From Liolophura sinensis (lineage: Eukaryota; Mollusca; Polyplacophora; Chitonida; Chitonidae), in assembly GCF_032854445.1 (NCBI RefSeq), contig NC_088300.1:7936001-8000000 (forward strand): DNA of 64,000 bases, in the 5' to 3' direction. How positions within the stretch are numbered: position 1 is the first letter of the stretch; each line of letters begins with the position of its first letter. The notes beneath the pieces were generated by a model. That model saw only the letters and a program-made list of their open reading frames with translations. It was not told the origin of the DNA and searched no databases. Made by a program: the position numbers and the translations under genes. Of this stretch, positions 1 to 64,000 are shown piece after piece.

Positions 1-2959
1 TACTCTATGTGTTCTGAGGAGTGCTTAGATGGGTTGGTTGTTGAGCTGTGTAAAATAGGCAGTCAAATACAGATGTACCTTAATACTTAAACCTTTTCAA
101 CTGCCTCTGCAGCTAATATTTTGAAACATTCTTACAGAACTATGGGGCTTAGAGAAATAATTTGCACAGTTTTGTGAAGGTTTCACCTTTAATGACACAA
201 ACAAATCAATCTTGGTGTCATTTTCATAATACCGCACGTAGTGAGGTGAGGCCTGTAGGTATAATGTAAGTTTACTTCACTTACATGTACCTGTCATATT
301 CGTGACACACTGTAAACAAACTTCCGGTTTTCATGATGGCTGCCATTATGAAAGCATGATGTGAAAAGAACCAAAAAGTTTCAACTGCCCCAAACTCTAA
401 AATTTATCTGGGCTGAACACTTTTGATTTTCACTGCCTTATGATGCACAATGAGCATTAATCTTTTGCACAGCGTCTGTGACTTCTAGCCTTAGTTGACG
501 TAAGTACCTGAAGTCTAATATCAGTACTCGACAAAGTTCAGCCTTGAGGTATCCTAGCAATCATACGCAAATCAGCGATCGGCTCATGATGTATGCTAGC
601 TTCAATGGACTTTTCACATGACACACTGATGTTTTTTTTCGAATGGAAAGGGATCTCTCCACACTTGCTAGATACTTGACTCAATCTTTTTTATTCATAA
701 GCATTGCTGGTTTCAATTCTCTTTCTGTACTGGGGTAAAAGCAGCAACACTCACAACATTGATGGTATGTAACTAACTTTTACTACGAAGTGTTTTCAAT
801 AACCTAGCTTATATTTCATTAGCAATTCTGTTTTTTTTTTACTTACATCACATTCAATTTAAAAAAAAAACGCAAACGGAGAAATGCACCACACCCAACA
901 ATAGATCTACAAAAATATTTTTTGTTTTTTCTCTTTTAGCTTCTGTATATAATTGTCTTTAATGTGTATAGTAGATAGTATATAACATGTAGATATTAAT
1001 TTGCCTAATTGATGCACAATGGATATGTAGGCCTACACACTATGTTCGGTCTTAGGCTTTGTTTATTTCATATTAATTGTATGCATAAATTCCACTGAAC
1101 AAAGTTCTTTAGTGGTTGAAAAGGTTGAAGATTTACAGTATGCACATTTTCTGACAAATGCCGCATCGCCGGATTACCCGTAACGTTCTTGAATTAACTA
1201 TTGATCAGTTGTCCGAAGTTAGCTCTGCAATACATAGAGGCAAAATCTTACTCTGAGATAATCTGTTAAAAACAATTCCCGCTCCATGGCTTCAGCTGTC
1301 TCATTTGGCGTTTTCAAGGATCAAATAAAAGTGACGGTTCAGCATTGAACTTTTCAGCTTTCCCACCAAAAACAGACGACGTTTCTTTCACACAGAAGAA
1401 CTCTACGAAGGGAGATAACTATACTGGTACTTCTCACGGCGCATGGGCCGTTTGTGAATGTGTCCTTCAAAGTTCAATATTTTACATGCAGTTTTGGTGC
1501 AAAGTGTATCGTGTAATCAGTTATTGTGCATGTGACGATATGAAGAACTGACGAGCATTGCTGTTAAATATTGGCAGGTTTTTGTGTGATTCGCAGGTCT
1601 GGCCACCGCCAGGGCAGAGGTGACATTGAGTGAGTTGTTGTTGTAACTTATAGCCCAGGCTACTTTTTTCGCTCACAGACCCAAACTGTGAGTGGCAAGT
1701 CAGACTCACCTAGATTATGAACACTGTCAAACCATACACAGGTATTATGTCTGGTAATAACTGCTGAGGAAGGGCAGTTATAAAGACTAGGTTGATCCTT
1801 TCGTTGGTCAGTGAGCCCCTTGTTAGATGTTCATTGTGAAAAGCTAGTTCCAGTTCATCACTCTACCACTTCACAGCAACCTCAAGTTTACAATTCCCAA
1901 AGGAAGTACCAAGTCTACATGACCAAAGTTAAAAAAATATAACATGTCAGTAAGCCAATATTATTTTCCAAGCTTTGTTCGGCAATGGATGGTCCAAACC
2001 AATGTCAAAGCATGCTCCATTTAAAAACCTGATACAGTTGCCATGGCAGTGCAACACCGAGTTTGAGACAAAAAAAATTATCTACAAAATATGTCAGCAC
2101 GGCCTTAACTTAAGTTTGCAAATGCTTATGTAATTCCTTATCTTTTTGTCTGTGGATTTATCATAAGCACAACGTTGATCTGTTATATCCTCGGTCCAAG
2201 ATTCCTTAGTGATGCTCGAAGTGAACGGCTATACTGACAGCCTCGTCATATTTGACAAGGGCAGGTAATTGTATCAGGTTGTTAAATGGACGCTGGTTTG
2301 CCAGTTGTGGTCATCCTTGGCTGAACAAAAAAAAAGCCAAATCTAATGTCGGAGCAATCTCAGACTAAACTTTTTTGTATTCATTTCTGTCAATTTGAAC
2401 TTCTATATTATTACATTAAATACTGAAGCATTACAGTCGTTGTTTCACGTTGACATTTCATGAATACTTTAAATGAAAAGGCAATGAATACTATGACCTA
2501 TGTCCTTAGTTTAAATTTTAGAAGAGGGGTGGAAACAGATCTAGACACCTCAGCCAGATTTTTTCTGGCATGCTTGATAAGTCTTTAAATCACCTGTTAA
2601 TCTGGAATTCTTACCATGGGATACACTATTTCAGGGAAACTGGAAACATGATGTCATATCATGTGTACACTACACACGTACGGCTAATATGAAACAGGTG
2701 TGCTCTCGAGTTGTAGAATAACTTGAGCCTGATTGATTAGAATTGGTAACATGGCAGTGCTTTTGGTCTTCTCTGTAGAACTATGCTAGTTCTGTTTATT
2801 ATAGGTTTACAACATGTCATTTCAGTATAAAATGGTTTGTTTTTTATCTGAGACCTTTATCTTACGTTGCAATCTTGTAATACCTGTTGGACCTGTTTGC
2901 GGACTGGGGCTTCATTTCCTGTATATACATGTAGTTGCTGATTACGTCGCAGACCTGGG
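1..2959. other. no recognised gene (5' flank or 5' intron of the MKKS locus)
   Basis: AT-rich sequence with scattered homopolymer runs and only short, stop-bounded reading frames, most without a usable ATG. No protein family, RNA gene or intact repeat was recognised. Because the first recognisable MKKS-locus exon at 3308 begins right after a splice acceptor, at least one 5' noncoding exon must lie upstream, possibly in here. It could not be placed from sequence alone. Confidence 0.5.
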
Positions 2960-3066
2960 AATGGCCATGGGTTTCCCTCTGGCTCTATCTAGTTTCGTCA
3001 CAGAAAGGCTTTCGTATAAGTGAAAGTTACTGGAGTATGGTGTAAAATACCAGCCAAATAAATTAA
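2960..3066 (+). repeat. SINE 3' fragment
   Basis: Diverged 3' part of the SINE family that recurs across the window. The degenerate 'gtataagtgaaagttactggagtatggtgtaaaataccagccaaataaat' region (read in pieces) matches the tail of the intact copy at 37982-38252. The tRNA-like head is missing, so this is a truncated, old copy. Confidence 0.55.
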
Positions 3067-3307
3067 TAGTTGCAAACTGGGATTTACCTGAAGTTGAAGA
3101 CTCTTAGTACATCAGTACAATTCTTATAGAACCATCACTGATTCTAGTCTTCTCTTTTTCTGAAATTTCTATCTGTGACTTTCAAGTCTTGCCCTAAAAT
3201 TTTTACAGGAGAGTCTGACTTATCATCATGATAATCATGGATGCACAAAATTTAGATCTCATTGCTAAAATTTTCTCTGTAATTAACTTTCTCATTTTTT
3301 GTTACAG

Positions 3308-3547
3308 CTTTCCACCACTCGTTAAGCACTACCATGTCTAAGATCAAGGGATTCCTGAGAAGAAATGTTGTCTGGTTGACATTCATTCCCCTGATAATAG
3401 GCATACACTACACCTGGTACCGTATACAGCTGAATGAAACTCTTGTGCCAAGAGACGTGAAGAAAGCTACAATATTTGGCCATCCTGTTGTACCAGAAAT
3501 TTCTGATGACCAGTCATCTCCAAGTAAAAAGTAGAGCACTTCAAAAG
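3308..3547 (+). other. 5' exon of the MKKS transcript carrying upstream ORF A
   Basis: Bounded by a good acceptor (polypyrimidine then 'ttgttacag', ending 3307) and a donor (AAAAG|GTGACA, exon end 3547). The whole 66-codon ORF A, including its stop, lies inside, so the exon cannot splice ORF A in frame to anything downstream. Its assignment to the MKKS transcript is inferred from order, strand and similarity of layout to vertebrate MKKS. Confidence 0.6.
3334..3534 (+). CDS. upstream ORF A of the MKKS locus: small single-pass membrane peptide (uMKKS-like)
   Basis: A 66-codon ORF starting at ATG with A at -3 (ACC-ATG) and ending TAG. The N-terminus is basic (MSKIKGFLRRN). A hydrophobic stretch of about 16-18 residues follows (roughly residues 12-28, VVWLTFIPLIIGIHYTWY), then a short polar tail ending in lysines. 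That is the form of a small, N-terminally anchored, possibly mitochondrial membrane peptide. In vertebrates the MKKS 5' leader is known to encode conserved small mitochondrial membrane peptides (uMKKS1 and uMKKS2). Here ORF A lies two exons upstream of MKKS on the same strand, and its stop precedes the donor by 13 nt. I infer it is the equivalent of one of those peptides, from position, size and topology rather than an alignment. It may instead be an independent micropeptide gene. Confidence 0.6.
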   Translation: MSKIKGFLRRNVVWLTFIPLIIGIHYTWYRIQLNETLVPRDVKKATIFGHPVVPEISDDQSSPSKK

Positions 3548-3698
3548 GTGACATTTATGATAAACCTTGAAGCTGTTATCCATAAGCATTGTCTTATTCC
3601 CCTTACAAGGACTAGCTTCTGACAGCCCAAGAAATTTGTTTCTAGGTACCATTTATGCATACAATGACATACCTAATTATGGAGATTGGTAGGCAGTG

Positions 3699-3806
3699 TA
3701 CAGTACAGCTCAGGCTAAAAGTCACTTGTTTACCGCTCGTATCAATTTCTGAGATACTGAACTAATCTCCTGCCTGGTTTTGACTTTTAGCCTGAGCTGT
3801 ACTGTA
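3699..3806. repeat. perfect 26-bp inverted repeat with 56-bp loop
   Basis: Positions 3699-3724 are the exact reverse complement of 3781-3806 (core tacagtacagctcaggct). The pairing stops at both outer and inner ends. It lies in the intron 150 bp after the ORF A exon. It could be a small foldback/MITE-type element or an intronic RNA hairpin. No target duplication was identified. Confidence 0.75.
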
Positions 3807-4662
3807 GGTAACCTAGTGAACATTAGGAATTTTACCAGCATCTTTGGGAATCTTTTCTGCAGTACTCCAGTGCTTATATCAACAAATTCGTGAAAGAATG
3901 ATGTTCCACTTAAAAAAAAAGGAGCCCATTTCACAAAGCGCATGTAACGTTACATGCAGCTAACTTCCATAGTGATCAGTATTGTAGGTATTGCGTTGCC
4001 ATGGTAATTACATCATACAAACCAGTCAAATAAGTCATCATTAGTAAAAGATTAAAGGATTAGTGTCCAGATTTACCTACTGGTCCTAATGATAAAGATT
4101 TTAACCTGTTCAAACAGTATGTTACTGGAAAGCTTCTGAAAAATGTATTGATGACTTTAAATCTACCGAAAACAATAGATTTACTGCCCTAACTGATCTG
4201 CAGCCAGCTACCCTTCACAGCAGTGCAGCTCAGTGGATGATGTCACGGATGGCCAACCAAAGTCTAGCTGGCTTAATTAACATGGGAATTCGTGTCAAAA
4301 GGATGTCATTGTCCAGATTGATTCTAGCTGCACAGAAGTAAATATACTGCTGTATCAATTTGAACACATACCTGGTAGTGGAAGATGTTGAAGTGCCAAT
4401 TTATGACACTGACATCTCTGGCCACACTTTAGATTCTGAGTTTTCAAACTTTGAATTTGATTGTTGTCCAGACATTTCAAACTGCATTGGCAATAGACTG
4501 GTAAGCTATAGCTTTGACAACAAATATCATTCTATTCTCCCAGGGATCCTAAATTCATACCTGTATTTGATGACAAAGCAGGTACGTTATTTTTGGCATT
4601 TTGGATGGACTATGCCTGTTGGGCTATGTACGATGTGGACATTGACATTAGTGTACAGAAGT

Positions 4663-4932
4663 TTAGTATCTATCAGTTTTCAGTTCAGTTAATAGTATTT
4701 TATACTTCTGTGTGAAAGTGTTGTTGGCAAATTCAGCTGCATTCCTCTCATAGCTTTCAGCTGTAAAATGACAAAAGCAGATACGGCTGTTTTTGGTGGG
4801 TACAAAATCCTTCCATCTTGTGCTGTAAATCCACGCCTTCCTTAGGTTCAAATAGTCTGGAAACTTGAAAAAACTAACTCCTGGGTTCTTTGGCCTCCAG
4901 TTTTTACAGCTGTATGCAGAACAGAAAACCAT
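4663..4932 (-). pseudogene. THAP zinc-finger domain fragment in an MKKS-locus intron
   Basis: Antisense to MKKS. An 89-codon ORF starting at a true ATG (4932) and ending TAA reads as a single THAP domain. C4 and C9 form the first ligand pair (C-x4-C) and C52 and H55 the second (C-x2-H). Between them are a FFKFP-type core and a KNSRIC segment typical of the family. THAP domains bind DNA through this C2CH finger and occur in host regulators and in P-element-like transposases. Nothing after the domain is recognisable and no good donor follows it, so I read it as a fragment left by a THAP-bearing transposon or retrocopy. A first exon of a gene running leftward is the alternative. Confidence 0.65.
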
Positions 4933-5598
4933 TTCGTGGGGAAATGCAATATGCTTGCTGTCACTCTTGTTTTTTACACTGAACTAAATGGCGAAGCTAT
5001 GACAACTCGTAAAGGTTGGACTTGTATGATGTAATTCAGGGGAGACTTCCAAGTGTTAGCAGAAAAAATGCATGAAACCAGCCTCAATATCTAGTGATTT
5101 TAAGTGCCATATTAGATATGGTTCGAAATGAGAAAACAAGGTTAGTTAATGTTTCAGTTTCTGAAACAGGTTGCGGAGGGGTGGAGGGGCGGGATCCATT
5201 GTGTACAGGTACAGGAGACGGGTGCTACACTGGGTGCTGAGAACTCCTGGAACACCACAGGAACTATTCTTCGTGGTTTCTGCGTACCATGACTGGCTGG
5301 AGAGATGGTGTCCTGTCAAGTGTCTTTGCCATAAACAGAGGTTAAAAATCCCTCAGAGATAGAGCACTTGAAGAGTGGTGGCACTGAAGCCATCCTGGGA
5401 GAGGTACATATAGACCTCGTTGTAAAGCTGTGACTATCAAGCTCAAGGCCGACCAATAAGAATCCTGGAAAGGTCAACTCATATATGAGTTATTTTTGTC
5501 TATCCTGTTAATATTGCATAAATATTGCCAATGTGATGTTGACGGTTAATCGTTCCTTAATTCCAATCCTGGTGATGTCATGTTTGATGTATTTTCAG

Positions 5599-5840
5599 AT
5601 TGAGACATTCACAGTTCAGCTGCAGCCAGTAAGATGATTCGGGAAGGGATATTAAATGCAACCCTTTGGGCATTAAGGAATAAGTTTGCTTCCATAAGTT
5701 TGGTTGTTGCTGTCACCTACATTGCATCATTTCCATATTTTGCTCAGGCAGAGATTTCAACGTCTGAAAGTCGAGCTAATTTCAGGAGAGAGAAAGAGGA
5801 GAAAGCAGCCAAACAAACACCTCAAGGATGAGACAAAAAG
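5599..5840 (+). other. 5' exon of the MKKS transcript carrying upstream ORF B
   Basis: Acceptor 'gatgtattttcag' ends at 5598. Donor AAAAG|GTACAG follows 5840. The complete 65-codon ORF B is internal, with 35 nt before its ATG and 9 nt after its stop. Together with the exon at 3308-3547 it would give a leader of two small ORFs directly upstream of the MKKS start exon. Confidence 0.6.
5634..5831 (+). CDS. upstream ORF B of the MKKS locus: small single-pass membrane peptide (uMKKS-like)
   Basis: A 65-codon ORF from ATG (context AAG-ATG, A at -3) to TGA. It has an N-terminal segment with few charges, a hydrophobic core near residues 19-37 (FASISLVVAVTYIASFPYF), and a strongly charged C-terminal tail (RREKEEK) ending in PQG. 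The pattern is a small tail-out or mitochondrial inner-membrane-type peptide, comparable to ORF A though not similar in sequence. In the spliced order ORF A - ORF B - MKKS, its stop is only 15 nt before the MKKS ATG. Such a gap is very short for ordinary reinitiation. Identity with a vertebrate uMKKS peptide is inferred from genomic position and was not aligned. An overlapping longer frame at 5704-6057 runs into a SINE and is dismissed. Confidence 0.6.
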   Translation: MIREGILNATLWALRNKFASISLVVAVTYIASFPYFAQAEISTSESRANFRREKEEKAAKQTPQG

Positions 5841-5914
5841 GTACAGTACATTGATTGGACCTGGAGACACATACAATAAGCATTACATGCTCAGTTATTT
5901 TTTAGTCCTAAAGG

Positions 5915-6110
5915 ATGTCATTGCGGTCTCTGTGAGTTTAAGTCCAGCTCATGCTGGCTTCCTCTCTGGCCGTGCGCTGGGAGGTCTTGCAGCAACCTGT
6001 GGACGGTTGTGGTTTTCCGCCGGGCTGTGCTCAGTTTCCATAATACTGGTCAGTTAGTGAAATATTCTTGAGTACAGCGTAAAACATCATTCAAGTAAAT
6101 AAATAAATAA
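5915..6110 (+). repeat. SINE, 5'-truncated, + orientation
   Basis: Matches the body and tail of the window's SINE family: 'gtgagtttaagtccagctcatg' (B-box region), the cytosine-rich middle, and 'aaatattcttgagtacagcg' with an 'aaataaataaata' tail. It lacks the first tRNA-like part. It sits in the intron between the ORF B exon and the MKKS start exon. Confidence 0.75.
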
Positions 6111-6349
6111 TGAACAGCCAAAATAAAGCAAACAAATAAACATTCTGACAGATCAATACTTTGTCATCAGATTTTGTGTCTAGACATGGTGTCATATGTA
6201 TAAAAGCCACATTTTATCATGGTGTGAACCTTTGATTGAGTTTATTATTCAAATTTGAAAAGTGTGTTATTTGGATGACAACAGACTTGTTGGTGTGGTT
6301 CTTCATTAAGTGATTGCTCTGTGTGTTTTTTTCCCTCCCCCAGGAAGAC

Positions 6350-9300
6350 ATGTCAGTGGATAAAGTCAGGGTGGATGTTAAGAAGGAGGCTGAGTTTCAG
6401 CGTGACTTCATAGACTCTCCTGACCTCCAGGCCTGTATCAGAGTTCTCCGAGATATCGTCAAGTCTTCATATGGCCCTCAAGGTCGTCTGAAGTCAGTAC
6501 AGAATTGCTGTGGAGGTCATCTGACAGTGACATCCTCATCGCGCAGGCTTTTTGGAGCTCTGTCTGTTTCCAGGCCCGTCCTTCAGCTGGTTGTCGGATC
6601 AGTTCAAGGTCATATGAGGGCGTTTGGTGATGGGGGGTTGTTTGCTGCGCTCCTCTCTCTCAATCTGATTGAAAATTCATTCTGCCTTTCTGTCCAGCGA
6701 CATGTTACTGTGGACCTGTTTGATTGTTTCCTTACGCTAGCCGTCGACTATTTGAAATCCCCAGATTGTAGGTGTAAGCAAGCTCTGAATTACCCCAACT
6801 TGGATTTTCTGCTAAAACTGACACACAGTGTGGTAGGGTCAAAACCGCTGTGCAATTTATACGGCCTCAAACTTGACTACATTAGCAGAATTTTAGTGGA
6901 AGCTTTTCTTCAGTCCCTCCCTGAATCAAAAGTGCACCGCTGTCGACCAGAAACTATTCATTTCTTGACAGAGACTGGGTATTCTGTCACTGAGTCTAAA
7001 GTATTTGCAGGAGTCCTGCTTGATACTTGTGGAAGGGATATTTCCATTGTGCAGAATTTGAACTGTCAAAGTGTTTGGTCTGATAGTCATCGTACAGTAC
7101 CTGTTGTTGTTGTAAACATTTCGCTTTCTGGTGACCTCGAAGACTTTGTTGAAGCAGACTGCTATGAAGTGAACTGTGATATAAATGTGGACAATGTAGC
7201 TATACAGAGGTTACAGTGTTTTGCTGAGGCACTACTCAGCAGTGGCACAAAAGCTGTGTTCTGCCAAAAAGTTGTGCATCCAGACATCAAGATATATTTG
7301 AAAAGACGGGGCATCCTTGTGATTGACAGATTAGGTGGAGCTGTGTGTAAAACCATTCAGCAGTTGACAGGTATGTTTACAACAACAATAATATTGAACT
7401 GTATGTGGTTTAAAGTTAGTGCTATTTCAGACCTAATAGAAGCTAGGCGGAAATTGTTGTGTATGAGCTGTCACAGAGCCGAGAGAAACTAGGTCACATG
7501 ACGTGAGCAACTTAACAGAGATATTAGAAAGATATGAAGGATACCTAGGGAACAGAGTTAACACCACGGTTCAAACAAATTTATGACGAATGACGAATAT
7601 AACTATTGAACACCTGTAAGTATAGAAGTCTTAAAGACAAAATTTTTGCAGTTTCTGTAACATTTTCCTGATGTGATGTGATAATATTTCATATGTAAGG
7701 ATGAATCAGGTAGATGACAGGTGACATTAAGTTAGGCAAATATGCTGGAATGATGTCACATGTCCTATGTGGCAAGGGATGATGATAAGTGTTCTTGTAT
7801 GATGTCACACCAGGCAAAATTGGAAATGACAGAAGACTTTTGTTTCTGTACTACAAGTATCCTCCAAAACTTACGACAGCGGTTTTACTACTTAGTAATT
7901 TTTTTTCCAATTTAGGAAAGCAATTCAGACTACCGGTGTCTTGATCTTTACCATTTAACCCTTCTTTCAAGATATACAGGCCTTCAGACTGGAGTAGCTG
8001 TTTAAAGAAGCTACATTATGTATGTACAATGAACATTTATGCTGTTCTTCAGAAACTAAGCAGCCTTTCACAATTTTGTTATGTGCTTTGTTACTTTTTT
8101 ACAAATGCATGTATAGCATTTGGAGATGAATCTATGTAAATAGGATTGGTCAACTTTAGAGATTGTTTCAGAGAGAGAATTATTTTCGCCAGTGTTGGTC
8201 TCTCAAACATACATGGACATGTGTGTATGGAGATTGCATAATCATGAATTTTCACGTGATTAGGTATGTCTCAGTCGCTAGACACTACTGCATCGTTATC
8301 CTTTATTCTAGATATAATTTTGGGAAGTACATTTACTTTCCACTTTACCAGATCCTGATTATCAATATCCTGTTCCATTTATTTCAAGGAGCCCCAGTTG
8401 TCAGTTGTATTTCTCCATCTGTGGTTCGAAACTGTGTGGGTTCTCTAGCTAGTATTACAGTGGAAGTTTTTCATGGCAAGAGTTACCTCCTCCTGACCTC
8501 ACTCTTTTCCAAGGATGTGAGTGTTGTTTTGTGTAACAGTGGAGAAGAGAGGGTGGAGGAACTAAAGGTGGGTCAGTGTGACCGTGGCATAAATTTGAAA
8601 TAGCTGATTTACTTTTAGTAGTTTTTCATTCTGTAATGTAAATTATTTGATGTTGTAGAGATTACATTGCTCTCCAGGTCATTGCTCTCTATATTATGAA
8701 TACTGTCCTTCCACTGACCAAATACTAGAAACTCATTATAAGTGTAATGTTCGTATGTAGTTTATAAGTGGATATATTTCGGCTGTTTCTTATCTTTCCT
8801 TATCTGTTAAGTACAGGTTTAATGGGCTGTATAAAATTCACTAGTGTCAGTTTTAGAACTACCAGTTCCACCTTTCGCTATGTGAAGAGCAGTGCATTGA
8901 TGGCTTTCTGTTAAACTGACGTATGCTCTTGTATTTTTCTGGCGGCAGGTGGTGAGTGAAGCCGCCGTGCAGTGTCTGTATCGTCATCTCCAGCAGCCTG
9001 AGGTGTTGTCAGGGGGAGGGTGCTGGCAAACACACCTGAGCGGACACATTCGTCAACAGGTACTACTCCTCCCAACAACATGACTTAATAGTTTAGTACA
9101 TCTAACAATTTTTGCTATTTGCTGTTACATGTATGTTAAAGCAAGAACTGTGAAGATCGTACGTGAGCCACATACATCATTAATAATTAAAAGGTATAAT
9201 CTATTTATATATGCTTGTTGAAAGATGAATATCAGCCAGTTTTCATTTGTGTCTCATACAGGGTTAAGTTCATTTTAATATCTGGGAATGCTTTAATGTA

Positions 9301-10342
9301 TGATGGTACACATAAGGAGGCTTTGAACGATTTAGAGATTGTTCTTCAGTTTATGTCATACTTTTGATTTTGATTCTGAGCCATTAAAAGGAGCAGGATA
9401 TAACTCATTGAAAAGGTGCGTGACTCAAAACTGCTGGTATATTGGGTGTGAAATCAGTCCTAGCCAAGGGCAGGGAATTTCTGACGCTGTCATTGCATGT
9501 GTTGCTCTGGTGACAAAAGAAGTATGTGATGCCTGTGGGGCTGTTTGTATTCCACATGTTGTGCTGTTGTGTATTTATTTGGTGTTTTATGCCATTCTAA
9601 AGAATATTTCACTTATGTGATGGTGACAAGCATTGTGGAGCATAGAACCTGGCCCCAGCCCATGGGAAACCCACAACCATTCACAGGTTTGCAGTTGTGT
9701 ACATATATGTCAAATTTGTCAATATCTTGCAAAAGATTGGTGGCTTACCATGAGCACTTGAGTTTTCTATACCCATCACACTGTCTGCCATAGTATAAGA
9801 AAAAAGCATTAAACAACAATCAAGTGAATAAAGTAAACCAAGTGTAACGATGGTAAGATGTTGTTTTATCATCTTTTCAGGTGGAAAACAAAGTAGTGAT
9901 CCTGACGAGAAAATTTCATGTTACCAAGTCGACACTGTTGACTGTTTCAGAGGCTTTTTGTCAAAGCCTGGAACAGTGTGCTATGGCTCTGAGTAAGGAT
10001 GGAGAGTGTCACATGACTGATACAGCCAATCAGCATTTGTGGGTGGCCCCAAGTGCATGTTGGGACAGCAAAAAGGAAAACAAACTTTTTAGGAAATGTT
10101 CCTGTGGAGAATTCTCCCGAGGGGAGACAACTAAGCTGATAGCTCTTACCAGTGTTTCTGGTCAACCACATACAGGAACATATCTTCCTGTGAATAACAA
10201 GACAAGTGTTACAAAGACAGACTTGTTGACTGGAGCCACGGTGATAGATAGCTTTCCAGTACAATTAAATGCCCTTAAGACAGCTGTGCTAACAGCCAGT
10301 GCGGTGTTAGGCATAAACCAGTATGTCAGAGATACAAATTAA
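6350..10342 (+). CDS. MKKS: MKKS / BBS6 chaperonin-like protein (four coding exons)
   Basis: Coding exons 6350-7370, 8389-8567, 8949-9059 and 9881-10342. Phases join as 1, 0 and 0, giving 591 codons (590 aa; human MKKS is about 570 aa). The protein is a group II chaperonin-related fold that, with BBS10, BBS12 and CCT, assembles the BBSome for ciliary trafficking. Diagnostic stretches include SSYGPQGRLK (about residues 39-48), GDGGLFAALLSLNLIEN (93 on), CQKVVHP...DRLGG in the apical part, LSGGGCWQTHL in exon 3, and SEAFCQSLEQC with the terminal ALKTAVLTASAVLGINQYV in exon 4, all in the order of the family. The start is fixed by the ATG 6 nt after acceptor 'cccccag' (6343). The nucleotide-site segment reads GDGG, closer to canonical GDGTT of active chaperonins than the degenerate vertebrate form. 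No clear AATAAA was seen after the stop. Confidence 0.93.
9570..9700 (-). repeat. SINE fragment in the last MKKS intron, - orientation
   Basis: Reverse-oriented copy. 'ggtgttttatgccattctaaagaatatttcactta' is the complement of the family tail and is followed by diverged 'ggaaacccacaacca'. A further degraded tail-like stretch follows to about 9830. Its partial frames explain the spurious reading frames between MKKS exons 3 and 4. Confidence 0.6.
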
Positions 10343-10859
10343 GACTGCAGATATCTGGTCCACTGAATGTAATGGTCCAGAATGTAATTCAGTGAAAATA
10401 CAAGTGTTTTGACTAGATCACTATACAACATCAGGGGTCAGTGTAGATCATGGAGTGTAAGATGGGAATTAATTGTAAACACAGATCAGACGAGGCATGA
10501 TGTGAAATTCTTTAGAATCTGATCTACAGTTATAAATGTGAGTTTAATCTGCCTGATTATCCTGTGTCTGTCTCAGAATATATTATTTCAAAAGAATACA
10601 TGCTTATTATCCAAATCAGTTTAATGTTATTTCTTTTAGTCTTGTTAAAAACAAAAGAGAAAATATGAATCATAAAATCTGCATGCAGAAGAATTTATAG
10701 TTCCTTCCTATAGGTGAAAAATTTGCTTTAAAATTCAAATTGAAAAAAATGTTGTGAAGAGGTTTCTTCTGTTATTGTATACATGTATACAAATTGTGGA
10801 AGTTTTCTTTGTGAAAACAGTTATTATTAAGTATTTGCAAATCTTTTTTTAACTATCCA

Positions 10860-10944
10860 ATGCAACTTTGCACATAGATTCCATCAATGGGTGAGACATT
10901 GTGTCTGGTTTTCCAGTGAAGTGGTGTTGTAGATATGTCGGTAT
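10860..10944 (+). repeat. isolated diverged unit of the 108-bp minisatellite
   Basis: 'cattgtgtctggttttccagtgaag' and 'gatatgtcggtattgga' match the 'ctttgtctggtgtccagtgaag ... gatgtcagcattgga' part of the 108-bp unit of the array that starts at about 11181. It is separated from that array by a dispersed repeat. Confidence 0.6.
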
Positions 10945-11180
10945 TGGAGTGAGTTAGTGAGTGCTTAGGGTTTAACGTACTTAACAGTTTTTCAGTCATA
11001 TGACCATGAAGGAGTTTTTTAGAGTGCATGTCGTAGTGTGCCACGATGTTGCAGGACAGATTTCCACCGCTCTTATCTAGTGCTGCTTCACTGAGGCGAC
11101 TTACCTAAGACGAGTTAGTTGCCCCTCCCTTACACTGATACGGGTCAACCACTGCACTATCCCCTTGATTCTGAACGGCA
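10945..11180 (+). mobile_element. unclassified dispersed repeat inserted in the minisatellite
   Basis: Contains 'gagtgcttagggtttaacgt', 'cagtcatatgaccatgaagg', 'ctagtgctgcttcactgagg' and 'tgatacgggtcaaccactgc'. I recognise this pattern as a non-coding repeat type that is frequent in molluscan genomes; the recognition is from memory, not a search. Minisatellite units flank it on both sides, so it most simply inserted into, or was captured by, the array. No ORF, terminal repeats or target duplication could be defined. Confidence 0.5.
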
Positions 11181-12649
11181 AGTGAGTATCTGTGCACTGT
11201 GAGCGGGTGGGGCACTTTGTCTGGTTTCCAGTGAAGCAGTGCTATAGAGATGTCAGCATTGGAACTGAGATACACCAAGTACTGGTGAGCCCAGTATCTG
11301 TGCACTGTGACTGGGCGGAACACTTTGTCTGGTGTCCAGTGAAGCAGTGCTATGGAGACTTCAGCATTGGAACTGAGATACACCATGTACTGGTGAGCCC
11401 AATATCTGTGCACTGTGACTGGGCGGGACACTTTGTCTGGTGTCCAGTGAAGCAGTGCTATAGAGATGTCAGCATCAGAACTGAGATACACCAGGTACTG
11501 GTGAGCCCAGTATCTGTGCACTGTGACTGGGCGGGACACTTTGTCTGGTGTCCAGTGAAGCAGTGCTATGGAGATGTCAGCACAGGAATTGAGACACACC
11601 ATGTACTGGTGAGCCCAGTATCTGTGCACTCTGACTGGGTGGGACACTTTGCCTGGTGTCCAGTGAAGCAGTGCTATGGAGATGTCAGCATCACAACTGA
11701 GATACACCATGTACTGGTGAGCCCAGTATCTGTGCACTGTGACTGGGCGGGACACTTTGTCTGGTGTCCAGTGAAGCAGTGCTATGGAGATGTCAGCATT
11801 GGTACTGAGATACACCAAGTAGTGATGAGCCCAATATCTGTGCACTGTGTGTGGGTGGCACACTTTGTCTGGCTTCCAGTGATGCAGTGCTATGGAGACT
11901 TCAGCATTGGAACTGAGATACACCAAGTACTGGTGAGCCCAGTATTTGTGCACTGTGATTGGATGGGACACTTTGTCTGGTGTCCAGTGAAGCCGTGCTA
12001 TAGAGATGTCAGCATTGAAACTGAGATACACCGTGTACTGGTGAGCCCAATATCTGTGCACTCTGACCGAGTGGGACACTTTGTCTGGTGTCCGATGAAA
12101 CAGGGCTATAGACATGTCAGCATTGGTACTGAGATACACCAAGTGCTGATGAGCCCAGTATCTGTGCACTCTGACCGAGTGGGACACTTTGTCTGGTGTC
12201 CAGTGAAGCCGTGCTATAGAGATGTCAGCATTGAAACTGAGATATGCCATGTACTGGTGAGCCCAGTATCTGTGCACGGTGACTGGGTGGGACACTTTGT
12301 CTGGTGTCCAGTGAAGCAGTGCTATAGAGATGTCAGCATTGGAACTGAGATACACCATGTACTGGTGAGCCCAATATCTGTGCACTCTGACCGAGTGGGA
12401 CACTTTGTCTGGTGTCGGATGAAACAGTGCTATAGACATGTCAGCATTGGTACTGAGATACACCAAGTGCTGATGAGCCCAGTATCTGTGCACTCTGACC
12501 GAGTGGGACACTTTGTCTGGTGTCCAGTGAAGCAGTGCTATAGAGATGTCAGCATTGAAACTGAGATACACCATGTACTGGTGAGCCCAGTATCTGTGCA
12601 CGGTGACTGGGTGGGACACTTTGTCTGGTGTCCAGTGAAGCAGTGCTAT
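11181..12649. repeat. 108-bp minisatellite, about 13.6 copies, with a 324-bp higher-order unit
   Basis: Tandem 108-bp units carrying 'gagcccagtatctgtgcac', 'ggacactttgtctggtgtcc' and 'actgagatacaccatgtact'. Because 108 is a multiple of three and the unit lacks stops in one frame on each strand, both strands stay open for over 500 codons. A three-unit block (324 bp) starting at 12059 is repeated at 12383 with few changes, which shows recent higher-order amplification at the right end. It lies downstream of the MKKS stop. Confidence 0.95.
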
Positions 12650-12715
12650 AAAAAATATTATTATAGTTGGAGACAGAGTCATATAAACCCTCCGATCAGA
12701 TTTTTTCCTTTATAG

Positions 12716-13575
12716 GCACTTAAAGATCAGGGGAAACAAGTCCTAAAATATCGCACACAGAACATTCCTCTTAAGTCACCTCTTCCTCGATATATGAAAG
12801 CCCCAGTGGGACTAGATGATGGTTCAAAACCTCACCAGTACACGAAAAAAGATTTTCACCAACAGTATTCAGAGATTCTGAACACTCCGATGAATGAAAT
12901 CGGAAGCAGATTCAGCAGGGAGGAATACAACTTAACCCTCAGTATCGAGAAGCTACTGATAGATTCAGCAGGGAGGAGTACAACTTATCCCTCAATACCG
13001 AGAAGCTGCTGATAGATTCAGCAGGGAGGAGTACAACTTAACCCTCAATATCGAGAAGCTGCTGACAGATTCAGCAGGGAGGAATACAACTTAACCCTCA
13101 ATATCGAGAAGCTGCTGATAGATTCAGCAAACAGTGATTGTGCAGCTGAAATAACCAAATCTGTTGTTGACATCTACGGGAAAGACACAGGCTTTGACCG
13201 TCGTAAAACACAGGGGAAAATACTTTCAGATTTCGTCAGATCGGTCCAAAGTGCCTCTAATGTCACAACTGTGAAAAACGTTAGAACTCTAGTCCACCTA
13301 AAACTGCGTAGATTGGTCAGCTAAGTGAAGTCGACAAACTTCTTCAGATATACTTCACTATACCCGTGTCAACTGCGTCTGCAGAGCGCACATTGTCTGT
13401 GCTGCGATAGCTGAGAAATTACATGAGCACAGGCAATATCTGCCGAAAGACTGCATTTTTCTTCTTCTACATGTTGCATCTTCAGCACAAAACAGACAAC
13501 CTAATCAGCCACGATACGAAAGTCATTTATCACGAGAGACGATTGGGTTACTTCGTATCATTTCTCTCCGAGTAA
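12716..13575 (+). pseudogene. decayed hAT-family transposase (dimerisation region)
   Basis: In pieces this reads as the middle and C-terminal part of a hAT transposase of the ZMYM-like type. LDDGSKPHQYTKKDFHQQY and NEIGSRFSREEYN lead into IEKLLIDSA. The hATC dimerisation block VDKLLQIYFTIPVSTASAER then TLSVLR begins near 13328, and HERRLGYFVSF ends it near 13565. Breaks include an in-frame TAG after TLSVLR, a stop at 13322-13324 between halves, and a 53-bp tandem expansion that throws the frame. A possible acceptor (tttatag) precedes 12716. It is a dead transposon remnant with no terminal inverted repeats identified. Confidence 0.75.
12909..13120 (+). repeat. 53-bp tandem repeat, four copies, inside the hAT remnant
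   Basis: Units begin 'gattcagcagggagga' at 12909, 12962, 13015 and 13068, with a partial fifth start at 13121. The unit is the coding segment RFSREEYNL...EKLLID, duplicated. Each unit shifts frame by two, and the second copy already reaches a stop. Three extra units total 159 nt, so frame is regained after the array, but only through stops. Confidence 0.92.
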
Positions 13576-13579
13576 TAAC

Positions 13580-14700
13580 TGTTACAAATCTCGCTGATAA
13601 CACATTCCTCAATGTTATGAGTGGCGTAATGTATGACTGTAATTAAAGAAGAATATTCAGGCTATAGGCCTCTATAGGGCTCTGTTCCCTCATATCTAAA
13701 AAAGATGTCTTACTCACTGGTATTTTGTGAAATCCTGATCCTGTGTAAAACAGTAAATGCCCAGCCTCACAGATGCCCTCGTAACTTAAGTGAGAGTGAA
13801 TGCTTTATACTTTCCCGTTTGTGTTGTTGAGTCCCGGGACATAGATAAATATATATGCGTGTGTCCTCTGGGTCTTCCATGCAACTGGAAGTGACCACTG
13901 ATCTGTCCACAGGCCACTCTCAGATAACATGTGTAATGATTCTAAAAAGCCCTCAGGGAATTAACTGTGTTTTAATAACCATTTGTTGGTGGCTTCCCTA
14001 CAGAACCGCAAAATGGATTATCCCACGTCACGTCAGGCAAAACGGTGGCATGTTCGACCCCAGCACACGCTAGTTAGACTGAGGCTTTAAATCAGGTACT
14101 CTGCCAGATGCCTGGAGAAATGCGGCGGATTTCTCCGCGCTCTGCTTGATGTCACCCAACCATAAACCTTTCAATTCTTTGGCGTTTTTTTTTTTATAAA
14201 TTCGTGACAACTAGAGTCTACTCACCGCATAACGGTTATCAACATCGGTTACATTTACTGCATGTAAGTACCGTAGATAAGTGTACACGATCTCCCAGAC
14301 GCGCCCATGGCACAATGCTACAGTACACCAAATTTACTGTAATTACTAAGGTAAAGACTGAAGACAAACGCTACCATAGTCATAACAAGTAACAGGGTTT
14401 GCGAAGCAGAACTAGGTCTTACGGGTTGTCCTGTAAGATGACTTACTGGAGATACGCCTCTCCTATAAAACGTTCAAACTGTACCAAAAAGGTATTAATA
14501 TCTTGTGAAAAACATGACAAACAAATGCATGTATATTTGTCAAGTTTTATTGGTGGTACACCCTACAAAATTAGCTATGTACAGCTCTAAATTTCGCGTC
14601 CACAGGTCAATTTGTAAACACAGCTATTTTTGAAATTTGTTTTTCATGGACGGATACTCACTGGCCATTATAAAAGTTGATGAATAACAATAACCCTTGT
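13580..14700. other. no recognised feature
   Basis: Non-coding by eye. Only short chance reading frames are present and no repeat family is recognised. It separates the hAT remnant from the candidate terminal exon at 14707. Confidence 0.45.
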
Positions 14701-14706
14701 TTACAG

Positions 14707-14832
14707 TCATATCCCCTTGATTTAAATACATCAGGGTCAGGCAGACCCCCTCCTTCAGATGCTCCCAGCCCCACTCCTAAAAAACCCCGGATAACTCCAG
14801 CACAGATAGGAATGTCCACATTTATGGTGTAA
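14707..14832 (+). CDS. candidate terminal coding exon of an unidentified gene
   Basis: After a strong acceptor ('aacccttgtttacag', ends 14706) a 41-codon frame runs to TAA. The composition is gene-like: a proline/serine-rich linker (SGRPPPSDAPSPTPKKPR) followed by the compact C-terminus ITPAQIGMSTFMV. The last part, QIGMSTFM, loosely resembles a PCNA-interacting peptide (Q-x-x-hydrophobic-x-x-aromatic), but the second aromatic is missing. No upstream exon with a matching phase-0 donor was found between MKKS and this point, and MKKS itself ends normally at 10342. It could be the 3' exon of a gene whose other exons I could not see, part of an old retrocopy, or chance. Confidence 0.35.
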   Translation, partial: SYPLDLNTSGSGRPPPSDAPSPTPKKPRITPAQIGMSTFMV

Positions 14833-14882
14833 CAGTCACAGCGGTGTAAAATGTTATAAGTACTACTGATGCACCAATTAAG

Positions 14883-15002
14883 ATTTTGTCACGGTACACC
14901 ATACAATCTATGCGCATGTGTAATTTTGTCACCATTCACCATACAATCTATGCGCATGTGTAATTTTGTTACAATACACCATACAATCTATGCGGATGAG
15001 TA
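14883..15002. repeat. 40-bp tandem repeat, three copies
   Basis: Units start 'attttgtcac', 'attttgtcac' and 'attttgttac' at 14883, 14923 and 14963, and a partial fourth starts at 15003. All share 'accatacaatctatgcg'. No coding potential. Confidence 0.9.
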
Positions 15003-15009
15003 ATTTTGT

Positions 15010-16129
15010 ACAAAAAAATATGCAAAGGTTGTTTGGTCAAAGTAGTGTATTGCTGATGCGCGGAACACCATAAATGGGTTGATTTTTGATATAACATCAG
15101 ATAAAATTTTCAGATTTGGAATTTTAAGGTTCTGTATTTTAGCACTATATTATTTTGCAACATTCTTGTATTTACCCGTCTATTTCATCATGGAATAAAG
15201 ACCTCTGACAAGTCGGGTTGATATCTGCCATAATTTTATTTCTAGGGTAAATGAAAAATGTTGGTCATCAAATATTTGAATATCATTTTCTTCTTCAGGT
15301 CAACGAGTATGTTCTTAATATAATACATACGTCCATGTAATTTCTGAATCTTTAATTAAAGCCAGATAAAACTCGTTGAAAAAGGATAAAATTTTGTGGA
15401 TTTACTAGCTGAATAGCATCAAGTGTGCACGTGTGTCCTAACAGGCACGTTCCCTCAAATCATTCAAGGCTCGTCTCACGTCAAGGTGTCATGGTAGGAA
15501 TTCTATCTTCTGGGTGCAACATAAACACTGTTCTGAACTTTTTGTCTCTTCTGTGCATGTTGGTGGCATAAAACGTTTACAGTGTATATTCTGTCATAGA
15601 TTCAACAGTTTTGGACAAATTCTCATAACATGAAATTTGGTCGTCACATATAACCTACGACGATTATCATCTAATATATGGAATGCATGCTTCCTTAATA
15701 TTCATACTGAAGCCAAGGTCACAGATTTTGGTTTTATCAGCGTTGTCACCTGATTAAGTCTGGTCCACGACAGTGTTACTACAATATCAGTATTTCAACA
15801 CTATCACAGCAATATCAATGACCTTTACAATTTCCCATTTTGAACTATCCTCTTTGTGAGGAAATAGATACGAGAATGTTAGAAAAACGACCTGTATAAT
15901 CAAAGATTTCGCCAAGTTCTGCTGAATGTGGAAATTACTTATTTTTATTTTACTTATAACATGCAAAGTTTTTATATAATCTTGTAAGTGTCCATACGTA
16001 CCAAAAACACCTATTCATGAATTGTAACTAATGTCGTATTATTATATGGGAGAAATTTATGGATCCGGCATGGATGTCAATGGCCAATAAAAATTCACTT
16101 AGTATTTTCTACAATAATATTTTCAATTG
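15010..16129. other. intergenic, no recognised feature
   Basis: AT-rich sequence between the 40-bp array and the 3' end of the minus-strand receptor gene. No gene, RNA or repeat family was recognised. Confidence 0.45.
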
Positions 16130-16135
16130 TTTATT
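16130..16135 (-). terminator. candidate poly(A) signal of the minus-strand iGluR-like gene
   Basis: AATAAA on the minus strand (tttatt on +), 30 nt past the stop codon at 16165-16167. It would give a very short 3' UTR. A further AATAAA-like site downstream cannot be excluded. Confidence 0.45.
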
Positions 16136-16164
16136 TTTGAGGACTGTCATCACATACGCGTATG

Positions 16165-24252
<8,088 letters not shown>

Positions 24253-27200
24253 GGCTGATTGGACAGTTACTGTCACCAAGCGCACCCCAGAGAATTACGT
24301 AACTGATATGGCTCACGTGTCAATCAAAAGAAGCTCACCGAATGAATGGAGTTTGTTTTACTGTTGTGTTTCATGGGATCGTCGCAGTCCTTTCACATTA
24401 TGTTAAGTACCCTCATGGTATTCCATGTGAACTAGAAGATTTGTCATGCTTTTGTTGGCGAGATCAGGTGACTACTGGAATAAGCTCGGTGGGACTTGGT
24501 AGCCATTTTACGGGCAATATATCACCGTTTGTCAAAACTGGTCCATACTTTCACAAGATGGCCACGAAAATTACCAGAGATGATGTTCTTCACGCAATTA
24601 ATGTAGATAGGTTCTTTAGAGTTGAGGATGAATTTCTCATTGATCGGATGAGGTGTTCTTCCATTGTCGAGGCTTACACTGACCATTTATTCCCTTAACC
24701 CCTCCATTCATAACAGGTGTATAAATAAACGGTCATGAACATACACGATATCAATGCCTCAAATCTATACGTCGTGTAAATCATGGACTGATACTTGATG
24801 GTGATTAAAATAAGGGGATAGAGGGATAAGTAAATGTTATAGGTGAAATTCTATCTCTGTCACCCTGAGAATAACGTGGGAGTAAACACACACTGTGTGA
24901 GGATATTGTGAAATTCCTCACACTAATTACCTAGGGAATACAGACAAAAGTAACCACCAACACATTTAAGCAGACGATTGCATCGATGAGCGTTAAGTGA
25001 CAAAGGAAAAGGAAATATTGCGTATCAGCAATAGGTATAGGCCTACATGCACTGGATACATTCTGCCAAAGCAAAATACTGCTTTGTAGAAAATTTTAAC
25101 GAATGATCTTTTACAAACATCAAGATATCTGCAAAAGTGGGGACATCTCGATTTGGCCTACCTAAATAGGATGCATGAAGAGACTGGCCTTTCTTTAGAG
25201 GCAAAACCATAGGCAACGTGAACGATATCCATAAATCAAATCGGAATTTCTGGTCTAGGATCATAAGACTAATTTCAATGTTTATCACATGAGCCAAAGG
25301 AATCGAGAAACTAAATAAACTAACAAACTGCATGGGATAGCATTATATGCAAAGGAGGATTATAGTTATATTAATCTTAAGTTATATCCGAATTTATATA
25401 TTTCGGAATTTTTTTTATATTTGAATGGTGTTCAGCTCTGGCTCAAGACATATAAAAACATAATAAAAGTTTACGTTTTTCTGATATTTCACATTTTGAG
25501 TTGCTGATTTCTAACTTTAGACGTTCATCACTGTGAAATATTTCTGGTCTGTTGTGTGTTTTGAAACACAAAATCAGTGAATTTTGCTGCCAACGGGAGA
25601 ATTAATTATAAATGAGACAACATTTCGAATTGTGCTACTATGTCAGCCGTAGTTTACCTCAGTTACTCTCTCTGGTTCTGAGTTAAAGGTTTATCCAAAG
25701 TACACGCACAAACAATAATCAATATTTTTAATTGGTCTAACCCGGAGCGGTGCAAATCAATCAGTTTTTCTCATTAGGCAACTTTACAAACACTCTCTTA
25801 TTGTTTATGCGGATAGTCCCAGTCAGACATTTTCCACACAGCAATCAGTCGGAACTGTTTAACCTATCTGTGCCACGCCCCTCCATATAAAGATGGATGT
25901 CCTTGAGTCGGACAAGTCAGTTTAGCAAATGTTTGATCAGATTTAACATGGCAGAAATATTACCTAACCAGAATCAATCAAGAGTTATATTTGGTCATAA
26001 TATACATATACATAAGCTGTAACATAAACCCGCTTGAATGCCAAATTATATACAGTTTCCTGTCAATGTCGTATATCCATGAAAGCAAAGCCTTCTTTAA
26101 AGAAACAAATATTTATTTCTCACGAGTTTCGACTTGATGTTGTCTCGCGTCCGGTGGACACAGAACTGATAAAGATTTCAAATCATTCGAGCGCCTGAGA
26201 AGAAAACCATCTGTGTGTAGGACTAGGATACATGGCAGTGGGGAAATATTACAATGTTTCGCAATTTTACACAGGTAGCCGTGGCTACCAATCTATGCAG
26301 GATTCATTTTACTGTTTGCCTAAAGCTCATGCGTTGGCTGAGTTTGATATTGACCTTCGGATTTTACTATCTCACAGCTTCCACTTCCTGGTGATAGGCA
26401 GTCAGTGATTACGATGGCATAGAAGCGAAACAAAGAAGAAAGCTATTAGACCTACACCATGTCCCATGTTCTTAGAAACCAACTTACCATTAACCATCGG
26501 AATGGTTTACTATAATGCGGCAGAAACTTGGAAAGTATGACAGTGTAGTTAATGTCGCGCATTATGTGTTTAAATACATATAGCCATATGTGATACAACG
26601 TATGGACAAGGACCAGAGGCTTTATATACGGATCGAGGATCAAAGCTGTATTAAATGAGGATTAAATGAACAAGCAAATGAGGATTGCTTAAGAAAAGAC
26701 AACACCAAACCAAATGTATACATACACCGATAAAATATCCCACAGGAAGTTTAAAAAGCATAACTTTTTGTTTTTGTGATATACAACGACAAAGATATCG
26801 CAGTTCAAAGTAACCAGCATTGCACACACTGAGACAATTGAAAGCACTGCCATGTTATCAGTTTTAACCAATCAGGTTAAAATTTTGCTGACTTCAGCTG
26901 ATCCCCGTTTTGCCTTTTAACCATATGACAATGAGGTACGAGCGACGCGACATCGTGTTTCCGGTTGCTCTAAAACTGTGCGTCTCATGCTTTTGTAAGA
27001 ATTCCTGATTAAAAATTGATATAAAGAGTTACCATGCATGTCAGAAAAGAATGTCTGTGATCGTTTAGATCTGTTTTCATCCCTCTTCGGAAATACCTTA
27101 AGTTGCATTCTTTTCTGTTTTTTTCTTTTAATGTTATGAAGCCTTGTCCGTATAGATATTCATTTAGCCCGTATCATACAGGACAACTGACACCAGCGTT

Positions 27201-30200
27201 AAACAATAAGGGATAGCAAAGGGAAACGAAGGAATAAAGCCTGTATATGAAGGACTGACAGGGCCGAATTTAGAATTTGTACCAAAAATACAGAGGAAAT
27301 GACTATATCGAGTCCTATAACCGGTTATACTAAGGTGTGATGACAGCCATATTGCATACTTATGCAAATTATAAGTATTATCATGAAAGGACCTGGTGCG
27401 GTAATGCCGAGATTCGGTCCCAGAGAGGAACGATAAGAAACTGCAAATTTCAGAATCCCAGTACAATTCTGTAAATGTCCACATCTGAAATATTAGTCTC
27501 GGTCGAAGCACCCATAAAAGTTATTTGACCCTTAAAGAGATGGTCGCTTAGTAATATCCCGCCAAAAATGCACGCTCGTTCAAAACGCCAATTTTTCGTT
27601 TAAACGAGGTACTGTGTGTTTAATTTACATGTTAAAGATCAACGTTAATCAGAAATAACGTTCATGTGTGTTTCATGTATTTCATTTTGGTTAACATTTG
27701 TCTTCATATGTTAAAACAAACTTTATAATGTGATCAGTTTTGTCATATTTTGGCAAGTTTTGTGTGAGTAAAGATATAGGCCGTCATGCAGTAAATAAAT
27801 GTTATCACGTTATTACATAACATTTGGCAACTGTAGCGAAATCATACGTGAATCCTGGTTGAGAGCACATTTTGGTTTACGAGCTATCATTAATATTAAC
27901 ATGTTATGCGTAGCGAAAATAGAAGGCTAAAAGTTACATTTGTTATATATCTATTTAATTGATTAGTGCATAATTGCGTGCTTAAGAATTTTTCAGAAAG
28001 TCACATTTGTGGTGTAGTGACTTTCACAACTCTACAGCGTATAATGCAAAAAGAAAAAAAAAGACGATATTTTAGTTTGACTGGAGCAGGCTACAATTTT
28101 TCGATTTTATGACCAATAAATTGCTTCAGTGTATGCTTGGAGCTTTATAAGCCGCATGCTTGCCGTATAATAGGACAAGAAGAGTAAAACAGAGCTGAAA
28201 ACAGAAGTAGCCAAACGAGTGTGTCAGCAGCTGTCACTCACAGCTGTAGTCAGTTTCGCTACTTGAGGTGCACAATTTCTTGCACTAAGGATTATTCCCC
28301 ACCTTACCATACAAGGTCCTTTGCGCTAGCGAAATATGTTATGGCTCTATAAATGTTTTCTAGACTGTAAGCATCCCAGTATAGCACGAGACCAGCTGCT
28401 ACACTTGTGACATGGGGCCAGCGTTAACTAGACCATTATCATGTTGACCAATCAGAGAGCTGCATTTTCTTGTTGGTTTCATTCAGAATATTTGATGAAT
28501 ATATAGACTTTATAATCTTTGCCATATAGGCCGGAACGTTTCTTGAGTGTTACTTTGTGCCTCACTGCGGAAGTGAACCACATCTAAACTCATTAACCTC
28601 AGGAAAAATCCATCTGAGGCAATGTGTAATTAGTTCACTATTGTATATAAAGCACAGTTCTGTAGACTAAATAAACGATGGTTCGGATCACTGTCAGTTT
28701 GTGGGGTTCAGAACACGCTCGATGGTTGAAAGCTATTGGTTCGTCACGTCTTTCTGTGATACTTACATGGTTCTTTGATCGGTATTTCGTGATGACATAC
28801 ATGCTTATTAAATTTTGCTCAGTGGAAAACTGCAACACATCAATACGTGAATTGCACTGCTTGCCTTAGTTACAGTCAATACTAATTCGGAATTGCTGCT
28901 CTAGGTCACAGACTCAGTTTGTCTCATATTTAAGACAACAGAAATAAATGACACAATTTAGTTTAGCAATTTCCCTTGTTACTCGGCACATTAGCAACTC
29001 AGCATATGTTACCTCTTTGACCTGTTAAAGACTATAGTTTTGCCAACGGAGGTGTCATTTACTGAGGGATTTGTTATAAAATGTTTGTTAGGCGATTTGT
29101 TGGCCATTTGGTGCATGACACTGAGGACGCTGGCTCGAAACCCTCAGCGTTCTAAGCCAATTTTCAGCACTAGAATCTGTGCTATATTCAGAAAGTGTAA
29201 TCCCTGTTAACTATAATACTGTTGTAAAGATGTATTTGATAAGTTCTTTCTTTGACCTGTAGTTGAGAACAGCGGCCTATAGTTACACATCTATAGATTC
29301 AAATGTTAAATTACAAATGGCATAAACGTCAATAAGAACGGTTAACTTAAATCAATTCGCGTGTTTCTTATTAAGGAAAGTTTTATATATAAATACCGAT
29401 ATATAGTTGAACTCCATTTAAAAGGCGCCATCTAATTTTATTAAATATTAAATATAAATGCGGTCGTATGCAACGCGACTGAATAAGCGTCTGGCACAGC
29501 TGGCCCCTGACCTATGGAAATACAGATCAAAAACACAGCCTTAAGGCTTTTCTGTATATTTTCATGTCAGTATTAAGCTGTTCTTCAGTTCTTCTTAATT
29601 CGTAAGTACGGCGAAGGCAACCGATCAAATAAATAAATAAATTTAGCTATTATAATCATGAGCGCCATTCTCGAGCCATTTGACATCGTCATCAATTATA
29701 TCGTTATGTCGATATTATGTGAGGCACCGAGGATTTTATAAGGGGCAGTAGTGAAATAAAACCAAATAATGAACTCATTTCGATCGATATCAACATACGA
29801 CTGCACAAATCTTATATTGATCTATTTGACCTCTATTTTACGCGGTAGTCTAAAATATTCACAAATGTTGTAATGCACAAGCATGTATATACACAGTCAG
29901 CTGTGTTAACAATTAGGCGTGACAAAATAAGACATTGTCTAAATCAGGAGACAACACTCTCTGTCATATAAGTGATATGATATTCTCTAAGAACTGGGTT
30001 TGCCTATGTGTTGTGAAATAGAGTATAGTGTCATGGCGGTATTGGAATAAATCCAAGTTCATTTGACCAGCGAAGTCAGTCTTTCCTTAATCATATATAC
30101 ATTTGACACTCTCCCAGCCCTATAATATTTTAATCTAAGAAAATATTACTTGATAAACAATTCACACATTTTCAGCGATAAAATAGCTTGAGTGAGAGTT

Positions 30201-33200
30201 TTAATCCAACAAGCCAGGACAGTGTGACATATCTGAACTCATTTCGGATCTTAAAAAAAGCCATCCACAAAACAGGTTTTGTCTTGTAATCAGTTTTTTA
30301 ATTCCGTGCTTTTCATCAAACGGCAACAGATTTCTAAGCCTAACATTTTAACAGGAACGACGGGCAACTCTAATGAAAGTGAACAAATTAAGAGCTTTTT
30401 TATGTTTCTCTTTAACGACATGGAAATAAGTGAGTGCTGCAAGTTGTGACCTGTACGTTGAAGGAGAAGGCCAGGCTGATCAAGACTATCTATGTGAAAC
30501 AAACGGCGCCATAGCTCTAAAACGAAAGTCTATAACGTTTCCGCCATCCAACAATTGCTGTATTCTGTCCTGTCATACCTGCCCTGGATAAACTTTATAA
30601 ACCTCATAGCTTCAGCACTGTTACCCAAGATTACACTCATCACCCAGAGCTAACTAGGGACTTATCAGAACATTTCACGTCTGACCCGGTTATTCTTTAA
30701 TTATTCTGATTGGATAAAATGATATATATGTGAAGTCACATGACCTGTTAAGAAGGGGGTCACAATCCATCTCGCTAAAATCCCCAATAACCACGGTTTA
30801 AGTTTAAAGAATGTGTAAAAAAATGTCAAGAAACACTACATCATCGCTCTCATGAAATTTAAAATAATGGCGAAGGAGGACACTGTTTAAGTGAGCTATA
30901 ATGAAGTCGACCAGGTAGGTTGTCTTTGTTGCGTAAAGCGATAGCATTTCGTGACACTTGTATGTAACTGAAATACTACAACACTACCACTACCGAGTTT
31001 TCTACTACCACAAAGTAACTATACCCATACAGTGACAAAAGTGAACAAAAATCGAACTTTATTGCCATTATTTAAGTAGTTTCAAGAAAATAACTAGATC
31101 AACACGAAATAGAATCATCTGAGTTTATTTCCGGCAGAACTCTGGCTGTGGAATGCAGATGACTTTTTCTGTTACAAAACTGTTGTGAATATCAGTTCTG
31201 TTGATATAAAAATTTGTAGGTATAATTCCAGTCTGCATAATGAGGTTAAGAACTGCAATCATTATAGCATTTACGGTAGTTGTTTTACTAGTTACCACTT
31301 GTTTGATTGTTAAAAGGGCAAGCACCTGTCACGACAGGGTCTATGTTTAGAGTTGTAGATTGTAAAGGCCTACTTATACAACGACACTATGATTATAAAA
31401 AAGAGACGATTATCATGAGTCACTCCTGTGATGAGGATAAAAGTTGAAGCAAAATTTGGTAAACGAATAGAGAAATGAAAGGAAATCAGTTAAGGTCTAT
31501 AACGCAGCGAATTTCGTGTAGTAAACTATGCCAAATAATTGTTGTTCTAGGCACACAAGCCCACAATGGCTGTTGTAATGTGTTATTTTCCTTTGATGAC
31601 TGTCTAAAACAGGGTGATTGTCAAAGGATCGTATTTTTTTTAACGTTTCGTCCAATCTTTATATAATGGAATGCTTACAAAGAAAAGCAGGAGAGATCAC
31701 TATCTCTTTATCAAGCACATAATTATGACAGCGCATATATGTAGCGCTTTCTATGTTCACTTACATCACTGTCAGTGCTAGGCAAACTTGACCCTTGTAC
31801 CCTGTGCGACGCACGTAGGCTTTAGCCTCATCACTAATGTCCTAGCGCAGACCTATAATCAACAGTCAACAGTAAAACTGTTTAATGTGTCCATTGGAAT
31901 CATGTTGTGCGTACTTTAGATTAAGATTCGCATCAACTGCTGATAGAAGAAAGGCTAAGACAAAGTTTTATGAAAACAAATTTGGTAATAGTGGTAATGG
32001 TGTACGCAGTCAATATCAACCATAGAAGTTCAAAATCAGATTTCAGCTGCTTGCCACCTAGTCGCCTCTGACATTGTCAGGTATACGATCTGGTGCAGGC
32101 TTTACTCCTGGGCCTCTGCATGCTTGTCTCATTCTTATAGTTAGCATCAAATGTCTGTTTCCTATTTGCTGCGATGTTACGTGCTATCATTCCCCTGTGC
32201 CACATCTGATTCTAACATGGTCTCACCTCAGTATAGCTACATTGCTCTCAATGTGGCATTAAACCCTAACCAATCATAGACTCATGTAAAGAGTTCGACA
32301 CGAGCTTTGAACGCTAAAATTGTTTCAGGATCGAAAGACAAGTAGTAGCGGTGAAAGGACATGTTTTGATCTGGTTGTCTAATACAATATCATAAAGATT
32401 CAGAAACACAAGATAATAAGTTTACCATGCACTGTCTTCTAAATATCTGCCAGTCACAATTTCTAACAGCACCGAAACTATGCTAAGCCAAAATCTAATT
32501 AGGCTCCGTGTCATAGCCAAGTAGACAGTTGTGTTCAATCATGGAAGCGCGTCACTGCCCATGTTTATACATACGTATGAATTCTACTTGTTATGCAGCT
32601 CTAGGAACGTGGTATGCAGATGGTATCTTAAATAAGCCTTCATGTAATAGTTCACATCAACATATTGGCAATGTATTGAAAGGTATTAAGATATTGGAAA
32701 GGTAATGATAAAGTAGCTGACAGCGCGAACAAGCATCCATAGATCAGGGTTGTATAATTATTTTAACATTATTTGGAGCCATGCATGCAGCCATGCATGT
32801 AATATCAATGACATGATACTGACAACGTCGCAGCATTGCGCTCGGCCTTATTCCATTCCTTGAACCTCCACTTGGTAGGTACATCTGGCGTATGTATACA
32901 TGTACACCACGGAACAAACTATTCCATGCTCCTAGGCATGAACCTCCATTCTGTTCTATTATGTATACGTAAAATTACGCCAGACTTTTTTCTCTTCGGG
33001 CCCTAACGTATATCACGTCAACAAGGTACAACAAAGAAGAATTAGTGGCGTAACAATTAGACTGAAATTAGCTTACTGATTAGAACCGTGTGGAGAGAGA
33101 ACGGAGAGACGACGGGATTTTCACTTGGCTGCATGTACATGTGAGAGCCTGACATATCGTGTACGGACAGTTCATCTAATTTGAACAACTGCCGATACAG

Positions 33201-33400
33201 CGACTTTTATGAAAAAGTCAGCTGTCATTGGTTTAAATGACAAAGCAATGTTAAATCATGAATAACGGACCACGTGTTTGCCGGAGGCTCAAACATAACA
33301 CTGTAACACAGTTACATCTTTGTTCTTATGAGGATTTAACATATGTATTGCATGTTTTCAGAAGTATCACTCATTCCTGTATCAAACACAGTTTAAGCAT
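24253..33400. other. gene-poor intergenic region
   Basis: Between the 5' end of the minus-strand receptor and the tandem arrays near 34 kb. Many short reading frames occur, none longer than 118 codons, and none shows a recognised domain or splice context. The longest with a true ATG (24342-24698, +) starts 90 bp from the receptor start and is discussed among rejected items. The divergent promoter of the receptor should lie just above 24252, but no specific element was identified. Transposon relics may be present but were not recognised. Confidence 0.45.
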
Positions 33401-33404
33401 GCAC

Positions 33405-33660
33405 CAAATACCCGTTAAACATGCTGCAAACATGGACTAAACATGCACATAAGCAGCAAAGAACATGTACAAAACATGCACTAAACATACACCTAACCAG
33501 CACTTAACATGTACCCAACAATAACTAATCGTTCACTAAACATACACCAAATAAACAACAAACATATATACCAATCAAAAAGTAAACATGAACCAAACAA
33601 GTTTGAAACAGGCACCGAACACGTACTAAATCTACACCAATCTATGCATGAGCCATGCTA
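33405..33660. repeat. degenerate A/C-rich short-period repeat
   Basis: Loose iterations of 'aacatgcac', 'aaacatacacc' and 'taaacatgcac' with a variable period of about 12-18 bp. Simple-sequence-like and non-coding. Confidence 0.6.
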
Positions 33661-34132
33661 ACAAGGACTCAGCGTGGTAGAGTTGATTATTGACCGTTAT
33701 GAAACTCGACAGGGGAGAAAAAAGTACAAATCTCATCAGTAAACATTCCGAGCCATTGGTAAAAAAAAACACCAACAAAAGATTGACAAAGATGTACCAC
33801 ATTTAAAAGAGCACTCTTACAAAGAGAACATTGCATGAAACAGCAAAGTAAAGTATGAAGTTCCAAAAGAAAACCCAATTACGATGACTCCTCTGCTTTT
33901 ATTAACAATAAGATGTTGCCCCCTTCCCCGGTCGAGTAATAGCGATAGTGATGAACACAACACTTTCACAATGATAATCCTTTCAATATAAACAAGTTGA
34001 CAATGTTTTAAGGCCGACAGTTAACCATATTACTTGACTTAACTTCCAAGACCTACCAGATCCTGCATGTTCTTATCCAAACGGAATAAATATTCATTCA
34101 AGTGAAAATATGCATTTGTTTGTCGGATACAT

Positions 34133-34380
34133 GCACCTGGCAAACCACCACACTTCAACAGGTACCTGACAACTCACCACACCTCACCAGATACCTCACA
34201 AACCACCCCACCCCACCAGGCACCTCACACCACCCCACCTCGCCATGTACCTGGCAAACCACTTGACAAACTATCCCACCTCACCAGGTACCTGACAACC
34301 CATCACACATCACCAGGTGCCTGACAACCCACCACACTTCACCAGGTGCCTGACAAACCACCATACCTCGCCAGGTGACT
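34133..34380. repeat. tandem repeat of about 29 bp (CACC-rich)
   Basis: Variable iterations of 'acaacccaccacacttcacc' plus 'aggtgcctg' and close variants. It directly abuts the 43-bp array to the right. Confidence 0.8.
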
Positions 34381-34383
34381 TGC

Positions 34384-34668
34384 AGAACTTGTCACGTCAT
34401 TGATCTAGGACTGCTGGACTTTCAGCAGAACCTGTTACGTCATTGATCTGAAGCTGGTTGACTTTCAGCAGAACTTGCCACGTCATTTGGTCTATGGCCG
34501 GTGGACTTTCAGCTGAACCTGTCGCGTCATTCGTCAAGGGCTGGTGGGCTGTCAGCTGAACCTGCTACGTCACTCGTCTAGGGCTGGTTGACTTTCAGCA
34601 GAACCTGCCACGTCATTTTGTCTAGGGATGGTGGACTTTCAGCAATACCTGTCACGTCATTGGTTTGG
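34384..34668. repeat. 43-44-bp tandem array with seven CRE-like half sites
   Basis: Units read 'ctttcagcagaacctg', then '(c/t)acgtcat(t)', then a 'tctagggctggt' spacer. ACGTCA (TGACGT on the other strand) occurs at 34394, 34437, 34480, 34567, 34610 and 34654, and GCGTCA at 34524. The spacing is 43-44 bp throughout. TGACGT is the core half-site for CREB/ATF proteins; whether anything binds here is unknown. Confidence 0.88.
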
Positions 34669-35219
34669 AGCTATTGGAACCAGTACCCAATTTGCGCTTT
34701 CGATTTTCGGGCGAACGAACGTAATTCTGTATATTTTAGGGTGTAAAGAATTTTTTCGCTGCCAACCTGCCATTTTTAGTGTACGGGTGCATGCTTGGTA
34801 ACAAAATGGTGGAAATGTTCTAAACTTTGGGCAACTTTGAAATTCTGGACGAGAGGACACAAGGGCTCAGGTGATAATGAGGCCGCAAGTGACCTCCCCT
34901 TTGTCAAGCTTTTTATGGTTGCCCTCTTACAGGCTGGCCCACGGAATGTTTGGGGCAGAGTTACAGCACTAAATGTTAACATAGACGCTTATGGATCTGA
35001 AGCCTGAAGCCTCGTGGTCAGCCAAAGCTTCCAATTTCAAATGCCGGTACAGCTATTTTATTAGCTAATTTTCGGCATTTTTCTATGAAAAAGAAACAAG
35101 GAAAGATGATTTATTACGCATTTGGATCTTTTAAAAAAGTGAACTCTTACATCAAGAACAAGAAAAACGACAACAACAACGCCGTCCCAAATGGAGCTAC
35201 TCACAGGAGCCAAAGATTT

Positions 35220-35532
35220 AGTTATTCATTTGATTGGTGATTTATGATGCATAGTCAAGACTATTTCACTGACACGGCTCCGGTGAGCGTTATGATGGGA
35301 AGAAATCGAGCACACAGATTTGAAGTCTAAGATGGCTTGACAGTGAAGTTTTTACTCGCAAGGTCTTGGATGGAAAGGTCGAGATAGTATACACACTCCC
35401 ATAGTTTCCAAGCGCGATGCATGGCGGCGGAACATTCCCGTAACATTCACATGATTTCATCATCTATGAACCGCCTTCATTTTAAATACAATATTCTCGA
35501 ATACGGCGTAAAGCACCAGCAAAATATATAAA
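35220..35532. repeat. degraded SINE-like fragments
   Basis: 'ttcatttgattggtgatttatgatgc' and 'gactatttcactga' near 35225-35275 resemble the SINE tail in reverse. 'atattctcgaatacggcgta' and 'aagcaccagcaaaatata' near 35492-35530 resemble it forward. Old and fragmentary. Confidence 0.45.
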
Positions 35533-35534
35533 AC

Positions 35535-37968
35535 TATTGCGATGTAGATATAATATAACAATAGACTTACAGCATAGAGAGAGTAATACCGGATCATCGA
35601 CGACAGTATTATCATTTTTCACATAAAAAATGAAATACGGCCTCCTCTCATTTCACCTCAATTAGGATTTTACGGGGCGTTGTGGAGACTATAGACGAGA
35701 ATGAAGGATTAGCTGACTGAATTGAACCAGACATTGACTGGACCTTCACAGATTTTGGGGTCAGTCAAATAAGACAAAAGCCAAATTAAGGTCACGCGTT
35801 TGAAACAAAGGTCTTTGATACAATGCTGTTTTTTATGGTTTGAACAAAAGCTTAACATTAATTTATAACAGATGTATCATTTAAGATTGATGCTTGGCTT
35901 AGGACGTGACCGCGGCGGCCCTACACCTGTATAGTACTTATCTAAACCCAGCGGACTCTCATCCCGACCTGTCATACAGTGGCTAAATGGCCGCATCTCT
36001 GACCTAATTCTGTTTATCATACCTTGTCTCAAACAGGTTTTATTATACAATTCGAGAAGTATATATTTAATCGACACGGCCGACTCGGCTGACTGCACAT
36101 GGGAACCAGGTAGTCCTCGGGAGTAACAACTTATACTCCATATATTAATCATTATCGATTAACCACCATCTACACCTTCTTCAGGTAAGTCATTTGTATC
36201 ATCTCTGTTACCCTTTCCATCAGTTCCACAATTTGAAATCTCAAAAGTCATTTTGAATGAAGGAACTTTTAATTTTCAATTTGATGAATGTAAGGGTGTT
36301 TACCTAAAGCTCTGAAGGGAATCTGCAAATTGGTTTGAGCAATTAATTTTTATTAATTATGGATGCAAACTTAAATGTAAGCTGCTACACTTTCGTGTCG
36401 TCGAATTGACTTCTTCAATGGAGTCGTTCAACTATAGGTTAACAGTTCCATGTTTTAGTTTTATACATTTTCTGTTTGTTTAAATAAAGCTAGGTTAGAA
36501 ATTGTAAGTATTTATTAAATATATTCATGGGATATTTTATAACGTACGGATCGTCATAAATGCAGTTCGCTCAATATCCCTGTGACGAATGTAAATCACT
36601 GTACGAGGCCTATGTTCTGGAAAGCTTGATAATCTTCTTGTTGATGCTGAAGAACAACTGTTAAAGTAAAATATATGAAAATGTCCCATCATGAATGTTA
36701 GAAGTTAGCGGTTCCGTCTAGAGGCTGTTAAAGTCTAGTAGATCAGCATTAGACTATGTATGCACTGCGATAGTGTGTTTGCTAAAACCTGTAGTCTACC
36801 TATATCAATAGAATCCACCGAGTATTCTCTTATGCAGGATAAACGCACTCCACTCAAAACGTGGACAGTTACCATAGACCTTCCAAATTATAGTGCTTCT
36901 ATGCGAGAGACATTGATATAACATCGCGGCATTGTAGTGTAAAATATATATCTAATATATTATACTTCATAACGATTGAGAAAAAAAGATTATGCATTAA
37001 TTCGTTGATGTAATAACATTCACAACAGCAGTGTGACGGAATTCATCGTTCAAGGTGTTTATCAACAGAATGTACACTTTGTTGTCGATAAATAAGACAG
37101 TTCAAAGTTTAGCTTCAATCTTTTTCTTCTGATTTTGTCTTTTACGCCGTACTGAAAATTCTTTTGCTTGTATGGCTGGTGTTTTACGCCGTAGGTCGAC
37201 TAATGGCTTTTTCCTGTTTGGATTGGTGCTTTTTTGTCTTACTAGAAAGATTGTTTCGCTAAAATTATCGATGTTTTCCCACAGATTATCAGTTGTATTT
37301 TTTGTGTTTACACAACACTAACGGTTTATTTTCCCAGCTTATATATGAGGATGATTATTCATGTAGGTGGAGTAAGTATGCGACAGTTGCGGTTAGAACG
37401 CTAACGAAAGATGTGTCGCTATTTCTTCCCCCCCCCCTCCCCCCCAGCCCTCTGGGAATGTCGATATATTTGTTAGGCTAATAAACAAAACAGACTGCAA
37501 CTCATCGACTGTTAGGAAGTGCCGAAACTCGTCGAAAGTAGAACATTTTGTTTTAACATAAGCTTTAAGTCTAAGTGGTGAAATAAAAATAGGTCTTTTT
37601 TGTTTTTCTTTTTTTTCCCCAGAAATCCTTTAGGTTGTGAATCCGACCCGTGACCCGTTGAAATCGTTTGGCAATGTCAGCCGACACGAAACCATGTTCT
37701 ATAAAAAACAGACATGATTCCTCGTTCTCTTTTGAATGTAATACACAGACTCTTTAAATTAAAGGTCAGATGTCATATTAATGTGGCGTAGCTACATGCT
37801 TGAAGAAATTAGGGCGCTTGGAATTGGCTTGGAATAACCTTACAGGGTTAATGGTGTTTAATTGGACACAAAGTTTCACAGCTATCAAAGGTGACACGTG
37901 ATAAAATGCAGTCGATTTGAAGTTTTCTGATTTTTGATTTTTCAGGTTTACACGATATATCTGTCCCT
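35535..37968. other. intergenic, no recognised gene
   Basis: AT-rich, with a short poly-C tract near 37428-37446 and small SINE-tail-like motifs ('acgccgta') near 37140-37200. No coding exon or RNA gene was recognised. Confidence 0.45.
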
Positions 37969-37981
37969 TAACAGTTACCTA

Positions 37982-38252
37982 GGGGCCTCCGTGGCTCAGT
38001 CGGTTAGCGCGCTAGCGCAGCGTAGTGACCCAGAAGCCTCTCACCAATGCGGTCGCTGTGAGTTCAAGACCAGCTCATGCTGCCTTCCTCTCCGGCCGTA
38101 CGTGGGAAGATCTTCCAGCAACCTGCGGATGGTCGTGGGTTTCCGCCGGGCTCTGCCCGGTTTCCACCCACCATAATGCTGGCCGCCGTCGTATAAGTGA
38201 AATATTCTTGAGTACGGCGTAAAACACCAATCAAAAAAAAAAAAAAAAAAAA
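37982..38252 (+). mobile_element. young full-length tRNA-derived SINE with perfect 13-bp target duplication
   Basis: A 271-bp element with a tRNA-like head. The A box TGGCTCAGTCG (37992-38002) fits TRGYNNARNNG exactly. A B-box-like AGTTCAAGACC follows at 38061. The body ends 'gaatattcttgagtacggcg' and is followed by a tail of about 19 A. The 13-bp direct repeat taacagttaccta flanks it at 37969-37981 and 38253-38265. Perfect duplication and a long pure A tail indicate recent insertion by target-primed reverse transcription. It is the best copy in the window for defining the family. Confidence 0.95.
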
Positions 38253-38265
38253 TAACAGTTACCTA

Positions 38266-39264
38266 AAGTCTGAACCTTAATAGTAACCTCATATCTGGCC
38301 CTTAAAAGTTACCCTAGGATTTAACTTTTGACTCGCTACGAAACAAGGTTCAGCGGTATCGGGTGACACAACAAATGCTAAGGCGAAGGTATTAAATCCA
38401 CTTTACCCCTAAAAATGAAGAAAATGTGGATAAACGGCATATTTCATGCTGCTGGTCTCTTGTCCCTGCTCAAGAATGTTAGACTACTCAAGGGCTATGT
38501 GAGAGATTGACGTGCCTCATTGTTGTGTGACGTACATGCAGTTAAGTGAAAGTTTTGTAATAACAAAAATGATATCTAGAAACTATGCGCTGGCAGGTTT
38601 CTCGGTGAAGGAAATCCCGATATTTCACTTACATATAAATCAAAAAAACCAACTCTAACACGTAAACAAGTTCAAATTCTTTTATTTGCAGAAATAAACA
38701 GCATAATGGTGTATTATTCAGGGATTTAATAGTTCAAGTCACAACAGGTTTGACAAATTCTATTTTAAGTTATAGATCCTAATACTTTGTTGGCGTGAAT
38801 GTGTCATTTATCTTTTTTTCTGGAATTTCTGAATGGCCCACATATAAATAGTATGAGCGTCAGCTTTCAGACCAGTAGCACGTAGCTTATGTAAGTCCAC
38901 ATCGTACCTATATATGTGAAAAGGATATATATGTATTTGTGTATTACGATATTCGTTTACGGGGCCTTAGCGTTTTGCATGCAACTCCTTGGTATCCGGT
39001 ATCGAGTCATGGTTATAGCCGTTTACCTATATCGATTACAACTAAAACACTTTAATGATTTATATAAAGGCTGTTTAAATAACTTCCTGTTCTCCTGCAC
39101 GGTTTAAGCATTGTTTGAGATTTGGAATTTTTCAATTTCCTTCACTACCCATTTTCTCAATACTTCAAGTGCATTCAAACCGTTCCTGGAGGCGTGGCTA
39201 CATTCGGAGCCGGGACACGTACAGCTATGACAATCAGAGACTATACAGCGACATGCTTGTTTGC
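38266..39264. other. intergenic, no recognised feature
   Basis: No ORF with recognisable content and no repeat family seen between the young SINE and the 23-bp array. Confidence 0.45.
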
Positions 39265-39471
39265 TGCTCAGCAGTGACAGGTTTTGATGCTCAGCAGTGA
39301 CAGGTTTTGATGCTCAGCAGTGACAGATTTTGATGCTCAGCAGTGACAGATTTTGATGCTCAGCAGAGACAGGTTTTGATGCTCAGCAGTGACAGGTTTC
39401 GATGCTCAGCAGTGGCAAGTTTTGCTGCTCAGCTTTGACAGGTTTTGATGCTCAGCAGTGACAGGTTTTCA
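39265..39471. repeat. 23-bp minisatellite, nine copies
   Basis: Unit 'tgctcagcagtgacaggttt' plus tga, repeated every 23 bp from 39265, with the ninth unit starting at 39449. Substitutions are few (gacagattt, gtggcaagttt, ctttgacag). Confidence 0.95.
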
Positions 39472-41234
39472 AGTCTTGTATCATGTCTTTGGCAAGGGTT
39501 GTGCTTATTTAACAATACGACACAGAAATCATCGCGGACAGAGACATCCATTCATTCACTTTTGTCTTGTAGCAGTTCTTCGTCCAACCAGTCTGTTCTC
39601 TTTGGATGGATTTACGTTTTATGTTATATAACTGTTGTAATTCATGAATATCTTCCACCTTTTGGTATGCAATTTTGGTAAGCGGTTCATTCCAACGCTT
39701 CTAGATTATTACAATCTCTCTTCCACAGGATCTCATTCAGACAATTAGGATAATAAGAGTAGCCGGCCAACAAGAAAGAAACCAAAATTAACATTGTACA
39801 TGTTAACCAGGTTGTAACCAGTTTATTACAAAATAAAACATAAATAAATATAGTTCTGATTTGATATATGTTGTTCAGCAAATACTCGTTCACAGCATAA
39901 TTGAAAATTCATGAGTAAGACGTTAAATAACATTCAAATAATTAAATATACTTGCTTACATATAAAACCGTGTACAATAACTAACTTTTTATGCTTACAT
40001 AAGCAGTAGAGATGAATAAAAAAACTATATGAATTAAAGGCGCATGATCTGTTCAGGTGGCATTGCAGTTTCAGGTTATCAGGTGGCAGTAGAAAAAATG
40101 AGTGGTTTATTTCGGGAATTGGTCGTTTGGCTAGGTCACGAAGCAGTTTAGAATATTCTAATAAATGACTTGGATTCGTGATGATCCTGAAATACTTAGT
40201 TTCCACACACCTTATATAAACGATTTTTGGAAAAATTACTTATACATGTTTTGCCTGGTTTGTACAGATTATATGTAAGGTATGTGTTGTTGCTAATAAA
40301 CTCATTTCGTAAGTCCGTTAGAATGGATTGTTTTTTTTACCTTTTTACATTAAAAATAACCCGTACAGAAATCTATATTGGTATGCACGTCAGTAAATTT
40401 TGGATAATGTGTATTATATCCAATATCATCTTAAAGAAAAGGAAAGAAATATAATATGACAAAAAAGGATACAGCCATACCAAAGCTATGACAAACATCT
40501 ATGATTAACATATGCTAATTAATCTAATCAAATATGTTACAAAAGGGAAAAGTTAAGTTTGTCCTTTTTAATGCCCTAAGGCCCAATATGTGCTGATACA
40601 TGTGCTGATACAAAAACATCTGAAAAAGACGTTTTCTGTTACAAATTCAAATGACATGTAACCACAAATCTTTTTCTGATATTAATAAATTGCATAATCA
40701 TCACAATAATTTATTCAGTTATCCAGATTTAGCCATATATTGTACTAAAGTAGTCCGACACACCAAAGCAATTCTTCATTTAGATGTATAACCAATCAGT
40801 GTCTATTAATCAGCTGACAAAGACTTTATGTAAAGTAGATACTATTAGCCAATGAATCCCGAATAGTTCACAGTGGCTAGGATAGCACTATCATTTTTTA
40901 TCTTGAGTTAGGCAAAGTTGCATGCTGTTTCCGTTTTATTTTCAACTCATTTTCAGCGAAATAGTCGGATGGCTACTTTCTGTTAGATAACCTGTGGAGG
41001 AAGCAAAAGGGAATCTATGTAAAAAGCTTGTAGGCGTTAGTCACTTAAGTCGAAAACAACAACAACATGAAATTCATGAAGTTTCACGCGAGAATCTGAA
41101 ACTGCATTCTCGTGCATGAACTAAAACTGGATGAAACCGTTCAGTTTTCTGTGGACAAATGTATGCACATCACATTTTAGCGACTCTGTGTCATAGGCGG
41201 AGATACCCATATGTTAATTTATGCACCACCAGGA
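39472..41234. other. intergenic, no recognised feature
   Basis: AT-rich, short chance frames only. No exon, RNA gene or repeat identified. Confidence 0.45.
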
Positions 41235-41390
41235 AAGGAATATTTGTCTAATTTCTTACACACCTTTGTCTTTGGGAGCTAGTGTTAGACGTTGTTTTGG
41301 AAATGGATGTTGTGATTATCGACTTGGAATGCCCTTTACGGACTACGAATGGTATACGAATGTCGGACATGACGCTTATAAGTATTTTGA
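41235..41390 (+). repeat. dispersed repeat shared with 60229-60376
   Basis: 'gctagtgttagacgttgttt', 'tggaaatggatgttgtgatt' and 'gccctttacggactacgaat' recur at 60262-60350 with a few changes. Both copies continue through 'gtcggacatgacgcttata'. The second copy lies inside the LTR element, so this is an independent mobile or duplicated sequence. Its class is unknown. Confidence 0.75.
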
Positions 41391-41679
41391 CCCTGTGAGA
41401 AGTATCAAATGTCTGATTCAATTATTTCATGGGGAGCAGGTCGTGGTATGTCATGTATAGGGAGGTTGTTTTCCAATCGGCAGACTTCCGGTGACGTGTG
41501 TTCAATACAGTTTTTCTTATTCCCCTGTTTCCATTGTTCTCTGAGCCTTGGTGGCATGAAGCGGTCGATATGCTCTCTTGTGTCGACTTGTGTGAACCAC
41601 TAATATAACGTATGTAGTTAGCAGTTTCCTTCAGGCACTTCGCTTCTACCGCCAATAAAAACTAGACACCAGTGTATAT

Positions 41680-42055
41680 TTATTTATTTCTTCATTTCTT
41701 TATTTATTTGACTGTTGCTTAATGCCAGACTCGGGAAGTTTGCACTTGTACGATTTAATGGATGGAGGAAACCGGAGTGCCTGGAATAAACCACTAACCT
41801 TTGGCAAGTTACTGACAAACTTCCCCACGTGTGACGTACAGATATGCAAATGCGTATTGGTTAAAGAGAAGTTGTCCACCAGTTCTTGTCACCATTGTCC
41901 CCATAAGCAATAAGAGCCATGTACAAATTTCATGTGTCATCATGCTTGTATCGCGATTGAAAGCCATGCACCTGTAACAACTACACCAAGAGCCACCTCT
42001 CACCCCTACCCTCCACCATGAGTATGGTTTTAATATGACGTTAACAATCAACTAA
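41680..42055 (-). repeat. diverged SINE/MITE-like repeat
   Basis: Starts with TTTATT-type simple sequence, then 'gactgttgcttaatgccaga', 'ggaggaaaccggagtgcctg', 'ctgacaaacttccccacgtg' and 'caagagccacctctcacccc'. The layout (simple tail, 'ggaggaaaccgg', then a body) resembles the SINE family in reverse, but the body differs, so it is probably another family. Confidence 0.45.
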
Positions 42056-42428
42056 ATAAATAAGTGTATACATAAATCAGTAAATCGATTTCACTGATGT
42101 CCTGTGATCTTTGTCCTGCAAAATGTTTTCCAGTTCATCAGAGCAAGGTCCCCTATATGAAAGGTAGTACTCTAATTTATCTCCGTGATGCAGATGGCTG
42201 TCGTGAGTTTCTCCCGAGGCAAATCCATTGTTAACCACGTGAGTTCTGCCGAGGATCATATCCTCAAAACTAAACATGTCCACGTGACCTGTTTTTCTCA
42301 CATTACATTTGTAAACTGCGAACAATTCTTCTCGAGGAGCAGTAATTCCATAAACTGTTCATCACTTATGATTGCTTTCTACAGGGTGCTGTCATCTGCA
42401 AGAGCTCAACAACAACACCTCGCGAAAG

Positions 42429-45400
42429 ATGTACCTAAAAGTGGACGCCGCGTTTGGCCGTGCTTTTGCCTGGTATGGCGAGAAAGTGGGACGATATCCT
42501 TGGGTGTTCATCTTGGGTTGTATTCTTGTCAATGGCCTCCTGGGGATAGGCTTGCTCCGGCTGACGGTTTCCAATGACATGCAGAGGCTCTACACACCAG
42601 AAAACAGTCGTTCTACCCAGGACAAAAAAGTAATAGAGGAACTATTTGTCGACCGCAGTGGTGACGCTTACTTCGGTTACCAGAAAACGAACGATGGGAG
42701 ATTTGCGGATTTGTACGTCAAGTCAAAGGACGGTGCCAATGTGTTGTCGGATGCAGTTTATTATGATCTGATAGAGCTCAATTCTCATATCACTAACATG
42801 ACGGTGACGGACCCTGCAACTGACAAGATCTACACGTACGAGGATGTGTGTGCGAGGCGGTTTGGGGAATGTGTCGTTGATGGTTGGCCCTTCCTCTCTC
42901 CCGTCTTCCGTGCTGCTTACAATGCTGGTAATGTTACATATCCCTTCTTCCTGTCTCCGGCACTGGGGCCAATTAATCTAAAGCGACTGCTTGCTGGAGT
43001 GAGAAACAGTTCTAAGTATGGTATCGAAGCGGAATACTTGAAACTAAAGTATCCATTCCGTCATGACACTGTGAAGTTAGCCAATATGTCGAGCCAGTTT
43101 GAACTCGCCTATCTGGAGTTGATGAGTAATATTAGCACAAACTTCGACAACGTGGAACTGGCTTACGCCATGTCGGTGTCTCTTGACAAGGAGCTAGACG
43201 CCAACACGGACGGGGACGTGAGAATGTTCTCCTTTACCTTTGCTCTTATGATAACGTATGCGTCTTTCGTGTCCTCTGGCGGTAACTGTGTGTCCTCAAG
43301 GGCTCACTTAGCCAGGGCCGGGGTTCTAGCTGTACTAATGGCCATCCTTGGAGCCTTCGGGCTTGTCAGCGCATGCGGAGTGCCATTCACCAACATTGTT
43401 GGCATCATGCCCTTTCTCATCCTTGGTAAGTCTCATTTTGGTGTCACTATATATGCTATCTCTCATTCTGGGTGGACAATATCTTGTTGTTATATTATTT
43501 CTGAATATGACTTAATGTATTTAAAGCATCTTAAAGCAGGCTATATTCTAAGCCTGTGGTGTCTTGAAGGGGTCAACCCCTTTACCGAATAACGTCCATC
43601 TTGCTATTTATATGCCGTTTAATTTTCTTTTATAATGACGTAGTGTTTGGTCTTGAATTTTTTAATATTTTCATTTTGTATTACATTTCAACTTGACCCC
43701 TAGATTTTATCTGTATTAAGAACTGTGTTGTTCCACGGTGATTTTATGTCCTAGCTAAACTGTTCTCTTTGTGTACACACCAAATCAGTTTTCAAAGTCA
43801 GGATACAACAAAAGTGAGACAGTTGGCACGAAACGATCGGTTTCCACTTTACTCCCTCTGATATAAGATACGTAACACACTTTGGGAAACCTTTGTTTCA
43901 CAACGCCAAGAATTATTATTAAGTGAATTTTCACCACTATGTGGTATATCACATATTTCAAACGTTCAGAGTATTACGGAGTTTTTGACAGCTTTGTGAA
44001 ATGTTTATACATAAATGTATTGTCGATAATGTAACAAATGTTGTGTGAACAATCGAACTACAAATCTCATCTTCACAATACCGGCTGTTATATCTGCAAA
44101 GAATCTAGATTGGCAGTTCATGGAAATACCGGTTGGATTTCATGTAACGTCTCCTCCTTTTGTCATGACTATGCCACTTGTCGTTCCCAGCTATACAGTG
44201 GAATGTCAGTTGTCTTCCTTAGGTGTTGGGATATGAATATATTCATATTTGCTTCTGTTTTTTTTTTTACCAGGTTAGCGGCACACGGAACTATCACGGT
44301 ATCAAAATACATAACTCCACACCTTTTCTCTTTAAGGTATTGGTATTGATGACACATTTGTGATGATGGCGGGTTGGCTAAACAGCGAGTATGACGAGGA
44401 CATTCCCCGGAGGTTGGGGGCTACCCTTAGAACCAGCGGCATGGCCATCACTCTCACCTCTCTCACTGACTTCGTGGCCATGGTTGTCGGCATCATTAGT
44501 GTCTTCCCCAGCATCAGGATGTTCTGTGTGTACACAGGTAAGAATCTTTTCCCATGAAATGATTGCTTGCAAGAAACTTTTCTTTCTTTTCTCCGTTTCC
44601 GTTTTCTTGGATCAAGATCTCGTGCAAATAAAAAGATCCCAAACAGGTGGTCAGACACATAAAAATTAATAAACCACTAATCAACCTCTGTCTCAACGCT
44701 GTCTTTGACGGAACCGACTTTTAACATCGATGAGGAATTTTTTTATAGGACTTCATGGATTGTATTCATGAGAACAACTAATTGCAAATGTGCCATTTTC
44801 TATGAATAAAAATGAACTTTGTTTGATACGTTTGCAGGCGTAGCCGTCCTGTTGTGCTACCTCAACCACGTGACCTTTTTCGCCGGATGTATTGCTCTTC
44901 ACGGGAAGCGAGAGAAGGCGAATCGGCATTGTCTTACCTGTTTGACCGTGCCACAGTTCGACAAGATGAGAGAAAGTGGAGCGTCGGGTTGCAAAGTGTG
45001 CTTGTGTGCTGGCGCTCCGGCCAAAACAAGGGAGGCTAGCGAGTCAATATGTGAAAGGGGACCGCGTTCTGTGCTGCCCAAATTCATCCTTCTGAGGCCC
45101 GTTAAAGCTTTCATTGTCTTGGTATTTATGGGTTACCTCGGGGTGTCTATCTGGGGCGTGTACAACCTCCAACAGAAACTACTGCTAGAAAACTTGGTGA
45201 GCCCCACCTCCCACTACCTTAACTACAGTCAGTGGATGAACCAGCATTATGAGTCCAGGTTTTTGGTGGGTTTGTACGTGACAGACGAAGTGGATTACCG
45301 ACAGAAGAGTACACAAGAGGAGTTATCTAGGGTGGTTCACGCCATCAGGAAGGACGACAGCTTCAACGACATCTTCTACTTGTCATGGTTGGAGGAATAC

Positions 45401-46417
45401 AAGAGATCACCGTTTTACGATGACTCCTCTGAAAAAGCCTTCATCTCGAGTTTGAGAGACAACTTTCTTCTCTATGTTCCTAGATTCATAAATGACATCG
45501 TATTCAACCCAGATAAATCAAAAATTATCGCTTCACGCACCTACGTCCAGACGGAAAATGTGAAGCACAACTTAGAACAAGGGAGAAGCATGTTGTGGGC
45601 CAGGGAGAAGGCAGACTCAGCCAGCTTCAATATCATCGCCTACGTGCCATGGTATATATATTTCGAGCAATACGTGGCGGTGCTGCCCAACACACTTTTA
45701 ACTGTAGGTGTCGCCGTCGCCTCCATGTTTGTGATTTCCGTTATCTTCATGCCCCATCCCCTAGTGGTGATCTACATAACTCTGGCCATTTCCTCCATTT
45801 TGGCGGGTGTGATAGGCTTCATGCACTGGTGGGGCTTAACCCTCAGTTCCATTACGATGATCCATCTGGTGATGTCCGTGGGCTTCTCCGTGGATTACTG
45901 CGCTCACATTTGTCATGCGTACATGCAAGCGGAAGCGGCAGGACGACACGCGCGCGTGGCCACCGCACTGGGCCGGATGGGAGGCCCCATCCTGAACGGT
46001 GCCGTGTCCTCGGTGCTGGGCATCCTTATGTTGGCTGGATCTCAATCCTACATCTTCAGCTCCTTTTTCAGGATAATGATTTTGGTTCACTGTTTCGGTT
46101 TCCTTCACGCGCTTTTCTTCCTGCCGGTCCTGCTCTCCTGCATTGGGCCTATGCCGACTGGTCGAGGTGTCAATATAGACAAGATTCGTGTGGTGCCACC
46201 TCTGCCTGAGAAGAACAAGAATAAAGGCTTTAATCGTCCTCCTCCTGATGATGGCATGCCACAACTCACGGCCAGTAAAGGTTTGGACGACAATTTTACG
46301 CGTATGAAAGCTGACACCCCTGCTAGTAGTGATGCCCCAGTTAATGGAGGATTGTCAGTTAATGGAAGAACTGCAGTCAATGGTGGAACCTCATCTGAGC
46401 CCAGTGGGTCTCATTAG
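42429..46417 (+). CDS. Patched-domain (PTCHD3/PTR-like) 12-TM protein, three coding exons
   Basis: Exons 42429-43425, 44337-44537 and 44838-46417 join in phases 1 and 1 to 926 codons (925 aa). The fold is Patched/Dispatched/NPC1 (RND) with a sterol-sensing domain. TM1 is about residues 25-44 (YPWVFILGCILVNGLLGIGL) and a large extracellular loop follows. The SSD runs from about 262 and ends in FLILGIGIDDTFVMMAGW (about 328-345), with the paired intramembrane acidic residues of the family. A second loop follows a Cys-rich cytosolic insert (about 425-470). The second TM bundle holds VGFSVDYCAHICHAYM (about 746-761). The C-terminal tail is polar, with VNGG-type repeats. These proteins move or sense sterols or lipids; the substrate is unknown. 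An acceptor at 42384 implies a 5' noncoding exon. The ATG at 42429 fits the family's N-terminus. A PTCHD or ptr ortholog call would need phylogeny. Confidence 0.92.
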
Positions 46418-47014
46418 CCAAAGGTTTTGCAACATTAAAATGGGTAAAGGTTGTCAATGTTAATTCAGAAATGGTAATTCTGATCAGTTTGATTGGCAAA
46501 CAGCGATGATAAACGCCAGGAAACCTGCTTAATAGTATAGATGCAACACAATTTTCAAGAGTGGCGTGATAGTTAAGATCTATTCGTCTGATCACAATAT
46601 CAACTTATGCCTTCACTAACATTTGCATATTGGTTTCGTTTCTACATCTATTGTTTTCGTGATAGCTTCCGGATAAACATTTGTGCGGAGGATCACCTGT
46701 TGTACAGAATTATACTCATAAGCAATAACCGAGATTTTTATAGTATACTCATCTCTTTCATTTCAAAAATGTGAGTTTTTTGTCTGCATGCGGTATCCAA
46801 AGTCTTGCGTCACTGAAATCGTGTAATTCTCCATAACCACATTTTGGGATATCTAGTTGTCAGTGAACTAAACGTGTCTTATTGAAATTGTAATATATTA
46901 TGTCATGCAATGTAAATTTCAATCTAAATGTTTATGTATGGCTTTGGCAGTAGTTTCTGCTTATAACCCTCAGTGCATCTGACTTTGCCAGTGTTAATCA
47001 TACTCACTATTTTG

Positions 47015-47020
47015 AATAAA
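47015..47020 (+). terminator. candidate poly(A) signal of the Patched-domain gene
   Basis: AATAAA about 600 nt after the stop at 46417, in an AT-rich 3' UTR-like stretch. It is the first clean hexamer on the + strand after the coding end. Confidence 0.55.
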
Positions 47021-49023
47021 ATACCTTCATTGACCTACCAGTATGTCTTGGTTTTTGTTTGAGACTTGCCTCACGAGGGAGTTGCCAGTGACTATAGAAC
47101 AGCAAAACACGCACACTTGCTCCCTCTCTATTCCCTCTTAAGATGTCAGCTGCCAGTTCCTCGGTGAACTGGGGCAGATTTGATCAAATTTCTAGAGAAA
47201 ATGTCGCAGAGAAATGACTGGCATATTGTGTCCTAACCATTCCATCACAGAAATTCTTCACACCAACTTGAATAAAAAAGAAAATATCACCATAAACCTA
47301 GGGATTTTAAGGTACTGTTCAGTTTCCCAAGCCAGTCCAGCCAATGAAGATGTGCAAAATATTCAAATATTCACATATACGACGGCGGCCAGTGTTTTTT
47401 ATGCTTTAAACGGGAGTTTCCTAAATAAGTTATCAACACCTGACAGTTACTTGCGAACTCCACGTGTGACACACATCATGTTGGTAGAAGGCAACTGGTG
47501 TACAGAGAACGTTATGCAAGACTACAGAAGACGGACCCGTTGACCACTTAATGCCATCAATGACCTGCGAAAAGGGAGAGAAGAGGAACCCTATAAAATT
47601 CCCTATTTGAGAAGGAGATTAAACCCACGTGATGAGAGACCTACGCGAGCGTCTTGAACACTCGGCCATGATCCGCTCATGGGCTGGGTGTTTTAATGCT
47701 AAGCAGTAACAGTGCGTCATTAATTGGGATGTTTGTACACGCTCTAAATTACTGGTATTTGTGACTCACATCATTGTAAACATTGTTTTCGTTAAACTTT
47801 TATGTGAAGACCACCGGCAACTAATTACAAACTCAATAAGTGGAGCAAATGTTGTCGATATAATGAGATATAATAGTATGGGGGATGGAAAGAGTGGTAT
47901 GTCGTTCGTGCTCTGGACCTAAATACGTAAAGCTGGCCGATGTGAGACTTAAAAACAATTATTCAGCCAGGCAAACAGATACTTGTATAATGAAAGCTGA
48001 CATTATAAGTTGTGAGTACTAAACCTAATCCTATAAGATTTTCAACTATTATTTCCAGATATTTTCTGACGATGACTACAATTAAATAATAATTATTCTG
48101 TAGCAAATCGTGTCTGTACTGAGTATTAGCTGCATTATAGATTTACTTTACCTCGAGAGCGTATAATCCATGTTGACGCAGCTGTCTGTCCTCCATGACC
48201 ACACCGTCTATCAGACTGGTATCCATTTATTCCACCCTTTCTACATGTTATTTCAAACAAAACCCAAGGCTCACAAACCGAGGATATATATCGACGTAAT
48301 TTTGGACCGTAATGCCAAAGGAATGCTAAAAACGAGAGGCGTCACTTTGATTCCACAACGAGATACAAATTAATTCCTTTTATAAGCAGCAATACCAGCC
48401 GACATTTCTGTAAAAAAACGAGCGAAATATTCGTCTACTGACGAACTCTTTGATGATGCGCACAGGATTGGTTACCGGGCAAACAGTCGGCGTGGTGTTT
48501 GAATGTGCTTGTGTATGTGTTGTGGGGTGAGGGCCTGTGGGAGCGTGGAGACAAAAAATAGTTCGCTAGACTGTTCATAAGATCCATTAATTCCGCGTGC
48601 TGCCTGTATTAACAGATTTTGCGCCACTTTGTGAGTTCCCAAATTAACAATATAGTCTGACCTTTTTTGCCTGGAATCCTGGTCTGCACACAAAGGGCAA
48701 TGTCTGGGACGCTCTTATCAAAACGGTAATATGTGATGTGATCTCCAGGCTTTGGAACAGAAAGCCGGTTTTCTGTGGGAATGTTCGAGAGAGAAACAAC
48801 AGTGTGGTTCTCCGGTGGATCATGAAAGTTAGCGTGGGGCAGTCTTAGACTCCTTGTGTTAGCATGGTCTTGAATCACCCTCACGTGGGAAAGTGGAATA
48901 CGGACGAATGACATCCTGACAAACCCTTCTTGAGTTTCATTCCTTCAGAGTTGCCTTAAAAAAATCGCGTTTCTTATTCACTGCAACATCTGTACGTAGG
49001 GTCACACCACGACTCCAAAACAA
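47021..49023. other. intergenic region upstream of the plus-strand receptor
   Basis: No recognised gene. A repeat-like 'attcacatatacgacggcgg' motif (SINE core) is at 47378-47397. A minus-strand ATG ORF of 101 codons (48914-48609) starts 110 bp from the receptor start but resembles nothing I know. The promoter of the receptor is expected just before 49024. Confidence 0.4.
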
Positions 49024-52000
49024 ATGAAGCAAGCGTGTCAGACGACCTTAAGACTGGGAAGCATCGTGTTCTTTTGCCTGAATGCCATATCGTCAGGATG
49101 TGAACTTTCTGCAGCGTGGAACAATACAGGTTTGTGGCTATGCTAGAAATCTACTCCATAAAGTTCACGTAAAATGATTTTGTACGTAAAACGATCGCAT
49201 GAAATAGCGCATGTATTGCTCTCATCCGACTAGTCGAATCTGACTGCTCGACTCGACAATCGAGTGATGTATGATTTTATTGGTTACAAACTTCTGAATC
49301 TCTGAACTATCATACCGAAGACACTAGATATGGCACCCCCACCCAGTCATACTGTACTGACACCGGGCCAACCAGTCTTGTTTCCTGACTCTAACATCTC
49401 AGTGCTGGGCATCAAGTGAGGCAGCAACATTTTCAAAGTCTTTAATATGGCTCGACCAGGGTTTGATCCCAGGCCTCCCGACTTCAAGGAAGATGCTGTT
49501 TTGACTTCTGGTATACCTACATACATATTTTAAGCTGACACTCAAAAGACCTACTTGTAACTGAATCTTCCAATTACAGGTAATGTGACTGGTGTCCAGT
49601 GTGATTCGTTGTGGTTAGACGTTGTCCAGAGAGTCAAACAACATACATCTGCCTTTTCTGACACAAGGAGCAAACATCGCGTAAGTAGGTTTTTAATTCT
49701 GAAAACTACAACCAGCTAATGAATTAATGTGGTTCGGGTTCAGGCTGGAGCGCACACAAAACGCACACTTGAGAAAACAGTATTGACAGCAATCATATTT
49801 AAGAGATCTCCAGAATGCAATTCTGCTATAACTTGCTGTCAGCAAACTGCACATGGTCGGAGGTTTCCTCTGGCCTCTGCTAGGTTTCCTCAAACCATAA
49901 TCCTGACCGCCGTCGTATAAGTGGAGTATTCTTGAGTGCGGCGTAAAACACCAGTCAAATAAATAAATACAACTTGCTAAAAATTGGATTTTCCCCCCTA
50001 TGAGACCACAGCGTTATGTGCAAAGCCCCTGTACATCAGAAGGAAGAAATATTGAGTCCCAGCTCGCCTGTAGGCCACTTTTGTGTCCAAAATGATGACG
50101 TCATGCCATGACTGTATGCTCGAATGTTGTGTAGCCAGTGTTGTTAATCCACTGTTTACAATTTATCGAAATTTTGACTTTCGTAAGTCAAAAGCTTTAG
50201 TTTCTTCTAGAAATTTCGACGTTCTGGAAATTTCGATTTTTACTCTTGCGATTTTAACTTTCTTATGTCGACATTTCGACTTTTTTTTCTTGCCATTTTG
50301 ACTTTTCAACTTCTTTTGTCGGAATTTCAACTCTTTGTGACATGCTATCTTCTTTTGCATAATACCGGTATACGGTGATGACAATGACAGGACGTGTGCA
50401 ACTTCGCGTTTAGTTTTCACCTTGGGTTGTGCTACGCCGATATTCTTTGTAACTTTGGAACGTGGACGACTGCGTTCTTTTATAGCAGGCTAGTCTCAGT
50501 GCGAATATAATTACGATGCTGCCTGACTGGAGCATCAAAACTGACGCTTTTCATGTTCCTCTCCTAAAAGTGCTCACATTGAAAACCCATTTAGTGATAC
50601 GTTTATTATCTCTTGTGTATGGGAATCCTCTCCAAAATGATAGAATAGGGACATCGTAAAGGCAATCGACATATGACCAATAAGGTCGCGAATTCATCTC
50701 ATGAAACACATTTGGGACTATATATAAATATGAATGAAATGTGCCGCCGGAAAATTCTCTTAGCCGAACTATAGATGTGGCTCCGCCCATGTACTGTTCG
50801 ATTTTCTCCTCTAGCAAAATAACTGAAAGATGTTGAACTCCAACATAGATATTCAAGTTTGCCAACTACATAGCTAAGAACGGTGAATCGCCCACCAGTA
50901 AACATTGGTCAACATCGCTAAAAAGTAACAAAAAGAGTAAAATAGTCTCATATCAGCTATGTGAATATTACCGAACAATATACAGTATGCTTACGAGAGC
51001 AAAGAACAGATCTATATATCTAACTATTCAAAGAACCCTCATCCAATCCATATATTGAGTAATGTTGTTTGCACGAAGTAAATTCCCTCGTGGCCGAGTG
51101 GTTACCGTGCTAGCGCAGGATATTATCTCTGGAGCTTCCTCTCATGTCGTACGATGTCTGCCAGTAACCTACGGATGGTCGTCGGTTTCCCCATCTATGA
51201 GCGGTTTCTTTTCACCACAATGCCAGCCAGCATCGCATAACTGAACTATTCTTAATTACGGCGTAAACTACCAATTAATTATAATTGACAACTATCTGGG
51301 ATCAGGCTCCAAAAAGTTGAAGCAATGACAAAGAACAAGCAACAGGAAAGTGGCATGTTTTGTTTACTTTTATTTTCAGACACGTGGTACTGGCCACAAA
51401 ATCGGTTGTCATTTGCAACAGGAAATTTTTCATCAAACAGCCCAGCATAAACGAGCATTGCTCGACGACGATCTGGATAAAGTGGAAAAGTCTACGATTA
51501 TCAGTCTGACGAATACGATGAAAAGCGCAAGCTGTATCCCCGAGACTCTAGAAGAACGAACCCACCAGGGGTACCCGGATCTACAAGGTGTTCAGTTGAG
51601 GGTGATCACAGATCCGGTAAGATAGCGTCAGGCCATGCAATCTATAGCCACAGTGTATGTAAAAACACCTAATGGATCCTCTTCGACTGAACATTTGTTA
51701 AGTATAGCGGTAAAGCCCAGGCATTCATTCAGTCATTCAAGAATGTTTCACTTGTACCTTGACCGCCAGTATTGTAGCAGGAGGAACCCCGGAGAAATCC
51801 ACAACCATCAGCAAGTTGCTCCACACCTACTATCGGAGTGGATGCCAGCATGGGCAGGACTTGATTTCCGCCCAATCGCATTGGTGAAAGGCTCCTGGGT
51901 CATTGACACACTAACCACTAGGGCACAGTTGTTCGAAAGTGTATTAGCTAATGATCGTATTAAGTCAAATTTTATACTTAAGATTTTAGCCCAATTCAGC

Positions 52001-55000
52001 ATCTAAAGAAGTTGTTCAAAATGAGAGTTGAAAAGAAGCAGATTTAGTTTATATTTAATATACTGTTACCCAATCATTTTTGGGCGAAGTACAAATTTGA
52101 AGACTTAATATAAAGTTAAACCTGGTATTAAGTCCTTGAACAGTTTTGAACAACAGGGCACAGGTTAGGGAGTCCCCCAATACATTTAACTCATCTTTTT
52201 GTCATCCCCGTTTGTGAAAATAATTAGTGCAATATTATCATGTGTTAATACAGCATATACGTTCATTCCAGAACAACGCATGTCTTCCAAACATTGCCTA
52301 GCCGGAAATAAATCTTTATGTAGCAAAATTTCTCAAGCCTAGAGTGTGTCACAGTAAGGGAAAATACATAACAGAAACAAGAGAAAGAGTTTCAACAGAA
52401 AATGTGAACTCGAAATCAAAGCTTACCTTAACAGATCAAAAAAATCTTTATATTGCTGTGGTCGTTAGTCACGCTATTTGGGGATGATAATGTTAGAGCT
52501 ACAGCTACGTGTGAACATTCAGCTCTGTTGATTTTTATGTTACTTAGTGGCCACCGTACATAATCAAGAGTGCGCATGCTAATGGCAGCTATTACGTCAC
52601 GGGATTCTCCCTTGATCTGCTGGAGGAAGTCAGACAGCTGCTAAACTTCACGTAAGTTCACAGTCAACGGTCGTCTCTGCATATGAATGAGGCGTCCCAG
52701 CTGATAAAATTCCGCAAATTATTTTGTTAATGCCAAACAATGAACCCAATTTAATTAGAACATTACGGATAATATTGAGATAACATCATAGCCTTTAAAT
52801 TATGGACAAATTATCACTTTACTGCTAATTTCTAAACCAGGATATTTGTGACAGGTATGTTCTGGAATATGAGCATGATGGTTGGGGACAAACTTGTGAA
52901 GACGGAAACTGGTCTGGCATGGTGGGGCTTCTTCAGAGACGGGTAAGAGCTAGTTAATATCAGTTGGCCAAGTAATGTGCGTCAGAAGTGTAATGGTCAC
53001 TGTTCTCACAGTTCGTGTTGCCATGGTGATAATAAGTGGCCAACGACGTTCGTGTTGCTTTGGTGACAATAAGTGGGTGACGACACACGTGTTCTGCAGT
53101 CTATCGTATAAGATCACTTGCCTTGTTTGGCCGATTGGTGTTTTACACCGTACTCCAGAATATTTCACTGGCGACGGCCAGCATTATGGTGGGAGGAAAC
53201 CGGGTAGAGCCCGGGGAAAACCTACGACCATCCCCAGGATGTTTCCCATGTGCGACTGGAGAGGAAACCAGCATGAGCTGAATTTGAACTCACAGCGATG
53301 CATTGCTAAGGCTTCTGGGTTTTTGCGCCTCGCTCCCACCATTTTAGTGTACAACCACCATTGTAGTGGTGCCAGGTGGTATTTTGAAAAGGAAAAAAAC
53401 ACACATTTACAGGAAACGTCCATTTTTTTTTTGAAAGATGAAGAACTCGCTGTTCAACCCAATTGTAATAAACTATGACCTCTATTTCGTTACTATATTT
53501 ACAGGAGAAAGACTTAATCATTGGGGCTTTAGGTCACCAGCCTGAACGTACCGCCGTCATGGACTTCAGTCTGATCTATGACGAGATCTCGATCACCATG
53601 TGGATACTGGATCCGCGTCAAAGACCCCGGATATGGCTGGCCTTGTTCGACATGCTGGACTTAGCAGTGACGGGACTTCTATTGGGCACCATATGCCTGT
53701 TATCTGTCATCCTTACCCTCTCCTCTATGACTGTGCCTATCGGACATCAACCGGAGTCCCTGACAAGTTGCTTTGTTACCAAAGTGTTCACACTGCTGGG
53801 AGCGATTCTTGCGCAAGGTAAAGCTTATACCGAACAGCTATGGCAGAGAATAAATATATAGTTACCAGTCAGGAGAACTGGGTGCAATGAGTGTGAGTAT
53901 AGATGACGGACTCGTGACCATGACAGGCCATGACAAAAGAATTCCGTAGTTCAGAGCAAGTCATGTCCCAGGAGAGACGATGAAATTCTTTTGTTAGAGA
54001 ACCAACATGGCCGCCATTCAGCGTAGTAACACCAGCTTTTGCCATTTTGTCGCCCTTTCAAACTTTGCACGCCAAATATGGCTTTGTGTGCAACAATAAC
54101 GTGAGAGCTGATTGATTATCGCGTAGCCCGTACTACGGTCAGAGTCAAAAACACATGAATAGTGTTCACAAATACGTTAAATTGATGATAAGTGAATATG
54201 AAAGAAAATTATCTCATTACCATGTGTAGAAAGCCATGGATTAGGCGAGATGTTTTCTTCCCTAGTTTTTTGGTATGCTGGTATTACACACACATTATAC
54301 ACACTTCAATTCAGATCGAATTACAATACAATACAGCAAAAATCTCATCAATAACTTCAACATCACAACCTCTAACAGATTCTTAAAGATTCTAATATAA
54401 TTGTTAAAAATATTAGCTATATGGACATAAAATTCGTCAGCTATTTGCAGTCCTGGCGGGAATTTACTTGGGAAACATCCTTTGCATCAGTCACTGGCAA
54501 TGCTTATATTATTGTATTTGCTAAAGCACGACAAGCTTCAGAATCTAAATTCTGCACTATCCTTGTCCGAAAGATCTTTTCTCATTTAACAAAAGCTTTC
54601 TTCCCTTTCAGGATCTCGAGTTCAACAAGCGACTTCAACAGGAAAAACGATTATAGCTACCTGGTGGATGTTTTCTGTGGTGTTCTCCATCACTTATAGT
54701 GCCATGTTGATTGCCTCCCTCAGTGCCAACACCACGCAGCTTCCGTTTGATAGTGTGGCATCCATGATAAAGCAGACGGAATACTCTTATGGTATTTTTG
54801 GATCTGGAACTGAACAAATGTATTTCAAGGTAATACCATATAAATAACAATTTTAGAAATAATAACAATAAAATAGTTCTCAAAATGTTAACAAAAATAA
54901 CAAATCTACTTTCGTTTTATTCAGGTGAATGAACTTTGGTAGTATTATTTTGGCAAGTTATATTTTAATCTTGGAACGTTAGGATGTCTACACAATTTGT

Positions 55001-58000
55001 TAAAATTGTAGTTATCGTAGAAGTTTTATACAAAGGCTCTATTCATTTACACTGGTCTCCAAAAGATGCTCCGTACTTAGCTGTTTTCGTCGTTGTTTAT
55101 TTTATTTAACTTGCTTGGTGTTTTACGCCGTACTAAAAATATTTCACTTATACAACGGCCCCACGCGGTATAGTGGGAGGAGCCCGGGGGAAACCCGCAA
55201 CCATCCGCAGGTTGCTGTAGACCTTCCCAAGTACGGCCGGAGAGGAAGCCAGCGACCGCATTGCTGGGAGGCTCTTGGCTCATTGCGCCGCGCTGGCGTG
55301 CTAACCACCTCGGCCACGGAGATCCCTGCTCGTCGCTCTGACCACATAATTTTAACGACTGGAGCGGTTTTATTAGTCTCCAACCGGAGAGGTACCGGAG
55401 AGGTACCGGAGAGTACTATAGGTTTATACGTGGTGTGTCAGTTCGACTGTCTTCCACTCCGTCACCAGAAACTTTTTCAAACTAAATTTTAAAACATTGT
55501 ATGGAATTAAAATTTGTTACATGGTTTGAAGTTAAAATTTCCGACGACTTCCTCCATTATCATAGTGGTGTTATGTCCTGCTTTTGAACTTTCTTTTTCT
55601 TCTCTTTCTCAAATTTCTTTGTTATTCTTAAGTGAAGTTCGAGTTTTGTCCATTTACTACAACATTATTACAGTTTTTATTCTGATATGGACTGCAATTG
55701 ACATAGCTATTGTTATGACGCCTTAAACTGATGCTGGATATGTTTTGCTTCGAAACTCTTCAAATTGCTTGTTTCTTTTGCTGGGTATGATATCGAAAGA
55801 ATTACTTGAGTATGCAGACCGGTTCATGGGAAATTACCTCCATTTTATGATGTTTCTTCACGAACATTCAGCAACTTTAAATTTAATATTTCTTTCGTTG
55901 GCTTTGGATTAACGTTGCTTTTAACAAAAGGTCCGTTTGCACTAGAAAAATGCGTCCATATTTGTAGAGCTCCATCGAAGAAGTATCATGCCAGAAAATT
56001 TACATCGAACCATTCCTCTGTAAATGGAGTGCTCAGCGTCCAGTTTTACTGACGAATGTATACATTTTCTGTCCAAGGCCGTGTTTATCTTAATAAAAAA
56101 TGTTTTAACAGTCATGCTAGTGTAACACCGGATATATATATATATATGAGGGAATGAGGCAGCTCATACACAAGCCACTAGATGTACAGGACATCACATA
56201 TGGACTCCCTCTGGAAATACATGCAACAGCAATATTTCCAGTAAAGAAACAGGGAAGGCAAAGCCACGGTGTTCTTTCTGAAATCAACGCCCGGCAAGTG
56301 CCCCGACGATTGTTGCAAATTCGTAACTTACATAGCGGAAACGGACTACTAAATATAATAATATATTCAGCGTAGGTGTATATTTAAGAAAAAGAAAAAT
56401 GTGTAGATGGGAGAGGGGGGCACTACAACACTACCTTACACCCACCCCGTCTAAAATGAATGAGAAATACAGAGAATAGGTCACTAGATTACAATGGGCT
56501 GATACCACGTGATCGCAAATATGACTAGTATTATTTTCTTTATAACTATGACACTTGGGTACCTTACAGAACTGTAAAAATGCTGGCCAAACAAGATACA
56601 AATGTTCCTTCCAACAGTTACATATCATAAAGCGATCAACAATTACATACAATAAGGCAGTAATACAGGTCTGCACCACTATTGTCTATTCTAAGTGTAA
56701 CCAAAACACATGTTGCCACTTCAGTTCCAGATACTACAGACTTTAACCCGTTCTACTTCTATAGTAGAAGACATTCAGTATATTGTGATAAAGTAGAACA
56801 CAGTAGTTCAGGCTACATATTAGGTATATTACACCTCATATTACCAAGTCATATTGACAAATGGCAAAAATTAATAATGGAAACAGATAAACGTTTGAAA
56901 AGTCTCGCACACAAATGCATAGATCACTTCAAGGCACATCCTTCTCTTTAAGAAGATCACCTTAATACTCTTCAACAGTACCATCTACACCATATGTGAG
57001 ACGTACTGGAGGCTTCCGAATCCTGTGCGAGCGACGTAGTGGAGGTTCTTCATCGGTCATAGCTGCGGTATCCTCCAAGACTGTTGGCTGAAAATCAGGA
57101 CTAGAGTCATCTTCGCACTGATTCCACTGTGCGAGAGCCCCTGGCCGAAACGGTGGTACTAAGGGGTTCAGCTCAGTCATCGGATATGTGCAAAAGAAAT
57201 ATTCCTCTTCATGTAACGAATGTGATGAATAATCCTTGTCTGCGCGCTGCGCACGCGGCTCACGGTGTTTCTGTCGAGTTGGTTTAGGCTTGCTGGGGAC
57301 TGGAACAGAAACAGGTAAGTAATCGCAAGGCAAGAGCATATTTCGGTGAAGAACTCCCTGCCTCCCATCACCACTCTCTGGTTTGATACAGTACACTGGG
57401 GCTTCATCTCCAATCTGTTTTACTACGATATGGATGCTCTCCTCCCAACGTTTTCTCAGCTTCCCCGACCCTCCATGTTGAGACATATTCCGCACTAGCA
57501 CACGGTCACCTGGTCTCATAACAGTAAAACAAACTTTCTTATCATATTGTTTCTGCGAATGCGCCGCCGCTCGTTGAATTCGTCTGCTGGCCTCACTATA
57601 CGCTTTCTGCATTCCATCCTGCCAGTCTACAACAGTAGTTGGTTCTGTCCCTTGTTCTGACCGTTCAGTCCCAAATACTAGGTCGATTGGTAATCGAGGC
57701 GATCTTCCAAAAAGTAGGTAGAAAGGTGCAAATCCTGTAGAGTCGTTTCGGGCACAGTTGTACACACATACCATCTTAATTAGGTGGATTGCCAAGTCAG
57801 ACTTGTGTGATTCGGGGAGAGTTCGAAGCATGTTGAGAATTGTTCTATTCATTCTCTCTACCTGGCCATTTCCCTGGGGATGGTAAGGGGTAGTTCAAGG
57901 CTTCATCATCCCACAGAGTCTTTCCAGATGCCGGAACAGCCCGTTCTCGAACTCACCTCCCTGGTCATGGTGGATGCGCTGAGGGAGCCCAAAACGCAAA

Positions 58001-61000
58001 ATGTAGTCATTGAAGAGACGTTTGGCCGCTGTCTTAGCACTCTTGTTCTTTGTAGGGTATGCCTGAACATTCCTTGTGAAGTGATCCACAATTACCTCTT
58101 TTCTAGATGCAAGAAATCCAACGCAACTATCTGAAATGGAGCTGTGGTAGATATTGGCTGGAGTGGAGCTCTAGTTAGTCTGCTAGGTGGCTTGTTCTTC
58201 AGGCAGTTACATTGGTTGTTTACTCAAACCAATTCCAACGTCTTTTCACCACCTGGGTGATGCATTTCTTCATGCAGTTCCTTGTATATAAGGGGCTTAT
58301 TCTTTGCATGAAGTACAAACTGTTTGCGGCTGTTGCCTTGGGGGTCACATGTGAGTCTATTCAGCAGATCATGATCATCCACCTTAAGACGTTTCCCTTC
58401 CCTGAGCAAGCACTTCACTTCATGTGAAATGTCTATACCGGACTTGACCTCGGGTGATCCCTTTAATTTCAGGTAAGTACCTATTTCTTGGTCGTTTTGC
58501 TGAGCCTTTCTGATGCATTTCTTTGTGTTGGCAGACAAGGCATCCACTGAGTTCCAAACCAAATCCAGGTTATCCGTCTTCAAACTTCTGGAATATCCAT
58601 CGGCGTCCCCATTTGACTTCCTGGACGATATTGCACCACAAAGTTATAATCAGCAAGTTCAGAAACCTGTCGTTGTCTAGTTGCATCTAATTTGGCTGAC
58701 GTTAACACATAGGTGAAAGGATTATTATCGCTGTATACAGTTGTGTGATAAGCATAATACAGGCAATGCCTGGAGCGCTCAGCCATCGCCCACTTTAATG
58801 CCAGAAACTCGAGTTTACCCGAGTGTAGATGGTATCGTTGCTCAGCTGGGCTGATCGAGTGTTCTTGATCCGTACTCTATTTCACGTAGATTACCGCTTC
58901 CTTGGTCCTGGTAAAGTACAGCTCCTAATTCTTCTGATGATCTGATCCATCTGTATGCAGAATGAAGGGTTTTCCAAAGTATGGGTACACCATTACTGTT
59001 TCCTTCGACAAGAGAACCTGTTGATGACAGTCAATCCAAATTACTGGTCTATTTGAAGGGGCTTGTCCAGATGATCGCCGATTCACTTTAGTTTGAACCC
59101 GCCGCTTAGTCACACTGGATGTTTCTGCCGATACTGTAGCATTTAACAGATCATATAATGGTTCAGCTTCCCGGAGAAATTAGGTACATACCGTCGGTAG
59201 TATCCCAGGAATCCCATTAACTTTCGAAAGTCACCTACAGTAGATGGGGTTTTCTCTTTCTGTGCATTCGGAGGCTTAAAACCGTCAGGGTCCATGCGAT
59301 AACCGTCTTTCGACACTATATGCCCTAAGTAACGCACTTCGTTGCGGAAGTGGCTGCACTTGACTGATTTCAGTTTCATACCCTTGGCTTTTACTTTCAT
59401 AAGCACTGTTCTCACATCTTGCAGATGCTGTTCAAATGTTGGTCTGAAAATGATGATGTCATCCTGATATGGTAAACACATGTCGTCCCTCAATCCTTCG
59501 AGACAGTCGTCCATGCACCTCTGGAACACATGCGGGGCATTCGTTAGTCCAAAAGGTATTCGAGACTATTCATATAATCCCCACGGGGTGAAATGCGGTC
59601 ATATGACGACACTCTGGCTTGATGAACCTCTGGTGGTAGGCCTTCCCTTGATCGAGTACTGTGAACCAACTGTTACCTCCTAAGCGATCAAGGGCATCCT
59701 GTATCCTGGGTAATGGCTACCGGTCTCTGATCGTCTTGCTGTTAAGAAGGCGATAATCTATCCAAAGACGTAGGTCTCCTGGTATTTAACAACACAGATG
59801 GCGCTGGTTGCCCAGTGTAACCGTCTATCTTGTAGACAGCTTTTATACAGAGCAGCATCATAGATGGCGCCTCTTGTAGTATGAGATCCTTACATATAAC
59901 GGGAAAGACGTAATCATCCGTTACCTTTGAATCACAATCTGTTCGGTTAAGGTCTATAAAGCTACTCATTTTCGAATTGTATCTAATACCGCTTAACCTG
60001 GGGCTAGGGGCCGTAAAGGCAGCCATGCTCATTACATCTGCATGATGCCTTTATGAACAGTTGTGATCAAAGCGCGACTGAGATACCTTGTTTAATTGTT
60101 ATTTGACCTGGAACTCATTCATGGACTACGAATTTGAACTTTGATATTGAATTCATGCCTGGAATATCCATTGTCTGCCCGGCATCATTGAAAACTGATG
60201 ACCGCTTCTCTCTTGTGTTACCGGCTTAATTTCCTATTTGTATAATTTCTCACATATCTTTGTCTTTGAGAGCTAGTGTTAAACGTTGTTTTGGAAATGG
60301 ATTTTGAGATTATCGACTTTATTTATCGGAACGCCCTTTACGGACTACGAATGGTATGTCGGACATGACGCTTATATCCATTCTTCTTGCATACGCTCAA
60401 TGGCATTGAAACCAACTATAGGTGTGGTCAGTCCAAGTTCGTTAGTCACCAACATTGGTACTTTCAGTGGGCTAATGCAGTCACCAATGAATCTGAAATC
60501 CACTTCAACCTAAACCTTGTAGGAACCATTTGCTGAACCAAAATGCAGTTCAACAGACATTTGCGTCCAATCAATTGTGCAACACTCTTCCCACGACAAA
60601 TGTGTCGTACCCTACCCTTCTTACCTGGAATTCCTGCAGTCTCGTTGGATGACACACCTCCACTGGAGTTAGTTTGCACTCTAACGACATGTTCTTGATT
60701 GCGGGTGTCTTGTGATCCATAGGTTGCAATTGAACCCTTAGCGGCAACCATTTTCAGTTTCCCTGGTTTCCCTTGGCTATAACTCTGCAACCTCTGGCAA
60801 AATGTTCTGAACTCCCACACTTGAAACAGTGAGAGCAAGACTCACCTTCACCAGGCGCTTTGTATTTAGGACAACCTGGATACTGTAACTTGCACCGTGG
60901 CTTTTTTCAATATGCTTTATACGACCATCAAGCTAAGGCGACTTTCAGTTCATCCACAGCCAAGGGTGACTTCCCTGGCTTTGGTGTTTTCATCCAGCGT

Positions 61001-63583
61001 TGTCGTCAGCATACACTTGGTGAACTTTTGTTCACTTACTACGAAGATTCCTTAAATGTTCACTCTCTGAAAGAACTAAGGAATTCATTGTCTGAATGAG
61101 GTCTTATCACTGATATCCACAGCCTCTAAAGATTTCCTCGTTTCGTCACGAATAGCATCGCTCTGCAGTCCTGTCAAAATTGCCCTTTGAAACAATTATT
61201 GAACTAATGTGCTGTCATCGCTAACAGGCATCTCCTACTGATAAGCAAACAATATCTTCTGTCGTAAGTCCAACATTCTAATCAAGAATGCTAGTGAATC
61301 TTTCTTACTTCCCTGAGCTCCAGCACAAAGCTGTTGATAGAGTTCAGTTGAGCTCTTCTCTCTGTAGTACGTATGAAGAATTCTTTGCAGAGCTGATAAA
61401 GTCAAATGAGTCCTTCCTTCTAGGTAGCTTCTGAACCCGAGCCCTGGGACAATTGCCCGGACTACAGCCTGAATGACTTCAGCCTCACTGTGGCCTTGTG
61501 CACATCCTTGTTCAATTTGTCCCATAAGACTCAGTCGGTCTTGTTGTGTTGGTTCACCAATCTGACCTCCAAGCTTAAACTCACGCTTCCATATAGGTTT
61601 CACTAAAGTAGGAGTAACATGAGGACTTGAAGGATTGGTTTGCTTTCCTGGTTCCATAGGGTCGGATTTGTCTGTCTTACTTTGTTTCTTACCAACCGAT
61701 TCGAAATAAGACTGTGCTGTTAAAAGACTTGCCATTCCTACATCTTCCTTCGTAGCTTCAACAACCATGTGTTTGTTACACAGCAGTACTAAAAAAGGCT
61801 TTCCTACTTCCGCCGTATATTTACAAGCAACTGCCAGTTTTTGCAACAGTCCAACAAGCTCATCTGCTGACAAAGTATAAAGCTTTTGTCTCACTGCGTA
61901 CTCCAACTCTACGTCAGCCATTTTACCTCAAGATGACACTATTACAAAATTCTCGTACTCCCAAAACAGCTAATAAATTGTGTGACATATAATGCATCCA
62001 ATTCACCGGACTGACATCCTATGCACTGCACAGTTTCTTACACAGTTTCTTAACTGTAAACGAAATATCATGTCAACCAATAAAATGTTTAGTGTTCAGT
62101 GCATTCAAACTATCAATCGTCGTCTATAAACATTCAAGAAACATCCCATAAACAATGCAATGATATCATTAAATCCGTGCTTAACATGACGATCCAGTTT
62201 GCTTACACACTGCTTATTTTTGTTGTTGGACTTGGCATGCAATGTCTATATTTGCGACAGCAGTCTCCATACCATTGACCTGATATGCAATTCTTTGTAT
62301 AAAACAACAACAGTCTCCACACCCAATAAGCATAGTAGTGCTGCAACCAACCTGCATACCGCCTAAGCGTCCTTCCTCTGTAAGTCTGTCAGCTGATTTC
62401 CTCAATGTGTATTGCAATGGCACAAGGGTAATAACAGTCTTCCGTACTTTTTGTAGGAGTATCCTCTGATGCACATAAACGCTGTCTAGCTGCACACAGG
62501 TACATGTACACCATTATGCACATTATCTGATGTCATTAAGTCTCCTCAAATGATTTACCAGTCATATGGCTGTTCTGGCCCACCATACGCATTGCCCTCT
62601 GTACTCAATTGGTCAATGTGCGTAATAGCAGAGCACTTAGTTGACTTTTTAGCGTAGTACCAAGACAGACATCACTGCAGTTATTCATTCCCAAATCCCG
62701 GACAAGCCCCCCCAAATGTAACACCGGTGTTCTTTCCGAAATCAACGTCCGGCGAGTGCGCCGACAATTGTTGCAAATTCGTAACTTACACAACAGAGAG
62801 TTAGCGGAAACGGACTACTAAATATAATAATATATTCAGCGTAGGTGTATATTAAAAAAAAAGAAAAATGTATAGATGGGAGAGGGGGGCACTACAACAC
62901 TGCCTTACATTAGCAGACTAGTAAAAATTAAACGAAAAAAATTACTTCTGGCTTGGTTGTCTCGTTTCTTGCATCATGAGAACAGGCTGGTCGGGTGCCA
63001 GTGCTGTGGTATTTTATGTGGTTGTACGTATGTTTGACTGAGCTATAAATGTGTCGAAAATCTATGGGACTGTCACCTGACTAGGAGACATTTCTCTAAT
63101 AGGTGAATTACCTGTCACGTTTCCGAGAGACACTTGGTGATATGCTCATTATCTGTTCCGTGACAAGGAGACGCCTGATTGGCCAATTATCTCTCATGAT
63201 ACTCGTCGGATAGATTAATTGCGTTACGTCACGTGACTGGGAAAAGCGGAGAGTTACCGGGAAGTATTCGATCATCATAATCAACTCTAACTTATTTTTT
63301 TTCATATTTTTGCAGGGAATAACGAATTCGTCAGATTACCAGAGACTGTGGAGAAATATTGAAAGCGCTGCTATCTCGGACCCCGAAGTCCTGAGTTCTG
63401 ATTACAGAGTTCACGCCCATAAAGTCACTCACCAGAAGTACGTGTACATTGGAGCCAAGCTTCCTGGGACGATTTCACCGATCCATACACGTCCGTTCTT
63501 AGATTCGGTGATGAATTCTACAAGCTCAAAATTTGCTTTGGGTTACAACTTAATTCACCGTATACGTCGGCCATATCATACAG
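49024..63583 (+). CDS. ionotropic glutamate receptor-like subunit, second copy (eight of nine exons in window; frameshifted exon 8)
   Basis: Exons 49024-49129 (signal peptide, [19 protein letters not shown]), 49580-49680, 51380-51616, 52548-52651, 52855-52942, 53505-53817, 54612-54829 and 63316-63583. Exons 4-7 are exactly 104, 88, 313 and 218 nt, as in the minus-strand paralogue, with identical phases. S1 has [13 protein letters not shown] and FSLDLLEEV, and the binding arginine is in HQPERT. The pore reads AILAQGSRV and M3 [16 protein letters not shown]2 has [10 protein letters not shown] then [11 protein letters not shown]. In exon 8 the frame changes just after GAKLP. Downstream homology ([18 protein letters not shown]) is read one frame over, and the exon is one nt short of the phase needed. 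M4 lies beyond 64000. Intron 7 holds an antisense LTR retrotransposon. It may be a young pseudogene or carry a sequencing error; exons 1-7 are intact. Confidence 0.85.
49330..49500 (+). repeat. unclassified dispersed repeat in receptor intron 1
   Basis: 'cccagtcatactgtactgac', 'accgggccaaccagtcttgt' and 'tatggctcgaccagggtttg' with a tRNA-like 'gatcccaggcctcccgac' end. I recognise the style as a common molluscan non-coding repeat from memory, and it was not verified. Confidence 0.4.
49830..49972 (+). repeat. SINE, 5'-truncated, in receptor intron 2
   Basis: 'ctaggtttcctcaaaccataatcctgaccgccgtcgtataagtggagtattcttgagtgcggcg' (read in pieces) with an 'aaataaataaata' tail. Same orientation as the host gene. 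Head missing. Confidence 0.75.
50163..50335. repeat. degenerate 'aaatttcgac / gacttt' simple repeat
   Basis: Irregular iterations of 'gaaattttgactttcg', 'aaatttcgac' and 'ttttgactttt' in receptor intron 2. Low complexity and non-coding. Confidence 0.6.
51086..51282 (+). repeat. SINE copy in receptor intron 2
   Basis: Starts 'ccctcgtggccgagtggtta' (tRNA-like head) and 'ccgtgctagcgcag', passes 'cctacggatggtcgtcggtt', and ends 'attacggcgtaaactacc'. Sense orientation, moderately diverged. Confidence 0.75.
51725..51928 (-). repeat. SINE copy in receptor intron 3, - orientation
   Basis: Tail-side 'caagaatgtttcacttgtac', middle 'gaccgccagtattgtagcag', then 'aaaggctcctgggtcattga' and 'ctaaccactagggcaca' at the head. 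Diverged and antisense to the gene. Confidence 0.7.
53128..53335 (-). repeat. SINE copy in receptor intron 5, - orientation
   Basis: 'gccgattggtgttttacacc', 'cagcattatggtgggaggaa' and 'gaggaaaccagcatgagctg' mark a copy antisense to the gene and lacking most of its head. Confidence 0.8.
55100..55327 (-). repeat. SINE copy in receptor intron 7, - orientation
   Basis: Near full-length: 'ttggtgttttacgccgtact', 'aggagcccgggggaaacccg', 'tacggccggagaggaagcca' and the head 'cctcggccacggagatcc' at the right. No clean target duplication was found. Confidence 0.8.
56121..56440 (-). repeat. 3' LTR with internal 138-bp insertion
   Basis: Positions 56268-56440 match the other LTR closely. The terminal 'tgtaacacc' (56121-56129) is separated from the rest by 138 bp (56130-56267) beginning with an AT-dinucleotide run, absent from the 5' LTR. 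Confidence 0.85.
56441..56452 (-). other. polypurine tract
   Basis: Minus-strand agacggggtggg directly abutting the 3' LTR, the expected primer site for plus-strand synthesis in LTR elements. Confidence 0.7.
56962..60838 (-). pseudogene. retroelement pol region (zinc knuckle, protease-like, RT, RNase H, integrase), broken
   Basis: In transcript order: a CCHC zinc knuckle, C-F-K-C...H...C, at 60828-60787 (gag nucleocapsid part); a protease-like stretch to about 60380; RT with YQDDIIIF near 59469 and [10 protein letters not shown]; an RNase H end with [20 protein letters not shown] at 58740-58680; the integrase HHCC region ending near 58224; the integrase core with [10 protein letters not shown] near 57960; and the integrase C-terminus 57852-56962 with [10 protein letters not shown]. 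Frames are broken by several shifts and stops. One is a TGA at 57894-57896 just before the [14 protein letters not shown] motif, where an arginine CGA codon is expected. It does not encode a working polyprotein. Confidence 0.85.
60229..60376 (+). repeat. dispersed repeat nested in the LTR element
   Basis: Second copy of the block at 41235-41390. It interrupts the retroelement between the protease-like and RT regions; pol homology resumes right after 'gacgcttata' at 60376. The left limit of the nested insertion is unclear and may reach about 60050. Confidence 0.7.
61235..61921 (-). pseudogene. retroelement gag-like ORF (228 aa before stop)
   Basis: Starts at ATG 61921 ([20 protein letters not shown]), about 770 nt after the primer site. 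It has a capsid-like helical region ([40 protein letters not shown]). It ends at an in-frame TAG, after which the same protein similarity continues in frame for about 35 codons with a further stop. The zinc knuckle follows at 60828-60787. It is recognised as gag by position and composition. No closer family assignment was made. Confidence 0.75.
62695..62716 (-). other. primer binding site, tRNA-Pro type
   Basis: Minus-strand tttgggggggcttgtccggg, followed by at, directly 3' of the 5' LTR. It closely resembles the known tRNA-Pro primer site (TGGGGGCTCGTCCGGGAT), with extra G residues and one substitution. Confidence 0.75.
62717..62909 (-). repeat. 5' LTR (193 bp)
   Basis: Reads TGTAAGGCAG... 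to ...CCGGTGTTACA on the minus strand. It matches 56268-56440 with about five substitutions in the first 43 compared bases, and an extra 'acagagag'-type 11 bp. Ends are TG...CA. Confidence 0.9.
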
Positions 63584-64000
63584 GTAATCGTCTGAATAGA
63601 TATGGAGGCCTTAAATGGAAAAATATCATTTTGCGTTATTCGTTTAAAGAAAAAGATAAATTAAGGATTTTGACTGTACGTGGTGGCTTTATGTTTTTTT
63701 CTTCTGTTTATATGGCCATTGATGACTTCAAAGTCAGCTTTTGAATTAGGAATATGTAATATATATATAAAGTCAGCTATGTGTAGTCCACTATATGTGT
63801 CTGTTGATGTTTTGTTATTGACCAATCATGTTGCCTCAATTTTCAAACTACCAGATGATACCTCGAATCTGCCATTGCCTATCTGGTTCACCTAGAAAAG
63901 TAGAGACATTCGTAATTCTCGTAAAAATCTCGTGATTAGAGGAAAAATGTCTAAGCATTTTTGCCATATGGGTGTAAAAGGGAGCGAAGATACAGGACAT
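63584..64000 (+). other. intron 8 of the plus-strand receptor, continuing past the window
   Basis: Begins with donor GTAATC after exon 8. No M4-type sequence (as in the paralogue's last exon) was seen up to 64000, so the terminal exon should lie beyond. Confidence 0.6.

Follow-up and report, generated by a model that had tools for sequence, protein, structure and literature searches.

We hold with moderate confidence that the leader of the MKKS gene of the chiton Liolophura sinensis encodes two small membrane peptides, most probably an invertebrate version of the vertebrate uMKKS1/uMKKS2 pair. The two open reading frames (ORFs), here called ORF A and ORF B, lie in two predicted leader exons upstream of the MKKS start exon. 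If A and B share their origin with uMKKS1 and uMKKS2, this gene would have carried a leader for two mitochondrial peptides ever since the lineages of vertebrates and this chiton parted, the peptides would likely have functions of their own and be more than brakes on MKKS, and distant sequences would be at hand for finding conserved residues. MKKS is a ciliary chaperonin gene, and a lasting linkage of the leader would, if true, join it to mitochondrial peptides; lasting polycistronic genes are considered rare in animals. The features of the locus within the analysed stretch of 64,000 nt (the window) are listed in Table 1.

Table 1. Features of the MKKS locus and its predicted leader (positions in the window).
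Feature	Position	Strand	Evidence
Exon A (predicted, MKKS 5′ leader)	3308-3547	+	AG/GT boundaries
ORF A, 66 codons plus TAG	3334-3534	+	basic N-terminus, hydrophobic segment at residues 12-28, polar tail
Exon B (predicted, MKKS 5′ leader)	5599-5840	+	AG/GT boundaries, weaker splice sites
ORF B, 65 codons plus TGA	5634-5831	+	hydrophobic segment at residues 18-34, charged tail
SINE-like dispersed repeat in intron 2	5925-6140	+	matches elsewhere in the same genome
MKKS coding exon 1, ATG at 6350	6344-7370	+	PF00118, E 5.5e-29
MKKS coding exon 2	8389-8567	+	boundaries, translation, alignment with human MKKS
MKKS coding exon 3	8949-9059	+	boundaries, translation, alignment with human MKKS
MKKS coding exon 4 with stop	9881-10342	+	boundaries, translation, alignment with human MKKS

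The coding region downstream of the leader comprises four exons and 590 codons, and its identity as MKKS, which had been proposed from a sequence-only reading of the window, is well supported by sequence comparison. The chaperonin domain PF00118 was recovered with 101.6 bits against a cutoff of 34.3, and an alignment with a human MKKS sequence entered by hand gave E 2e-80 over almost the entire protein, with identity at 173 of 586 aligned positions (30%). The protein is group II chaperonin-like, with thermosome, CCT or other chaperonin chains making up the best 60 of 68 PDB matches; the first exon matched thermosome at 5e-8 and CCT theta at about 1e-5, and a placement nearer to MKKS than to CCT subunits, BBS10 or BBS12 is presumed from these pairwise matches. 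In PMC2846930, MKKS is described by a diverged ATP-hydrolysis motif in which the Asp is kept and by a retained Gly-Pro dipeptide. The gene analysed here agrees with this rule, having FGDGG in place of the canonical chaperonin GDGT, together with SSYGPQG. The human MKKS row of a table in the same paper ('4, 4 ... 570,570') appears to mean four coding exons. The four coding exons and 590 aa found here fit the MKKS expectation of four exons and about 570 aa. Human splice points, which we take to lie after c.985, c.1161 and c.1272, would be compatible with the phases 1, 0 and 0 and with the aligned positions of the chiton gene; a literature search for one of these points returned nothing.

The coordinates and AG/GT boundaries of the two upstream exons were confirmed, as was the earlier observation that each holds one complete ORF with A at position -3; the corresponding base of the MKKS ATG is G. 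In the spliced model, 48 nt separate the stop of ORF A from the ATG of ORF B and 15 nt separate the stop of ORF B from the MKKS ATG, exactly as had been read before, and the distance from the ORF A stop to the MKKS ATG is 261 nt (48 + 198 + 15). ORF A, ORF B and MKKS share one reading frame, with a single TGA followed by five codons and the ATG between ORF B and MKKS; this common frame was not used as evidence, because its chance is 1 in 9. The frame of ORF A is free of stops from the 5′ edge of exon A (3308) to the ATG, as part of an open frame at 3283-3534, so peptide A could be extended by an exon further upstream that keeps this frame open. Splice sites were scored on the plus strand of the window with generic matrices entered by hand. 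Among 3658 AG sites the 3′ site of exon A falls in the top 0.27%, and among 4099 GT sites its 5′ site falls in the top 2%, whereas the sites of exon B rank lower (3′ top 6.7%, 5′ top 6.3%). No 3′ splice site on the strand scores higher than that of the MKKS start exon; this site stands only 6 nt ahead of the ATG, so that an upstream exon is needed.

Both peptides have the hydrophobic segment that had been ascribed to them, with a best 17-residue mean hydropathy of 1.59 for peptide A and 1.79 for peptide B and a net positive charge ahead of the segment of +4 and +2, respectively. Single-sequence AlphaFold2 predicted one helix for peptide A (residues 3-37, mean pLDDT 68) and two for peptide B (2-31 and 33-60, mean pLDDT 80); folds this simple, of one or two helices, resemble many unrelated chains in fold comparison. 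Each of the queries ORF A, ORF B and MKKS exon 1 had one match in its own genome. No relative of the two peptides came to light: A and B had no Pfam family at E up to 10, their best PDB matches (E 0.85 and 0.9) were no better than chance, and a 17-residue fragment of human uMKKS1, the one piece of the human peptides compared, matched no better than shuffles (p 0.52 against A, p 0.82 against B), a null result that is weak because the fragment is so short. Scans of viral contigs with peptide A, peptide B or MKKS exon 1 as query also gave no relative, and Rfam gave no match in window positions 1-12000. A genome contig with a 45% match to peptide A over residues 18-55 was rejected as a chance hit in bacterial DNA; the contig had no match to B or MKKS better than E 0.14, and the match to A falls in the end of what we take, by eye, to be an oxononanoate-synthase-like enzyme.

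The human MKKS leader with uMKKS1 and uMKKS2 was reportedly described by Akimoto et al. in 2013. According to the literature, the human uMKKS0, uMKKS1 and uMKKS2 have 43, 63 and 50 aa (PMC9985340), the 63-aa ORF occupies 192 contiguous genomic bases (on chr10 as printed; PMC9776223), one transcript has small ORFs at positions 182-326 and 391-541 (PMC5896265), repression by the MKKS uORF is partly sequence-dependent (PMC7530721), and both peptides were found in mitochondrial membrane fractions, with short uORF-only MKKS transcripts also occurring in human (PMC12573267). The chiton locus is alike in having two small ORFs of similar size in the same order, separated by a short gap, upstream of the same chaperonin gene and on its strand, in the membrane character of the peptides (here predicted from composition) and, going by the passage on the 63-aa ORF, in an ORF contained in one contiguous genomic block; uORF-only transcripts as reported in human are conceivable here too. 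It is unlike the human leader in the second ORF (65 codons against 50), in the single frame of all its ORFs, where the human pair apparently differs according to the coordinates in PMC5896265, and in uMKKS0, for which no counterpart was identified; for the 15-nt gap to MKKS, the corresponding human value was not found in the literature. The earlier proposal that the arrangement predates vertebrates is partly supported by position and layout, with agreement in ORF number, order, rough size and membrane character; the arrangement may be very old, and the vertebrate pair may share its descent. Among the titles listed in the literature searches, none dealt with MKKS uORFs of an invertebrate, and the single MKKS passage of a paper on uORFs names MKKS as a known case. 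Small mitochondrial proteins are also encoded in the leaders of MIEF1 and SLC35A4 (PMC7066179 and PMC10908861); common to these and the chiton locus is a mitochondrial peptide, putative here, encoded ahead of a main protein to which it is unrelated, while they are other genes with a single such peptide described.

It is very unlikely, in our estimate, that ORFs A and B are open by chance, within an ordinary intron or an untranslated part of the leader. Taken by itself, ORF length is unremarkable, because 40 of 1,526 ATG ORFs on both strands of 51.4 kb of the window, left after masking of stretches taken as coding, reach 65 or more codons; so is hydropathy, the value of A being reached by 20 and that of B by 14 of 92 control ORFs, and the layout rule satisfied by A and by B is also satisfied by 7 of the 92 (50-100 codons). 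Against a chance origin stands a scan for exon-bounded ORFs of at least 60 codons with a purine at -3, in which 400,000 nt of strand from the same genome gave 5 hits, none with the layout of A and B and none with a neighbour within 3 kb. Upstream of MKKS, 6,343 nt hold 2 such exon-like ORFs where 0.08 are expected (P ~0.003, with thresholds and layout rule set after A and B had been seen), and window positions 12800-64000 gave one hit per strand; under these post hoc thresholds the pair exceeds chance. The weak splice sites of exon B and the codon usage of ORF B, which looks uncoded, would suit a chance origin. With training on MKKS and on two stretches judged by eye to be exons, the score of ORF B was equalled by 12 of 29 controls of at least 50 codons, or by 25 of 29 when synonymous choice only was counted, and its own frame scored below two other readings of the same stretch; the score of ORF A was equalled by 0 of 29, 3 of 54 and 20 of 115 controls of at least 50, 40 and 30 codons, respectively. 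Codon usage is uninformative, or speaks against ORF B, and the test has little power because MKKS itself, when left out, scored only -0.07, between A and B (0.10 and 0.17 for the other two training genes).

Were A and B one or two separate small genes with transcripts of their own, outside the MKKS leader, the four AATAAA motifs in intron 2 could end such transcripts before MKKS, and the link from B to MKKS is a prediction; we nevertheless find this quite improbable, as both exons have a usable 5′ splice site at their end and the start exon, with its top-ranking acceptor, calls for an upstream partner. Convergence, in which A and B are genuine coding exons of the MKKS transcript but have an origin separate from that of the vertebrate uORFs, is conceivable because leaders readily give rise to short peptides of basic and hydrophobic character; we rate it as unlikely. 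It would agree with the missing similarity to the one human fragment tested, with the lack of a family match and with the different frames in which the human ORFs would lie going by the transcript positions in PMC5896265, but that fragment makes for a weak null, and equal number, order and position with similar size at an apparent orthologue would be a notable coincidence. An extremely doubtful variant, conceivable because of the common frame and the single TGA, is that read-through of this TGA or a splice removing it joins the B peptide to the chaperonin, which would give a membrane-anchored, possibly mitochondrial MKKS and make the leader part of a regulated bifunctional gene.

If the leader encodes a counterpart of the uMKKS1/uMKKS2 pair, as we prefer, exons A and B would be spliced to MKKS, ribosomes would translate both ORFs, the peptides would go to a mitochondrial membrane and the ORFs would keep MKKS translation low. 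Reinitiation 15 nt after a 65-codon ORF is disfavoured, so that the earlier argument for other supply routes holds, its list lacking only late reinitiation after ORF A. The MKKS start may be reached by leaky scanning past both uORF starts; alternatively, ribosomes may finish A, recover late, bypass B and initiate at MKKS, 261 nt past the A stop. In delayed reinitiation of the ATF4/GCN4 type, a first ORF is followed by an inhibitory ORF and by a main start at a distance suited to late-recovering ribosomes. The order of A, B and an MKKS start at a usable distance is alike, whereas efficient reinitiation calls for a short first ORF, a length that ORF A, with 66 codons, greatly exceeds. Transcripts ending in intron 2 would encode only the two peptides and should not be subject to nonsense-mediated decay; the AATAAA cluster (6098, 6102, 6122 and 6135), in and just after the SINE-like tail, is a candidate poly(A) site for such uORF-only transcripts.

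In the 20 kb upstream, SLX4IP, presumably the divergent neighbour of human MKKS, was sought by comparing 7 of 26 frames of at least 80 aa with Pfam, none of which scored above a family cutoff. The CpG ratio is raised at 1101-1550, yet also at several places further upstream, and no first exon was assigned. For the repeat within intron 2, a search of 23 sequences of the same genome with the stretch 5925-6097 gave 50 matching pieces, one of which is the stretch itself.

Two small open reading frames, ORF A and ORF B, were found upstream of the chaperonin gene MKKS (BBS6), each in a separate exon-like block. The ORF lengths, block boundaries, A at position -3 and gaps reported in the sequence-only reading were all correct. 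With the blocks joined as predicted, 48 nt separate ORF A from ORF B and 15 nt separate ORF B from MKKS, and position -3 is A at the ATGs of both small ORFs and G at the MKKS ATG. By these coordinates, exon A continues for 13 nt past the stop of its ORF and exon B for 9 nt. Two features are added here: in the spliced model A, B and MKKS share one frame, for which the chance probability is 1 in 9, and only one TGA separates B from MKKS; and the frame of ORF A is open as far as the 5′ edge of exon A, so that its 66 aa may be a minimum.

Features of the MKKS locus and its leader (window coordinates)
Feature	Position	Strand	Remarks
ORF A	3334-3534	+	66 codons, complete, inside single AG/GT block 3308-3547
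ORF B	5634-5831	+	65 codons, complete, inside single AG/GT block 5599-5840
SINE-like repeat in intron 2	~5925-6097		copy listed as 5925-6140; 50 related pieces, itself included
MKKS start exon	6344-7370	+	ATG 6350; PF00118 match
MKKS coding exon 2	8389-8567	+	coding model
MKKS coding exon 3	8949-9059	+	coding model
MKKS coding exon 4	9881-10342	+	coding model

The four-exon MKKS model comprises 590 codons with intron phases of 1, 0 and 0. PF00118 matched the first exon with an E value of 5.5e-29, and the entire protein was 30% identical to human MKKS (E 2e-80), for which a table row in PMC2846930, available without its column headings, apparently gives four exons and 570 aa. The first MKKS exon, A and B each had at least one match in the 609-Mb assembly, in the window (match counts are lower bounds). 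Splice sites were scored with generic matrices. The 3′ and 5′ sites of exon A ranked in the top 0.27% of AG and top 2% of GT sites, those of exon B in the top 6.7% and 6.3%, and MKKS's own at 0.03%-2.4% (four 3′ sites) and 0.2%-8.5% (three 5′ sites), the 3′ site of B being weaker than each of the four.

ORF length by itself is common, as 40 of 1,526 ATG ORFs in the window outside masked stretches reach 65 codons. The stretch upstream of MKKS (6,343 nt, + strand) was compared with both strands of 20 regions of 10 kb on its contig, 400,000 nt in all, in a scan for spans of 200-320 nt holding an ORF of at least 60 codons with a purine at -3, bounded by splice sites at least equal to the weaker of A's and B's. 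Only A and B were recovered upstream of MKKS, against 0.08 spans expected, giving P(≥2) ~0.003, which is optimistic because the thresholds and layout rule were chosen after A and B were seen. The control yielded five spans, none with the layout of A and B and no two within 3 kb on one strand; at least one resembles a true coding exon by eye. From 12800 to 64000 of the window, one span per strand was found. Judged by these counts, exon-bounded ORFs are rare, unlike long ORFs. Among 92 control ORFs of 50-100 codons, 7 satisfied the layout rule, and 20 and 14 reached the hydropathy alone of A and B, respectively.

Codon usage lends B no support: it was matched or beaten by 12 of 29 control ORFs of at least 50 codons (synonymous choice, 25/29), and B's own frame scores lower than two other readings of its stretch. 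For A, none of the 29 reached its codon usage and two its synonymous choice; among shorter controls, 3/54 and 20/115 reached its usage. Scores per codon were -0.03 for A, -0.07 for left-out MKKS, -0.13 for B, and 0.10 and 0.17 for the two other training genes. Neither Pfam families nor solved structures (PDB) resembling A or B were found, scans of viral and genome contig collections gave no relatives, and alignment of both peptides to the human uMKKS1 fragment NDDIPEQDSLGLSNLQK, taken from an excerpt of PMC8448870, the one paper found to print it, was not above shuffles. The sole match in the contig collections, a bacterial gene (L004, query A), was rejected as a relative.

According to the excerpts available of the papers cited, human uMKKS0, uMKKS1 and uMKKS2 have 43, 63 and 50 aa (PMC9985340). 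The 63-aa ORF occupies 192 contiguous genomic bases (PMC9776223, whose table prints chr10), which suggests that it lies in one exon. On one human transcript, small ORFs are located at 182-326 and 391-541 (PMC5896265), implying a gap of ~62-65 nt and different frames if the 48-aa first ORF is a shortened uMKKS1. The same kind of excerpts report the peptides in mitochondrial membrane fractions (PMC12573267; mitochondrial location also in PMC7066179 and PMC10908861), uORF-only transcripts arising by alternative polyadenylation (PMC12573267) and relief of repression upon frame-shifting of the MKKS uORF (PMC7530721). The earlier interpretation, that the arrangement predates vertebrates and survives in a lophotrochozoan, is supported in part, and the predicted A/B leader is probably the invertebrate counterpart of an arrangement known from vertebrates.

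Coordinates apart, the mechanism proposed for the MKKS leader draws on what is established about how ribosomes scan and reinitiate and how transcripts decay. Scanning ribosomes would reach A first and then B, each with A at -3, and reinitiation at MKKS only 15 nt past B would be unlikely. The MKKS start may be gained through leaky scanning; alternatively, ribosomes recovering late after A would skip B and initiate at MKKS, 261 nt (48 + 198 + 15) past A's stop in the spliced model, a route that the length of A should make inefficient, so that low MKKS output would be expected from this transcript. As the MKKS junctions lie downstream of both small-ORF stops, transcripts translating only A or B would be prone to decay; a transcript ending within intron 2, between exon B and the MKKS start exon, would have no junction past B's stop. 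As a further addition to the sequence-only reading, the SINE-like tail in this intron is a candidate poly(A) site: four AATAAA signals lie at 6098-6140, against a window average of 0.94 per kb.

The 50 pieces related to this repeat, itself included, came from 23 searched sequences. Further copies of the dispersed SINE-like repeat lie at 2935-3066, upstream of exon A, and in reverse at ~9567-9692 in the last MKKS intron. Downstream of MKKS, a tandem array of a 108-nt unit (11077-12720; copies ~90-95% alike) contains two open frames, one on each strand, of 534 and 509 codons, as expected from a unit length that is a multiple of three. In L006, a stretch upstream of MKKS, a 352-aa open frame at 8348-9406 on the opposite strand (-), ~17 kb from the MKKS ATG, had no match in a Pfam search and could be a divergent neighbour gene. 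By eye, large open frames at 42372-43592 and 44816-46417 resemble a patched-domain membrane protein, two similar frames at 19281-19703 (-) and 53472-53861 (+) an ionotropic glutamate receptor channel segment, and frames at ~56962-61927 (-) an LTR retroelement polyprotein.
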